A stretch of 60,046 nucleotides of DNA, taken from Puniceicoccus vermicola (GTDB lineage: Bacteria; Verrucomicrobiota; Verrucomicrobiia; Opitutales; Puniceicoccaceae). Location: assembly GCF_014230055.1 (NCBI RefSeq), contig NZ_JACHVA010000132.1, positions 1 to 60,046 of the forward strand, given 5' to 3'. The notes under the pieces are model-generated. The model worked only from the letters and a program-made list of their open reading frames with translations, was not told the origin of the DNA and made no database searches. This document shows, piece after piece, positions 1 to 60,046 of the stretch. The translations under genes and the position numbers were made by a program. Position 1 is the stretch's first letter, and the number at the start of each line of letters is the position of its first letter.

Positions 1-63
1 CGGAAAGGTGTATCACGCAGTGTAGCGCAGCGAAACGGAGTTGATACGATCGACTGGATGGAG
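1..63 (-). other. attC: attC site of cassette 5 (toxin-antitoxin), truncated at window edge
   Basis: Read on the minus strand, the site starts with R'' CTCCATC (63-57) directly after the toxin stop codon, followed by CAGTCG, an arm GTATCA, a GC-rich variable loop, the opposing arm TGATACACC and TTTCC, ending on the G at position 1 where the next cassette would join. R'' is the exact complement of the GATGGAG that opens this cassette (647-641), as expected if both came from one circular cassette. The whole layout and many bases match the site at 1631-1710. The core is ATC/GAT rather than the usual AAC/GTT. The last R' bases lie outside the window. Confidence 0.7.
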
Positions 64-336
64 CTATTTTTTGAAGAGGTCACTGTGGCTTCCAGAGCGT
101 TCCAAGAAGAGTGTATCAGGTTCATTTCTATAAATCAGAATCCAGTTAGTCTCAACGTGGCAGTCTCGGGAGCCCACCCACTTGCCGATCAAGGCATGAT
201 CGCGATGCTTTTCTTCGAGAGGCGCGTCTGCGGCAAGTATTCGAACGACATCACCAAGCTTCTCGAGGTCCTTTCCCCTTTTCTTCAGGCGCTTAATATC
301 CTTCTTGAATTGGCTGGTTTGGATGACCGGCTTCAT
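64..336 (-). CDS. yafQ: YafQ-family toxin (RelE/ParE superfamily mRNA interferase)
   Basis: The 90-aa protein has the full length of the family. Its C-terminal half carries the conserved pattern with the histidines seen in YafQ: HALIGKW, SRDCHVETNWILIYR and GSHSDLF near the end. YafQ enzymes cut ribosome-bound mRNA and are held inactive by DinJ. The start codon follows the antitoxin stop with no gap (TGAATG), so translation is probably coupled. The stop codon abuts the attC R'' box, typical of an integron cassette gene. The family call is firm; activity is inferred. Confidence 0.9.
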   Translation of the reverse strand: MKPVIQTSQFKKDIKRLKKRGKDLEKLGDVVRILAADAPLEEKHRDHALIGKWVGSRDCHVETNWILIYRNEPDTLFLERSGSHSDLFKK

Positions 337-591
337 TCACTTCCAGCTGTCAATTAGAGCATCCGCACTTTCGAAACGCTCCAGATTGCGACCCGATCGG
401 GAGTCTTCCAAAGCCTGTTCTGTTTCTTCATTCGGGATTTCCACAGAAAAGGGAAGACCATTTCGCAGGGTGATCTGAGTGTAAAACATACGAATGGCCT
501 CAGTGGGGCTCATTCCAAGGCGATGGAGAATCGTCTCCGCCTTTTCTTTCGTCTCCGGATCGATGCGACTGTGAATAGCTGCTGTTTTCAT
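337..591 (-). CDS. dinJ: RelB/DinJ-family antitoxin
   Basis: This 84-aa antitoxin starts at the ATG at 591, preceded by GGGAG. A longer reading from 621 would begin inside the operator and is rejected. The N-terminus (MKTAAIHSRIDPETK) and following helices have the ribbon-helix-helix form of RelB/DinJ antitoxins, which dimerise and bind DNA; the C-terminal part (about 55-84) should wrap the toxin. It lies directly upstream of the YafQ gene, and the pair fills one integron cassette. A near-perfect palindrome 10 bp upstream of the start fits autoregulation by the antitoxin/toxin complex. Confidence 0.9.
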   Translation of the reverse strand: MKTAAIHSRIDPETKEKAETILHRLGMSPTEAIRMFYTQITLRNGLPFSVEIPNEETEQALEDSRSGRNLERFESADALIDSWK

Positions 592-600
592 GTCTCCCAA

Positions 601-620
601 TGTGTGGCATATGCAACACA
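601..620. promoter_or_regulatory. Putative autoregulatory operator of the dinJ-yafQ cassette
   Basis: TGTGTGGCATATGCAACACA is a 20-bp palindrome with one mismatched pair, centred on GCATATGC. It sits just upstream of the antitoxin start at 591, where RelB/DinJ-type proteins bind in known systems. It implies that this cassette brings its own promoter instead of relying on the integron promoter. The binding role is inferred. Confidence 0.65.
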
Positions 621-640
621 AGTCAAGCTGGCTTTACTTT

Positions 641-700
641 CTCCATCGTGGGAGGTGAGCCGCGAGCGGTTAGCGAGTTGGTTCAACCGACTTGTTCGGC
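641..700 (-). other. attC: attC site of cassette 4 (RidA-like)
   Basis: On the minus strand R'' is GCCGAAC (700-694), two bases after the RidA stop, followed by AAGTCGGTTGAACC, a loop, GGCTCACCTCCCAC and the junction G at 647. The opening AACAAGTCGG and the closing GGCTCACCTC are typical of attC sites in environmental and chromosomal integrons. R'' is the exact complement of the GTTCGGC that opens the cassette (1106-1100). The R' present in the array, GATGGAG (647-641), comes from the next cassette and so does not match R''. Confidence 0.85.
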
Positions 701-701
701 C

Positions 702-1094
702 CTAGGTGTTGAGTATGCAATCGGCCTCGATTTCAACTAACCAATCTTCTCGTATAAATCTTGAAACTTCTACGAACGTCGATGCAGGCTTGATATCTGA
801 AAAAAGTTCGCCATGTGCGTTTGCTGCTAACTCCCACTGAGTAACGTCTTTAAGAAAAATTCGAGTTCTATTAATATCCTTCAAGGTAGCTCCAATTTCC
901 GATATAGCTTTTTCAATAATAAATAGGCAGGTTTTGGTCTGCAGGTAAAGATCTCCTGGGTGAGCGGTTGAGCCATCAGGGTTGATCGGAGCAGTTCCAG
1001 AAACGGATATGACATTTCCGACCCGTATCGCTCTGGAGAATCCGATTGAGTCTTCATATGGGGAGCCTGAAAGAGCGTGTAGTCTATTCATCAT
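702..1094 (-). CDS. RidA/YjgF-family protein, integron cassette gene
   Basis: This 130-aa protein has the RidA fold pattern: a starting segment around SRAIRVGNVISVSG, a middle DINRTRIFLKDVTQW, and the conserved end KPASTFVEVSRF..DWLVEIEADC that holds the subunit-interface active-site arginine. RidA proteins hydrolyse reactive enamine/imine intermediates; members of other subfamilies have different or unknown roles. I chose ATG 1094 because the GTG at 1121 lies outside the cassette, beyond the recombination point at 1106/1105. The ATG comes 6 bases after the R' core and the stop comes 1 base before R'', a tight cassette fit. Confidence 0.85.
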   Translation of the reverse strand: MMNRLHALSGSPYEDSIGFSRAIRVGNVISVSGTAPINPDGSTAHPGDLYLQTKTCLFIIEKAISEIGATLKDINRTRIFLKDVTQWELAANAHGELFSDIKPASTFVEVSRFIREDWLVEIEADCILNT

Positions 1095-1099
1095 TTCTT

Positions 1100-1166
1100 G
1101 CCGAACGACAAGATGAGTCACAGATGAGCGCAGCGAAATCTGTTGATCTCAATCGCCTTGTTCACT
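1100..1166 (-). other. attC: attC site of cassette 3
   Basis: On the minus strand R'' is AGTGAAC (1166-1160), which overlaps the TGA stop of the 79-aa gene. It is followed by AAGGCGATTGAG, arms CAGA/TCTG around a TTCGCTGCGC loop, CTCATCTTGTC, and R' GTTCGGC (1106-1100). AACAAGGCG and the imperfect pairing of GATTGAG with CTCATC are typical of attC sites. R'' is the exact complement of the GTTCACT that opens this cassette at 1637-1631. Confidence 0.85.
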
Positions 1167-1401
1167 CCTTGGATTTCCTATTAAAGCCAACCCAATCAAA
1201 CGTGCAATTGTCATACATTTTGTGCTCTGATATTCGACGCTCCATTTCACTTTCTGCTTCGTCAGGTGTATTAAAGTCTGAAACGACATCATTTTCTCCA
1301 CACTCTGGACATATAAATACAAAGGAATATTTCCCCTTAACTGGGATGATAGAATTCCCGAAGCCATCTTTTCTATTATAATTTATTTTAGATTCTTTCA
1401 T
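1162..1401 (-). CDS. Hypothetical protein, integron cassette gene
   Basis: This 79-aa protein is not one I recognise. It contains one CPECGEND motif (about residues 31-38), like half of a zinc ribbon, then an acidic helix DEAESEMERRISEHK and a C-terminal FDWVGFNRK. It is AT-rich relative to the metabolic genes further right. The start is the ATG at 1401. The stop TGA lies inside the attC R'' box, which supports it as the gene this cassette was built around. It is divergent from the unknown plus-strand gene at 1406, with 4 bases between the two starts. Confidence 0.65.
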   Translation of the reverse strand: MKESKINYNRKDGFGNSIIPVKGKYSFVFICPECGENDVVSDFNTPDEAESEMERRISEHKMYDNCTFDWVGFNRKSKE

Positions 1402-1405
1402 AATT

Positions 1406-1738
1406 ATGGATATAAAACACTACAAATACGCAGTGGGCAAAACGATCAAAAAAATAGGGATCGACCCACATAAATATTCACTTCGGATTATATTAGATGA
1501 CGATACGATGTTGTGGGTTACGGTCGGAACGGGGGACGAGTTTCTTTTGGGGGCAGGGGTTCATGCAAATGTAAGGCCTAAAAACTCCTTTGGAGACATG
1601 GATCATGTAGAGTGGTTTGATTCTTCTTTTAGTGAACGTAAAGGTGTATCATGTAGTGATTCGCCGCAGGGCGGCGATAAAACGGAATTGATACCACCGA
1701 CTGGATCTACACCCGTTTGGCTAGGAGGTTTAAGATGA
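1406..1738 (+). CDS. Hypothetical protein whose reading frame runs out of its cassette through attC
   Basis: The first 77 codons (MDIKHYKYAVGK... to SSFSE) lie inside cassette 3 and look like a compact beta-rich protein. The last 33 codons (from RKG) lie beyond the recombination point at 1636/1637 and read antisense through the neighbouring attC, to a TGA at 1736 that overlaps the ATG of the small ORF at 1735. The tail is therefore likely accidental and would change with any cassette shuffling. The gene runs opposite to the other cassette genes. No family is recognised; the coding status of the first part is moderately supported. Confidence 0.5.
   Translation: MDIKHYKYAVGKTIKKIGIDPHKYSLRIILDDDTMLWVTVGTGDEFLLGAGVHANVRPKNSFGDMDHVEWFDSSFSERKGVSCSDSPQGGDKTELIPPTGSTPVWLGGLR
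1631..1710 (-). other. attC: attC site of cassette 2
   Basis: On the minus strand R'' is GTAGATC (1710-1704), followed by CAGTCGG, arms GGTATCA and TGATACACC, an inner GC hairpin CGCCG/CGGCG, TTTAC, and R' GTTCACT (1637-1631). R'' is the exact complement of the GATCTAC that opens cassette 2 at 2817-2811. It shares the ATCCAGTCG...GTATCAA.TCCGTTT...TGATACACCTTT frame with the site at 1-63, so the two form a second attC type with ATC/GAT core bases. Confidence 0.75.
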
Positions 1739-1893
1739 TTATATTTGAGTTTCTGATGATATCTATCGCCATTTTATCTCTGCTTGCAGCACTCTTTTTT
1801 GCAGTGAGCATATGTCTTTCGATACTGTTTCCAAATGTGAAACAATATCTTCCCGACAAATTTTTTCTTGGACCATTTGGCCCTCCGAAATAG
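1735..1893 (+). CDS. Possible small membrane protein (52 aa), antisense to its neighbour
   Basis: The ORF starts at ATG 1735 with AGGAGG at 1723-1728, the clearest Shine-Dalgarno in the integron. It encodes one hydrophobic helix (residues about 3-31, rich in I, L, F, A) followed by a short tail ending FFLGPFGPPK, as in single-pass small proteins. It overlaps the 3' end of the minus-strand gene at 1763 for about 130 bases, so at most one of the two is likely to be fully real there. No family recognised. Confidence 0.4.
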   Translation: MIIFEFLMISIAILSLLAALFFAVSICLSILFPNVKQYLPDKFFLGPFGPPK

Positions 1894-2266
1894 GGGTGGT
1901 TTTGACGTTCCAGTATATGGTTAATTTATCATTTATATGGTCTAACTGATATCGATGCCAGTTGACATCTTGGAGCAGTTGGCCCTCTAGAATTCCAGCA
2001 ACTCGACTAAGCCAAATTATAATTCCTGTAGTATCGAAGGACATATTCGGCCATCCATGTTTGCCGAAAATTTCCATCATCTGCAACGCCCTGTCATTAT
2101 TGAATTTTAATCGTTCTACCAATGCCTCCTTGGCTAATTGGCTTTCTTTTTTGCGATGAGAAACTTGGATGCGCCAAGAAATAATTATAGCAAAAATAGA
2201 ACCAAGGGCGGCTCCTAAAAAAGCATACCAAATCTGGACGGGATCTAATAGGGCACACAGGCTCAT
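1763..2266 (-). CDS. Hypothetical membrane-anchored coiled-coil protein, cassette gene
   Basis: This 167-aa protein has one predicted membrane segment near the N-terminus (about residues 12-32, IWYAFLGAALGSIFAIIISW), a basic charged stretch (HRKKES), and a helical, probably coiled-coil body ending in DICSLQKRVLQAEIKWR. The ATG at 2266 follows the TAA of the lipoprotein gene by one base, implying coupled translation; upstream in-frame TTG at 2290 is less likely. It shares cassette 2 with the lipoprotein, so the two may act together at the envelope. No family is recognised. Confidence 0.6.
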   Translation of the reverse strand: MSLCALLDPVQIWYAFLGAALGSIFAIIISWRIQVSHRKKESQLAKEALVERLKFNNDRALQMMEIFGKHGWPNMSFDTTGIIIWLSRVAGILEGQLLQDVNWHRYQLDHINDKLTIYWNVKTTPISEGQMVQEKICREDIVSHLETVSKDICSLQKRVLQAEIKWR

Positions 2267-2267
2267 T

Positions 2268-2798
2268 TTAGAAGTCCATTTTAAGCTCAACTCCGCTGGG
2301 GAGCTTAAAGAACAGCTCTTTCTGATCCTCTGTGTATTTCGTGTCTAGTGGGTAATTATTCTGCTCAATCCAATTGGTAGCATTTTCTGAAACGTAAGCT
2401 TCTTCATCTAGCAGTTCTTTCAATGTGACCTCACTCTTCCCAGTCTCTAAAAAATACTGCCAGCAGCCGGAAATTATGGATCGAAGGGCATTCATACCGT
2501 TGATTGCGTTTTCTTCTTTTATCCTAAGCTCTTTATAATACTCGATTACCTGAGTTCCACTCATACCGTTAAGCTTTTCCTTCCGCTTGAACGCTGGTTC
2601 CAAGTAGTCTGAATTGTGTATTGAAATATACACGATAGCTCTTGCGAAATTATCTTGTTCGTTTTTGGGCAAGGATTCTGAGACCAAATCCACAGAATCT
2701 TCTAGAGCTATTCCGCTCGATGTGTCGATTGTTGGTTTGCTGCACGAGGCAAAGAAAATAAGCACGAGACTTAGGGCGAGATATTTTGTTTTCTTCAT
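2268..2798 (-). CDS. Hypothetical lipoprotein, cassette gene
   Basis: This 176-aa protein begins MKKTKYLALSLVLIFFASC: basic start, hydrophobic core and lipobox FASC, so it should be exported and lipid-anchored. The rest is mostly charged and helical, with no known domain seen. ATG 2798 is chosen over an upstream alternative because it places the signal peptide at the start. It is the first gene of cassette 2, 13 bases after the cassette opens, and is followed by a membrane protein one base downstream. Confidence 0.65.
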   Translation of the reverse strand: MKKTKYLALSLVLIFFASCSKPTIDTSSGIALEDSVDLVSESLPKNEQDNFARAIVYISIHNSDYLEPAFKRKEKLNGMSGTQVIEYYKELRIKEENAINGMNALRSIISGCWQYFLETGKSEVTLKELLDEEAYVSENATNWIEQNNYPLDTKYTEDQKELFFKLPSGVELKMDF

Positions 2799-2810
2799 TT
2801 CATTTCTTTT

Positions 2811-2896
2811 GTAGATCGTAAAGATGGGGTATCCAGTCAAAAAGTCCCAGTAAAAGCTGGAACTAACTCTGGATTACCCCCATCGTGTGGTTCTGA
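2811..2896 (-). other. attC: attC site of cassette 1, with long imperfect hairpin
   Basis: On the minus strand R'' is TCAGAAC (2896-2890), the exact complement of the GTTCTGA that opens cassette 1. An outer stem follows, GATGGGGGTAATCCAG against CTGGATACCCCATC, which pairs over 14 bp with two single unpaired bases on one arm. Inside is a stem AGTTCCAG/CTGGGACT with loop CTTTTA. TTTAC then leads to the junction G (2817) and ATCTAC of the next cassette. Extrahelical bases on one arm are a hallmark of folded attC sites. The inner stem followed by TTTTT could also act as a terminator. Confidence 0.7.
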
Positions 2897-2913
2897 CCAA
2901 ATTGGAATATGGG

Positions 2914-3204
2914 CTAAGTATTGGAAAAGTCTGCGTAAAAAACTTTATTTTTTTCATCCCACGAAACGCTATCTATCATGGAGTGATCGATATACAGACA
3001 AGCACTACCAAAAACTCCGTGAGATAGATTCTCGTCGCTAAGACCAATGATTGATGAAGAACAAGCTCCTCTGGAGAATGGGGTAATAGAGAGTGTCCCA
3101 TTTTTCCATTCTTCGGTTTTTCTCGTTTTAAATCGAATGGGTTTTCGGTCGAAAAATGTTTTTAGGAGCCTTTCTGGTAAAAATATTTCTGGGGGATTTT
3201 CCAT
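2914..3204 (-). CDS. Hypothetical protein, first integron cassette gene
   Basis: This 96-aa soluble protein contains no motif I recognise. It has a basic N-terminal half (PERLLKTFFDRKPIRFKTRK) and a serine/glycine-rich middle (TPFSRGACSSSIIGLSDE) with a C-terminus rich in D, S and F. It starts at ATG 3204, 43 bases inside cassette 1, and the stop lies 17 bases before attC R''. As the cassette nearest attI it should be the most recently inserted and most strongly transcribed, if the standard integron model holds. Confidence 0.6.
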   Translation of the reverse strand: MENPPEIFLPERLLKTFFDRKPIRFKTRKTEEWKNGTLSITPFSRGACSSSIIGLSDENLSHGVFGSACLYIDHSMIDSVSWDEKNKVFYADFSNT

Positions 3205-3668
3205 TCTTTTATTTTAGTTTATTATGAGTAAAAATTTATTTTCAGAACAGTGTTATCTGCGTAACTCAGTTTCGGATATTCCGGATTTTTCCAGGAGGAG
3301 CCCGCATGCGGGATTGGCTGGGAAATCGGATAATCGTTGGTTCATTACGCGTTGGTTATGAATAGGGTTATGAAATCAGATCGCTTTCCGGGGTTTGGTT
3401 TGTTTGGCAGGTATTCGCCGACCTTTCAACCGGAAGAAGCGTAATTCCGGAGCAACTTGTCAGTCAATTGAAAACCAACTTTGATTCGGAGTTTCGGAAT
3501 TTAGGGGCGCTTGATTTATGGGAATCCTGAAAAGATATCGATAAGAATCTGATGGATATTCGCTTAGGGATTTTTGTACTGTGATTGGTTTCAAGGGGTA
3601 TATGGAAATTGCGAAACTAAAACTTTTGCCTTGCCCAAATAGTGAACAAAAGTTCACATAATGATACT
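3205..3668 (-). promoter_or_regulatory. attI: attI-side core and leader between cassette 1 and intI
   Basis: This gap holds no gene. Cassette 1 opens at a minus-strand core GTTCTGA (3248-3242), so attI is the adjoining sequence upstream (roughly 3249-3300). The rest to intI is the expected place for the cassette promoter Pc reading on the minus strand. A minus-strand TTGACT followed 17 bases later by a poor TTACGC is one weak candidate around 3440-3470. I cannot fix the attI accessory sites or Pc by eye. Confidence 0.5.
3642..3657. promoter_or_regulatory. Inverted repeat upstream of intI, LexA-type candidate
   Basis: GTGAACAAAAGTTCAC has two 6-bp arms around AAAA and contains GAAC-N4-GTTC, the arrangement of the Gram-positive LexA box. 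It ends 11 bases before the ATG of intI. Integron integrases in several phyla are SOS-controlled, so LexA control here is a reasonable inference. The motif I recall for Verrucomicrobia LexA has the half-sites in the opposite order (TGTTC-N4-GAACA), so the match is not to the expected host motif. Confidence 0.45.
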
Positions 3669-5009
3669 ATGTCGAAAATCGTGCACTTTCCTCGGTGGGC
3701 CGAAATTCTGGACCAAGATGATTTACCGGATCGGGATCGGAGGAGTTTTGCGGTAACCATTCGGTGGTATCTGAGCTGGTGTCGCCAAAATAGTTGTGGA
3801 GCAACGGTTGATTCGGCCCGCGAGTTTATCGGGTGGGCGGCCGAGGAAAAATCCGCGCAGGATTGGGCGGTAGAGCGCTGGAAGGTGGCTTTGCGCTGGT
3901 TTTTTCGGGGAGCCATAAGGCAGAATGGGGGAAGTCAGGCGGGATTTCCCCGGCAGGCTCATCGGGAAGCGGGGCATTTTGATTGCTATGGCCGTTTCGG
4001 TAGCAAGGAGCTTTCGGTAAACGATGCCTCGGCCGAGCGCGAGGAAGCGAGAACGGGAGAGGAAGAGAAGATTCTGGCGCTAATGCGCAGACGAGGGATG
4101 GCATTGAAGACGGAACGAACTTATATGCGGTGGTATCGCGACTTTCTACGATACAACTCTTCGAAAAAGGGCTTCTCGATGACTGGCAAGGGTCTGAAAG
4201 ATTATCTGGACTATCTGGCGATGAAACGGGCCGTCTCGTCTTCGACGCAAAAGCAAGCGCTCAATTCATTGGTTTTTGTGGCGAGAGAGGTCTTTGGTCT
4301 CGAGCTCGGAGATATTGGAGATTTTGTGAGGGCGAAGAATCGGAAGAAGATACCGGTTGTCATGAGTAAAGAGGAGACCCGGCGTTTTTTCACGGAGCTA
4401 GAGGGGGAGAAGCTTCTCATGGCGCGTATGCAGTATGCCGGAGGATTGCGGGTTTCTGAGCTGATGCGTTTGCGGATTCAGGATTTGGATCTCGAACGTC
4501 ATCAAGTGGTCGTTCGATGCGGGAAAGGTGGTAAGGATCGGGTCGCGCCACTCTCCGGGAAACTGGTGGATGAATTGCGCGAACATTTGGTTTCAGTACG
4601 ACAAATCTTTGATGTCGATGTGCAAAGAAGCGACTTGTCGGGCGTACATCTGCCGGAAGCGCTGGCGCGCCGTCATTCCGGTGCGGGGCGGGATTGGCGC
4701 TGGCAGTGGCTTTGGCCGAGTCGCGAAATCTCGAAGGATCCACGGTCGGGGGTTCTCCGTCGACATCATGTCTTGGATCGAGTTTACCAAGCGGCCGTGA
4801 GTGCTGCGGGAAAACGTGCCGGCCTGAACAAGCGGGTGACCAGTCACACCCTGCGGCATTCTTTCGCCACGCACCTGCTCGAAGCGGGCACGGATATCCG
4901 GACGGTCCAGGATCTTCTCGGACACAAGAGTGTGGAGACTACCCAGATTTATCTGCACGTGATGCAGAAGCCGGGAGCCGGGGTGAGGAGTCCGCTGGAT
5001 TCGTTGTAA
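3669..5009 (+). CDS. intI: Integron integrase IntI (tyrosine recombinase)
   Basis: This recombinase inserts and excises gene cassettes at attI and attC. Counting from the in-frame GTG at 3642, the catalytic residues are R270 (GGLRVSE), K298 (KGGKDR), H402 and R405 ([12 protein letters not shown]), H428 (LLGH) and Y437 (TTQIYLHV). Residues 339-395 (ALARRH...WQWLWPS...DPRSG...RRHHV) are the insertion that distinguishes IntI from XerC/D and binds the extrahelical attC bases; the protein ends in the typical SPLDSL. About 130 extra N-terminal residues precede the usual SAM-like domain, making it ~446 aa against ~340 for class 1. I prefer ATG 3669 because GTG 3642 lies in the inverted repeat; neither start has a good ribosome site. 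It is divergent from the cassette array, the classical layout. Confidence 0.95.
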
Positions 5010-5220
5010 CTCCCCTCCCCTTTGGTCGGGATCTGCAAACGTAAGAAGGACGCGGATCCGCTACAGTTCTTCTGAAAAAATCAGTTCCCCACTCCTCAAT
5101 TTGCCGGGAGGGAGCGGGTGCCAGCCGAATCCACGCACAAGGCGTACAAGACGTTTCATCCGCACGCTTCCCACTGCGAACCGGCTGGGTTCGGCGGCGC
5201 CTCCGTTCTCTCGGAGCGCT

Positions 5221-6400
5221 GAATTCATTCTGCGGTCCGTGGTCGGGACTTCGTGATCTATTCCGGTGCGGTTGAATTTCCTCGGCGATGCGTAGAAACG
5301 GCTCTCGCCGTTCCTCTCCAATGGGAGGACGCATGAGACTATACCGCTCCATCGGGGCGGAATTCATTCCGCGGTCCGTGGTCGGGACTTCGGGATCTAT
5401 TCCGGTGCGGTTGAATTTCCTCGGGGATACGTAGAAACGGCTCTCGCCGTTCCTCTCCAATGGGAGGACGCATTAGATATACTGCTCCATCAGGGCGGAA
5501 TCAATTCCGCGGTCCGTGGTCGGGACTTCGAGATCGATTCCGATTCGTTTGAATTCTTCGGCGATGCGTAGAAACGGCTCTCGCCATTCCTCTCCAATGG
5601 GAGGACGCATTAGATATACCGCTCCATCGGGGCGGAATCAATTCCGCGGTCCATGGTCGGGACTTCGGGATCTATTCCGGTGCGGTTGAATTTCCTCGGC
5701 GATGCGTAGAAACGGCTCTCGCCGTTCCTCTCCAATGGGAGGACGCATTAGATATACCGCTCCATCGGGGCGGAATCAATTCCGCGGTCCATGGTCGGGA
5801 CTTCGGGATCGATTCCGGTGCGTTTGAATTCTTCGGGGATGCGTAGAAACGGCTCTCGCCGTTCCTCTCCAATGGGAGGACGCATTAGATATACCGCTCC
5901 ATCGGGGCGGAATCAATTCCGCGGTCCGTGGTGCGGTTGAATTTCCTCGGCGATGCGTAGAAACGGCTCTCGCCGTTCCTCTCCAATGGGAGGACGCATT
6001 AGATATACCGCTCCATCGGGGCGGAATGAATTCCGCGGTCCTTGGTGGGGACTTTGCGATCTATTCCGGTGCGGTTGAATTTCCTCGGGGATACGTAGAA
6101 ACGGCTCTCGCCGTTCCTCTCCAATGGGAGGACGCATTAGATATACCGCTCCATCGGGGCGGAATCTATTCCGCGGTCCGTGGTCGGGACTTCGCGATCT
6201 ATTCCGGTGCAGTTGAATTTCCTCGGCGATGCGTAGAAACGGCTCTCGCCGTTCCTCTCCAATGGGAGGACGCATTAGATATACCGCTCCATCGGGGCGG
6301 AATTCATTCCGCGGTCCGTGGTCGGGACTTCGCGATCGATTCCGGTGCGGTTGAATTTCCTCGGCGATGCGTAGAAACGGCTCTCGCCGTTCCTCTCCCA
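5221..6400. repeat. Tandem repeat array, nine units of about 138 bp
   Basis: Units begin near 5221, 5360, 5498, 5635, 5773, 5910, 6024, 6162 and 6300, each starting GGAATCAATTCCGCGGTCC or a close variant. Each unit carries the hairpin AACGGCTCTCGCCGTT and TCCAATGGGAGGACGCATTAG. The sixth unit lacks about 22 bp and is 114 bp long. A last partial copy of the hairpin lies at 6419-6440. Because 138 is a multiple of 3, long open frames run through the array on both strands, but they start nowhere sensible and I do not call them genes. The array separates the 3' ends of intI and meaB. 5010-5220 holds nothing I can identify. Confidence 0.9.
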
Positions 6401-6447
6401 TGGATTCGAAATCGCCAAGAAACGGCTCTCGCCGTTCCTCTCCGGTT

Positions 6448-7544
6448 TTACTGGATGGCGGATTCGACGGCGGAGCTTACGGGCAGGGTTCCGTCGGCGA
6501 CTTGTTTTTCGAAGTCTTCGACGCGGGTCTTGGTGGCCTCATCGGCGAAGAAGCGGTTGAGGACCGTTTCTTTGAGCAAGGTGCGGAACCACTCGACGTT
6601 CTGCCGACGGCGTTCGTTCTCGTGCACCCCACTCGCTTTTGTTTTCTCGAGGAAATCGGTGATGAGGTTCTCGATGCGTTCGAGTCCTTTGCCAGAAATG
6701 GCCGAGCAGGTCATGGCCTTGGGTTCCCAGCCTTCGGTGTAAGGCTCGAGGAAATGAAGGATGCGTCCATATTCGCCCCGGGCGGACCGGGCACGGGTAA
6801 TGTTGTCGCCATCGGCTTTGTTCACGGCGATCGCGTCGGCGATTTCGATGACTCCCTTCTTGATGCCCTGAAGCTCGTCTCCGGCACCGGCAATCTGTAG
6901 GAGGAGGAAGAAATCAACGAGAGAGCGGACGGCGATCTCGCTCTGCCCCACCCCCACGGTTTCGACGAGGACGGTTCCGTAGCCTGCCGCCTCAACGAGA
7001 ATCATCGCCTCCTTCGTGCGGGAGGCGACTCCCCCGAGGGTGCCGGCGGATGGCGATGGGCGGATGAAGGAGTTCGGATGACGACTGAGCAGCTCCATCC
7101 GAGTCTTGTCGCCCAAGACGCTCCCCCCGCTCCGGGAGCTGGAGGGATCGACGGCGAGGACGGCAATCTTCTCGCCCCGTTCACACACCCGCAGGCCGAA
7201 GGCTTCAATGAAGGTACTCTTCCCCGCACCGGGCACGCCGGAGATCCCGATCCGCCGAGCCTTCCCCGCGTGGGGAAGGCAGGCAGTCAAAACCTCACGG
7301 GCGACTTCAAGGTGGGCCGGTGCCTTGCTCTCGACGAGGGTGATCGCGCGGGCAAGCCGCATGCGATCCCCCGCGAGAACGCCCTCGATGAGCCATTCCG
7401 GATCCGGAAGCTTAGATCGCAACCGGGCAAAGCTGTTGCCCAGGCGTCCTCCCTTCTGCTCGGAATTGCCCTTTCTCACCGTAGTGGTGAAGAACGCCGG
7501 ATCGGCGCCCTTGGGTGTCCATTCGGGTTTGGAGTCCCCTTCAC

Positions 7545-7548
<4 letters not shown>
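6448..7548 (-). CDS. meaB: Methylmalonyl-CoA mutase-associated GTPase MeaB (ArgK family)
   Basis: MeaB is a G3E-family P-loop GTPase that gates adenosylcobalamin loading into methylmalonyl-CoA mutase and protects the enzyme from inactivation. The P-loop GVPGAGKS is at residues 104-111, the switch-region ETVGVGQSE near 195, and the guanine-specificity NKAD near 245. The 366-aa length includes an N-terminal extension of about 40 residues before the usual helical start. Its ATG overlaps the stop of the mutase large-subunit gene by four bases (ATGA), so the two are translationally coupled in the mutA-mutB-meaB operon. Confidence 0.95.
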
Positions 7549-9713
<2,165 letters not shown>

Positions 9714-9762
9714 GATTTTATCCTAAAAGTATTGATTCTGTTACTGAGTAGATCCCGGCGTG

Positions 9763-11877
9763 TTACGAAGCTGCACCGATGGCGACTCCGGCTTTTTCAA
9801 GCATTTCCCGGTTGGTTTCGTAGTTGTCACTCTTGATCCAGATGAATGTATCCATCCCGGCCTCACGGAACGACGCCTCTTTGTCTCCCGGATGTCCGGC
9901 GAGAACCACGGTGCAATCCGGAGCCTTTTGCTTCAGCGCTTTGGCAAAGGGAACAAACATCTCGGCGTATTGATCGTCGACACCGCAGATCACGGCGACC
10001 CGTGAACCGGAGGCGACAAAGGCCTCGGCGGCGGCGTCCGCATCGTCAAAACCGTTGGGATACTCGATGTCGAATCCTCCCGAGCTAAAGAAACCGCGGG
10101 TGAAGTCGGCCCGGATCTTGTGCTTCCGCAGTGGTCCAAGGTTGACGAGGTAGAGTTTCGGCGGAGTGCCGTTCTTCTCCTCGAAAGCAAACGCTCCCTT
10201 GCGAAGATATTCGAAGTTTTCGGCGAGACGATGATGGGTGAGCGCCGGCACTTCTTCAAAGACGCCGACTTCCGGAAGCAGAGCCCGGCGGAAATCCCCA
10301 ACGGTGGCTCCCATGCGGGCGGCATCGACGAGAGAAACCGAATCTTCGAGGTCCACCTTCAGTTCCGGGTGCTCTTTGACCGCGGCACTGCGCTCTTCGA
10401 CCAGACCGCGGTAATCCGGCAGTCGAGGGTCGAGAAGTTTCTCGGTCAGGTTGGCGTAAACGTTCGTCCCGATCAGAGAGAAGCGGCGCTGATTGAGGCG
10501 TTTCTGCTGATCGGCCCGGGATTGGCCGCACATCTCTGCGACTTTCCCCTTGCGGAAGGCCTCGGCGATCCCGCCCTCGGCTTCAATTTCCTGGAATCGG
10601 CTCCAAGCCGCCTTCACCACTTCGTCCGTCAGAGATTCGACATACCAGGATCCGCCAGCCGGATCGACCACGCGGGTCAATTCGCACTCTTCGGCGAGAA
10701 TGGTGTGGGTGTTGCGGGCGATTCTCTGCGCGAAGGCATCCGACTCGCGAACGCACTCGTCAAAAGTGCCAATGGTCAGAGCCTCGAGACCGCCGAGAAC
10801 TCCACAGAACGACTCGGTCGTCGTCCGCAGCATGTTTACATACGGGTCGAAGGTCGTCTTGTTGAAGCGTCCGGTGCGTCCGGTGGCGCGCATTGGAGTT
10901 GGCTCTTCGATGCCAAAGGATTCCTGGATCCGGGCCCAAGCGATCCGGGCGGCACGAATTTTCGCCAGCTCCATAAAGAAGTTTGATCCCAGCGAGAAGG
11001 TGAAAACGGTCCGCTTGGCCACATCGGCGGCGGCGATTCCTCGCTTCCCGAGCTGGCGGATGTACTCGACGCTCTCCGCCAAAACCAAGGCGAGCTCGTC
11101 CACGGCAGATCCACCGGCCATGTGGAAGGGAATGCCCGAGCAGCCGACGAGGCCGAAATTGGGCAGAACGCCATCCAAAAGGTCAAAGGCGGCCTTCAAC
11201 TGATCCATCATGGAGTCGTAAGGAATCGGCAGCGCGCCGGCCCCCACCCAATGTCCGATCGGGTCGGCGTGAAAGGCTCCGCGCAGCTTTACCGGATCCA
11301 CTTCGTTTTCTTCACACCAAGCGGCGAGAAAAGCAGCCATGGGGACGACCGCGCATCCGGGCTTGAAGTGAATCGAAATCGCTTCGGAAACCACTCCTGC
11401 CAGAGCCTTCTTGAGGTCGGCGAGTTGAGCGAGTGATAGACCGCAGGCACCGACCTCGCCCTCTCCTGCTTCGGATGGGTCATGCAGGAGCGAGGTGGCC
11501 ATATCGAGGGAGATCATGGCACCCGTCTGGCCCTTTTGCAGGGCGTCGAGCAGTTGCTTGTTATACTCGGCCGGATCTCCGGCGGTAATTTCCTGAACCG
11601 AATCCCACGGAGCGTCCAAATAACCCGCCGACTGGGACGAGCGCGGACTGGCGACCGCTCCCGGCATATCGGCGAGGTGCGGAAGACCTTCGACCGACTC
11701 CTTGCGGTAGATCGGCTGCAGGGTAATCCCCTCCACCGTCTTAGTGAGCATTTTCTTCTCGAATGGTGCTCCTTTCAAGAGGGCCTCTGCGGCTGATTTC
11801 CAATCCGCATAGGACGGGCGTGGGAACTCATCGAGAAGAGTCTTCATCTCGTTGGTAGTATTAGTTTCTTCGCTCAT
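9763..11877 (-). CDS. mutA: Methylmalonyl-CoA mutase, small subunit
   Basis: This 704-aa subunit pairs with the large subunit but has no active site. The barrel region (SLDMATSLLHDP, SGIPFHMAGGSAVDELAL, PYVNMLRTTTESF) is recognisable. The C-terminal B12-like domain lacks the DxHxxG cobalamin motif (PLRKHKIRADFTRGFFSSGGF stands in its place), as is usual for MutA. I chose ATG 11877 (MSEETNTTNEM) over an upstream in-frame start whose residues look like untranslated leader. It is first in a minus-strand operon with mutB and meaB, divergent from the epimerase gene 138 bp away. Confidence 0.95.
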   Translation of the reverse strand: MSEETNTTNEMKTLLDEFPRPSYADWKSAAEALLKGAPFEKKMLTKTVEGITLQPIYRKESVEGLPHLADMPGAVASPRSSQSAGYLDAPWDSVQEITAGDPAEYNKQLLDALQKGQTGAMISLDMATSLLHDPSEAGEGEVGACGLSLAQLADLKKALAGVVSEAISIHFKPGCAVVPMAAFLAAWCEENEVDPVKLRGAFHADPIGHWVGAGALPIPYDSMMDQLKAAFDLLDGVLPNFGLVGCSGIPFHMAGGSAVDELALVLAESVEYIRQLGKRGIAAADVAKRTVFTFSLGSNFFMELAKIRAARIAWARIQESFGIEEPTPMRATGRTGRFNKTTFDPYVNMLRTTTESFCGVLGGLEALTIGTFDECVRESDAFAQRIARNTHTILAEECELTRVVDPAGGSWYVESLTDEVVKAAWSRFQEIEAEGGIAEAFRKGKVAEMCGQSRADQQKRLNQRRFSLIGTNVYANLTEKLLDPRLPDYRGLVEERSAAVKEHPELKVDLEDSVSLVDAARMGATVGDFRRALLPEVGVFEEVPALTHHRLAENFEYLRKGAFAFEEKNGTPPKLYLVNLGPLRKHKIRADFTRGFFSSGGFDIEYPNGFDDADAAAEAFVASGSRVAVICGVDDQYAEMFVPFAKALKQKAPDCTVVLAGHPGDKEASFREAGMDTFIWIKSDNYETNREMLEKAGVAIGAAS

Positions 11878-12015
11878 GGCTTGTGGTATAAATAAGCTAT
11901 ACTTACGCAATAGAGGGCAAGATCACGCTTTTGGTCAATTAATTTTTTTTATCAAAATTACAGTTTGACTTTAGATTCTCTAATCCTAAAACCGTATTCG
12001 AACCTACTAAAAATC
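11878..12015. promoter_or_regulatory. AT-rich divergent promoter region between mutA and mce
   Basis: This 138-bp AT-rich spacer separates the two opposing operons of the propionate module and must hold both promoters. On the plus strand TTGACT (about 11967) could be a -35 with TAATCC/TAAAAC as a weak -10. On the minus strand TATAGCTTATTTATA just before mutA contains -10-like hexamers. No operator-like palindrome is evident. Confidence 0.4.
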
Positions 12016-12420
12016 ATGATTCAAAAAATCGATCATCTCGGAATTGCAGTCCGCAGCCTCGCGGAAACGATCCCTTACTATGAGAAGGCTCTTGGCCTCC
12101 ACTGCCACGGAACCGAAGAAGTAGAGTCCCAAGGAGTAAAAACTGCTTTTTTTGAAGCTGGAGACGTTCATATTGAACTTTTGGAACCGACGAATCCGGA
12201 AAGCCCGATTGCCAAGTTCCTCGATAAAAATGGAGAAGGAATCCATCATATAGCGTTTGCGACCGATGACATCAAGGGGCAACTGACCAAGGCATCCGAC
12301 GAAGGAATTCGCCTCATCAATCAGGAACCATTTGAAGGAGCCGCCAATAAGATGGTAGCCTTCCTCCATCCCAAGAGCACCCACGGAGTTCTCACCGAAC
12401 TTTGCATGCCCAAGGAATAG
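12016..12420 (+). CDS. mce: Methylmalonyl-CoA epimerase
   Basis: This 134-aa vicinal-oxygen-chelate enzyme interconverts the (S) and (R) forms of methylmalonyl-CoA, joining the mutase to the decarboxylase. The start MIQKIDHLGIAV supplies the metal-binding His of the first beta-alpha module (KIDHLGIAV); HIELLEP, GIHHIAFATDDI and GVLTELC give the other conserved positions, including the second His and the C-terminal Glu. ATG 12016 is chosen because upstream residues do not resemble the family. It begins the plus-strand operon running to the CoA-transferase. Confidence 0.95.
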   Translation: MIQKIDHLGIAVRSLAETIPYYEKALGLHCHGTEEVESQGVKTAFFEAGDVHIELLEPTNPESPIAKFLDKNGEGIHHIAFATDDIKGQLTKASDEGIRLINQEPFEGAANKMVAFLHPKSTHGVLTELCMPKE

Positions 12421-12497
12421 TTCCCACACCACAACATTTCACCCTCGAGAAAGACTGAACGAGATCACGATCGGACAACCACTGCCCTCACCCAACC

Positions 12498-14051
12498 ATG
12501 GCTATTGATCCTAAATTACTTGAAGAACTAAAGAATCGCCGCGAAAAGGCCCGCAAGGCCGGCGGAGAGGCGAAACTGGAAAAACGCAAGGCCAAGGGCC
12601 TTCTATCCGCTCGCGAGCGGCTGGAACGCTTCTTCGAACCCGGCACCTTCCAGGAGTTCAGCATGCACGCTTCGCACCAGTGCACCAACTTCGGCATGGC
12701 GAAAGTCGAGCTGCCGACTGACGGTGTCATCACCGGCACCGGTTACGTCGATGGTCGCCCCGTAGCGGCTTACAGCCAAGACTTCACCGTTGGCGGAGGC
12801 GCACTCGGAAGCATCCATGCCAAGAAAATCTGCGACCTGATGGAATTCGCCCACGAAAACGGGATGCCCGTGGTCGGGGTGAACGATTCCGGCGGAGCCC
12901 GCATTCAGGAAGGAGTCGACTCCCTCTCCGGCTACGGAAAAGTCTTCTTCAAGAACGTCTATCTCTCTGGAGTGGTCCCGCAAGTCGCCGTCATCGCCGG
13001 CCCCTGTGCCGGAGGCGCCGCTTATTCGCCAGCCCTGACGGACTTCCTGATCATGACCCGCGAGAACGCCAACATGTTCATCTGCGGACCGGGAGTGATC
13101 CAATCCGCTACTGGGGAAAAGGCCTCGCTGGATCAATTCGCCACCGCCGCAGCGCACGCTTCGGTCAGCGGAAACATCCACCTGATCGCCGACGATGACG
13201 GACACGCGATGGACCTCGCAGGCGAGCTCCTCAGCTACCTCCCCTCCAACAACTTGCAGGATCCTCCCCACGAGCCGACCGAACAGGTCAGCCAAGGCAA
13301 GGATCCCGGCATGAATGACCTCGTCCCCGGAGACTCCAAGACTCCGTTCGACGTTCACGAAGTCATCCAGCGCCTCGTCGACGATGCTAACTACTTCGAA
13401 ATCATGCCCGATTTCGCCCGAAGCCTCGTCACCTGCTTTGCCCGGATCGACGGGATCGTCGTCGGCATCATCGCCAATCAGCCGATGGTGAAAGCCGGAA
13501 CGCTCGACATCGATTCTTCCGATAAAGGCGCCCGCTTCATCCGCACCTGCAACATTTACAACATCCCGCTCGTCAACTTGGTCGACGTTCCCGGCTTCAT
13601 GCCCGGTCTTGCCCAAGAGCGCGGCGGCATTATCCGCCACGGCGCGAAGTTGCTCTTTGCCTACGCGGCTTCGACGGTGCCGAAGATCACCTTGATCATG
13701 CGGAAAGCCTATGGCGGTGCCTACCTCGCGATGTGCAGCTCGGACCTCGGCGCCGACCAGGTCTTCGCTTGGCCCACCGCTGAAATCGCGGTCATGGGTG
13801 CGGAAGGCGCAGTGAAGGTGCTCTACCGCAAGGAGTTGGAAAAGGCCGAAGATCCGAAGGCCCGCGAAGAAGAACTCCGCGCCGAATACCGCGACAAGTT
13901 CGCCTCTCCTTACCAAGCCGCCGAGAAGGCAATGATCACCGACGTAATCGAGCCGTCCGAAAGCCGGGCCGTCATTTCGCTCGCACTGCGGAACACACTC
14001 AACAAACGGGATAGCCGTCCACCGAAGAAGCACGGGAACATCCCTCTCTGA
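12498..14051 (+). CDS. mmdA: Methylmalonyl-CoA decarboxylase alpha subunit (carboxyltransferase)
   Basis: This 517-aa crotonase-fold carboxyltransferase moves the carboxyl group between methylmalonyl-CoA and biotin. The two CoA-binding halves show NDSGGARIQEGVDSLSGYG and GPCAGGAAYSPALTDF in the N-half, and VDVPGFMPGLAQERGGIIRHGAK and KAYGGAYLAM in the C-half. The same fold serves propionyl-CoA carboxylase beta, but no biotin carboxylase gene is present and the genes for OadG-like, carrier and sodium-pump subunits follow, which favours the sodium-pumping decarboxylase. Confidence 0.93.
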   Translation: MAIDPKLLEELKNRREKARKAGGEAKLEKRKAKGLLSARERLERFFEPGTFQEFSMHASHQCTNFGMAKVELPTDGVITGTGYVDGRPVAAYSQDFTVGGGALGSIHAKKICDLMEFAHENGMPVVGVNDSGGARIQEGVDSLSGYGKVFFKNVYLSGVVPQVAVIAGPCAGGAAYSPALTDFLIMTRENANMFICGPGVIQSATGEKASLDQFATAAAHASVSGNIHLIADDDGHAMDLAGELLSYLPSNNLQDPPHEPTEQVSQGKDPGMNDLVPGDSKTPFDVHEVIQRLVDDANYFEIMPDFARSLVTCFARIDGIVVGIIANQPMVKAGTLDIDSSDKGARFIRTCNIYNIPLVNLVDVPGFMPGLAQERGGIIRHGAKLLFAYAASTVPKITLIMRKAYGGAYLAMCSSDLGADQVFAWPTAEIAVMGAEGAVKVLYRKELEKAEDPKAREEELRAEYRDKFASPYQAAEKAMITDVIEPSESRAVISLALRNTLNKRDSRPPKKHGNIPL

Positions 14052-14081
14052 TTGTTTTCTCCGCAAACCGCATAACGAACC

Positions 14082-14471
14082 ATGCCCATGCAACTACCGA
14101 TTCCCATCGCGGCCGCCGAATCGCACACAGCGATCAACCTCGTGGTCACTGGATTTCTCTTCGTCGTCGTCGTCCTCATGATCCTCGCCGGGATCACATG
14201 GCTGGGAGGCAAATATTTTGCCGCCCGCGACGCCGCGAAACCGCCGTTGGCCAAGAAAACCGTGAAGCCGCCCAAAACGGCGGCCCCAGCGGCTACTGCC
14301 AGCGCGGCTCCATCATCCAACGAGGGCGAACACCTGACCGCGGTCATCACCGCAGCGATTCACGTGGCCCTTCAGGACCAACGCTTCCGCGTCCGCTCAA
14401 TCCGGCGCATGGCACCCGGTTGGGCCCAGGAAGGTCGACGCCAGATCTTCTCTTCGCACCGCCTTCGTTAA
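14082..14471 (+). CDS. OadG-like small membrane subunit of the decarboxylase
   Basis: This 129-aa protein has one membrane helix (about residues 18-42, INLVVTGFLFVVVVLMILAG), an Ala/Pro/Lys-rich linker, and a C-terminal block GEHLTAVITAAIHVAL...RVRSIRR...GWAQEGRRQIFSSHRLR. That layout matches the gamma/delta subunits (OadG/MmdD type), which anchor the carboxyltransferase to the membrane beta subunit and help assembly. It sits 30 bp after mmdA and 200 bp before the biotin carrier gene. Confidence 0.85.
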   Translation: MPMQLPIPIAAAESHTAINLVVTGFLFVVVVLMILAGITWLGGKYFAARDAAKPPLAKKTVKPPKTAAPAATASAAPSSNEGEHLTAVITAAIHVALQDQRFRVRSIRRMAPGWAQEGRRQIFSSHRLR

Positions 14472-14671
14472 AGAAAGAGCGTTACTGGATAGAACCCATT
14501 CTCTCCACTGACCGATAGAGTTGCGCATCATCCCCCCCCGACAACCGGGGGAATGATCCCGGAACTGCGATCTGCCAACATCGCCCATCGGTTTTCGGCC
14601 TCACGGCCGCTTCTCCGGAAGCTTACAAACAAAATTACAAATCCAACTAGAATTACCAAAAGAAGAATATC

Positions 14672-15058
14672 ATGAAGAAACTCCGAGTCACTGTTGACGG
14701 CAAAAGCTACGAGGTTGAGGTCGAGATCCTCGAAGAAATCGGTGGAGCCAGCTCCGCACCAGCCGCTGCCCGTCCCGCACGTCCTGCAGCCGCCGCGGCG
14801 GCTGCCCCGGCTCCCGCTGCAGCGGCACCGAAGCCCATCGCTGGTGATGGTGAAGTGCCCAGCCCGCTTTCCGCGGTCGTGGTATCTGTCGAGGTCAAGC
14901 CCGGCGACCAAGTCAACGAAGGCGATCAGCTCATCACGCTGGAAGCCATGAAGATGAACACGCTCGTCACGGCTCCGGCTTCCGGCACGGTCGGCGAGAT
15001 CCTCGTCGGTGCTGGTGACGCCGTGGAAGAGGGCCAGGCTCTCCTGAAACTCTCCTAA
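14672..15058 (+). CDS. mmdC: Biotin carboxyl carrier subunit of the decarboxylase
   Basis: This 128-aa protein carries biotin on K94 in EAMKMNT, within a C-terminal biotinyl domain. An Ala/Pro linker (about 27-57) forms the flexible hinge and the N-terminal strand MKKLRVTVDGKSYEVEVE is typical of MmdC/OadA carrier ends. The carrier moves carboxyl groups from the alpha to the beta subunit. It lies between the OadG-like and beta-subunit genes in the same operon. Confidence 0.95.
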   Translation: MKKLRVTVDGKSYEVEVEILEEIGGASSAPAAARPARPAAAAAAAPAPAAAAPKPIAGDGEVPSPLSAVVVSVEVKPGDQVNEGDQLITLEAMKMNTLVTAPASGTVGEILVGAGDAVEEGQALLKLS

Positions 15059-15107
15059 TATTCCGTCACCCATCTCCCATTTCTGAAACCGCTCTCCTCC
15101 CCTGTTC

Positions 15108-16259
15108 ATGGACACGATTCAACAACTGTTTTCTGAGACCGGGTTCAACCACCTGAATTGGCAGATGCTCCTCATGTGGGGCATCATCGGCGTCATTTTT
15201 TATCTCGCCATTGCCAAGGGTTTTGAACCCCTTCTCCTCGTTCCTATCGGATTTGGCGCCTTGCTCGTCAACCTCCCCGACACCGGACTGCTGAATGCGC
15301 CGGTCTTCGGCCCCGACGGGACGATGGAGTCGGCGGGCGGTCTCTTGCACTACTTCTATGAGGGGATCCACATCGAGCTGTTCCCGCCGCTGATCTTCCT
15401 CGGCGTCGGGGCCTTGACGGACTTTGGTCCACTCATTGCCAACCCGAAGACCCTACTCCTCGGCGCGGCGGCCCAGTTCGGCATTTTTGCCACCTTCTTT
15501 GGTGCGATCGCTCTGGGATTCTCCTACACGGAGGCCGCTTCGATCGGGATCATCGGGGGAGCTGATGGACCGACGTCGATCTACCTGACCAGCAAGTTGG
15601 CCCCACCTCTCCTCGGAGCCGTGGCCGTAGCCGCCTACAGCTACATGGCGCTGGTGCCAGTGATCCAACCGCCAATCATGCGCCTGCTCACTAGCAAGGA
15701 AGAGCGCAAGATCCGTATGGTGCGTCTCCGTCCGGTCGGCAAGCTTGAGAAGATCCTCTTCGCCCTCGTCGTCGCCATCTTCTGCATTCTCGTGGTGCCC
15801 AGCTCTGCTCCCCTGATCGGGATGCTGATGCTCGGTAACTTCTTCCGTGAATGCGGCGTCACTGAGCGACTCGTCAAAGCGGCTCAGAACGAGATCATCA
15901 ACATCGTCACCATTTTCCTCGGCCTTGCCGTCGGGACGAAGATGAGCTACGACAAGTTTCTCGATCCGAACACGATGAAGATCCTTTTTCTCGGAGTCAT
16001 TGCCTTCATCATCGCCACCGCTTCCGGGGTTCTCATGGCTAAGTTCATGAATCTCTTCCTCCGCAAGGATAAGATCAATCCCCTCATCGGATCCGCCGGT
16101 GTCAGCGCCGTGCCGATGGCGGCCCGCGTCTCGCAGGTCGAAGGGCAAAAGGCTGATCCGAGCAACTTCCTTCTCATGCACGCCATGGGACCCAATGTCG
16201 CCGGGGTGATTGGCTCAGCCCTCGCCGCCGGATTCTTCCTGACCCTTCTGGGAGGATAA
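15108..16259 (+). CDS. mmdB: Sodium-pumping decarboxylase beta subunit (OadB/MmdB)
   Basis: This 383-aa multi-pass membrane protein decarboxylates carboxybiotin and couples it to sodium export. [20 protein letters not shown] holds the key aspartate (D153), corresponding to the sodium-site Asp of Klebsiella OadB. Later conserved parts include [18 protein letters not shown] and [16 protein letters not shown]. It ends in hydrophobic [12 protein letters not shown]. The presence of this subunit makes the decarboxylase complex an ion pump, not a biosynthetic carboxylase. Confidence 0.96.
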
Positions 16260-16281
16260 AACTCCCCCCATTTTGGGCGGT

Positions 16282-16321
16282 CCCTGCGGCGAATCCTTGA
16301 GTTTCTGATTCCGCCGCGGGG
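16282..16321 (+). terminator. Hairpin between mmdB and the CoA-transferase gene
   Basis: CCCTGCGGCGAATC pairs with GATTCCGCCGCGGGG across an 11-base loop. No T-run follows directly, so it may act as a partial terminator or mRNA stabiliser that sets CoA-transferase level relative to the upstream genes. Confidence 0.45.
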
Positions 16322-16387
16322 AAACCCCTCCGCCCACTTTCTATTTTTTCCAATCATTCCCATAGTAAATCCAACCGCCAGCGAACC

Positions 16388-17890
16388 ATGGCCCTGAAAG
16401 AACTAACCGCAGAAGAGGCAGCGAGCCTCATTTCACACGGAGATACGATCGGATTCAGCGGATTCACCCCCGCCGGAGCCGCCAAAGAAATCCCGACCGC
16501 AATTGCCGAAAAGGCGAAGAAAGAACACGAGGCTGGACGCCCTTTCAAGATCGGCGTCGTCACCGGCGCCTCGACCGGGCAGTCCCTCGACGGAGAGCTG
16601 GCCGAGGCCGATGCCGTCTCCTTCCGCACGCCGTACCAATCGAATAAATCCCTGCGTCAATCCATCAACGCCGGGAAGACGCACTTCTTCGACATGCACT
16701 TGTCGCAGTTGCCGCAAAACGTTCGCTACGGATTCCTCGGCAAGTTCTCTTACGCCATCGTCGAAGCCTGTGACGTCTCGGAAGACGGACACATCGTCCT
16801 CTCGACCTCGGTCGGAGCCTCTCCCACATTCTGCCAATACGCCGACAAGATTCTGGTCGAGCTCAACGAATTTCACCCGAAGGCATTGCGTGGTTTCCAC
16901 GACATCTACGAACCACTCGATCCGCCTCACCGCCGGGAGCTACCCGTATACTCCTGCTCGGACCGAGTCGGAACGGAAACAATCAAGGTAGCCCCGTCGA
17001 AGATTGCCGGAGTCGTCCGCACCAATCGCCCCGACGAGGTCGGTGGATTCAAGGAGGTCTGCCCCATCACCAGCAAGATCGGCGAAAATGTATCCAACTT
17101 CCTCGCCAGCGAACTGCGCAAGGGAGCCATCCCGAAGGATTTCCTCCCCATCCAAAGTGGGGTCGGCAATATTGCCAACGCCATTCTCGGGGCCTTGGGC
17201 CAAAACCCAGACATCCCCGCCTTCGAGATGTATTCGGAAGTCATTCAGGACTCCGTCATCTCGCTGATGGAAGAAGAGCGCATCCGCTTTGGTAGTGCCA
17301 CCTCCCTCACGCTGAGCCCGGAAGTTCTGGCCCGCGTGTACGATAATCTCGATTTCTTCCGCTCCAAGGTGCTCCTGCGCCCACAAGAGCTTTCCAACCA
17401 CCCGGAAATCGTTCGCCGGCTCGGCATCATCTCGATCAATACCGCAATCGAGACTGACATTTTCGGCAACGTGAACAGCACCCACGTCATGGGGAACAAC
17501 CTCATGAACGGTATCGGAGGCTCGGGTGATTTCACCCGCAATGCCTACCTCTCGGTCTTCACCTGCCCCTCCGTGGCCAAGGGAAGCAAGATCAGCACCA
17601 TTGTCCCGCTCGTGAGCCACATGGACCACAGCGAACACTCCGTGCAGGTCGTCATCACCGAGCAAGGCGTCGCCGACCTTCGCGGGAAAGATCCGGTCGA
17701 ACGGGCTCGCCTCATCGTCGAGAACTGCGCCCATCCAGAATACCGGGATCTCCTCCGAGGCTACTTCGACAGCGTTAAAGACGGGCACACACCGCAGACG
17801 CTCGATTGCGCCTTCGCTATGCACCAGAAATTCCTCAAAACCGGGGACATGCACGGCGTCGAGTGGGCACTCCCAGGCAGCCAGGCATAA
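16388..17890 (+). CDS. Acetyl-CoA hydrolase/transferase family CoA-transferase (succinate:propionyl-CoA or succinate:acetyl-CoA type)
   Basis: This 500-aa enzyme moves CoA between carboxylic acids. It has the class I fold: the N-domain includes GFSGFTPAGAAKEIP and VTGASTGQSLDGELA, and the C-domain has EMYSEVIQDS with the likely catalytic glutamate E284, then GGSGDFTRNAYLSVF and VVITEQGVADLRGK. At the end of the succinate/propionate operon its natural job is to pass CoA from propionyl-CoA to succinate, closing the cycle without ATP cost. Acetate could be an alternative substrate; sequence alone does not decide. Confidence 0.9.
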   Translation: MALKELTAEEAASLISHGDTIGFSGFTPAGAAKEIPTAIAEKAKKEHEAGRPFKIGVVTGASTGQSLDGELAEADAVSFRTPYQSNKSLRQSINAGKTHFFDMHLSQLPQNVRYGFLGKFSYAIVEACDVSEDGHIVLSTSVGASPTFCQYADKILVELNEFHPKALRGFHDIYEPLDPPHRRELPVYSCSDRVGTETIKVAPSKIAGVVRTNRPDEVGGFKEVCPITSKIGENVSNFLASELRKGAIPKDFLPIQSGVGNIANAILGALGQNPDIPAFEMYSEVIQDSVISLMEEERIRFGSATSLTLSPEVLARVYDNLDFFRSKVLLRPQELSNHPEIVRRLGIISINTAIETDIFGNVNSTHVMGNNLMNGIGGSGDFTRNAYLSVFTCPSVAKGSKISTIVPLVSHMDHSEHSVQVVITEQGVADLRGKDPVERARLIVENCAHPEYRDLLRGYFDSVKDGHTPQTLDCAFAMHQKFLKTGDMHGVEWALPGSQA

Positions 17891-17913
17891 CCCTTTTCCA
17901 ACCATCCCCCCCT

Positions 17914-17948
17914 AACGCGGCTGCGACCTTCGGGTCCAGCCGCGTTTT
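17914..17948 (+). terminator. Rho-independent terminator after the propionate operon
   Basis: AACGCGGCTG and CAGCCGCGTT form a long GC-rich stem extended by GACC-TTCG-GGTC, so the loop is a stable UUCG tetraloop. TTTT follows. It lies 24 bp after the CoA-transferase stop and marks the end of the plus-strand operon. Confidence 0.85.
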
Positions 17949-18034
17949 CCGTACAGGAGTCGAAACGGCTTCGCAGTTCCGCTACACATCGCTACCGTAG
18001 AGGAACTGCGAACGTAGTTTCTCCCTGCGATCGC

Positions 18035-18433
18035 CTACCACTCTTTCAGTCGATCCTCGGCCCACGCATCCGACTCTTCGATCGTATCGAAGACCCTTCT
18101 TTCCCAAGAATGATCCTTCTCGTTCGCGTGGCGCAAAAACTCCTCCAGCTTGGCGCGCACTTCGGGGCTTCCCAGAACATACCCCAACAACATTTTATCC
18201 CTACGACCGAAACGTTGAGATTGATTGACGTAAATGAAGGCGTTTTTGACCTGTACCTCGCTCCCAATCACTCCCTCCAAATTCGTAAAATCGTTGAGGA
18301 TGTAGCGCAAAGAGTCATACCGTTCATCGGCGATCCTCTCGTTGCACAAATTCACGACATCCTCAAAAGTGAGCACTCCTCGAAAAGTGATCGTGAGCTT
18401 ACGATGATCCCATTGAAACGAATAGTTTTTCAT
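18035..18433 (-). CDS. STAS/SpoIIAA-like protein, function unknown
   Basis: This 132-aa soluble protein resembles SpoIIAA-like proteins in layout: strands at the start (YSFQWDHRKLTITFRGVLTFEDV), a short RYILNDFTNL strand-loop in the middle, and a C-terminal RRVFDTIEESDAWAEDRL helix. Such proteins are small, often monocistronic and poorly understood. It stands alone, convergent with the propionate operon. The family call is by look only. Confidence 0.55.
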   Translation of the reverse strand: MKNYSFQWDHRKLTITFRGVLTFEDVVNLCNERIADERYDSLRYILNDFTNLEGVIGSEVQVKNAFIYVNQSQRFGRRDKMLLGYVLGSPEVRAKLEEFLRHANEKDHSWERRVFDTIEESDAWAEDRLKEW

Positions 18434-18720
18434 AGCCGAAGAAATCTACGACGGGAAACCTAAGCCGCGGAACGTAGCAAGATCGCTATTGCCGTGGCAA
18501 GTGCGGAGAGACGCATGACGCCGAGATCTCTCTCAAGTAATCGAAATGCTACTCGTTGGGCGAAGTCATAAGAATACGGGCCGACGATTCTCATGGTCCT
18601 CCCCTCCTCCTCGGAGGCATTTCTCTCCAAAGAGGCAAACTTGTATTCAGCACCGCGGGAAGAAGCCTTGTGCGAATTAGACTGTATCCATTCGACCGCG
18701 ATCCCCATCCCCCGGTACGC

Positions 18721-19690
18721 GCATGACTTGAGTCGTGCGCTCCCCCCCACCGCTTCTACGCAAAGGATCAAGCCGTAGCATCGGCGCTTCGCCGATGACT
18801 CATCCTGCCTCTCCGAATCGCCGCCCGCTCCAACGCGTGGGAGCAGGGATGCTCCCACCACCATGCCTTTCCCTCGCGACCGACTAAAGTCGGTACAACA
18901 AACCCGCTTCAACGCCAGAAAACGATTCTGGGGCCATTCGATACCATCCCCCGTACGCGCATGACTTTAGTCGTGCGCTCCCCCCCACCGCTTCTACGCA
19001 AAGAATCAAGCCGTAGCGTCGGCGCTTCGCCGATGGCTCATTTTGCCTCTCCGGATCGCCTCCCGCTCCAACGCGTGGGAGCAAGATGCTCCCACCACCA
19101 TGCCTTTCCCTCGCGACCGACTAAAGTCGGGACAACAAACCCGCTCCAACGCAAAAAACGATTCTTAGATCATCCGATTCCCATCCCCCGTACGCGCATG
19201 ACTTGAGTCGTGCGCTCCCTCCACCACCGCTTCTACGCTAAGGATCAACCCGTAACATCGACGCTTCGCCGATGGCTCATCTTGCCTCTCCGGATCGCCG
19301 CCCGCTCCAACGTGCGGGAGCAAGATGCTCCCACCACTATGCCTTTCCCTCGCGACCGACTAAAGTCGGGACAACAAACCCGCTCCAACGCAAAAAACGA
19401 TTCTTAGATCATCCGATTCCCATCCCCCGTACGCGCATGACTTGAGTCGTGCGCTCCCCCCACCACCGCTTCTACGCTAAGGATCAACCCGTAACATCGA
19501 CGCTTCGCCGATGACCCATCCTGCCTCTCCGAATCGCATCCCGCTCCAACGCGCGGGAGCAAGATGCTCCCACCACCATGCCTTTCCCTCGCAGCCGACT
19601 AAAGTCGGTACAACAAACCCGCTCCAACGCCGAGAACGATTCTGACGCCATCCGATCCCGCCCCCCGTACGCGCATGACTTTAGTCGTGC
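18721..19690. repeat. Tandem repeat with exact 238-bp period, four units plus a partial
   Basis: GCATGACTTGAGTCGTGCG or its GACTTTAGTCG variant recurs at 18721, 18959, 19197, 19435 and 19673, a constant 238-bp step. Each unit carries several hairpins: CGACTAAAGTCGG, TCGGCGCTTCGCCGA and GTGGGAGCA...TGCTCCCAC. Open frames crossing it are not credible genes. 18434-18720 and 19691-19826 hold nothing I can identify. Confidence 0.92.
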
Positions 19691-19826
19691 GTATCGTCTT
19701 CACGCCTACCCCACCGTGGAAGACGATGCTCCCTTTTTCGCTCTGCGAGCTACGCAGGGCAAGCGCCCAGATGCCCTGCCGCTCGAAGATCAACGCCTCC
19801 TGAATTCGGCCAAACCACTCCCGCCC

Positions 19827-20516
19827 CTATCTTCGGGGCCTGCGGATCGGCAGATCGGACAACCGCAACGGGCGCCTCAACCGGCTCCGCAAATCCGCAC
19901 AGAGGACGATGAGGATCTGAGCGGTCAGGAAGGTATCCCCCGCCGCAGTGTGACGATCCACCACCTCGATCCCCAGTTGCATGCAGACTTCTTCCAGCGA
20001 AGGTGGCCGCTGATTCGAGTAGCCAGTCCGCCGAAAGGCGGTCAGTTCCTGCATGGCGAGATGCGCGGTATCCAGAGACCAATTGCGCAACTTGACTCCA
20101 CAATGCTCCCGCATCGCACGATTCAAAAGACACAGATCAAACCCAATGTGATGACCGACCAGCAGATGACTTCCAAATAAAGGGAGGCACTCTCGAATTA
20201 CTTCGGATTCCGGTCGTCCTTCCGCCGTCTTCGACGGAAGAATACCGTGCACTTCGATCGCCTGGTTCCACTCCGTTTCCGGCTGATAGATCGTCCATTC
20301 CCGAAAACTGCCAATGACCATTTCGCCCCGATCCACTGCGACGGTCGCCAGGGAGAGCAATTGATCCTTCGCCCGATCCAGACCCGTGGTCTCGGCATCC
20401 AAAACCACAAGATGCGAGTCTTCCACTTTGGCCCGACGGGAGAAGGATTTCCGGCAGCCCTTCCAGTATTCGGCCACAACCGGATCGGAGGGAGGCGACT
20501 GGAAAAATCGAAACAT
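19827..20516 (-). CDS. DnaQ-family 3'-5' exonuclease
   Basis: This 229-aa DEDD-type exonuclease has motif I LDAETTGLD (about 39-47), motif II in VGHHIGFDLCLLNR, and motif III HTAAGDTFLTAQ with the His-x4-Asp pattern (DEDDh). It resembles the epsilon subunit of DNA polymerase III but lacks the clamp-binding context; stand-alone members of this type are often encoded next to CBS-DUF294 proteins. Its start lies 9 bp after the stop of that gene, so the two are one operon. Confidence 0.88.
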   Translation of the reverse strand: MFRFFQSPPSDPVVAEYWKGCRKSFSRRAKVEDSHLVVLDAETTGLDRAKDQLLSLATVAVDRGEMVIGSFREWTIYQPETEWNQAIEVHGILPSKTAEGRPESEVIRECLPLFGSHLLVGHHIGFDLCLLNRAMREHCGVKLRNWSLDTAHLAMQELTAFRRTGYSNQRPPSLEEVCMQLGIEVVDRHTAAGDTFLTAQILIVLCADLRSRLRRPLRLSDLPIRRPRR

Positions 20517-20525
20517 TCGGCAATC

Positions 20526-22475
20526 CTACAGTTGGAAGTCCATCCGGACCGAGGTTTGTAACAGGTTCAAGACGTCAAATACATTGGTCAACTGGGACTT
20601 CTCCAACTTGCTCAGGGAATTGGGTTCGATGAAACGGCCACTGTCCTGCCGTCTCAACCCGGTTCGAATCCTCAGGCGCAGCAGGAAATCATAAGCCTCA
20701 TAGGCCAAGCGGGCCACCTGCGCATGGGTCGCGTCGAACTCCTCGAGCTGCTCGAAGCGTCCCCCCGTCGAGTAGTGTCGCATGAGCCGATAGCGCAAAG
20801 CGTAAATGCGGGCCGCATCTCGAAGAGGCCCCAATCCGCGGCTTTTGATGTCGAACTCTCCCGCGCGCTCCCCCTTGCGTTCGACGACGAACTGTCCCCA
20901 GAAGTTGAGCGGAGGCGGCACGGCCACGATCATTCGAGCAAGCCGCTTTTGCATCGGAAGATTTCCCGCCAGCGAATCGAAGATCAACTCCCGTAAACGC
21001 AGGCACATTTCCGCATCCCCGGCAACGCAACGAAGGTCGAACAAGACAATCGCCCGCAAGGTCGAATCCCCCCGGGTGAAATCGTAGCTCCGGATCTCCT
21101 GCCCCCACTCGGTTTCGGTTTTGCACCAGCGGGGGTTACAGGCCATCACGCCTCCCTGGCAGCGGGTGAAACCGCAGACCGTGAGCTTCTCAATCACACG
21201 ATCCGCAAACTCCAAAAAGACTTTCCGATGCTTTTCATCGAGGTCGGGGTCACCGGTCGACGAAAACACCAACGCGTTGTCCATATCCGTTCGCAACACC
21301 TGTTCCCGCCTGCCATCGCTGCCGACGGACATCCAGGCCCAGGATACGTCCGGCAAGGACTTCCCTTTCTCCCCCATTTCCGCGGTCACCATTGCGATCA
21401 ACTTCTGCGTCAACTCGTCGTAGAGCTCGGCGCAGATCTGCCCGAGAAACACCCCGGAAAGGCCGGCTTCGACATAGCTCCGGGCAATCTGCTCGATCTC
21501 GTCGCACAATTCGCTCAACCGAGAGTCGGATCGGGCATCCCGAATTTCCCGAATCAATCCCGCCGGATGTTGTCCGCTTTGCGCCAAGAGGTCCTTGTGG
21601 GTGCACACGTCGAGCGCCTTGCTCTCCGGAGTGCCATCCTCCGTCACGCAGACCTGGGGAACCCGCGACCGCATCATCAACAGGGTCGCTGCGGTCGCAC
21701 TCGATTGCGGCGCCACCGTGATCACCGGGCTCGCCATCACTTTGCGAACCGGATCCAACGAGTCATTTCCCTGGACGATGACCCATTTCACCAAATTCAC
21801 ACTGGTTACGACCCCGAGAGGACGGCGTTCCTCGTCGACCACCAAGATCGAAGGGACCCGTTTGGACACCATCAACGCCGCGGCCTCCTTGATGGGAGCC
21901 TCGGGCAGACAAGTGAGCAACCGGGCCAAAGCTCTTGGCTGAATCAACTGCGCCCCTTCCAGATGGGACTGCAAGATCGTTCGCTTCCCCTTCAGGCGGG
22001 ATTCCTCGGGCACGCTGACCTTGGCCCCGATGCGCGTCGACCAGAACAGATGTCGCCGGACATAGTAGCGCGCGGAGTCGTTGTCCTGCAGTTGTTCTTT
22101 GAAGAGATCGCCCGGGACGACATAGAGCAAGGAATCCTCCTCGACCACGGCATTCACCTTGAAAGGCTCATTCTCCAGAAGTGCCGTCAGCCCGAGCAGA
22201 TCTCCCACGTCCCGCACGTCGACCAATTCGCTCGTCCCATCATTTTCCCAGTAGTATTCGATTCTCCCCAGCGAAAGAAAAAAGAGATCTCCCTGATGGG
22301 CCTCTCCCTGTTTCCAGAGAGATTCTCCCTTGGCCAGCGCCCGCACCCGCGACCGTTGCGCCAGATTCCACACCGCTTCTTCCGGCATCAAACTGAACGG
22401 CGGGAACTGCCCCAAAGCCCGCGCGATGCGGTCGGGGATCTGGTTCTGAGAGCCTGATGAGGGGGTCGACATCAT
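20526..22475 (-). CDS. cNMP-binding / CBS-pair / DUF294 nucleotidyltransferase-like signalling protein
   Basis: This 649-aa cytoplasmic protein has a cyclic-nucleotide-binding-like domain (about 20-140), two CBS domains (about 175-300), and a putative nucleotidyltransferase domain with MSVGSDGRREQVLRTDMDNALVF (near 375-400), followed by the DUF294 C-terminal domain. The GS...R.EQ...TD.D pattern matches the catalytic core of the family. Such proteins are usually found with acetate/solute uptake genes and an exonuclease; here only the exonuclease remains. ATG 22475 is used; an upstream TTG is less likely. Confidence 0.88.
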   Translation of the reverse strand: MMSTPSSGSQNQIPDRIARALGQFPPFSLMPEEAVWNLAQRSRVRALAKGESLWKQGEAHQGDLFFLSLGRIEYYWENDGTSELVDVRDVGDLLGLTALLENEPFKVNAVVEEDSLLYVVPGDLFKEQLQDNDSARYYVRRHLFWSTRIGAKVSVPEESRLKGKRTILQSHLEGAQLIQPRALARLLTCLPEAPIKEAAALMVSKRVPSILVVDEERRPLGVVTSVNLVKWVIVQGNDSLDPVRKVMASPVITVAPQSSATAATLLMMRSRVPQVCVTEDGTPESKALDVCTHKDLLAQSGQHPAGLIREIRDARSDSRLSELCDEIEQIARSYVEAGLSGVFLGQICAELYDELTQKLIAMVTAEMGEKGKSLPDVSWAWMSVGSDGRREQVLRTDMDNALVFSSTGDPDLDEKHRKVFLEFADRVIEKLTVCGFTRCQGGVMACNPRWCKTETEWGQEIRSYDFTRGDSTLRAIVLFDLRCVAGDAEMCLRLRELIFDSLAGNLPMQKRLARMIVAVPPPLNFWGQFVVERKGERAGEFDIKSRGLGPLRDAARIYALRYRLMRHYSTGGRFEQLEEFDATHAQVARLAYEAYDFLLRLRIRTGLRRQDSGRFIEPNSLSKLEKSQLTNVFDVLNLLQTSVRMDFQL

Positions 22476-22744
22476 TCCGAACAATTTTCTCTCCTTATTC
22501 CTCGCTCCGGTCGGAAGCCACCCCGCAGTGACTTGACAGTCAATCCAGCCGGAAAAAGGACCAATCCTTTAACACAAGGAATTATCCAGATTCGGGAGAA
22601 TTCTGCAAGTGAAGGATCGTCCCCCAGAAACACCGCAGATTGATTCGATCTCAGGAATGCCGAGGTGTTTGGTCGCGAGCGGAAGAACCGCCAGAATGCA
22701 CCTGTTCCTGAGCCGTCAACCTCGATCAAACGCCTCTAGATCCG

Positions 22745-23212
22745 CTAAACCACCGGCTTTCGCCGATAGAATAGCAGCCCGGGCATGGCCAGGCCGACCG
22801 CCAATCCCGCGACTATGAAAATGGCGCGCAGACCGTTCTCCAGCGCCTCCGAAAGGAGAACATCACTCAATCCGGACCGCTCGATCTCCGCCAAGGCCAA
22901 TAACGCCGTAAAGGCGTAAACGCCGGGAATCATCGGAATCATCGCCGCCACGGTGAAAACCTTGGGGTGCGCCCGCAAATGTCGCGCCCAATACACCCCC
23001 ACCATACTCACGGTGGTAGCCGCGAGGAAGGTCGCCCACTCGATGTGGAGATTCCCGACATGGATTAACAAGAACCGCAAGCCGTGGCCCAAGGCCCCTC
23101 CGAGCGCGCAGAACTTCAAAGCCTCCCGCGGGACGTTGAAAACCAAGGCAAATCCCACCGCCGGCACCGCCGCCAACAACATATCCTGTAAAAGTGATCC
23201 CAGTAAGTTCAT
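22745..23212 (-). CDS. ThrE-type exporter, C-terminal-half protein (YjjB-like)
   Basis: This 155-aa membrane protein has four to five helices, including MLLAAVPAVGFALVFNVP, FCALGGALGHGLRFLL and VAAMIPMIPGVYAFTALLAL (the conserved PxxPG). It matches the C-terminal half of threonine/serine exporters. The true start is ATG 23212, whose ATGA overlaps the stop of the partner gene; the longer upstream reading is a shadow of that gene. In E. coli the equivalent pair YjjP/YjjB has been linked to succinate export. Confidence 0.85.
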   Translation of the reverse strand: MNLLGSLLQDMLLAAVPAVGFALVFNVPREALKFCALGGALGHGLRFLLIHVGNLHIEWATFLAATTVSMVGVYWARHLRAHPKVFTVAAMIPMIPGVYAFTALLALAEIERSGLSDVLLSEALENGLRAIFIVAGLAVGLAMPGLLFYRRKPVV

Positions 23213-23994
23213 TTGATCCACGCCCAGGCGTCCCACACCGTCATTGCCAACAAAATACCCGCACAGGAAGCCGCACAAAGCAGGCCAGCCATCACGCCCC
23301 GCGCGATTCCCGTATTCACATATCCCTTCACCATATCCGAAACCGAATTGATGAGGGGAAATCCCGGCACCAGCAGCAAAACACTCGCGGCCATCGCAAT
23401 CTTGGGGGTTCCCACAAACCCGAGAATCAGCCCCTGCGCCGCAATCGAGGTCGCGACAAATGCGGCGATGGCGAAATTGACCAGAGGATTGAAATGCAGA
23501 TGAGCCAACTGGTGCCGCGTCGTCATGGCGACAAAGCTCGCGACGAAGGTGAGTCCGGAGGCGGGAATGTCCGCGCCCGCGAGACGAGCGAAGCAAGCGC
23601 ACGACAGCCCGATCATCACGGCAACCACCCAACGATTGTAGCGATCCTGACTGATCCCCTCGAGCTCGCGCGAGACGCCATCTACGTCTAGGAGCCCCTC
23701 CTCGGCCTTGAGCATGATGCGCTGTACCTCCGTCACGGCCCGCATGTTGATCCCCCGATCCACATTGCGGCGAACGGTCGTATCGCTCCGCCCTTGAAAA
23801 ACGGTGGTGATGGTAATCCCGTTCGCCGTCAATGCCACCTCTACCTGATCCATACCCAGGGCCACGCCGAGTCGCCGACTCACTGACTCCACCAAGACAC
23901 TCTCCGCGCTGAACTGCATTAGGACGATGGCCGTCTGCACGCAGAGCTCGGTGACCCGATGCTGATCCGATTCCGAAAATTCGATCATATTCAT
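23209..23994 (-). CDS. ThrE-type exporter, N-terminal-half protein (YjjP-like)
   Basis: This 261-aa protein has a cytosolic N-domain (about 1-125) with the family's FSAESVLVESVSRRLG and TVFQGRSDTTVRRNVDRGINM, followed by about five membrane helices, including ILGFVGTPKIAMAASVLLLVPGFPLINSVSDM with the PGxP-type motif. The start MNMIEFSESDQ (ATG 23994) is chosen over a longer frame. It forms the exporter with the overlapping downstream gene. The substrate is unknown; a dicarboxylate such as succinate would suit the neighbouring module, but Ser/Thr is also possible. Confidence 0.85.
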   Translation of the reverse strand: MNMIEFSESDQHRVTELCVQTAIVLMQFSAESVLVESVSRRLGVALGMDQVEVALTANGITITTVFQGRSDTTVRRNVDRGINMRAVTEVQRIMLKAEEGLLDVDGVSRELEGISQDRYNRWVVAVMIGLSCACFARLAGADIPASGLTFVASFVAMTTRHQLAHLHFNPLVNFAIAAFVATSIAAQGLILGFVGTPKIAMAASVLLLVPGFPLINSVSDMVKGYVNTGIARGVMAGLLCAASCAGILLAMTVWDAWAWIK

Positions 23995-24626
23995 ACTTAC
24001 TTGCCGATCGAGCCGTCTCTCCCCTCCCCGGGATCGATGACCTCGTAAGGCCCGATGGATCGATTCCATTCCGTTATATTCGCCTTGCGCGGCAACGGAA
24101 GGTCAATTCCAACAATGCCCGAAATTTTCAGTTCTTTTCCGGAGCAAAAGGCGGTCATCCATAGAATTCCCCTCCTACTCAGAGGCATATCTTTACCGCC
24201 AAATCCGGTGAGCCACTCAGCCTTGTCCAAGCCCTTGATTGAGAGGCGATTCTTCCTGTGGTTTGACCTCGTTCGATTGCTCCTTCTTAAGGCCGAAGGT
24301 CTTATTTACCCGAGCCTCGGGCGACGCCCGAGGTAAAACGGATGGGATGGTAGGTAGGCTGAAAGCGCTAAAGCACGCTTTCAGCGTGCCCATTTCTTGC
24401 TTTGGGATCCTCGGGCGTTGCCCGAGGCTATTCTTGAATGGCGCTTTTAGCGCACCGATGGACCTTCGCGAATCCAGCGAAAACCTGAACCCAATCTAAG
24501 CTCCTTGTCATCAGCATTGTCGTCGACTCGAAGAGACGAAAAAATGTGTACAAGGACTTACCCGTATGGGGAGGTTCTGCGTCCGGATTTATTCGCAAAC
24601 TAGTACAATGCGGGGTCCCTTCCCGA
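23995..24626. other. Gene-free stretch with small hairpins
   Basis: I see no credible gene. Two similar hairpins occur, GCCTCGGGCGACGCCCGAGG near 24315 and CCTCGGGCGTTGCCCGAGG near 24411, plus GAAAGCG...CGCTTTC near 24361 and a GCGCTTTTAGCGC near 24440. They look like dispersed intergenic repeats; none is placed as a clear terminator. Confidence 0.5.
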
Positions 24627-24840
24627 ATGGCACTGGTTTAAGAACTATTGCGAAGATAATCTGGCGATTAGCACGTCGAAAAGAACCCCTCCACCGCCTG
24701 ACGGCGGTCCCCCTCCCCTCCAAGCAGGGGAGGAGTCTCTACTTAAATTTTCAACTCCCCTCCTACGAGTAGGAGGGGGGGACCAGCGCCAGCTGGTGGG
24801 GTGGTTTCGCGATGAGTAGATATCCTTAAACCAGTGCCAT
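24627..24840. mobile_element. MITE-like element with 16-bp terminal inverted repeats
   Basis: ATGGCACTGGTTTAAG (24627-24642) is repeated in perfect inversion as CTTAAACCAGTGCCAT (24825-24840). Between them are about 180 bp without a gene, holding an inner inverted repeat (CCCCTCC...GGAGGGG type) around 24706-24800. The flanks ATGCGGGGTCCCTTCCCG (24608) and ATGCGGGGCACCTTCCCC (24839) look like imperfect direct repeats. A short non-autonomous element is the simplest reading. Confidence 0.55.
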
Positions 24841-24868
24841 GCGGGGCACCTTCCCCGCGTCTCCTCTT

Positions 24869-26578
24869 CTACTGCAACGAAAGCTTGATCAGGCGCTGAT
24901 TACCCCAATCCACAAGAACAGCCCGGTTTCCGGCGGCATCGATCATTTGCGGTTCGCTCAGCGACGTTTCCAGGCCTTCGCTCTGAAATTCAGCCAACAG
25001 ATCCGCGGAACCGCCCTCGATTCGGAAACAGACAACGCGATTGTTTTCCGTATCACTCACCCAAAGAACCCCCTCGCTCTCAGTGATGTAGATCTTCCCC
25101 CCGAACTGATCCCCCTCCCAGGAGTTCCATCGGCTCACCGGACTGATCTTCGCCTCGCTCTCTTCGAAAACCACGATCTCCCCTGCGGAAGCGACGAGCA
25201 ACCGACCATCGACGGATCGCGCCAAGCTCGTGACCTCCGGCACTTCCTGCCCCAAATCGAGGTCAAAAGACGCATCCGTCTTCCGGAAACCTCCATTCGG
25301 ATTAAGGAGGAGTCGAACCGCGTCTCCCGCTTCATTGGCTACGATGGCCACATTCGGTCCATTCTCCTGGGCATAGACCACCATCCCGGTCGGATTCTCG
25401 GGCAATTCTTCAACCGTGCTCGATGTCTTCTTACTCTGTTCGTCGTAAGGCCGGTGCATCAACTTCGGAGTTCCCCGGTAAAGAAAGGGGAAGATGACCT
25501 GACCATTCTCCGAGAGGGCTCCCTGGACGGCCCGCCAATCGCGGGAGTTAAAAGACGTTTCCCCTTTTAAAATCGCGGAGGGACCGTCGGACCAGTTCCA
25601 AAATCCTGAGTAAAACCATACTCTGCCCCCGTCATCGAGAACAACCGTTCCCGGAAAGTGGATACTGCCGAGGCGGCGCTCCAAGAGAAAGGCCTGCTTT
25701 TCCTCATCGTACCGCAGCAGGTGAATCACCCCGATCGGGCCCACGGCCGCATAACGGTCTTCTCCCAAGTGAGCCATTCCGCGGGGGAGATAGAGCTCCC
25801 CATCCTCCGGGAGGCTTCCGATGAAGTATCCGGAGCTGCCCCCGTAAACGACCCCGGGCTCGGGAGTGTAGTCGAGGTTTCGGCGGGACAAAGTCATATG
25901 CCAACCGAACTCAAAAACGTAACCATTGACCACCTGATGCAAAGAGCCTAGCGGCGTGGGACGGATTTCCCGTTCTCTTTCCGCTTGATAGGACCAGGTG
26001 CCGCCGACCACGACCTCACCGTCCTCAAAAATGTCGACGGTGTTGATCCGGTCCCCTTCCGCGGCTTGGCCGATCTCCACAAACTCGTCGGAGGTCGGAT
26101 CATAAATTCCCACGACCTTCGCCGCAGTGACCAACCCGATCTTACCGTCCATGGCATTCAAAGAGATCTCTTCCACTCTCCGATCGACCTCTTGAGGCTC
26201 GGTTCCGGACGGGGCGGTAATGGGTAAGGTGAAGAGTCGATCCCCGGACCGCAAGACCACGAGATCTCCCACAACGACAAGGCTCCTCGATTCATGATGC
26301 TTCTTCTCACAGGGAAAATCGCCGAGCATCCGTCCGTCCGGAGAGAGGCGAAGAACATTCTGCGTTCCGCCAAAGCTCCAAAGCGCCCCGAGGCGATCAT
26401 ATCCCAGCCCAGAAGAACTGCCGTTCGTGCTGTATTCCGTTCCCTCGAAGTGAACGAGAGTCGAACCATCGTTCCCCGAATTTCCCAATACGCCATCCAA
26501 GCGAATCGAATCCCCGGAAGCCACACTCAGGCTCACGAGCAAGCCGACGACAAAAAGCATTAGATTTTTCGAATTCAT
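24869..26578 (-). CDS. Secreted beta-propeller (NHL/SMP-30-like) protein, copy A
   Basis: This 569-aa protein starts MNSKNLMLFVVGLLVSLSVASG, a signal peptide, and continues DSIRLDGVLGNSGNDGSTLVHFEG. The body is a run of propeller-type blades (YDRLGALWSFGGTQNVLRL, DDGGRVWFYSGFWNWSDG, SEGVLWVSDTENNRVVCF) and ends NRAVLVDWGNQRLIKLSL. It is clearly paralogous to the protein at 56953-58713. It lies 5 bp after the large lipoprotein gene, and the same gene order occurs in copy B, so the pair is a conserved unit. Function unknown; carbohydrate binding is an inference from the partner and the locus. Confidence 0.75.
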   Translation of the reverse strand: MNSKNLMLFVVGLLVSLSVASGDSIRLDGVLGNSGNDGSTLVHFEGTEYSTNGSSSGLGYDRLGALWSFGGTQNVLRLSPDGRMLGDFPCEKKHHESRSLVVVGDLVVLRSGDRLFTLPITAPSGTEPQEVDRRVEEISLNAMDGKIGLVTAAKVVGIYDPTSDEFVEIGQAAEGDRINTVDIFEDGEVVVGGTWSYQAEREREIRPTPLGSLHQVVNGYVFEFGWHMTLSRRNLDYTPEPGVVYGGSSGYFIGSLPEDGELYLPRGMAHLGEDRYAAVGPIGVIHLLRYDEEKQAFLLERRLGSIHFPGTVVLDDGGRVWFYSGFWNWSDGPSAILKGETSFNSRDWRAVQGALSENGQVIFPFLYRGTPKLMHRPYDEQSKKTSSTVEELPENPTGMVVYAQENGPNVAIVANEAGDAVRLLLNPNGGFRKTDASFDLDLGQEVPEVTSLARSVDGRLLVASAGEIVVFEESEAKISPVSRWNSWEGDQFGGKIYITESEGVLWVSDTENNRVVCFRIEGGSADLLAEFQSEGLETSLSEPQMIDAAGNRAVLVDWGNQRLIKLSLQ

Positions 26579-26583
26579 GATTC

Positions 26584-29500
26584 TTACTCCCAGTTCAGTT
26601 CGCCCCAAAGCGCGGGGTTGATCATGGTTTCACCCGGGACGTCGTTCACGAGTCCGGTTGCATCGTTACTCCAGTAGCTCCGAAGGACGTTGATGTTCCC
26701 TCCTTCGTCCCCGTAGATGACACCGAAGTCCCCGAGAAGGTTCGCCGAGGTTCCATCCGAAGGCAGGCCGAGTCCGGCCACAGGTATGCGTGCCTCGAGC
26801 ATATATCCCTGGCGATCCGTTTTCACGTCGACAGTAGCATCGTCGAGCACCTCGACTTGATCCACCAGAGCGGATCGCCACGGACTGCTGAAGGATACCG
26901 GATCGGTGGTCCCGGGAACACGGTAATCCAAGAGAATGACCACCGATTCTCCCTCAAACGGGGCGATCATCAGACGCTTGTCGCCGACAACAGGCTCCGA
27001 ACGCCGCCGAGGTGCCTCCGGGTCGGTCGAAAATTCAAAGACCACCACATCGCCGGTCTTGAAAAGAAGATTCCGGTCTTTTCCGTTGTTCACCCAAGGG
27101 CTGGGATCCTTGACCGAATAACGAAGCACCAGATCATCCCCCGAACGGACGGCCTCCACCTTCCCGTAAGGAAATCTCTCCGAAGCATCGCCCCACTCGG
27201 CCACCACTCTCAGTTGGCCGCTGGGGATGACCGCTTCGCGGATGACTTTCGTTTCCGCCTGTTCTTTTTCTAGGATCTTCTGCGCCGCTTTGACCTGCTC
27301 CGCCGAAACGGGCAATGAACCGCCCTGACGCTCGACTTCATCCAAGCCGTGAATTTCAAAAATCCGATAATCAGAGTGTCCGGACTGCAAAATGTAACGT
27401 CTGGACTCCTGATCCCGACCGAAGTACCCACCAAAGCACTCACCTCCGATTCGATATGCACTGGCATCACGAGAGAGTCGAACGTCCTGGAACATCTCAT
27501 CGAGATAGATTCCATCCGTGGTCATCACGAAAAAGCGCCCATGATTTCCGTTGATGACCGTCACGTCTCCCTTCTCATCCAGCGGGGCCATCCCCAGGTA
27601 AGATAAAGAACCCTGGAGCACGCCCGTTTCGGGCAAGGGAGCCTTGTGGGATCCATGCACTCCCGTCCAGTCATTGGGGAAGGTCCACTCGACCTCATTG
27701 TCGGCGCTCACCCCATACATGGGATGGCTGTTGAAAAGCATTCGCCCCTGACTGTCGACGAGGAAGGACTGTGAATTCCTCATATTCAACCCCGGAACCG
27801 CCTCGGCATTCATCACCGCTTCTTCGAAATTCCAATCCGGAGCCCCGGAGGGCAGCCAGCCGTTGAAAGTCAGGTTCCCAATCCCTTCTTCTCCGTCGGC
27901 CAAAGACACCCACAACTTCCAATCCAGAGTATTCTCAAAATGATACCCCCAAATCGATCCATGCATGCGATGGTCTGCATCTCCAGCGACCTGAACCTCT
28001 TCGAGCTGCGCCTGGTCATCACCATTGCGGTCGATCCACATGACGGAAAGTTCACGCCCGCCCTTCGAGGCCTTGGGAGCATTGCGGAAATTATCGTAAG
28101 GCCCCACGGGCTCGTCGAAATCGGCAAGAACTTCCTTCAACTGGGGATGCTGGGTAAAAACCTCGGGAACCCACCAGCGAGGACTCTCCGCCTCATAGCC
28201 ATGCAAGGCACCAAACATCGCCCAAAGCTTGAGACTTCCGTTCGGCATCATCTCGTAGAGACGCATCACGGCATCCTTGGATATGATGAACGTTCTCCCG
28301 TCCTGATGCAGATACCATGCGCTGAAGGGATAAAAACGATAGGTGGGCATTTCCGGCTTATGTCCGGAGAAGAGAACCGATTCGATCTCCACCTCTCCGG
28401 AATCAATGTCAATGTCCCAGGAAGCGCCACCGCCCAACCACTGGGAAATGTCGGCAGTGTCAAAGCCCGCACCGGAGGCGCCGTAGTGCGAAGGTCCAAA
28501 AAGTTCCTTCTCCAACTGCTGCTCGCCCGCGTTCCAAACACTGATTCTCTTCGGACGGAAATGATTCTCGGCCACCCAGAGCTGATTCGTGTCGTCCAAC
28601 GCTAAACCCGTTGGTAAACGGACAGCGTCCGGAACCCACGTTCCCTCTTCAACTCCTCCTCCAGTCTGACCGATTTGGCCAAGATCATTTCCCGCCAAGT
28701 CGTAAACCTTGATATTCTGATCGACGCCGTTGTCGGCGACATAGACGATTCCATCCGGGCTGAGAGCGAGAGCGGATCCTACGGGATGCAGCCCCTGCTC
28801 GGCGCGCTCTTCGCTCAAAGCCGGACGGAAGAGCGGCTGAAACTGTGGATCATTCACCGGGTCCTGAAAACTCACCAGATCCTGACCGCTGTAGGCCAGT
28901 AGTTGTTTCCCATCCGTCGCCAGAGCCCCCGGCTTCTCGATCGCCAAGGAGTCGACCTCCTCCCCGGTTTCCGGGTCCAAAGCGATGATCAGGTCATCGT
29001 CATAAAGGGAAACGTACAGCTTTCCTTTCAGGAAAACCGCACCGCGCAGATTGTGCACCACCGCATGGCGTCCCCCCGCAGAAGGATCCAAGCGATATTC
29101 GCGAACCACCTGATAGGTCTCCCGGCCATTCTGATAACGGTGCTCGCGACCGTCTTCCAAATTCCAGGCAATCAAGTTCAAAGAGGCGTACAGGTATTCG
29201 TTGCCGTCTTCATCCTTCCGAATTTTTGAATAACTCGGTGCTCCCTCGCACAAGGCGTAAAACCGCGAATCATCCATCGCCAAAAAGATCCTTCCGTGTC
29301 CCATGTGGGGGGAGGTGTTGGCATCGTTGAGTTTGTTCCCCTCCTGGTCAACGATGACGATGTTATTTCCCGACTCGGCGATCGGGCAACCAAGAGCAAT
29401 CAGTTCCCCGTTGGTGGCCGCTGCCTCGGGAGCGCTGTGATCCCCCAGCCAAAGACTGGTCGGACCGTCTTTCCATCCCGGGTTCCCCGGGTTGTAGTAA

Positions 29501-30300
29501 GACATCTTAAACTCCGGGGTGATCCCGGGGTGGCTCACCACTTCCCATTGATAATCTCCCGGCTCTACTAAATTTCCATTTTCGTCCAAACCGTCCCATA
29601 CCTCGGTATGTCTCCCCTGATCAAAAGTCTTTCCACTGACGAGATTGCGAACCCGCCTCCCATCGGCGTCGTTGATGACCACTGTCGCCACACCGTCCAT
29701 CGGCTGATCCCAAGAGATGCGAATCTGCTCCGCGAGATTCTCCATCAGCCGCTCATACTCTGCCAGACTGAAAGCCTTCCACCGATCCGGGTCGCTCCCC
29801 ACCGGGGCAAATGGAGCAATCCCCTCTTTCATCCAAAAATTTTCTGCCTGGGCTACCTCACCATTGGGATTGATCCACCGAACGGCAAAAGCCATCCGCA
29901 GAGCTTTCAGATCACTCCCCAGCGACTTCTTCGAAAGCGAAAACGCGAACTCCTTACCATTCTCCAGCGGCACTTGCTTCGCCTCACTCGGATTCAGTTT
30001 CACCGTTTTACCGGCGAAAGCTCCCAATTCGACCTCCGGGGAGGGCCAACCGCCCTTCATTGACTCGACCCGGACCCGCACCTCAATCGCATCGGAATCC
30101 GAAAGATCCAGAGCGTAAGCCACGGAGGGTGAGGTGCCGGACGAAACCTCGATCCACTCGAGAGAACCTTGCGTCGAGATCGATCCCTGATCGACCGTTT
30201 CCGCTTCACCGGCCATATCCTGCACACACCCGAAAACGGCGAAAAGACAAGTGAGGAGGAACAGAAGACGAGTTACTGGAAAACAATTACGAAGGGGCAT
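26584..30300 (-). CDS. Giant lipoprotein with FlgD-like Ig, beta-propeller and CBM9-like domains, copy A
   Basis: This 1238-aa protein starts with a hydrophobic segment and lipobox FAVFGC (Cys at 25), so it should be lipid-anchored. In order: an Ig/CBM-like region (about 40-150), a FlgD-like Ig domain (GVATVVINDADGRRVRNLVSGKT...WDGLDENGNLV..GDYQW, about 208-255), a long propeller region (about 290-990; ALSPDGIVYVADNG, GLALDDTNQLWVAENHF), and a C-terminal CBM9/DOMON-like domain (about 1070-1238; GDLVLRYSVKD-type start, YMLEARIPVAGLGL, GDFGVIYGDEGGNINVLRSYWSN). No catalytic motif seen. A second, broken copy sits at 58703-59268. A carbohydrate-sensing or binding role at the envelope is inference. 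Confidence 0.7.
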   Translation of the reverse strand: MPLRNCFPVTRLLFLLTCLFAVFGCVQDMAGEAETVDQGSISTQGSLEWIEVSSGTSPSVAYALDLSDSDAIEVRVRVESMKGGWPSPEVELGAFAGKTVKLNPSEAKQVPLENGKEFAFSLSKKSLGSDLKALRMAFAVRWINPNGEVAQAENFWMKEGIAPFAPVGSDPDRWKAFSLAEYERLMENLAEQIRISWDQPMDGVATVVINDADGRRVRNLVSGKTFDQGRHTEVWDGLDENGNLVEPGDYQWEVVSHPGITPEFKMSYYNPGNPGWKDGPTSLWLGDHSAPEAAATNGELIALGCPIAESGNNIVIVDQEGNKLNDANTSPHMGHGRIFLAMDDSRFYALCEGAPSYSKIRKDEDGNEYLYASLNLIAWNLEDGREHRYQNGRETYQVVREYRLDPSAGGRHAVVHNLRGAVFLKGKLYVSLYDDDLIIALDPETGEEVDSLAIEKPGALATDGKQLLAYSGQDLVSFQDPVNDPQFQPLFRPALSEERAEQGLHPVGSALALSPDGIVYVADNGVDQNIKVYDLAGNDLGQIGQTGGGVEEGTWVPDAVRLPTGLALDDTNQLWVAENHFRPKRISVWNAGEQQLEKELFGPSHYGASGAGFDTADISQWLGGGASWDIDIDSGEVEIESVLFSGHKPEMPTYRFYPFSAWYLHQDGRTFIISKDAVMRLYEMMPNGSLKLWAMFGALHGYEAESPRWWVPEVFTQHPQLKEVLADFDEPVGPYDNFRNAPKASKGGRELSVMWIDRNGDDQAQLEEVQVAGDADHRMHGSIWGYHFENTLDWKLWVSLADGEEGIGNLTFNGWLPSGAPDWNFEEAVMNAEAVPGLNMRNSQSFLVDSQGRMLFNSHPMYGVSADNEVEWTFPNDWTGVHGSHKAPLPETGVLQGSLSYLGMAPLDEKGDVTVINGNHGRFFVMTTDGIYLDEMFQDVRLSRDASAYRIGGECFGGYFGRDQESRRYILQSGHSDYRIFEIHGLDEVERQGGSLPVSAEQVKAAQKILEKEQAETKVIREAVIPSGQLRVVAEWGDASERFPYGKVEAVRSGDDLVLRYSVKDPSPWVNNGKDRNLLFKTGDVVVFEFSTDPEAPRRRSEPVVGDKRLMIAPFEGESVVILLDYRVPGTTDPVSFSSPWRSALVDQVEVLDDATVDVKTDRQGYMLEARIPVAGLGLPSDGTSANLLGDFGVIYGDEGGNINVLRSYWSNDATGLVNDVPGETMINPALWGELNWE

Positions 30301-30792
30301 GAGGATAGACTTTGAACCAAACTGGGTCGCCAGGTAAAGTTATACAGATAGTATAGGGTAAATCGAATTCTTCGGAGCGTTCATAGAGGAAGCCTCGTTG
30401 GTTTCACCAAAACCGAGGGGATTGTCGCCTCAGCTACGGACCACACAACCAGCAGATCGAATGCGGTCCCATCCTCTGTCGAGTTTGAGACAAACCGGAT
30501 TCCGATTCTCCCGCACGGGTGGCCAAATCGGGATTCCATTGCCACGATTCGTCGAAGCAAGCAAGCATCAGCGACTGAAAGCCATCCCCCGCCCTCGCAA
30601 ACCGGCCCACAGCAAAATCGCTCCCTGCCCGATGCTTCCAAACGCTCGTGCCTTTCGGATCATCCGTCGCAATCGCATACTGGGCTAGCACAAGACAACG
30701 CGGGAGGAAGGGAGTATCGGAAAGCATCGCCAAAAACACTAGCCCCCGATCCAATCGATCACCACAAAGACAGAAAGTACACAGCCTCTCCC
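30301..30792. promoter_or_regulatory. Gene-free stretch upstream of the giant lipoprotein gene, with a small palindrome
   Basis: No gene is supported here. TATACAGATAGTATA (30341-30355) is an inverted repeat of 5-bp arms 41 bp upstream of the lipoprotein start, a possible operator or part of a -10. The remainder has open frames on both strands but without start sites or composition that I can trust. Confidence 0.4.
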
Positions 30793-31707
30793 TCACGAGC
30801 CACTACTGAAGATTTGATCCCGGTAGGATCGAGGAGAAACGCCTACGTTGCGTTTAAACCAGGCGGAGAAATGCGAAAGCTGCAAAAAACCCAATTCCGA
30901 CGCGACCTCCTTCACCCGTTTCGCCGGAATCTCCAACGCCTGCCGAGCCTGCCGAATTCGCCGCTTCTCCCAATAAGCGTTTAATGAGTAGCCGAACTCC
31001 TGAGCGGCCAATCGATTCAATCGCCCCAGAGTCAATCCCGTCGAATGAACGATCTTCTCCTCGGGAAAATCCTCTCCGGGCATCATCGAGTCCAAGACTT
31101 GAAGCGCCGCCACCAACCTCGGGTCGAGATCCTTCGGGACGTGCATTTCAAAGCCTTCCCCCACCATGACCTTCGCAAGCTCGGTCAACCACCGAAACAA
31201 CTTCACCTGATAGTCCAGGAAAGTCAGGTAGTCGATCTTACTCCGCCAGAGGAAACTATCCCGAGGGTCTTTCCGGCCCTCCCGCCAGTTGACCTTCTGC
31301 ACCAAACGCAACAATGGCATCGCCAACTTTACCAATTGGGGAAACGGGTCCCCGTCGAGCACATACAAGGGTCCCCCCGAGAAAAGATGCGTCCCATCCG
31401 GCCACCCCTGCTGCACTCGCAACGAAAGCAGATGAACATCGTCCGAGAACGTCTGCTCAATATCCTTCCCATAGCACAAGAGCCATTGTCCGGCATTCGC
31501 CTCAATCTCATGCCCATCGGCGTTCATCCGTGCCCATCCACGGCGAAGATACCAGGCGCTGAACTCGGAAAATCGCTCCCCTTTCGTGTTCCCTTGGCCC
31601 TTGGGAATCGCGTCATCATAAATAAATAAAAGATCGGAACCCAGACTCCCCCAATCATGCAGATTCGCCTGAGGCCACTCTTTGCGGGGAAGTAATTTGG
31701 ATTTCAT
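30793..31707 (-). CDS. AraC-family transcriptional regulator
   Basis: This 304-aa protein has an N-terminal cupin-like sensing domain (RGWARMNADGHEIEANAGQWLLCYG) and a C-terminal double helix-turn-helix (about 205-300) ending ASELGFLQLSHFSAWFKRNVGVSPRSYR, the strongly conserved AraC signature. It probably senses a sugar and activates nearby genes; the propeller pair downstream and the oxidoreductase upstream are the natural candidates. Confidence 0.93.
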   Translation of the reverse strand: MKSKLLPRKEWPQANLHDWGSLGSDLLFIYDDAIPKGQGNTKGERFSEFSAWYLRRGWARMNADGHEIEANAGQWLLCYGKDIEQTFSDDVHLLSLRVQQGWPDGTHLFSGGPLYVLDGDPFPQLVKLAMPLLRLVQKVNWREGRKDPRDSFLWRSKIDYLTFLDYQVKLFRWLTELAKVMVGEGFEMHVPKDLDPRLVAALQVLDSMMPGEDFPEEKIVHSTGLTLGRLNRLAAQEFGYSLNAYWEKRRIRQARQALEIPAKRVKEVASELGFLQLSHFSAWFKRNVGVSPRSYRDQIFSSGS

Positions 31708-32235
31708 AGAATCAGTGCCGGACGAAAAGGGAGGAAAATACTCTCAGAGCCGAGTCCAAGAAATGGAATGATTCACAACCATTATCAATAACTTTTTAGA
31801 TAATCTCGATAACCGTATGTCATTGCGCTCTCCACACCTGAACGGGTTACGATTGCGGTATTCAAAGTCGTCGAGCCTCAAACCCAAACAGATCGTAACG
31901 GAGGCGTTCCAACCATCGAATCCGCACAGAATCATGAAATACATACCCCTCTATTTCACCGTAAGAGATCCCGTTACGACGGGCTTTGTCTACATCTTCG
32001 ATGTCGAAGCCTACGGCACATTCGGACTCCGGGGAAACGGGGATTTCGAACTTTGGGGCGCCTCGGCAGCCAAGGAGCCCACAACATCGATGGAGGAAAC
32101 TTGGCTGACTACGGCTTCACCGCCGCGGATGACCGAGCGGGAACGCTGAGAATGGCCCTCGATACGACGGACACCACTCGGACTATCGCCGGCTTTCAAG
32201 AAAGCCCATTGCAGCACGCCTTCTATGCATCATCA
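31708..32235 (+). other. Stretch between AraC and FAD protein genes, possible gene remnant
   Basis: No full gene fits. About 31930-32160 reads with protein-like composition in two plus frames (VRDPVTTGFVYIFDVEAYGTFG, then NIDGGNLADYGFTAADDRAG and AGTLRMALDTTDTTRTI), which suggests a frameshifted remnant, perhaps of a secreted-protein domain. This is a weak call. The rest is AT-rich and likely holds the AraC gene's promoter. Confidence 0.3.
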
Positions 32236-33615
32236 ATGAACCAGAAAAATGTCAGACCCAGAGTCTCCGCATACTCCGACTACGACGTCATCGTGGTCGG
32301 CGGAGGACCCACCGGATGCACGGCTGCTGCGGCGGCGGCCAGAGAAGGTGCGAAAACTCTCCTCATTGAGTCGACCGCCATGCTGGGAGGAAGCGGCACA
32401 GGTGCCCTGGTTCCCGCTTGGTGCCCCTTCTCCGATAAAAAACAAATCATCTACCGAGGCCTGGCCGAAACAGTACTGAACCGCTGCAAGGAACACCAAG
32501 CCCACGTTTCGCCCGAAGATCTGGATTGGGTGCCGATCGACCCCGAGTTGCTGAAACGGGTCTACGACGAGCTACTCGCGGAGAATGGAGCGGAGGTTCT
32601 CTTCCAGACGCAGTTGTGCTCGGTCGAAACCGACAAAAGCGGAACCGTTGAGGCGATTCTTGTCGCCAATAAGGGCGGCCTCTCCCGCATCCGGGCCAAG
32701 ACGTTCATCGATGCCACTGGGGATGCCGATCTTTGCGCCTGGGCGGGCGCCGAGTTCCACAAGGGTGATGAACAGGGCGATCTCATGCCCGCGACGCATT
32801 GCTTCATCCTCAGCAATGTGGATGAAAAGGCCTTTCGCGAAACCTGCGACAACGGCCGCCGCCTCATGGGAAATCATCCCGAAACCCGTTTCTATGAAAT
32901 CATTGAATCCGACCAGTATCCTCTCATCCAGGACGCGCACGCCTGTTGCAATCTGATCGGCCCCGGAACCGTGGGGTTCAACGCCGGACACATCTGGAAC
33001 GTCGATAATACCGATTCCTTCTCCGTCTCGAAAGGATTGGCGATCGGTCGCCAGTTGGCTTCCCAATTCCATCAAGCCTTCTCCGAATATTATCCGGAAG
33101 CCTTCGGGAAATCCTTTCTCGTCACAACCGGCAGCGTCCTGGGCATCCGTGAGTCGCGTCGAATCGTCGGCGACTATTCGCTTACCCTCGACGACTACAT
33201 TCAGCGCCGAAGCTTTGAGGATGAGATCGGGCGCAACTGCTACTTCATCGACATCCATCACTCCCTCAAGGAGGCCGAGGAACATGTGAAAGAAAAAGCC
33301 GATGGACTGTCGACTCCGGCGCTCCACTACGGCCCCGGAGAATCGCACGGCATCCCGTTCCACTGCCTCATTCCCCGAGATCTGAAGAACGTGATCGTCG
33401 CGGGTCGATCGATCTCCTGCGACCGCCACGTCCAAGGAAGCGTTCGGGTGATGCCGGTATGCCTGACCATGGGCGAAGCCGCCGGTACCGCCGCCGCCAT
33501 GTCACAAAAAGATGGAGGCGCAATCCGCTCCGTTTCCGTTCCCACCCTCCGCGAAAAGCTCCGGCACTACGGGGCCTATCTGCCGGAATTGTCAGCAGAA
33601 TCCGTCAGTTCGTAG
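32236..33615 (+). CDS. FAD-dependent oxidoreductase (FAD_oxidored family), copy 1
   Basis: This 459-aa protein has an N-terminal dinucleotide fold (SDYDVIVVGGGPTGCTAAAAA, GxGxxG type), FIDATGDADLCAWAG in the middle and the C-terminal FAD block DLKNVIVAGRSISCDRHV...GEAAGTAAAM. Members occur widely in sugar and sulfatase loci of planctomycetes and Verrucomicrobia and are mostly uncharacterised. The in-frame extension upstream to 32053 is rejected: ATG 32236 gives the usual short leader before the Rossmann strand. Convergent with the GH31 gene. A paralogue is at 53500-54882. Confidence 0.85.
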   Translation: MNQKNVRPRVSAYSDYDVIVVGGGPTGCTAAAAAAREGAKTLLIESTAMLGGSGTGALVPAWCPFSDKKQIIYRGLAETVLNRCKEHQAHVSPEDLDWVPIDPELLKRVYDELLAENGAEVLFQTQLCSVETDKSGTVEAILVANKGGLSRIRAKTFIDATGDADLCAWAGAEFHKGDEQGDLMPATHCFILSNVDEKAFRETCDNGRRLMGNHPETRFYEIIESDQYPLIQDAHACCNLIGPGTVGFNAGHIWNVDNTDSFSVSKGLAIGRQLASQFHQAFSEYYPEAFGKSFLVTTGSVLGIRESRRIVGDYSLTLDDYIQRRSFEDEIGRNCYFIDIHHSLKEAEEHVKEKADGLSTPALHYGPGESHGIPFHCLIPRDLKNVIVAGRSISCDRHVQGSVRVMPVCLTMGEAAGTAAAMSQKDGGAIRSVSVPTLREKLRHYGAYLPELSAESVSS

Positions 33616-33639
33616 CCCCTGCCTTCGGTAAAGCAGGGC
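33615..33639. terminator. Hairpin between convergent FAD oxidoreductase and GH31 genes
   Basis: GCCCCTGC and GCAGGGC pair across a 10-base loop directly at the stop of the plus-strand gene. No T-run on either side, but placement between convergent genes suggests a bidirectional stop or mRNA end stabiliser. Confidence 0.4.
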
Positions 33640-33665
33640 CAGCGCCCGGGAAGAATCCATCTCTC

Positions 33666-35447
33666 TTAACCGGTCACACTCAAATCTCGGTTTAGCCCCG
33701 CCGAATACGAGGCTGTCGTCTTCACCAATTGGATTCTCACGCGGGAGACCTCCAGAAGCTGCGGTCGAATCTGCTCCACGAGGTCCATTCGCGCCTTCCG
33801 CACAAAGAGCGGGATGCCTGGGCAAGGAGCCGGATAGTCGGGAAATTCCCCGCCCTGAAGAGTTTCTTTCGTGTAGGCATCCACCCACTCTCCGGGAGGC
33901 AAAATCACAGTCCGGGAGACTTGGCCCTCCTCCAACACCGGCGCGACGAGAAGATCATCTCCCAGCAAAAATTGGTCGTCGATCCGGAAGAGTTCCTTCT
34001 CCTCCGGCGCGCCATACCAAGCAGGTCGGATCAAAGGCGCGGTGCGATCGGTCGACTGCTCGACGAGATAGTTTTCCAGTAGCTTGTGGATCTGCGCATA
34101 CCCCCAAACCACTCTCTCGGTTTCCGGCGCATAGTTCCACGGAAAGTAGGAAAATTGAAGAAAGGGCATGAATGCCGACACCTCGGTCCAGCGCACCATC
34201 AATTCGTCTGTCGGCAAAGGTTCGTCGCTCTTTAAAGTCTGCACCCGTCCCGGAACCATGTCGGGAATGGACAGGTCGTAGCCCAGTAGCGCCAGATGCA
34301 GGCCCAACCGAACCATTGCCTTCAGTCCGTTATCGGCTCCCCAGTGCGAATCCTTGCCGCCCTGACGCCACAGAATACTCCGCTTTTGCGAAAGCCAAGC
34401 GGTCCTCGACTCGCATTGATTCGGCACCAAATCCTCGAAAACCGCCAGCAACTGGTCGGAATAGCCCGACTCCCCGAGAAACTCGTGCCAATTCGATTCG
34501 GACGGGCTTGGCTGGTATTTGAAATCGCCTCCATCGATCTTGAAACCATCGATTCCAAAATGATCCCGCAGGAATTCCAATTTCCCCCGTAACCATTCCC
34601 GCCCCTGCGGAGCGGTAACGTCCACCAATCCGGCGGTTCCTCCCCACCAACGGAACCGGGCCGCCCCCTTTCCGGATCGGTGCGGCACCAAAATGCCTTT
34701 CTCCGCCAGGTCCTCGAAACCCTTCGACTCCTGATTGACAAAAGGAGTAATCCAAAGCCACACCTCGATCCCGAGCTCGTGCAATCGGGCTACCATTCGG
34801 CCCGGATCCGGAAAGTCTTCCGCAAACTCCAACTCACCAAACGATGCTTCCCACCGGTCATCAATGATCAGCGTCGAGCAGGGATAACCGCGACGGTGAA
34901 TCTCCTCCCCCATCGCGATGACCCTCTCCTGATTAATGCAGCGAGGGAACTGCGTCCAAGTACAGAAGAAACTGTCCCCAAACCGACTCGGCTTCGGCGG
35001 ACGATTCGGCCACCCGAGAAACGCCATCAACTTGCGATGCGCCTCCGGCAGTGTCGGGGCCACCCAATGGCGCACAATCACATCGTCGTCCGCGCAGGAT
35101 ATCTCGAGCTTCCCCTCGCCCTTTTCATTCAGCCGCACATCCAGCTTGCGTCTCGTGTCCACCATGAGGACGACTCCTCGCGAACACATCCAAATCGGCG
35201 ACTGAATGTTATTCACCGCGAAGTCCGGATTCGAGAGGCTCCCCAACTGCCACGGGAACGACTGCACGTGATGGAATCCGTGCCCGAACCAATCTCCACC
35301 GCTCGCCAAATCGAACGAGATCCTTTGTCCTGCAGCCAGTTCGATGACCCCCGTAGAGTCAATCACCCCATACTCTCCACCCCGAATGAAGTAGGTCAGC
35401 AGATCAGTGGGCGGAGCGGAAACAGGGGAAGAAGCGCGGAACGTCAT
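33666..35447 (-). CDS. Glycoside hydrolase family 31 enzyme
   Basis: This 593-aa enzyme has an N-terminal beta-sandwich followed by a TIM barrel. The nucleophile is probably the Asp of GFKIDGGDF (about residues 313-321), and the candidate acid/base lies in WRQGGKDSHWGADNG. TLIIDDRWEASFGELEFAEDFPDP and LGIEVWLWITPFVNQES are typical of the GH31 branch that includes MYORG-like alpha-glycosidases and sulfoquinovosidases. No signal peptide is seen, so it likely acts in the cytoplasm. ATG 35447 is used. Substrate is not settled. Confidence 0.85.
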   Translation of the reverse strand: MTFRASSPVSAPPTDLLTYFIRGGEYGVIDSTGVIELAAGQRISFDLASGGDWFGHGFHHVQSFPWQLGSLSNPDFAVNNIQSPIWMCSRGVVLMVDTRRKLDVRLNEKGEGKLEISCADDDVIVRHWVAPTLPEAHRKLMAFLGWPNRPPKPSRFGDSFFCTWTQFPRCINQERVIAMGEEIHRRGYPCSTLIIDDRWEASFGELEFAEDFPDPGRMVARLHELGIEVWLWITPFVNQESKGFEDLAEKGILVPHRSGKGAARFRWWGGTAGLVDVTAPQGREWLRGKLEFLRDHFGIDGFKIDGGDFKYQPSPSESNWHEFLGESGYSDQLLAVFEDLVPNQCESRTAWLSQKRSILWRQGGKDSHWGADNGLKAMVRLGLHLALLGYDLSIPDMVPGRVQTLKSDEPLPTDELMVRWTEVSAFMPFLQFSYFPWNYAPETERVVWGYAQIHKLLENYLVEQSTDRTAPLIRPAWYGAPEEKELFRIDDQFLLGDDLLVAPVLEEGQVSRTVILPPGEWVDAYTKETLQGGEFPDYPAPCPGIPLFVRKARMDLVEQIRPQLLEVSRVRIQLVKTTASYSAGLNRDLSVTG

Positions 35448-35552
35448 AGCCGAGAATATGCGCCCCACTACCGACCGAAACAATCTATACGTTTTTGATA
35501 CAATTTAACGCAAGCATCGGAAAACCGAGGCCCTCGAAGCGAGATATCACTC

Positions 35553-36572
35553 TCAAGCGACGGGCAATCGATCCCGAATCGCAGCATCCGTAGCTTCCCG
35601 TGCCAAATCCGCCACCCGCACCCCCTCCGAAGCGGTCGTTAAAAGCTCGGAATGCCCCGAATGCAAAGCCTTGGCCCATTCTTCGTACATCCCTTCAAAT
35701 GCCTTCTCGTGCGACCAATCGAGGTCCGTTCTCCCCTGTTCATTCTCCAGAAAGAAGACTTTCGCATCTCGCTCGTAATGGATAATGCCCCCGCTCCCAA
35801 TCAGCTCATACACGAAATCAGACCGCTGATTGAGAGACGTGTGCGAATACGAATAGCTGATCTCCACGACCGAGTGGGCCCCACTCGCATGATCCAGGTG
35901 AAGCCACATATGATCCGGAGCTTCGTAGTCGTCGACCCACGCTCCATGTGCCACGGAGCGAACCACTGGCGAGCCCGTCCAAAAATGAGCCAGCTCAATC
36001 TGGTGGGTCCCGCAATCGACCATCGGACCGCCCTCTTCCATTCGGCCTTCGCGGCGTTTCTGCAAAATCCGAGTTCCGCTGGGATCGATTTCATATTTCC
36101 CGTGCAAGTGCCAGTTGTAGATCAACCGCAGCGATTTCACCGAGCCGATGGCATTCTCCGTCACCAACTCCCGAATCTTCAGCGCAACCGGGCTGAACCG
36201 GTAACAGAATCCACAATAAAACGACAACCCTCGGGAACTCATAGCCTCGACCATGCCCTCCCCCTCGCTCCTCGTCATCGCCAGCGGCTTCTCGCAAAGA
36301 ACCGGAAATCCATATTTCGCACAATCGAGAACGTTGTCCCGATGAAACGGCGCCGGTGAAGTAATCGTCACGGCCTCAATCCCCGAACCGAAAAAATCAT
36401 CCAAAGAAGAGTATGACCGCGAAATTCCAAACTTCTCGGCGACCTTTTTCAAATTTTCCTCCGACGGATCATAGACCGCGTGAAGCTCGAGACCTTCTGC
36501 ATCCAAAATCGCCGGGATATGTCCGTAGGTAGCCACTTGACCGCATCCCATTAAACCAATTTTTTTCGTCAT
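35553..36572 (-). CDS. Gfo/Idh/MocA-family NAD(P)-dependent oxidoreductase
   Basis: This 339-aa dehydrogenase starts with MTKKIGLMGCGQVATYGHIP (GxGxxG type) and has the conserved EKPLAM motif near residue 94 and a C-terminal alpha/beta domain with GGPMVDCGTHQIELAHFW, the usual catalytic His region. Such enzymes oxidise or epimerise sugars and inositols. It is 105 bp upstream of GH31 on the same strand, so the two probably act on the same released sugar. Confidence 0.9.
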   Translation of the reverse strand: MTKKIGLMGCGQVATYGHIPAILDAEGLELHAVYDPSEENLKKVAEKFGISRSYSSLDDFFGSGIEAVTITSPAPFHRDNVLDCAKYGFPVLCEKPLAMTRSEGEGMVEAMSSRGLSFYCGFCYRFSPVALKIRELVTENAIGSVKSLRLIYNWHLHGKYEIDPSGTRILQKRREGRMEEGGPMVDCGTHQIELAHFWTGSPVVRSVAHGAWVDDYEAPDHMWLHLDHASGAHSVVEISYSYSHTSLNQRSDFVYELIGSGGIIHYERDAKVFFLENEQGRTDLDWSHEKAFEGMYEEWAKALHSGHSELLTTASEGVRVADLAREATDAAIRDRLPVA

Positions 36573-37146
36573 TTTCGCAGCCTACAGCCCTCTTCGTTGG
36601 GGAACAACGACAATGCGTTTCAAAGCGAAAACCTCCGCCGGTTTCCTACTTAGGCTCCCCGGGAACCAGCAGCATCTCGATCAAGGACTCAAATCAGCCC
36701 CACACTGCCATTTCCAGCACCCTTTCGAATGGGGTTGCGCACGATCCCCGACCCTATCCGTTTCACAATCGAACTCAGATGCCTTGTCGTCCAGAATCAA
36801 CTTCCGTAGCTTTGCTTGCGTTCCATCAACAACGCCTCCAGTTATTCGTTGAACCTCGGAACGTACGAAGATTTAGGAAGCCTCCCGCTTGGGATGATCT
36901 GAGCCAAAAGAATCGTCACCTCAGGATTGATCGAACGACCCGTTTCGAGGCTCTCAGTAGCACTCTTCAACATACTGGAAACCGAGTTTTGATCCGCTCA
37001 CTGATTGTGGTCAACTCACTCTCTAGATCCTCGACAGAGTCCCGCTCCAATGGTCTAGTATATCAATGCAGCCATATAGGCACCCAGTTAACATCACATC
37101 GCCCGAAGAAATTCTTCCCTTCCATCCCGACAGACCCTGTTTTTCC
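36573..37146. other. Divergent intergenic region between Gfo/Idh/MocA and GH95 genes
   Basis: I see no gene in these 574 bp; it must carry the promoters of two divergent units. Open frames here have no support from starts or composition. Confidence 0.4.
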
Positions 37147-39507
37147 ATGAACACCAATACTCAAATCCAATTTAACAACCCTGCTGGCACCGACTGGAAC
37201 CGGGCCCTGCCCATCGGCAATGGCAAACTCGGAGCGATGGTCTTCGGTAATCTGGTTGCGGAACGCATTCAACTCAACGAGGATTCCCTCTGGAATGGAG
37301 GCCCCCGGGACCGCAACAACCCCAATGCGTTGGAACATCTTCCAGTTATTCAAAAGCTCTTACTCGGGGGTCGTCTGGGCGAGGCTCATTCCCTCATCAA
37401 CGACGCCTTTGCGGGGATCCCCGACAGCATGCGATGCTACGAACCGCTCGCCGACCTTCTTTTCGATTTCCAACACCCAGATATCATTGTCGACAAATCC
37501 GCATCGATTTCAGTCGCCGAAAAGGGCACCGATCCCGACTTTGACGAAGAGGTCCTTTCCTCCTATCACCGAAATTTGGATCTGGAGAAAGCAGTCAGTC
37601 AGATTGATTACACCTTAGCGGGTCATCGGTTTCACCGCAGTCATATCGCCACAGCTCCGGACCGGGTCATCGCCAGTCGACTCGAGGCCGAAACGGCGGG
37701 TAGCCTTTCCTTCCGCCTCCGAATCGTCCGAGGCCCCCTTAGCAGCTACTCTTCCCGCTACGCCGACGGAGTGAAACAAGTAGATGAGAACGGGCTCCTG
37801 ACTTGGGGCGCTGCCGGAGGCCGCGACGGTGTTCATTTTGCCGTCTGTCTCCGTGCCTCAGTCGAAGGTGGATCTCTCGATCTCGTCGGTGATACGATCA
37901 TCGTGAAGAATGCGGACGCAGCGACATTGACGGTATCCGCAGCAACCTCGTTCCGCGAAAGCGATCCGGAAGCCTACACCCTCCAAACCTCGGCAAGTGC
38001 CTTGAAGAAGGGCTGGAAATCCCTGTTGAAAGACCATCTATCCGACTATCAGCCACTGTTTGACCGAGTTAAATTGTCCCTGGGGGAAAGCGATGAGGGA
38101 AGCTCCACTCTCCCCACCGATGAACGCATTTTGCGGTTCCACAATGGAGAGCCCGACCCGGGACTAGCAGCCCTCTACTATCAATTCGGGCGCTACTTGA
38201 TGATCTCCGGAAGCCGTCCAGGCAGCATGCCCCTTAACTTGCAAGGTATTTGGAATCAGGACTTCCAGCCTGTATGGGGATCAAAGTACACGATTAACAT
38301 CAATACGGAGATGAACTACTGGCCTGCGGAGCCCGGAAACCTTTCCGAATGCGTCGAGCCCCTCTTCGAATTGGTCGAGCGTCTCATCGAGCCGGGCCGA
38401 CACACCGCCAAGACGATGTACAACTGCCGGGGATTTGTCACTCACCACAACACAGATCTCTGGGCAGACACGACCCCAACCGACCGCAACCTCGCGTGTT
38501 CTTATTGGCCGATGGGAGGGGCTTGGCTGACACTGAATCTCTGGGAGCACTACGACTTCTCCCGTGATCGAGAAATCCTCGAACGCGTCTATCCCATCCT
38601 AAAGGAAGCCAGCCTTTTCTTCCTCGACTACCTGATCGAAGACAGCAAGGGACGATTGGTTGTTTGCCCTGCGGTTTCACCGGAAAACACCTACCGTCTT
38701 CCCAATGGCGAGGTGGGGACCATCAGCGTCGGATGCAGTATGGATAGCCAGATCCTCGACAAATTGTTCCGAGCCACCTGCGAAGCCAGCCAAATTCTAG
38801 GAAAGGACTCCGAGTTTTCCCAAGAAGTCGAAGAGACCAGAAACCGCCTGCCGAAGCCTACAATCAGTCCACAGGGACGACTTCAGGAGTGGCCCGAAGA
38901 CTATGAGGAACTGGAACCGACCCACCGCCATGCCTCGCACCTCTTTGCACTTCACCCAGGCGACCAAATTGCCCCCGGAAGCACACCCGAGCTGGCCGAG
39001 GCCGCCCAAAAGTCACTCGAGCGCCGCGGTGATTCCGGAACAGGGTGGTCGATCGCTTGGAAGATCAATTTCTGGGCCCGCCTGTTGGACGGAAACCATG
39101 CCCTTCTCCTCTTCCGGAACCTCCTACAACTTGTCGACAGTTCCGCTGGGACGAACTACCAGCACGGAGGCTCATATCCGAACCTCTTCTGTGCCCACCC
39201 GCCATTCCAGATCGATGGCAACTTCGGAGGTTGCGCCGCGATCGGAGAGATGCTCCTCCAAAGTCACGAAATTAAGGATGGATGCCCGCTCATCCGCCTC
39301 CTGCCCGCACTGCCCGACGAATGGGCCGAAGGGCAAATCGTTGGAATCCGGGCCCGAGGCGGATTCCAACTGTCCCTATCCTGGAAGGCCGGAAAAGTAA
39401 CCAAAGCGAAAATATACGCGTCGCACGAATCACAGTGCACGGTAATCTTCAACGGTGCCGAGAAAAAGCTCAGTCTTCAAACCGGAGAAGAGGTTGATCT
39501 CCTGTAA
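37147..39507 (+). CDS. GH95-type alpha-L-fucosidase (or alpha-galactosidase)
   Basis: This 786-aa enzyme has the GH95 domain order: N-terminal beta-sandwich ([21 protein letters not shown]...[18 protein letters not shown]), helical linker, and a catalytic (alpha/alpha)6 barrel. The barrel contains [13 protein letters not shown] (the two Asn that activate water), a Glu-bearing [22 protein letters not shown] and [20 protein letters not shown]95 removes terminal alpha-1,2 fucose from glycans; some members act on galactose. No signal peptide is seen from ATG 37147, so its substrate may be small and imported. Confidence 0.93.
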
Positions 39508-39603
39508 GGGGTAATCCCCGATAGAACCGCAGCTCTGAGGCTGCCACTTTACTTCGCTTCGTCGAGGATTCAATTTCTCCCTCAATCGCCGCGGGTGAGG
39601 CTT

Positions 39604-41313
39604 TCAGCCCGATCGTCTTAGCCAGCGAACTTGATAGGGGGTCATCTCTACCACCGAACCGGCGGTAAACTCATCGTCCAAGAGATCTACAGTCCATCCC
39701 GACAACTCCAGCTCCTGTTCCTTTCCGCTGACATTGTGGAGTGCGAGAACCTCATGATCCGCTCCTCCAGCTCCCCGATGCACCGCAAAAAACGAGGGTC
39801 CCAAATCGAGAATCTTCTGAGGAGAATCCGGATGAAAGGCTCGCTGTTTCTGGCGCTGCGAAAGTAGTCGCGAGTATCCCCTCAGCACCTGCCCCCGCAA
39901 ACTCTCCGGCTCATCCAGCTCCAAAGATAGTTCTTGAAGCTGCAATTGGCTCCGGTTGATGCTCCGGGCGCGTCCGGACATTTTCATTCCCTCCAGATCA
40001 TTGCGCGACCCCAAAAGACTATGAATGTAGATCCCGGGGATTCCCATGAGTGCCATCGGAATCGCCTGCGAGAGAAGAAACTTCTTCACTTGCAAATCTT
40101 CTGGATCGGAGGAACTCGGATCGTTGACGGCATCAAAGTAAGAAAGATTTAACTCGTAGGGAGATACCGATCCGTCGCTATTGCGCTTCCCTGTCATATC
40201 GCCGCCGCGATCATAGGACATCTGAACCAACTCAGCTCGCTCGTCTTCACTCAGGATGCCCTCTGTAGGACGCATCCCGATCCCATCGTGAGTCGCAGTA
40301 ATGTTGAGATAGGTCGCGGTCGGGCTGATAAATTCTAGCCCTGCTGCCCACTTGGTTAGAATCGAAGCATCGCCCTTCAGCAAGCTCCAGACAATTAAGG
40401 GTGGCAGTGAAAAGTTATAGATCATCTGCGCTTCGTCCCCTTTATCTCCAAAGTAACTTATGTTTTCACGGTGCGGAACATTCGTCTCCGTGAGAAGCAG
40501 AACGTGAGGTGCAACTGAATCGTAGACGTCACGAATCAATTTAATGATTTCGTGGGTCTCGGGAAGATGAGCACAGGATGTCCCCAGCTCTTTCCACAGA
40601 TAGGGAATCGCATCCAGACGGATCATCGAGGCGCCCTTCACCGTGAAAAAGAGGAGGATATCCAACACCTCGAGCAGCACCCGAGGATTTGCGTAATTCA
40701 AATCGATCTGATCTTCGGAAAAAGTCGTCCACAGCCACTCTTTGCCACGGCAAGTATCGTACGGGTGGAAGAGTGGCAAATTTCGAGTGCGCAACACCGA
40801 GGAAGTATCGGTCTCGGGATCCAATGAAACAAAGAAATCTTCATACCGTTCATCCCCCGAGCAGAACCCCTCCATATAAGGGCTGGAGGCCGACACATGG
40901 TTGATGACCGCATCGAAGACCAACCGGAAGTCTTCCGCCATCGCTTCGACATCCTCCCAACTTCCGAGGTCTTCCCGGATTTCGCGGAAATCAACCACCG
41001 AGAATCCGTCGTCGCTGGTATACGGATAAAAGGGAAGGAGGTGAACAAATGAGATCACATCTCCAACCCGGAAATTCAGAAACTGATGCAAACTCCGAAT
41101 CGGACTTTCGTCATCCACAATCGAATCCGCATAAGTGATGAGAAAGGAATCCTTTTCAGACCATCCTCCCTGGCGCTCAACGACCCGACCTTTGTAAAAT
41201 TCCAAAAGACGAATCAACGACGGAAGGATGCCTAGAGCTCCCTCTTTGCCATAGATCCGCTCCAACCTTCCTTTCAGTCGGGTCAGATCCTTTTCCATTT
41301 CTTTCGTTTCCAT
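39604..41313 (-). CDS. GH13_18 family phosphorylase (sucrose or glucosylglycerate phosphorylase-like)
   Basis: This 569-aa TIM-barrel enzyme resembles the sucrose phosphorylase branch of GH13. It has VISFVHLLPFYPYTSDDGFSVVDFR, VFDAVINHVSA, the nucleophile region MIRLDAIPYLWKELG, the acid/base in LLLTETNVPHREN, and THDGIGMRP. The YcjM-like members of this branch phosphorolyse glucosylglycerate, others sucrose; the sequence does not let me choose. No signal peptide, so cytosolic. ATG 41313 is preferred to an upstream GTG. Confidence 0.85.
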   Translation of the reverse strand: METKEMEKDLTRLKGRLERIYGKEGALGILPSLIRLLEFYKGRVVERQGGWSEKDSFLITYADSIVDDESPIRSLHQFLNFRVGDVISFVHLLPFYPYTSDDGFSVVDFREIREDLGSWEDVEAMAEDFRLVFDAVINHVSASSPYMEGFCSGDERYEDFFVSLDPETDTSSVLRTRNLPLFHPYDTCRGKEWLWTTFSEDQIDLNYANPRVLLEVLDILLFFTVKGASMIRLDAIPYLWKELGTSCAHLPETHEIIKLIRDVYDSVAPHVLLLTETNVPHRENISYFGDKGDEAQMIYNFSLPPLIVWSLLKGDASILTKWAAGLEFISPTATYLNITATHDGIGMRPTEGILSEDERAELVQMSYDRGGDMTGKRNSDGSVSPYELNLSYFDAVNDPSSSDPEDLQVKKFLLSQAIPMALMGIPGIYIHSLLGSRNDLEGMKMSGRARSINRSQLQLQELSLELDEPESLRGQVLRGYSRLLSQRQKQRAFHPDSPQKILDLGPSFFAVHRGAGGADHEVLALHNVSGKEQELELSGWTVDLLDDEFTAGSVVEMTPYQVRWLRRSG

Positions 41314-41396
41314 TCGCACTTGCGATAAAAATGCACGGCCAATTGCCTCACAACCTTCCCAAGGTTACACAGAAACTATACAGGATAAATTTACCC

Positions 41397-43568
41397 CTAC
41401 TTCACTCGGACTCGATAAGGCAGCGAGCCTTCCGGATCCAACCGAACCACTCCATACCAACGAGTATTCCAAGGGTGCCCATCCTCCGCCCACATGAGAA
41501 ACGTCGGCTTCCGCCCCTCGATTCTATGAGTCCAAACAATCGACAGCCCGAGATCGCCGGATTCGGGCCAAGCACTGGTGTTCAAGAACTCGTACGGAAC
41601 AAAAATCTCCCCCGAGAGCCTTCCGCGCTCTTCCTGATAATCGAATTGGATTCCACTTGTCGCCTCCGAAGAATCGCCAGCGCGCACGGTTAGTTTCCCA
41701 TCCTTGGCGAACGATCCCCCCACCCAAGTGTAGGGTCCTGCGGTTCCCAACTCCTCGGGGCTCCGCGGATCGAAGTATACAGCGAATTGGTCGGCACGTG
41801 TATTTCCGGTTCCGCGAAATGCCAGATAGAGGCCTTCTTCTCCCGCAGCAAAACTCCACTCGAGATTACAATCCTCCACTCTCTCCCGAAAATCACGCGG
41901 TCCCGAGGTCCAACGCGCTTGGATTCGTTCTCCCACAGGAACCCAGAAAGCGTCCGACCATTCGTCCAAATTCCCATCCACTGTCGCTTCCATCGAGGTT
42001 GCCCCTCCGAAGCGGGTATACGCCAACTCTCCGACTGCCCAGGTGGTCTCCGCCCCAACCTGAATCTTCTCTTGAAGCGGGATTCTTCCAACTGGTTCTT
42101 CCTCTGGAATCGTCACGAAAACCTTCCTCTCTTCATCACCAACCAACAAGCTCACCTCCATGACTCCCGCGTCGGTCACGTAGCGCTGCAGAGGAAAATC
42201 CAAAGTCGGAGACCAAGGAACATGAACTCCTCTTGCCTGATTTCCATCCCGCCATTGATCCAGAATGACCACGTAGGGCCCCGGCTGACGAAAAACCTGC
42301 TCGATCCCCGGCATCAAGAGATCTTCCGGACCTTCGATTCCAGGCCAGCGAAAGACAAACCTCGCCGAATTTCCTGAAGCGATTTCATAAGGCTCCTCTC
42401 CGGCAACCGACTCCTGAGGGATCGGATAGAACCTCAAGACACCGGAGAGATTCTCCGGCGTCAGATTTCGCGCGAGAATTTCGGTCTCCACCCCGCCATC
42501 AACCCATCTCGTTTGACCGCTAAGTTCCAATCGGCCCGGCTCTGAGAATCCATTGATTCGATCAAAAACCGCCCGCGCCAGAGCTAAATGGCCGAGGGCA
42601 TTCGGATGAATCGTGTCTCCTTTGCCTCCGTTTTCAATCAAGCTCGTGAATGGTTTCGAATAATGCAGTGGAAACATCGGCCACAGCCCTTCCCCCACCG
42701 CCAGAAGACTTTCTCCACCTTCGCCCCAAAGAGCTTCGAATGTATCCGCCACTGGCACACCGATTTCCTGGGCCAGATCGCGCCGAGCGGCGGAATAAGT
42801 TTGGGTCCGAAAAATCTTCGAAGGTTCGATCATTTGGCCACTGCGATCCGGCAAAACGATCCCAGTGTCCGGAGTGGGATCCAGCAAGATCACGTCGGCA
42901 TCAAACTCTTCCCGCAGATGATCCACTAACCATTCGGTTTGTTCAAGGTATGCTGGCAAGGGAACCCGCGCCCCTTGATCGTTCAGCCCATACATAATCA
43001 CAGCCAGATTCGGATCTACCCCCTTCGTATCCCTCGCAAAATTACGCACCGACGCGTCGTTGCTACGCCCGGGATAAGCTCGTTCAATCACGCTTACCTG
43101 CTGATTCCCAGTAGCCCGCCGCAACATCATCGCCAGCATGGTTGGGTAATCCCCGGTAGCGGTTACTGAGTCACCCATCGCGAGAATCGTGAACCTATCT
43201 CCCGCGAGCAGACGCTGCCCCTGACGGGGCAACTGTTCGAGTAGGGCTTCCTCATTCAGCGGAGGAGGCAGGTTCATCGCCATTCCCCTCAATTCCCGAT
43301 CGCCGACACGAATCCGATAGATGCCTTCGGTTCGAGGCGTCCAGAATGCCACCCCTTCCTGAAAATCCAACGAATCAGTCTCCTTTTCGACCGCACCGTC
43401 GGCCGAAAAGGTCGTAATCTCCGCAGAATACTGCCCCTCGAAACCATCCACCCAGATCTTGACCGGATCGCCGATAAAAACGAGCGAAGGAACCGTGTTC
43501 TCCGCTTGGAGAATCATCGAAGTCCAGATCAGTAAGACAAGACTGGCAGTGGTTCGCAAAAGCACCAT
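41397..43568 (-). CDS. Secreted SGNH/GDSL hydrolase with C-terminal CBM9-like domain
   Basis: This 723-aa protein starts MVLLRTTASLVLLIWTSMILQA (signal peptide). The SGNH hydrolase region has MGDSVTATGDYP (block I Ser), MYGLNDQG (block III Asn) and GDTIHPNALGHLALA (block V Asp/His). A C-terminal domain beginning near TSMEATVDGNLDEWSDAFWVPV resembles the CBM9/DOMON sugar-binding fold, as in the giant lipoprotein. It probably removes acyl groups, such as acetyl, from a polysaccharide outside the cell. It is divergent from the GntR-type regulator gene. Confidence 0.82.
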   Translation of the reverse strand: MVLLRTTASLVLLIWTSMILQAENTVPSLVFIGDPVKIWVDGFEGQYSAEITTFSADGAVEKETDSLDFQEGVAFWTPRTEGIYRIRVGDRELRGMAMNLPPPLNEEALLEQLPRQGQRLLAGDRFTILAMGDSVTATGDYPTMLAMMLRRATGNQQVSVIERAYPGRSNDASVRNFARDTKGVDPNLAVIMYGLNDQGARVPLPAYLEQTEWLVDHLREEFDADVILLDPTPDTGIVLPDRSGQMIEPSKIFRTQTYSAARRDLAQEIGVPVADTFEALWGEGGESLLAVGEGLWPMFPLHYSKPFTSLIENGGKGDTIHPNALGHLALARAVFDRINGFSEPGRLELSGQTRWVDGGVETEILARNLTPENLSGVLRFYPIPQESVAGEEPYEIASGNSARFVFRWPGIEGPEDLLMPGIEQVFRQPGPYVVILDQWRDGNQARGVHVPWSPTLDFPLQRYVTDAGVMEVSLLVGDEERKVFVTIPEEEPVGRIPLQEKIQVGAETTWAVGELAYTRFGGATSMEATVDGNLDEWSDAFWVPVGERIQARWTSGPRDFRERVEDCNLEWSFAAGEEGLYLAFRGTGNTRADQFAVYFDPRSPEELGTAGPYTWVGGSFAKDGKLTVRAGDSSEATSGIQFDYQEERGRLSGEIFVPYEFLNTSAWPESGDLGLSIVWTHRIEGRKPTFLMWAEDGHPWNTRWYGVVRLDPEGSLPYRVRVK

Positions 43569-43657
43569 CCTCACGAATCTAATTGAGGAAAAATTCCCAG
43601 GCAAGCAATCGCCTTTACGCCCCCGATCCATCTCAACACCCGGATGGCGTTCAATTG

Positions 43658-43747
43658 CTAGACCGATTCTATCGGCTCTAAATTGCTTTCCTCAAGCGAG
43701 ATCTGAATTCAGATCCGATGCCCACCTCTCATCGTTTCTAGACCGAT
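43658..43747. promoter_or_regulatory. Cluster of operator-like repeats in the SGNH-gntR divergent region
   Basis: CTAGACCGAT occurs at 43658 and 43738, and the first copy forms an imperfect inverted repeat with ATCGGCTCTA (43671-43680). Between them is a perfect 16-bp palindrome GATCTGAATTCAGATC (43700-43715). A regulator gene lies just to the right, so autoregulation is plausible. One such palindrome is expected by chance in a window of this size. Confidence 0.35.
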
Positions 43748-43890
43748 CTCGTAATCGTATATGAAATGTATGGGGCGCGAAAATGCATGCCGTCACGGGC
43801 CAGCGATGTTTGCGCCTCCTTCGATTCCGGCCCGGCCGAAACCCGAAAGTTTTCACTTGGTTGCGCACGACCATTTCCTATCCTCTGAGA

Positions 43891-45027
43891 ATGTCCCGAA
43901 AGCAAGTTGAGCGCCATCTTCCTCCGATCGAGGATACCTTTACCAACTTCGGAGGATTTGCACCCAATGCGAGTCGGCAGGCCATGCTGCTGCGGACTTT
44001 GCGCGAGGCAACCCAGAGACTCCGCGGGAAGGATAGCATTCCTTTCTATTCAATGCGGGAGATCGCACACTATTTTGGAGTGCCTTTGCGCACCGTCGCA
44101 ATTGTCTACGAGAATCTGGAGCTCGAAGGTCTATTGAATCGGATCCGTGGGTCGAAAACGATGCTGGTCGGCACCTCAATTGCACCCAGTAAGCCGGTTC
44201 GGGCGTTAATTGGCATCCCTCTCTGGCTTCATGCTGTCGTGGTTTCACCTTACTCGCGTCTTTTGCATTGGGAACTTGAGGAACGTCTGCGCCATTGTGG
44301 GTTTGTTGCGGATATCATCTTTTTTCGAGGAGATGAAGTTAATCGACCCGAATTTGCCGAGCGACTCCTCCAGCACAATCTAAACTACATAATTTGGCAC
44401 ACCCCCCATCCTCTTTCCTCTCATGTGATTCTTTCACTGAAAGACAGCGGCGTGAAGCAAATCCTGATTCACCCAAGCGACAATTTCTCCAGTCTGTCAC
44501 TCCCGACCTACTATCAGGATTGGAAATCCGCCTATCGGCAAATGTCTTCGGATTGGCGGGCTAACGGAATCAAGACCGTTCTTGTCCCGGAACCCACCTA
44601 CATGCCCTCCCAGCGGGCGATGAAGAGTTTTGCAGCCACTGTCGGAACACGGGACCTCGACGTACGCTTCATTGAGGGCTCGGCTGCAGACCTTCACAAA
44701 GCAGCCCTAAAACAACCGGAAAATTCAACAGTCGTTGCCTTTCTGGACCAACTGGGGGCCGACACGATCTGCAACGAGGAACCCGTCATCATCGAACAGA
44801 TTCTTCAGCACTGCCGCGTCGCCTTTTGCCGGGGCCCCCTCCGAGTCCCTTACTTTCATCACCGAAAAGCCCAGGCTGACCTAGTCCGATTCTCGGCTCG
44901 AGAAATTGCAGAGAAAATTGTCAACGACATCCGCGACAATAAGATTCCCGGAGAAGGACCAATCCACACCTTCAAAGCGATGTACGAACCTCAGGCCGCT
45001 TTCGGATCGAACTCCGAGAATTTATAG
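43891..45027 (+). CDS. GntR-type regulator with sugar-binding-protein-like sensor domain
   Basis: This 378-aa protein has an N-terminal winged-helix domain (FYSMREIAHYFGVPLRTVAIVYENLELEGLLNRIRGSKTML, about 48-92) followed by a LacI/periplasmic-binding-like sensor domain (PVRALIGIPLWLHAVVV...to the end). This fused form is common in Verrucomicrobia sugar loci. ATG 43891 is chosen because the 36 residues upstream do not resemble the family. It likely controls the SGNH hydrolase genes on both sides. Confidence 0.8.
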   Translation: MSRKQVERHLPPIEDTFTNFGGFAPNASRQAMLLRTLREATQRLRGKDSIPFYSMREIAHYFGVPLRTVAIVYENLELEGLLNRIRGSKTMLVGTSIAPSKPVRALIGIPLWLHAVVVSPYSRLLHWELEERLRHCGFVADIIFFRGDEVNRPEFAERLLQHNLNYIIWHTPHPLSSHVILSLKDSGVKQILIHPSDNFSSLSLPTYYQDWKSAYRQMSSDWRANGIKTVLVPEPTYMPSQRAMKSFAATVGTRDLDVRFIEGSAADLHKAALKQPENSTVVAFLDQLGADTICNEEPVIIEQILQHCRVAFCRGPLRVPYFHHRKAQADLVRFSAREIAEKIVNDIRDNKIPGEGPIHTFKAMYEPQAAFGSNSENL

Positions 45028-45193
45028 CCTCTGCCCTCCTATTTTCCAACAGAGATTTGAAAAAACATTTTCCTCTCTCTGGATCCAGAGTCACATTCTC
45101 CCCCCCGGTATTTCCGAGATGCTACATAATCAACTGTACCAATAGTGTTCGGATAGGTTTTTCTGCTGGTTCCCCTTAGAACCAATCCTTTAA

Positions 45194-46444
45194 ATGCGAA
45201 ACCGAACTATTATTCTCCTTGCCTGCTGCGCTATTGGACTCCAGGCCTCCGTCGCTCAAACCACGACACAATCCGAAGATTCTGATCCATCCCTCCGAGA
45301 ATTCCACCAGAAAGCCTCATCCGGCGAACCCGTCGATGTTGTGTTTTTGGGCGGCTCGCTGACTTGGGGAGCCAATGCCAGTGATCCACAACTAACGAGC
45401 TACCGGGGACGGATGATGGAATGGCTCAGAGAACAGTATCCAGAAACGCCCATTCACTTCCACGACGCGGCGATCGGTGGCAGTGGATCCGACCTGGGCC
45501 TATTTCGAATCGACCGGGACGTGCTACCCTACGATCCAGACTTGGTTTTCCTCGATTTCACCGTGAATGATGGTCCAGAGGGAAAGGACGAAGAGAGACT
45601 ATCCACGTATGAAACACTCATGCGGGAAATCATCGAGAGTGATTCCGCCCTCATGCAGGTTCTCATGATGTTCAAATGGAACGTAAAGCCGGAGGGAACT
45701 CCCCTCCCCCCACGCCACCAAGCCCACATAAGACTCGGCGAAACGTACAATGTTCCTGTCGCGAACGTAATTCCCCACGTCAATGCTATCGTCAATGGTG
45801 GAGTGCCTATTGAAAAAGTCTGGCCGTTCGATGGGGCTCATCCTGACGACTTCGGCTACGAGCTCTTTTTTGAAGCGGTCCGTGACCGATTCCTCGAGGC
45901 CATTGATAATCCGGAAATGGTGGCGACGATCCCAGAAGAGGCAGTCTACGGAGACCGCTACGCACAACACCACCGGACAATTCTGAAAGACTCCGAAACC
46001 CTCCCGGAAGGATGGACAATCGAAAAAACCTATCGTACTTCGCTTTGGTTCGATGGTCTTTCCAGCCGCTGGATGACTGATGTGATATGTGCCTCCAAAG
46101 AAGCCGAATCCCAACCCCTAGAAGTCGAGTTTGAAGGGTCGCTGGTCGGATTCTTCGGAGAACGAAATGGTCTGACTCCAAACGTAAATATCTGGATTGA
46201 CGGCGAACCTGTTCCGTACCCGAAAGCCAAGGACGGAAGCACTTCCTGGCCCCTCAGTACCGCCCGCTTCGCGCCCCCCAAGAAAGGGAGCGGAAACCTC
46301 TTTATGTGGACACTCATTGCCGACGACCTTGATGATGGCCCGCACACGCTCAAGATTGAGCCTATCTGGAAAGGGGCTGATTCTGACTCTGAACTTCGCA
46401 TCGAGAGTGTCTGCAGTGCCGGAATGCTTAGGCTTCCAAAATGA
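45194..46444 (+). CDS. Secreted SGNH/GDSL-family hydrolase
   Basis: This 416-aa protein has a signal peptide (MRNRTIILLACCAIGLQASVAQ), then VVFLGGSLTWGANASDP with the putative nucleophile Ser (block I), FTVNDGPEG for the Asn block and WPFDGAHPDDFGY near block V. A C-terminal beta domain (LEVEFEGSLVGFFGERNG) follows. Likely a carbohydrate esterase. Its stop overlaps the start of the next gene by four bases (ATGA), and it begins the operon leading to GH130 and the sulfatase. Confidence 0.8.
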   Translation: MRNRTIILLACCAIGLQASVAQTTTQSEDSDPSLREFHQKASSGEPVDVVFLGGSLTWGANASDPQLTSYRGRMMEWLREQYPETPIHFHDAAIGGSGSDLGLFRIDRDVLPYDPDLVFLDFTVNDGPEGKDEERLSTYETLMREIIESDSALMQVLMMFKWNVKPEGTPLPPRHQAHIRLGETYNVPVANVIPHVNAIVNGGVPIEKVWPFDGAHPDDFGYELFFEAVRDRFLEAIDNPEMVATIPEEAVYGDRYAQHHRTILKDSETLPEGWTIEKTYRTSLWFDGLSSRWMTDVICASKEAESQPLEVEFEGSLVGFFGERNGLTPNVNIWIDGEPVPYPKAKDGSTSWPLSTARFAPPKKGSGNLFMWTLIADDLDDGPHTLKIEPIWKGADSDSELRIESVCSAGMLRLPK

Positions 46445-49400
46445 GAGCCCAAGACCTTCAAAGAGCCCTGAGTGAAGGCCGCTACGAAACGGCACGCCGA
46501 ATTGGAAACAAGTTGCTGCAAGAGGAGACGAATGAGAGAGTCTCCGTACTCTTTTTGCTCCACGATGCCTTGGTTCTTCTCGCAGATTTCGGCACGGCCA
46601 AGGATCTTCTCGAATCGAACCAAGAGATTCTCCAGAGCCATGGTTTCCAGTCAGCGCTCCGGAAAGCCTCGGACTATCGAACCCTTGCTGAAGAAGGCCA
46701 CTACCGAACTTCGAAAGAAGGCCGGCAAGGCTACACGATCGACGAATACATCGACAAATATAATGGACTTGCTCTACAGAGCCTGAGGGAAGCGCGTGCC
46801 CTCGCACAGGCCCCCGAAGAACAGGAACAACTGAGTCAGTTCGAAGCGGGACCGACTCCAGCTCCCTTCTCGCGCCCCGAATCCATCCCCGCTCTTCCCG
46901 AGTCAAAAGAACGAGGCAATTTACGCGGTCGCATCCTGCTCCCCGACGGTTCGCCTGCCGCCCGCTCCACCGCGACTCTCGGTCTTCATGTCGCCGTTGA
47001 AAGCCCGGACTTTTCCACCTTTACCTCCTCGGGGATGCACAGTCACCCCCGGATTGGCCCCCTTCGGAAAATCGTCGCCCAAACAGACGCCCAAGGAAAC
47101 TTCGAGATGGACGACATTCCCTGTGGCACACATGACTTTCTAGCGGTCACCCTCGATCCTACTCAATGGGAGGTGCCGACGCGTTTCCTGCGTCGCGAAA
47201 TCGCTGTCACAGCCGACCACGAAACTGACCTCGGCGAGATAACGGCCGAAGTATGGCAGAGTGCCCCGCCGCGTCCATTTCAATCCCCCCATCCCGATTC
47301 TTTCGAAGATCAGGGAACCGTTTGGAACAAATGCGGAGAGTGGAAACTCCGCAATCCGTTCTATTACGAGTTCCCCCGCCAGCTTCTCACCTTATCCGTT
47401 CCCGAGAGGAGCAAAGGGTTCCGCATCCGAATCGATCCGCAACGGGACGAACCCTTTCAAATTTCCCAGGATGGTGCCAATCTTCTCACCGAACTGGGCC
47501 CGAAATCCGAGAAAGTCATCGCTGTTTACGAATCTCCGAACACGGCCCACAAAAGCCCATTCCCCCAGCACCCTCTTCGCCTCGAAAAGGAAGAGGAAGG
47601 GTCGTGGATCATTGAGACTGGAGCTGCCTCCTATCGGCTCGCAGGAGATGAACCTTCTGCCGACATTGCCCCGATTCTCGCCGTCAAAGGGATTGATCAA
47701 AAATGGCGAGGCCGAGGTCGCTTCCGCCTGCCGGAAGGAGTCAGAGTAGCCCATAGAGACACTCAATTACTCGAAAAGGGGCCGCTTCTCATTCGCGTTC
47801 GCAGCAACTACACTTTCAGCAACGGATGCCAGTATTCTCTCGAGATGACCGCTCTTAGCGGCGAACCGTTACTACTGATTCACGAGCGATCCGACCATTT
47901 GGAAGGAGCCGCTTTCGAGTTTTCCCTCCCCGAATTGTCTGGAGGGCGCGGATACCTGCACTGGACCCCCGAATCCGGATCTCATCACTGGCGCACTTTG
48001 GAAGCGCGGGATGAAATCATTGGCCAGCTTCCCGAATCCGTGCCTTGGTGGATCCCTCCGCAAGGCTTTGGCTACGCCATGACCCCGGAAGGTCTCGAAG
48101 AGGCCGACTACATCGGAATCTTCACCCGTCGGCGCGGCCAATGGATTGATCGCGCATTTGAAAAGATTGCTCAAGGTCCGATTGATCCCGACGGCACAGA
48201 GAACTGCGAATTGGAGTGGCCTCACCCGGAGATGGTCGGATCTTCGATCTCTATGATCTACGCCCACACGGACGCAAGTGGCGATGCCTTCTACCGCTTT
48301 GGTTTCTTCGACGGAGAGCGTCAATGGGCACTGTACGTTTCCGATTTCGGCTTGAATGATGGCCCTGGCAAAGACTTCGGTCGAAAACAGCACGCCTATT
48401 CCTCACCTCGTCTTCAAGAATACAAAGACTGGCATTTCGATGTCGAGGACACGCAAACTCGACCCCATCTCGTCGCCCAGAGAGAGAAACTGCCCGGTCT
48501 TCGGATAAAATCCCATTCGGGCCCTTTTCAAGGCCTGTGGGAAAAGATCCGCCGTGAGCCTGAACTGCCCGGCCCGCGGGATGGTCTTCTTTTCGCCATC
48601 GACAACGATCCTCTCATTGCCTGGGAAAAGCGAATCCTGCTCAATTACGTCGCCGAGAATCGGTCTACCATGACCCTACTGGGGCGAGATTGGTCGGACA
48701 TGTATTCGCCGGTCGGCGGTCGAGACATTACGAAATGGGCGGAGGAATACGATCTAGTCGCAGCCAGCGGAGTATTCACTCCCGAGGAAGAACGCCAGAT
48801 TCGGGATTTCTTCATCCTCATGGGGCACCTTTACATGGAAGAGGATTTCATGAATTGGCGCTTCAACGGACGCAACGCCAACTTTGAGGCGGACCGAACA
48901 GACATCGTGGGGGCGATAGGCCTCGTTTTCCAGGGCCACCCCGACTCGAAAAAATTCGTCGACCACGTTCTGGAGCGAACTCGCAAAGCCCTCCTCGCCT
49001 ATTGCACTCCCGGCAGCGGTCGATGGTACGAAAATCCCGCTTGCTATTATCTGCACGCTTCCCGCTGCCGGATTAATCTAGTCTATCACCTGGCCCACAA
49101 AGGACTCGTCGATCTCCAAAGCATTCCGAGACTCAAAGAATTCCTCCGTTGGGGAATCCTCCTTCTCACTCCGCCCCACGCCTCCACCTACTCGGTCATG
49201 CGAGACGGAGCGGAAACCGCATTTCTTGAAGACGACAAAGTCCGCAAGGTTCCACCTGTCGGCGACCATGCGGGAATCGGAAAATGGTTGTCTGAGCATT
49301 ACGCCTACATGGGTAAAATGTTCCGCGATACCGATCCTGAGTTTGCCCGTGAACTAATCGACGCCTATTTTGTCGCCAATGCAGACGGACTTCGCCTCCT

Positions 49401-50649
49401 GGGAAAAGCCTCTTGGGAGAATCAGAGTCCCGAATCCACACCGGATGGCTCGATGACTGGGGCAGTGGCCGGAAACCTGCCCCTCCTCTTTTGTAATTTC
49501 GACGTGAGCGACATCCCCGAGAACCCATCGCTCAGACTGCAAAGCCGGAGACTGGAAGGATTCGGAGGTGTCTTCCGCAATGGCGTGAATACCGATTCTG
49601 AAAGCTACCTGCTCGTCAAGCAAGGCCCGGGCGGCTACCGCTATCACCGGACGGAAGGCAGCTTTATCCTTTTCTCGGAAGGCCGTCCCCTCGTTTTTGA
49701 TGGTGGAGAGGCCGGTGAAACCTGGCGCCACAGCACTCTCTCCTTCCACGACGTCCACATGCCCCTTTCCCCTGCACGCGTCGAACGCCATTTCGACGCG
49801 AGGGGCGTACAATTCATTCAAGGAGCGCACCCCGTTATTCTCAAGCCCGGCGAACCCGTTTTCCTGAACGATTCCTGCCGCCACGAGCTGGTCGAAGAAG
49901 CTTATCGCCGGTTTCAAATCGATCCCCCTGCCGTGGCAAGAAGCTTCTCATGGATCGACAACGAGTATCTCTTGATCCATGATGATCTAAGCGCGTCTCG
50001 TCCGAATCTCTCCCATTGGCATATTCAAGTCGTGGGTGGCACGCCGGAAACTCTGGGCCCTCACGACTACCGATTCCCCGGCCGATTCGGAATGGATCTG
50101 CGAGTGGTTCTGCCCGATCAGGAATTTGATGGGGAGAAGGTCGAAAACTTGCCGATCCTGCACTACTCCGGCACTCCGGAATCGTGGTTCTCCATGGAGC
50201 ATCTCCAACTGAGTCTCCGTGACGCAAATCAGTATCTGGCCGCGCTCCATCCCGTGAGAAGTGGAATGCCAGATCCCTTTACCATAGAAGCCATTCGCAA
50301 TGAGAACGGAATCGTCGGTGCAAGAATTTCATCCGAAAACCGTAAAGACCTCCATTGGTTTTGTCGCAGCGGACTATCCTGGGAGGAATCCAAGATTCGA
50401 TTCTCGGGAAGTTACGGAGCCCTTCTGCGAACCGGAAGTCAAACTCGACTCGTTCTCTTCGGCGCCGGCAACCTCCAGTCTAAGGAAATACTCCTGCAAA
50501 GCGATGGTCCCAACGCTGTTCTCACTCTCGAGGGCCGCTCTCTTGGCCTGGAAGCTATCGGAGACGGGAAAATCATAATCAAAACACCCAGTCTTTCACG
50601 TGAGTTCGTCGTATCAAACGGAGACGGACTTCAGTTCAATCACGGCTAA
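46441..50649 (+). CDS. Giant heparinase II/III-like protein (putative polysaccharide lyase)
   Basis: This 1402-aa protein has three parts. Residues 1-150 are helical (LSEGRYETARRIGNKLLQEE), like a TPR-type repeat. Residues 155-270 look like a carboxypeptidase-regulatory-like Ig domain (NLRGRILLPDGSPAARS, DAQGNFEMDDIPCGTHDF). From about 700 onward an (alpha/alpha) barrel region is followed by a C-terminal beta-sandwich with HRTEGSFILFSEGRPLVFDGGEAG and HSTLSFHDVHM, as in heparinase II/III-type lyases. No signal peptide is apparent, unusual for a polysaccharide lyase; the N-terminal ATG is fixed by overlap with the SGNH gene. Catalytic residues cannot be named with confidence. Confidence 0.65.
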   Translation: MRAQDLQRALSEGRYETARRIGNKLLQEETNERVSVLFLLHDALVLLADFGTAKDLLESNQEILQSHGFQSALRKASDYRTLAEEGHYRTSKEGRQGYTIDEYIDKYNGLALQSLREARALAQAPEEQEQLSQFEAGPTPAPFSRPESIPALPESKERGNLRGRILLPDGSPAARSTATLGLHVAVESPDFSTFTSSGMHSHPRIGPLRKIVAQTDAQGNFEMDDIPCGTHDFLAVTLDPTQWEVPTRFLRREIAVTADHETDLGEITAEVWQSAPPRPFQSPHPDSFEDQGTVWNKCGEWKLRNPFYYEFPRQLLTLSVPERSKGFRIRIDPQRDEPFQISQDGANLLTELGPKSEKVIAVYESPNTAHKSPFPQHPLRLEKEEEGSWIIETGAASYRLAGDEPSADIAPILAVKGIDQKWRGRGRFRLPEGVRVAHRDTQLLEKGPLLIRVRSNYTFSNGCQYSLEMTALSGEPLLLIHERSDHLEGAAFEFSLPELSGGRGYLHWTPESGSHHWRTLEARDEIIGQLPESVPWWIPPQGFGYAMTPEGLEEADYIGIFTRRRGQWIDRAFEKIAQGPIDPDGTENCELEWPHPEMVGSSISMIYAHTDASGDAFYRFGFFDGERQWALYVSDFGLNDGPGKDFGRKQHAYSSPRLQEYKDWHFDVEDTQTRPHLVAQREKLPGLRIKSHSGPFQGLWEKIRREPELPGPRDGLLFAIDNDPLIAWEKRILLNYVAENRSTMTLLGRDWSDMYSPVGGRDITKWAEEYDLVAASGVFTPEEERQIRDFFILMGHLYMEEDFMNWRFNGRNANFEADRTDIVGAIGLVFQGHPDSKKFVDHVLERTRKALLAYCTPGSGRWYENPACYYLHASRCRINLVYHLAHKGLVDLQSIPRLKEFLRWGILLLTPPHASTYSVMRDGAETAFLEDDKVRKVPPVGDHAGIGKWLSEHYAYMGKMFRDTDPEFARELIDAYFVANADGLRLLGKASWENQSPESTPDGSMTGAVAGNLPLLFCNFDVSDIPENPSLRLQSRRLEGFGGVFRNGVNTDSESYLLVKQGPGGYRYHRTEGSFILFSEGRPLVFDGGEAGETWRHSTLSFHDVHMPLSPARVERHFDARGVQFIQGAHPVILKPGEPVFLNDSCRHELVEEAYRRFQIDPPAVARSFSWIDNEYLLIHDDLSASRPNLSHWHIQVVGGTPETLGPHDYRFPGRFGMDLRVVLPDQEFDGEKVENLPILHYSGTPESWFSMEHLQLSLRDANQYLAALHPVRSGMPDPFTIEAIRNENGIVGARISSENRKDLHWFCRSGLSWEESKIRFSGSYGALLRTGSQTRLVLFGAGNLQSKEILLQSDGPNAVLTLEGRSLGLEAIGDGKIIIKTPSLSREFVVSNGDGLQFNHG

Positions 50650-50674
50650 TCCATAAATTATTACTATTCCAACC

Positions 50675-51733
50675 ATGAATTCTCCAGTGAAGATTGACCG
50701 ATTTCCCGCGAACCCCCTCTTCCGTCCAGAAGACATTCAGCCATCGCAACCGAATCTGAAGATCATGTGTTCCTTCAATCCGGGGGCGATTCTCTTTCAA
50801 GGCAAACGCCTTCTTCTTCTTAGAGTGGCCGAAATGGCGATCCCCGATGAAGGCTGCGTCGCTACGCCCATTTTCGATCCGGAGACCGGCGAAGTCCACA
50901 TTCAGCAATTCAAGAAGGACGACCCCGACCTCGAAGTACCCGACCCCCGCTTCTTCAAGCATAAAGGCAAGATCTACCTGACCAGTCTGAGCCACCTTCG
51001 CATAGCGACCTCGGAGGACGGACTGGACTTCACCATCGATGAAGGTCCCAGCATCTTCCCAGTCGGCCCCTACGAAACCTTCGGCATTGAGGACGCCCGC
51101 ATCACGGAAATAGAAGGAACCTACTATATCAACTACACCGCTGCATCCGATTTCGGTGTAGTCACCTCGCTGATCACAACAACCGACTTCCGGAAATTCG
51201 AACGGAAAGGTATCATTTTCGGTCCCGACAACAAAGACGTCGCGATCTTCCCCGAGAAAATCGATGGACGCTATCAAGCCTTTCACCGTCCGGCGGTGGT
51301 ACACACCGGCAAACCCTCGATCTGGACCGCTTCTTCAACCGACATGCTAGACTGGGGGCGTCACGAGTACGTCATCGGTCCACGCTCCGGTCACTGGGAC
51401 TGCGAGCGGGTGGGTGCCGGAAGCGCTCCGATCAAAACACCGGAAGGCTGGCTCGCTTTTTACCATGCGGCCGACTACAGTACGCGATACTGCCTCGGCC
51501 TTCTTCTACTGGATCTCAAGAAACCCTCGAAGGTTCTGGCCCGCTCGGAAGAGCCCTTCTTTGTTCCGGAAACACCTTATGAGTGCGAGGGTGGCTTCAT
51601 GCCCAACGTCGTCTTCCACAATGGAACCATCGCTCCCGGTGATGGCACCGTGGAACTTTACTACGGCGGCGGCGATCTCGTCACCTGCGGCGCCCGAGTT
51701 CAACTTTCCGACCTCCTCTCGCATTTAAAGTAA
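50675..51733 (+). CDS. GH130-type beta-mannosidase/phosphorylase
   Basis: This 352-aa five-bladed propeller enzyme matches GH130: VEDPRF-type EVPDPRFFKHKGKIYLT, then GIEDARITEIEGTYYINYTA (typical GxEDPRxT-like region, here GIEDARI), and the phosphate- or water-binding parts GSAPIKTPEGWLAFYHAAD and YYGGGD near the end. Members phosphorolyse or hydrolyse beta-mannosides. Cytosolic, no signal peptide. Follows the giant lyase-like gene by 25 bp and precedes the sulfatase by 20 bp. Confidence 0.88.
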   Translation: MNSPVKIDRFPANPLFRPEDIQPSQPNLKIMCSFNPGAILFQGKRLLLLRVAEMAIPDEGCVATPIFDPETGEVHIQQFKKDDPDLEVPDPRFFKHKGKIYLTSLSHLRIATSEDGLDFTIDEGPSIFPVGPYETFGIEDARITEIEGTYYINYTAASDFGVVTSLITTTDFRKFERKGIIFGPDNKDVAIFPEKIDGRYQAFHRPAVVHTGKPSIWTASSTDMLDWGRHEYVIGPRSGHWDCERVGAGSAPIKTPEGWLAFYHAADYSTRYCLGLLLLDLKKPSKVLARSEEPFFVPETPYECEGGFMPNVVFHNGTIAPGDGTVELYYGGGDLVTCGARVQLSDLLSHLK

Positions 51734-51753
51734 GCGTGTAACCCTTTCGGATC

Positions 51754-53107
51754 ATGGCGAAACCTCCCCCCAATCTAATCTGGATCTTCGGCGACCAGCA
51801 CCGCGCCCAAGCGCTTGGATTTCGGGGCGATCCGAACCTTTCCACCCCCAACTTGGACCGTCTCGCGAGCCAAGGACTTAGTTTTGAGAAAGCATTGACC
51901 AATAGTCCGCTCTGCTGCCCAGCCCGCGGAAGCCTCCTCACAGGAAAATATCCTCAACACGCCGTCCAGGGACACGCCGAACCCTTGGATCCCGATACGC
52001 CGACGATCGCTCACGCCTTCAAGGACAATGGCTATCACACGGCGTGGTTTGGAAAGTGGCATGTCGATGGCAAAGACCTTTCCGACGCCCCGACCCCGGA
52101 AAAAATTGTACCCCGGCAGCGGCGCGGTGGATTTGATACGTGGATTGGCTATGAGAACAAAAACACCAACACCCTGTATGACATCTGGATTCACGGTCAT
52201 CGCGATAAAGAAGAGATCCCCCAGCACCGCCTCCCCGGATTCGAGACCGATGCTCTTTCGGATCATTTTATAGCTCACCTCGAAGAAATGGCCTCACGGG
52301 AGACGCAGCAGCCCTTCTTCGCTTCTCTCTCGGTTCAGCCACCCCACGACCCCTACACTCCCGCCAGAACCATGGATGAAAGGTAAGTCCGCAGGGAATA
52401 TTCGCTTCCGCCCGAATGTCCCCGACATTCCCCGCATCCGCGAGAAAGCCTCCCGTGACCTCTGCGGCTATTACGGAGCCATCGAGAACCTCGACTGGAA
52501 CGTCGGTCGCATCGTCGACACTCTTCAGCGACTGGGATTGTACGAGAACACGCACATCCTCTTCTTTTCCGACCACGGAGATATGCACGGTTCTCATGGT
52601 CAATTCCTCAAAACCAGCCCCCACGAGGAATCGATCCGGATTCCGCTCATTCTTTCAGGGGTGGATCCCACCTCCTACGGCCCGCTTCGCTCCGGCAATA
52701 CAGACGCCCTCTGCACGAACGTCGATCTCGGCCCAACCTCGCTTGGACTCTGCGGTCTGCCCGTACCAGACTCCATGGCCGGACGAGATTTATCCGCTCT
52801 TCGTCTGAACCGCGAAGACGAACCGGTCCTTCCGGATTCCGCCTACATCCAGATCGTCAAACCCACAGGGCACCCCGACAGTGTCGAGCGATCTTGGCGA
52901 GGCATTGTTTCAGACGATGGCTGGAAATACGTCTGCCTCGAAGGAGGACTGCCCTGGCTGCTCTTCAATCTGAACGAAGATCCCTACGAGCAAGCAAATC
53001 TGGCTCTAAACCCCCGTTTCGCGGAGAATCGCCAGAAACTCCACGACCGATTGCGTCAGTGGGTCAGGGATACAGAAGACGAATTTGACCTCCCGAACCT
53101 CGTGTAG
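51754..53107 (+). pseudogene. Arylsulfatase family S1 gene split by a frameshift
   Basis: Two frames together give one full sulfatase. Frame 1 (51754-52386, 210 aa) has the metal site WIFGDQHRAQ and the formylglycine motif CCPARGSLLTG (C54), and ends at ASLSVQPPHDPYTPARTMDER. Frame 2 (52376-53107) continues RFRPNVPD, then FFSDHGDMHGSHGQF and the C-domain to the usual end. The frame changes at about 52385, where inserting one base restores RYKSAGN-like sequence. No ribosome site precedes the second frame. It is either a recent one-base deletion or a sequencing error. Last gene of the SGNH-lyase-GH130 operon. Confidence 0.88.
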
Positions 53108-53499
53108 CGAAATTCTGCCTCTTTCAAGGAGGTCCTGGTTCGGCACTGTAAAGGCCCGAGCCAAATACCGATTTCAGGAAGATCCGATAATTTTCGCGGG
53201 ACTGGAAACGAGGCTAGGCACCTGCGCACCGCTAGGATGAAAGGGATAGCGTCAGTCTTCTGCCTCCTCAGCGGTGCATAGCTGGAAAAGATGAAAAGGA
53301 AAGCAGCAAGACTTCGGTGGAGTCCCTCTCACAATTCGAAATCTCCGAATCCAGATGCCCTGGGTCCCGCAGGTTTGGGAACCATGCATGCGAAAAGGAG
53401 CGCCACTTCGGCAGACTCGAGGAATCAGCGAAGTCGCTAGTCAAATTGGCACCATTCGCAATGAATTCGCCCGTGGGCAACTCAGATCAGATTTCTCTC
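53108..53499. other. Intergenic stretch between convergent sulfatase and FAD oxidoreductase genes
   Basis: I see no gene, repeat or clear terminator in these 392 bp. Confidence 0.4.
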
Positions 53500-54882
53500 T
53501 TAGGCTTCCACGGTAAGGCCGAGTGCTTCTTCCAGGTTCTCCAGGCAAAACTTCACTCGCTTCGTATCAGCATCGGTGAGAGTCTCGTCTCTCCGAACCA
53601 CATCAGCCGCAAAAGCCCCAGCAGCCTCCCCCATCGCCACGGAATTCCCGGTGACTCGGTAACTGGAGTGGGCGATAAAATCTCCACTGATGTTCCGCCC
53701 AGCCATCATCAAATTGTCCACATCCGCGGCAATCATCGCCCGCAGCGGCACATCGTAGGGCTGGGACCTCATCTTGTTTTCCGCGTCAAAGCCGCTGGAC
53801 TTACCCTTTATTTTCGTCGCATGCACATCGATTGGAAAATGAACCCGGCAAACGGCATCGGAGTGGCTTCGCCCTTCTGTCAGATCCTCCGCGGTCACCG
53901 TATAGCGCCCCTGGATTCGCCGCCCTTCACGAATTCCAATGTGGGCTCCCGTGGCGACGACCCGCAAACCTTCCCAAGGCCCACCAGAGTCGCGCATCTG
54001 CCGAATCGCCAACATGACCTCGTTGCGGGCCTCAAATGTCGCCTTGCTCAGTTCATCCGCATTTAAGGCACTGCCGTATTTATGATTCATCATGAACCCG
54101 TAGAGGTCCGGACGGATCTCGAACAACACCGGCGCTCCGTAACTCGTATTCACTCCGGCGGCTTCGATCGCTTCTTTGAGACATTTCCCCGCCTTGCGCG
54201 CCAGAGGCTGCACACGGTCGACATGCGGAGTCTGCACCATGCACATCAAAGTCAATGGCTGCACCTCGCCGCTGTCCGGACGTCCTAACGAGAAGCGACA
54301 TCCCGCTTGAGCGGCCAAGTCGCCGTCCCCGGTCGCGTCGATAAATATTTTGCCGCCCCACGCCTCACGGCCCGATTTCGACTCAGTAATCACCGCCGTG
54401 ATTTTCCGCGGATCTTCCCTGTCTTTCACAACGGAACACACTCTGGTGTAGAGACGGGTATTCACCTTGAGCTGCAGACACTCGCGTTCCAGAACCCACT
54501 TCATGGTCTCGGGTTCATAGATGAAACAGTGCTCCGCCCATCCGGGCTTCGGCTCTGCAAAAGACTCGTCCAAACCCTTGCGCCGGGCATAACCGCCCAA
54601 ACGGTCCAGTTCCGAGGTCAATCGATTGGTCACCGGACTATCCCCTTTGGGATCGAGAACATAAGTGAGAAGGCCAGAAGTCCAAACTCCTCCGAGACAT
54701 CCGGCACTTTCAATCAGTACCGTCTTCGCACCACTTGCCGCCGACGCGATTGCTGCAGCCACCCCAGCCGGACCGGCCCCGCAGACAACCACATCCGCAT
54801 CACGAGCGACCGGAACGTCCCTCGCCGGCTCGGACACAAGTGATTGCCCCACTGGCTTCGATTTGAAATTCAATTCACTCAT
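53500..54882 (-). CDS. FAD-dependent oxidoreductase (FAD_oxidored family), copy 2
   Basis: This 460-aa protein has DADVVVCGAGPAGVAAAIA for FAD, FIDATGDGDLAAQAGC, and the C-terminal VDNLMMAGRNISGDFIAHSSYRV...GEAAG block. It is paralogous to the protein at 32236-33615, sharing the order of motifs and the GRxIS...GEAAG ending. No signal peptide is evident. The substrate is unknown; its place next to a PEP-CTERM gene and a sulfatase suggests use on sulfated sugars, which is inference. Confidence 0.85.
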   Translation of the reverse strand: MSELNFKSKPVGQSLVSEPARDVPVARDADVVVCGAGPAGVAAAIASAASGAKTVLIESAGCLGGVWTSGLLTYVLDPKGDSPVTNRLTSELDRLGGYARRKGLDESFAEPKPGWAEHCFIYEPETMKWVLERECLQLKVNTRLYTRVCSVVKDREDPRKITAVITESKSGREAWGGKIFIDATGDGDLAAQAGCRFSLGRPDSGEVQPLTLMCMVQTPHVDRVQPLARKAGKCLKEAIEAAGVNTSYGAPVLFEIRPDLYGFMMNHKYGSALNADELSKATFEARNEVMLAIRQMRDSGGPWEGLRVVATGAHIGIREGRRIQGRYTVTAEDLTEGRSHSDAVCRVHFPIDVHATKIKGKSSGFDAENKMRSQPYDVPLRAMIAADVDNLMMAGRNISGDFIAHSSYRVTGNSVAMGEAAGAFAADVVRRDETLTDADTKRVKFCLENLEEALGLTVEA

Positions 54883-54933
54883 TCAACAAAATTTCAAGCC
54901 ATCTCCTGAAAACTCGAGAAACCAAAAGTCGTT

Positions 54934-55788
54934 CTATCGCCGACGACAAAAAGCAAACGCTCCGGCTCCAGCGAAGGCTCCTAGAAGTAACGTTGCACTG
55001 GACGGTTCGGGAATCACCACGGCGTCCACTGTCGATCCAATTCGAAGCTCGTCGATCAGGAAGGCATCACTCGCCCCCATATTATAAGTGCGGGCTCCAA
55101 ATGTATCCGCAGTGCTCCCATTAATGCCCATCGCTCGTTCGATCGAAACAATCGGAGATCCGAGAGTCTGCGAATCCGGGTTGAGCCAAAGTTCCAGCAG
55201 ATCGAGCTCATCGCCCGCTCCGGCGGAACCATTGGAGGAAAGTCTCCCCACTAAGAAATAGGTCGTATCATCTGCATAGGTCTCGGAAGCCGAACTTTGG
55301 CTATAGGCTCCACCGGGACCATAGGCTCTGAGCCCCAATCGATTGCTCGACTGGTCGAGATCTCCGAAGGACCCGGAGGAACTATTGTAAGCCGTATCGT
55401 CGCTAATGAACATCTGCAGCCAGTTACCGGGGCCTCCCGACTCATGCCGAAACAGCATACTGAAATAAACCGCATCACCGGTGTCACTCGCCGCGAACGT
55501 ACGACTGAAGATGAGGTCGCTGGAGCCCCCCACCTGCATGGCCTGAGTCCCACCGTTGACGGAGACCGAGCCATTGCTGTAGCTAAGCGAGCTCGAGACG
55601 ACATCCACCGATTCATTGGCAGACCAAGCGCTCGTCCAGTCACTACCCGCATTCTGACCATTGATGTCGCCTAGGGTATAATTCTCAAAGCTATCGTAAA
55701 CCGTCGCGAAGGTCTTCGTTCCCAACATGACGACAATGCCAGCCGCACAGGTGAATTGAGATAGGATCTGAATAGTATGTCTTTTCAT
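54934..55788 (-). CDS. PEP-CTERM-sorted secreted protein
   Basis: This 284-aa protein has a signal peptide (MKRHTIQILSQFTCAAGIVVMLG...FA), a Ser/Gly-rich body resembling a lectin/laminin-G-like fold (DSFENYTLGDINGQN, VYFSMLFRHESGGPGNW, LDLLELWLNPD), and the sorting tail VIPEPSSATLLLGAFAGAGA followed by FCRRR. Such tails are processed by exosortase. The ATG at 55788 is chosen over an upstream TTG. No exosortase gene lies in this window. Confidence 0.9.
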   Translation of the reverse strand: MKRHTIQILSQFTCAAGIVVMLGTKTFATVYDSFENYTLGDINGQNAGSDWTSAWSANESVDVVSSSLSYSNGSVSVNGGTQAMQVGGSSDLIFSRTFAASDTGDAVYFSMLFRHESGGPGNWLQMFISDDTAYNSSSGSFGDLDQSSNRLGLRAYGPGGAYSQSSASETYADDTTYFLVGRLSSNGSAGAGDELDLLELWLNPDSQTLGSPIVSIERAMGINGSTADTFGARTYNMGASDAFLIDELRIGSTVDAVVIPEPSSATLLLGAFAGAGAFAFCRRR

Positions 55789-55887
55789 CTTTTGGGGATT
55801 TTTCAAGTTAAGTGGAGGTCAAGGCATCCCATACCGCTCTACTTGCTTCATTGACACAATCCCGCCACAACTCTTATCAATGAGTAA

Positions 55888-56937
55888 GTGGCAAACTCTG
55901 TTACCATGAAAGACGTTGCCCGCGAATGTGGCGTGCACCAAACCACCGTCTCACTGGCACTGCGCAAGCATCCCAGCATCCCGCCCCATACTCGTGAGCG
56001 CATCAAGGCGGTGGCCGATCGCATGGGCTACCGCCCGAACCCCCTCGTCTCCGCCCTCATTTCCGAGAGGAAGAAGAACAAGCCCGTCGGAGACGGCTCG
56101 ACGCTAGCCTTCCTAACCCATTACCCGACTGCCAACGGATGGCAGCATGCGGAAAACTACGTTCTTCTGCGCAGGATGATGGAGCAGCGTGCCAGCCGAC
56201 TGGGATACAAAATCGAAGACTTCTGGATCCGGGAAAAAGGCATGACCCCACAACGGATGGGACAGATCCTCCGAAGCCGTGGCATACGGGGGATCATCTT
56301 GTGTCCCTTTCCAAAATCGGAATTCCATTTTGACTTCGATTTCAGCGACTTCGCCGCCATTGCCATCGGATTGACGTTGGTCGAGCCACGACTGGACCGC
56401 GCGACCATCGACTATGCTGCGCTGATGCAGCAGTGCATCGATCAACTCCTTCTGTCCGGCTATTCCCGAATCGGATTCGTTTCGAATACCGTTATGGATA
56501 ACCGCGTGCGGCACTTGTCACTCGGTGCCTTTCAAGCGGCGCGCTATCACCAACCCGGAAAATTCCTGAACCCTGTTTTATTCAAACAGCCACACGATTC
56601 CCAATTCGCAAAATGGGTCGACTCAAAGCGTCCTGACGTTTTGATCACCTCCAACACCCCGGAATACCACGCTTTCAAGAAACTGCTTCAGGCGATGGAG
56701 CCTGAAAACCATCCACCTGAAATCGTCAGTGTGGACAGCAGGCCCGATCTCCACGCCGAACCCGGCATGGTGCACGGCATGGTGCAAGACATGGAAGCAT
56801 TAGCCGAAGCCGCCATCGATTTTTTGACCAGTCGCGTCGAGCGAGGGATGACCGGCATCCCCCCGAGACCTCAGGCCATCACGATTGCCGGACAATGGAG
56901 GCAGGGAAACCTCCCGAGGACCGCGAAGGTCCGCTAA
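55888..56937 (+). CDS. LacI-family transcriptional regulator
   Basis: This 349-aa regulator has an N-terminal helix-turn-helix TMKDVARECGVHQTTVSLALRKHPS...MGYRPN (about 6-52) and a periplasmic-binding-like sugar domain. The GTG at 55888 gives the normal short N-terminus; ATG 55906 is an alternative. It is divergent from the PEP-CTERM gene with about 100 bp between, and its 3' end lies 15 bp from the convergent propeller gene. Confidence 0.92.
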   Translation: MANSVTMKDVARECGVHQTTVSLALRKHPSIPPHTRERIKAVADRMGYRPNPLVSALISERKKNKPVGDGSTLAFLTHYPTANGWQHAENYVLLRRMMEQRASRLGYKIEDFWIREKGMTPQRMGQILRSRGIRGIILCPFPKSEFHFDFDFSDFAAIAIGLTLVEPRLDRATIDYAALMQQCIDQLLLSGYSRIGFVSNTVMDNRVRHLSLGAFQAARYHQPGKFLNPVLFKQPHDSQFAKWVDSKRPDVLITSNTPEYHAFKKLLQAMEPENHPPEIVSVDSRPDLHAEPGMVHGMVQDMEALAEAAIDFLTSRVERGMTGIPPRPQAITIAGQWRQGNLPRTAKVR

Positions 56938-56952
56938 CGCTGGAGAGGTCTC

Positions 56953-58713
56953 CTACTCCGACAACACCAGCTTCACGATGCGCTGATTGCCGGAGTCATA
57001 AACAACGGCCCGCCGCCCGTTCACGGCGATCACCTCCGGCGCGTCCAGCTCTTGAAAAGCATCGCCGGCAACATCGGTAGTGCCCACCCCCGCCAGCGGG
57101 ACCAATTGCCCCTCACTTATATCAAATACTCCGACTCGATTCCGATCCGTATCTGAAATCCAAATACGGTTTTCGTCCACATCCAGATAGAAGCGTTGTC
57201 CGAATGTCCGGCTTTCATCATCTCCCCAGCCTTTCCAGCGCCGAGTCTCCCGCCAGCCCTTTCCGTCGTAGGCGAGCAAGAGCAGTTCACCATCGGCAGC
57301 GACCCAGAGGGAATTCTTCGGCCCGGTGGCGACGGAATCGAGTCGCTTGATCGGCTTCGCGGTTTGGAAGGTTGCCCCCCCCATCTCTTCCCCTGGTCTG
57401 CCGTCCGTATTCACGGATAACAACCTGGCCGAACCGTCTGCTTTCGCGAGTAGAGCGACGTTGCGGTTATTTAATTTCAGAATCGCCATGGAGACATAAT
57501 CCTCCATCGGATCGTCCGTGGTATCCCGTCGTGCAGGGCCATCCAGTGAACCGCTAAACCCCATTCCCCGACCGCCCCGGAAAGGACCAAACGCCACCAG
57601 AGCGTCATTCTCGAGAACATCGGCGACGAATGATTTCTCCTCCTCCCCGCTCTTGACAGATACCGGAGCGCCCGCATGCGGGATGCCGTGTTCGAGAGGG
57701 GCATCGGACCCGTCGCTCCACGCCCACACTCCGCCGTGATACCAAACGTTTCCCGCACTATCCAGCGCGAGTGCCTTGCATCTTCGCACGGAACCGATAC
57801 GACGGATGATCTCAAATCGTAGAGCATCCGGCTGCCACTCGAGAAGATGAAGGATTCCGCTCCAGCCGGAAACGGCGTAAATATGTCCTCCCAAGTAGGC
57901 CATCCCCTCTCCTTTATTGATCTCGTAGTTGCCGGGCACGTAACCGATGAAGGAACCGGAGTTTCCACCCAGCACGACACCGGGTGCCATTTCCAGATCG
58001 GCATCGAATCGACGAATCGTTCCATGATAGCTGTGACCGAACCAGGCACCGTTGAGCCATTGAAACTTATCACCGGGCATTTCCACCTCGGCATCCGGAT
58101 CCTCAATATTCTTGTAGTTTAAATTCTGCGAGATGTAGATCTCTCCATCGCCGCCTGTTTCCACCGACCTCGGTGAGCTGTTCAACGTGATCACCGACTC
58201 AATCGTACCATCGGGGCGAAAACGAAAAATCTCGCTTCCCTCGCTGGCAATCCCCCACCCATCCTCGGTAGAACCGAAGGCGATGAGGTCCGCACGAATC
58301 GGGAGCTCTTCCAGCTCTGCACCATCATCGGCATCCATCGGCAGACGATAAAGACGGTTATCCCGATTGAGGACCAGTGAGTCCTCGATCCGGGTCATCT
58401 TATCCGAATTCGACGGTCTTCCCTTGAAATCAATGGGATACGTTCCAACCTGACGCCCATCCACCGTGTAGCGTTTGATCTCGAATTGACCGCCGCTGGA
58501 CCAAAGAGTTCCCGAATCCTCGTCATAGACGACTCCCATTCCTGAAGTCGGCTGAGCAGCGAAGCGGACCAATGTTTCACCCGCCTCGCCCGAGTTTCCC
58601 AGAACCCCGACCACGTCCACCGTCACCGCAGGAAGACTCAGGCTCAGCACGAGACCAGAAGCGAGGACGATCGGACGGCTCAACATTGAAAATATCTTGA
58701 GATTATTCTTCAT
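56953..58713 (-). CDS. Secreted beta-propeller (NHL/SMP-30-like) protein, copy B
   Basis: This 586-aa protein is a paralogue of the one at 24869-26578: signal peptide, then VDVVGVLGNSGEAGETLVRFAA against DGVLGNSGNDGSTLVHFEG, GVVLGGNSGSFIGYVPGNYEINKGEGMAYLGG against GVVYGGSSGYFIGSLPEDG, and the ending DSGNQRIVKLVL. ATG 58713 overlaps the end of the broken large gene by 11 bp. The same partner order as in copy A shows that the two genes were duplicated or acquired as a unit. Confidence 0.75.
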   Translation of the reverse strand: MKNNLKIFSMLSRPIVLASGLVLSLSLPAVTVDVVGVLGNSGEAGETLVRFAAQPTSGMGVVYDEDSGTLWSSGGQFEIKRYTVDGRQVGTYPIDFKGRPSNSDKMTRIEDSLVLNRDNRLYRLPMDADDGAELEELPIRADLIAFGSTEDGWGIASEGSEIFRFRPDGTIESVITLNSSPRSVETGGDGEIYISQNLNYKNIEDPDAEVEMPGDKFQWLNGAWFGHSYHGTIRRFDADLEMAPGVVLGGNSGSFIGYVPGNYEINKGEGMAYLGGHIYAVSGWSGILHLLEWQPDALRFEIIRRIGSVRRCKALALDSAGNVWYHGGVWAWSDGSDAPLEHGIPHAGAPVSVKSGEEEKSFVADVLENDALVAFGPFRGGRGMGFSGSLDGPARRDTTDDPMEDYVSMAILKLNNRNVALLAKADGSARLLSVNTDGRPGEEMGGATFQTAKPIKRLDSVATGPKNSLWVAADGELLLLAYDGKGWRETRRWKGWGDDESRTFGQRFYLDVDENRIWISDTDRNRVGVFDISEGQLVPLAGVGTTDVAGDAFQELDAPEVIAVNGRRAVVYDSGNQRIVKLVLSE

Positions 58714-59268
58714 CAGACTTCCCTCCGAACTGAATTTCGCTCCACAGCGAAGGCTGCAGCATGATTTCTCCCGGAACGTCATTGACCAGTCCCGTGGCTT
58801 GATTCGACCAGTAATTCCGGAAGATATTGATGGTGCCTGCCGCGTCTCCGTAAATGACCCCAAAATCGCCCCGGAGCGTCTGCCCCTCGACCGCATCCAG
58901 TCCCAAATCGGCCAGTGGGATCGCTACCTCCACCTCGTAACGTCGACTGTATTTCTGGACTGCGATCTCCGCACTGCTCAGGCGCTTCACTACGTCGACA
59001 CGTTCACTGCGCCAGGGGCTTTGAAAAAGAACCCCGTCGGCCTCTACAGCATCCGGAACACGGTGACGGTACAGCACCGCAACATCCCCTTCGGCACTGG
59101 GGGCAATGAAGAGACGGAGGTCTCCCTCAACTGCACCCTGCCGCTTCGGATTGGCTTCAGGATCGGTCTGCAATTGCAGGTCAATACCGTCACCGGTTTT
59201 GAAGAGCGACTGCCAATCGCTCCCCTGATTTCGCCAAGGTGATTCGTCGTCGACTACATAATAGAGAT
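58703..59268 (-). pseudogene. C-terminal remnant of the giant lipoprotein gene, copy B, cut by an IS
   Basis: The minus-strand frame from about 59268 reads SDLYYVVDDESPWRNQGSDW...LFKTGDG, which aligns with DLVLRYSVKDPSPWVNNGKDR...LFKTGDV of the 1238-aa protein, and continues to GDFGVIYGDAAGTINIFRNYW as in its C-terminal CBM9-like domain. Upstream the frame meets a stop within the IS end. Roughly the last 190 of 1238 residues remain here; the rest lies beyond the IS, outside the window, or is lost. Confidence 0.85.
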
Positions 59269-59270
59269 CA

Positions 59271-60046
59271 CTACTGTCCAGTTAGGAACTCGTTGAATGT
59301 CAATTGATTAGGTAATTGAGGTTCGTCAAAATTTGTGCAATAATCCATAAACAGCTGATGGATAGGTGTTTTCTGAAATACGTTGACGCTCAAAACTTGC
59401 AAAATCCGGCTAAGGTTTTCGCCGAATCCATGAATCTTATTGAGACAGGCCACCATGAGGTAAACGCAGATGGCGATCCAGATTTGGGTCTTCACCGCGT
59501 TCACGGAGGTGCCGTAGAACGCTTTGATTCTGAGGTTTTGCTTGATCCATTTGAAGAACAACTCGATGTGCCAGCGACTCTTATAGATGCGGGCGATCAT
59601 GATGGCAGGAAGACCGAAATGGTTGGTGATGAATACCAGACTCTTGCCTGTTTCGAGATCGACAAAGCGGATGCGTCTGAGTTTTTCGGGGTAGTCCCGT
59701 TTGCTCTTGGTAGTCTTCAAGCCGGCGCTCTGGTCGCAACGCAAGCCAATGGCTTTGTCGACCGGGCGGGACTCGCTGACGTAGAAAGCCATATTGCTCT
59801 TTGCACGGGTGACGAAGAACGCTCCGGCTTGATGGATGCGATAGAGCCGTGCGAAATCGACGTATCCACGATCCATGACATAGATGCTTCCCGACTCGAA
59901 AACGATTTGGTCGAGCACGTTCACGTCATGCACGCTACCGTCGGTAATGCTCATAAACACTGGTATGGAGCCTCTCAAGTCGATCATCGTGTGCAGCTTG
60001 ACTGCGGCTTTGGTCTGCCTGAAACGAGCCCACGGGAACATCGAAA
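59271..60046 (-). mobile_element. IS4-family transposase, 3' part, running off the window
   Basis: The 256 residues visible are the C-terminal part of a DDE transposase. They include the first Asp region (KLHTMIDLRGSIP), the second (MDRGYVDFA), and the YREK signature YKSRWHIELFFKWIKQNL with Y-x2-R-x3-E-x6-K, typical of IS4. The stop at 59271 lies within the element's tip, ACTGGACAGTAGTG on the minus strand. The N-terminus and the other inverted repeat are beyond the right edge. Codon use is AT-richer than the neighbouring genes. Confidence 0.92.

Follow-up and report, generated by a model that had tools for sequence, protein, structure and literature searches.

A giant exported protein and a secreted propeller protein encoded side by side in Puniceicoccus vermicola: a candidate two-subunit complex with a plausible role in glycan binding

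Introduction

The window analysed here, 60,046 nucleotides of a Puniceicoccus vermicola contig, carries on its minus strand a gene for a giant exported protein (L1) followed directly by a gene for a secreted propeller protein (S1), and the locus raises the question of whether two such proteins work together and, if so, at what task. In a 2024 survey (PMC11131199) the mechanism of polysaccharide import in Planctomycetota is given as unknown, 30-34% of the hits in CAZyme clusters are unassigned, and the phyla in which carriers of the gene pair are found are described as CAZyme-rich. An earlier note on this DNA, made from its sequence, had taken the pair to be an undescribed unit, and in agreement with this a literature search of titles and abstract openings gave no description of it.

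Results

Organisation of the L1-S1 locus

The features of the locus, all on the minus strand, are as follows.

24869..26578, minus strand: gene S1, predicted secreted tandem beta-propeller, 569 aa from the ATG at 26578 (ORF, model and fold matches)
25817..25858, minus strand: most conserved segment of S1, PGVVxGGxSGxFxG, residues 241-254 (alignment of 18 S proteins)
26474..26494, minus strand: N-terminal GVLGNSG motif of S1 (alignment)
26584..30300, minus strand: gene L1, giant exported protein of 1238 aa (ORF), of type I, the S-partnering clade
26587..27237, minus strand: C-terminal CBM9-like domain of L1, about residues 1022-1238 (CBM9_1 match below cut-off)
27307..28488, minus strand: probable propeller 2 of L1, about residues 605-998 (strand pattern, two-domain alignments)
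27478..27675, minus strand: conserved polar stretch of L1 propeller 2, VHGSH..APLP, NGNHGR and TDGxYxDE (invariant or nearly invariant columns)
27997..28038, minus strand: EF-hand-like loop of L1, WxDxNxDxxxxxxE (pattern)
28492..29463, minus strand: propeller 1 of L1, six-bladed NHL type, about residues 280-603 (VIA-align)
29497..29724, minus strand: FlgD-type Ig domain of L1, about residues 193-268 (PF13860 and strands in the model)
29830..30156, minus strand: N-terminal beta-sandwich of L1, about residues 49-157 (secondary structure of the model; boundaries approximate)
30793..31707, minus strand: AraC-type regulator upstream of L1 (HTH_18, 65 bits)

L1 precedes S1, with 5 nt between the L1 TAA and the S1 ATG, and the AraC-type gene may regulate both. 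In a Pfam scan FlgD_ig (PF13860) matches residues 197-256 of L1 with 37.5 bits against a cut-off of 27, and NHL (PF01436, cut-off 20) reaches 23.8 bits for the whole of L1, 23.6 in S1 and 22.9 in its paralog S2; together with the propeller fold matches described below, these scores bear out the FlgD-like Ig domain and the propellers that had been read from the sequence before. The model of L1 residues 46-1238 (pLDDT 83.9, pTM 0.81) is composed of a beta-sandwich, the Ig domain, an NHL propeller, a second propeller, a helix and a C-terminal sandwich, in that order. Propeller 1 aligns by VIA-align with the NHL domain of TRIM2 (7b96_A) at Z 25.1 and rmsd 2.8 over 240 residues, and the strand pattern and two-domain alignments suggest that the region behind it is a second propeller. 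Model residues 254-920 also align to megalin, with an rmsd of 22, so the two domains would be set at another angle. The EF-hand-like loop is found by pattern in 22 of 23 aligned L proteins.

The earlier note had called L a lipoprotein. A lipobox has the form [LVI][ASTG][GA]C behind a signal peptide, and a loose version of the pattern flags three type-I L rows out of 14, with L042 and L095 counted once as the same gene: L1 of the window with VFGC, atypical in its F at -2, L043 with AYGC, and L035 with VVAC within a hydrophobic stretch. The sequence hints weakly that L1 may be a lipoprotein; the remaining type-I L proteins mostly have a plain signal-like N-terminus by pattern and eye.

S1 was modelled with pLDDT 84.5 and pTM 0.85. 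Among the best 50 rows from Foldseek tandem WD40 proteins lead, with query-length TM-scores of 0.26-0.57 and large rmsd, while the best 50 rows from VIA-align hold six-bladed NHL propellers, the best with Z 24.9 and rmsd 2.8 over 249 residues. These fold matches and the strand count point to a tandem propeller. The pLDDT falls below 50 at residues 248-255, which overlap the most conserved segment, and this would suit a loop that becomes ordered only by a partner or ligand. We also considered S as a duplicate of L; a profile comparison aligned 57 columns only and showed no whole-length homology.

Copies of the pair in this genome

It had been suggested that the unit is present twice in the window, and the second place is as follows.

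56953..58713, minus strand: gene S2, intact paralog of S1, about 30% identical (ORF and comparison)
58703..59272, minus strand: remnant of the copy-2 L gene, last ~189 residues only, with an 11-nt overlap with the S2 start (comparison with L1)
59271..60041, minus strand: DDE transposase ORF truncating the copy-2 L gene at the contig end (PF01609, 104.5 bits)

The two ORFs of the pair do exist on the minus strand in the order L then S, but the second place consists of S2 and a remnant of about 189 residues, 50% identical to L1 residues 1059-1237; the presence of two complete units in the window is ruled out because the transposase cuts the copy-2 L gene. Two further, 100% identical copies of this transposase lie at the ends of contigs C92 and C32. 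No other piece of the copy-2 L gene was found in the assembly, so the rest of it is either deleted or unassembled.

A second complete pair does exist outside the window, at positions 1859-7337 of contig C143 (S at 1859-3616, L at 3636-7337), where another giant L gene (8425-12594) lies upstream on the same strand, and additional L-like proteins are encoded on contigs C75 and C107. In a search of the genome S was found at three places only. S1 and its two paralogs share 29-35% mutual identity and all carry [VI]LGNSG, and the three L/S copies adjoin regulators of the AraC, LacI and GntR types.

Pairing of L and S across genomes

S1 alone as a query retrieved no relative from our collection of genome contigs. 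A profile built from the three S proteins of this genome retrieved 17 S loci, labelled in their records, many of them MAGs, as Planctomycetota, Verrucomicrobia, Lentisphaerae and Kiritimatiellae, with three (L044-L046) bearing no phylum. At 16 of the 17 an L gene lies directly upstream of S or in the same chain. L is directly upstream at nine (L031-L035, L040 and L042-L044; the contig start cuts L in L031 and L034), the two form one ORF with S first at five (L036 from Blastopirellula marina, L037, L038 from Rhodopirellula, L039 and L041), and L comes before S in a single chain at two (L046, and L047 across a frame break). The remaining locus, L045, is a partial S on a 5-kb contig on which no L was seen.

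The pair is rare. Within the order S was detected in one of 223 genomes, that of P. vermicola (S profile, E<=1e-10), and L-like proteins in five (E<=1e-20); within the phylum S was detected in 11 of 337 genomes. The phylum survey scored at most two L and four S candidates per genome, and its per-genome counts are lower bounds. Its L matches came to 69 rows, of which 24 were typed (14 type I and 10 type II, as defined below) and the other 45, all of about 600 bits or less, lie outside the typed set. S adjoins 12 of the 13 typed and assessable type-I L genes; these 12 are full-length, occur in eight genomes and have S on the same strand, with 32-301 bp between the model matches. Genome G375 has a type-I L that has neither the C-terminal domain nor an S. 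G398 was left out as undecidable, as its L runs into a contig end and an S behind an L C-terminus stands at the edge of another contig. Further exceptions to the pairing are a divergent S behind a type-II L in G473 and a lone divergent S-like gene in G428 (contig C19). The 17 loci and the 337 genomes overlap (G413 is L043, G310 is L042/L095, G428 is L044 and G396 is L045), so the two sets of counts are not independent.

Co-occurrence in other genomes had been named beforehand as a point on which the idea of a conserved pairing could fail. The pairing was strongly supported by the locus and genome counts, by fusions of both orders and by the congruence of the trees described below. Because they are found side by side or fused in distantly related bacteria, L and S very probably work together as one functional unit.

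Two types of L and their history with S

In a tree of 24 L proteins all those encoded directly upstream of S or fused to it fall in one clade of 16 rows with an SH-aLRT of 100. We term this clade of S partners type I, and the second clade, of eight rows, type II. Six of the eight type-II rows share gene arrays with an L-S pair: in L043 and on C143 a type-II gene precedes the type-I gene and S, and in L033 and L044 one follows S directly. From this sharing of arrays it is possible that type II may belong to the system too. In 83 columns of type-I L a single polar or aromatic residue reaches an identity of 90% or more. The windows with the highest density of conserved columns fall in propeller 2 and the C-terminal domain, and the residues there include, in model numbering, N831, H837, S839, H840, N874, H875, R877, D884, D889, E890 and E909.

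Mirror trees of S and L were compared over 19 pairs; they omit L031, L041 (near-identical to L038), L045, L047 and copy 2, and add L091-L094. Patristic distances correlate with r 0.955, a value that none of 5000 permutations reached, and the trees, both from short searches, share ten of 16 splits and differ in six. One clade common to both joins L033 (Verrucomicrobia), L035 (Planctomycetia) and L043 (Lentisphaerae), a grouping that ignores phyla, as far as MAG labels, which can be wrong, allow this to be read. The correlation is therefore not just species history, and from the congruence and the mixed-phylum clade the cassette seems to have moved between phyla as a unit.

Carbohydrate-related domains and neighbouring genes

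The CBM9-like part of L was recognised in the earlier note, and for the family this holds better than for the window itself. CBM9_1 (PF06452) scores 17.1 bits in the C-terminal domain of L1, below the cut-off of 23.4. Three type-II relatives pass this value, at 45.0, 34.0 and 56.2 bits, and two others do not (15.6 and 17.3 bits); the match of 56.2 bits is in the type-II L of L043 and covers a C-terminal domain homologous to that of the window. Ten of 16 aligned C-terminal L domains match CBM9_1 at E<=0.05. Heme-binding EB_dh was also considered for this domain and is not favoured, as it is matched by three of the 16 and weakly, and the invariant columns listed contain no His, Met or Lys. Among solved structures one chain only was found by sequence for the C-terminal domain, at E 1.2. 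PA14 occurs in a more distant paralog. The L-S fusion L046 has an N-terminal stretch resembling GH32-N, which scores 23.3 bits against a cut-off of 22.1 when searched apart and 21.9 in the full protein, and its best solved match is an exo-inulinase at E 0.005.

A survey for co-occurrence with sulfatase and GH genes had been proposed earlier. The flanks in the window encode GH31, GH95 and a sulfatase. Elsewhere the neighbours include GH2 and GH16 (L043), GH115 and an arabinofuranosidase (L047), a SASA esterase (L033), an alginate lyase and a sulfatase (L038), GH43 (L091), GH5 (L093) and, in L044, a rhamnosidase C-terminal match just under cut-off. On the other side, no CAZyme was present in the two neighbours scanned at L094 or in the one scanned at L035, which has a lectin-like domain, and the two scanned at L036 gave no clear CAZyme, only a pectate-lyase match that was borderline and outscored by squalene-cyclase ones. 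The flank scan was selective and had no background control, with L031, L032, L034, L037, L040, L041, L042/L095 and L092 outside it, and as the phyla concerned are CAZyme-rich, proximity to CAZymes is weak evidence.

Discussion

It is suggested here, with a probability of about 0.5, that L and S form an exported two-subunit complex that holds glycans. A complex is supported by the back-to-back genes, by natural fusions with either gene first, by the agreement of the trees, by the propeller folds and by N-termini that resemble signal peptides by pattern and eye. A part for it in binding or sensing glycans is plausible from the CBM9-like domains, the marginal GH32-like fusion and the carbohydrate genes at several, not all, of the loci. 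L would be the scaffold and could hold a polysaccharide with two of its parts, the CBM9-like domain and a conserved face on propeller 2. S would dock on L and add a second sugar-facing surface, the invariant glycine-rich PGVVxGGxSGxFxG. By retaining one specific glycan on the cell surface or within the periplasm, the complex might make it available to the neighbouring hydrolases and sulfatases, and copies beside sugar-type regulators of different families (AraC, LacI, GntR) may serve different glycans.

Comparison with known systems helps to place the pair. NHL-repeat propellers (PF01436; TRIM2/3/71, Thin and the PknD ectodomain) have the same fold as L and S, with Z of about 25 over about 240-250 residues, but L-S is a pair of exported bacterial proteins that has FlgD-Ig and CBM9-like domains in addition and, by Pfam, no kinase or other partner domain. 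CBM9_1 proteins are alike in the C-terminal domain of the L family and, in several type-II members, in an N-terminal domain as well, whereas the domain in the window is below the cut-off and the only recognised catalytic domain in the chain is the marginal GH32-like one of L046. Hybrid two-component sensors such as BT4673 (3ott/3va6) share a large propeller ectodomain and were matched by the L model in Foldseek; in contrast, L and S are two separate exported subunits, and no histidine kinase domain was found in either chain by Pfam. The likeness to SusD and the surface glycan-binding lipoproteins of Bacteroidota lies in the proposed job only, that of holding glycans outside the cell. The SusD fold is helical, whereas the models of L and S are strand-rich propellers.

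It is possible, if doubtful, that L-S is instead an envelope complex for assembly, adhesion or signalling that has no part in glycan feeding and partners, for instance, pilin-like proteins. Proteins with pilin-type N-termini are encoded beside the cassette at L043/L090, L093 and L094 (judged by eye, with one N_methyl Pfam match). The propellers and Ig domain resemble sensor ectodomains such as that of BT4673, which stands at rank 19 in Foldseek for L, and the surroundings of L042/L095 and L092 appear, by eye, to be of a general kind. Pilin-like genes are, however, very numerous in these phyla, and the same domains, fusion and neighbouring genes on which the glycan-holding complex is proposed point to sugars.

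That L, or L with S, is an undescribed enzyme family, such as a propeller-type polysaccharide lyase, a hydrolase or an esterase, we regard as unlikely. Here the active site would be the conserved polar cluster of L propeller 2, and S would complete it. Strictly conserved His, Asn, Asp and Arg positions in this propeller make an enzyme possible, and peptidyl-hydroxyglycine lyase (Z 24.0) and alkaline phytase (Z 22.7) are among the S fold matches, a likeness of fold only. Against this, L and S are matched best, in sequence and in fold, by NHL or WD40 propellers with no catalysis, and type-II paralogs vary at the conserved positions (L3 and L4 are without the His of NGNHG, and L4 and L5 without HGSH). 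The absence of known enzyme motifs claimed in the earlier note holds for Pfam and NCBIfam, as no catalytic GH, PL or CE family matched L, S or S2 and no NCBIfam family exceeded its cut-off for L or S; this speaks against the enzyme reading, though the conserved positions leave room for one. The best 50 rows of the Foldseek and VIA-align searches of S and L contain no polysaccharide lyase; propellers fill these lists, so this excludes nothing. Finally, it is most improbable that L and S are mere neighbours with no shared function, as type-II L genes without S in many genomes might suggest, since without a joint function it would be difficult to account for two fusions of opposite gene order placed in different parts of the tree, and for L and S trees congruent across phyla.

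L-S could conceivably form the outer component of a system, so far unrecognised, by which Planctomycetota, Verrucomicrobiota and Lentisphaerota capture or import polysaccharides, or else be a two-subunit enzyme of a new family, but we hold this broader proposal to be speculative and improbable. Were the capture or import version true, a two-subunit propeller complex would do the job of the SusD-type proteins of Bacteroidota and would move between phyla as a cassette. Being rare, L-S cannot be a general answer to polysaccharide import. It does represent a concrete and testable two-protein candidate for cell-surface glycan handling in these phyla, and the natural fusions of L and S offer single-chain versions for structural work.

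The cassette and its neighbours

Some arrays that hold a type-I L (the clade of giant exported propeller proteins that partners the smaller secreted propeller, S) together with its S also contain L genes of type II, the second clade of the L tree. This was found at loci L033, L043, L044 and L016 (contig C143 of the same genome), the longest such array, L-L-S-L, being that of L044. As both types of L share these arrays, the L-S unit may have a third partner.

L architecture varies. The protein at L046:1982-8524 (2181 aa) is a single chain in which L and S are fused to a domain with marginal similarity to GH32-N. The type-I L at L088:6476-9490 (G375) has neither the C-terminal CBM9-like domain nor an S; by eye it carries an LSGC lipobox, and a 271-aa ORF downstream of it had no match in Pfam. 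A shorter L paralog, L018:5678-8929, has a C-terminal PA14 domain (PF07691, 46.1 bits) where other L proteins carry the CBM9-like one.

Giant L genes are adjoined by pilin-like (FTLIELLVV-type) or long exported proteins, identified by eye, at L043/L090, L093 and L094 (three in tandem in L094), and also at:

L016:15473-17998, pilin-like or long exported protein
L018:10760-14566, pilin-like or long exported protein, its N-terminus resembling FALIIALAL by eye

Two of the three cassettes have a small secreted protein nearby. The one at window 54934-55806 has a PEP-CTERM motif according to Pfam; in the other, L016:7413-8228, a tail that resembles this motif was seen by eye only.

Other genes of the window

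A DDE transposase (59271-60041) lies at the contig end. Contigs C92 and C32 each end in a copy that is 100% identical to it, and elsewhere in the genome there are further copies at 84% (one) and 63% (ten) identity; the transposase is probably why the assembly breaks here.

Two further features are:

51754-52386 and 52376-53107, apparently split sulfatase, two overlapping ORFs in different frames
46441-50649, 1402-aa ORF, weak heparinase II/III-like match only (15.6 bits, under the cut-off of 24)

The sulfatase ORFs cover positions 1-183 and then 201-300 of the PF00884 profile (Pfam), and the apparent split would be a frameshift or an assembly error. The 1402-aa ORF is adjoined by a mannobiose-phosphorylase-like gene. 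Finally, methylmalonyl-CoA mutase, carboxyltransferase, sodium-pumping decarboxylase beta subunit and acetyl-CoA hydrolase/transferase genes cluster at 7545-17890, which suggests a propionate/succinate pathway.
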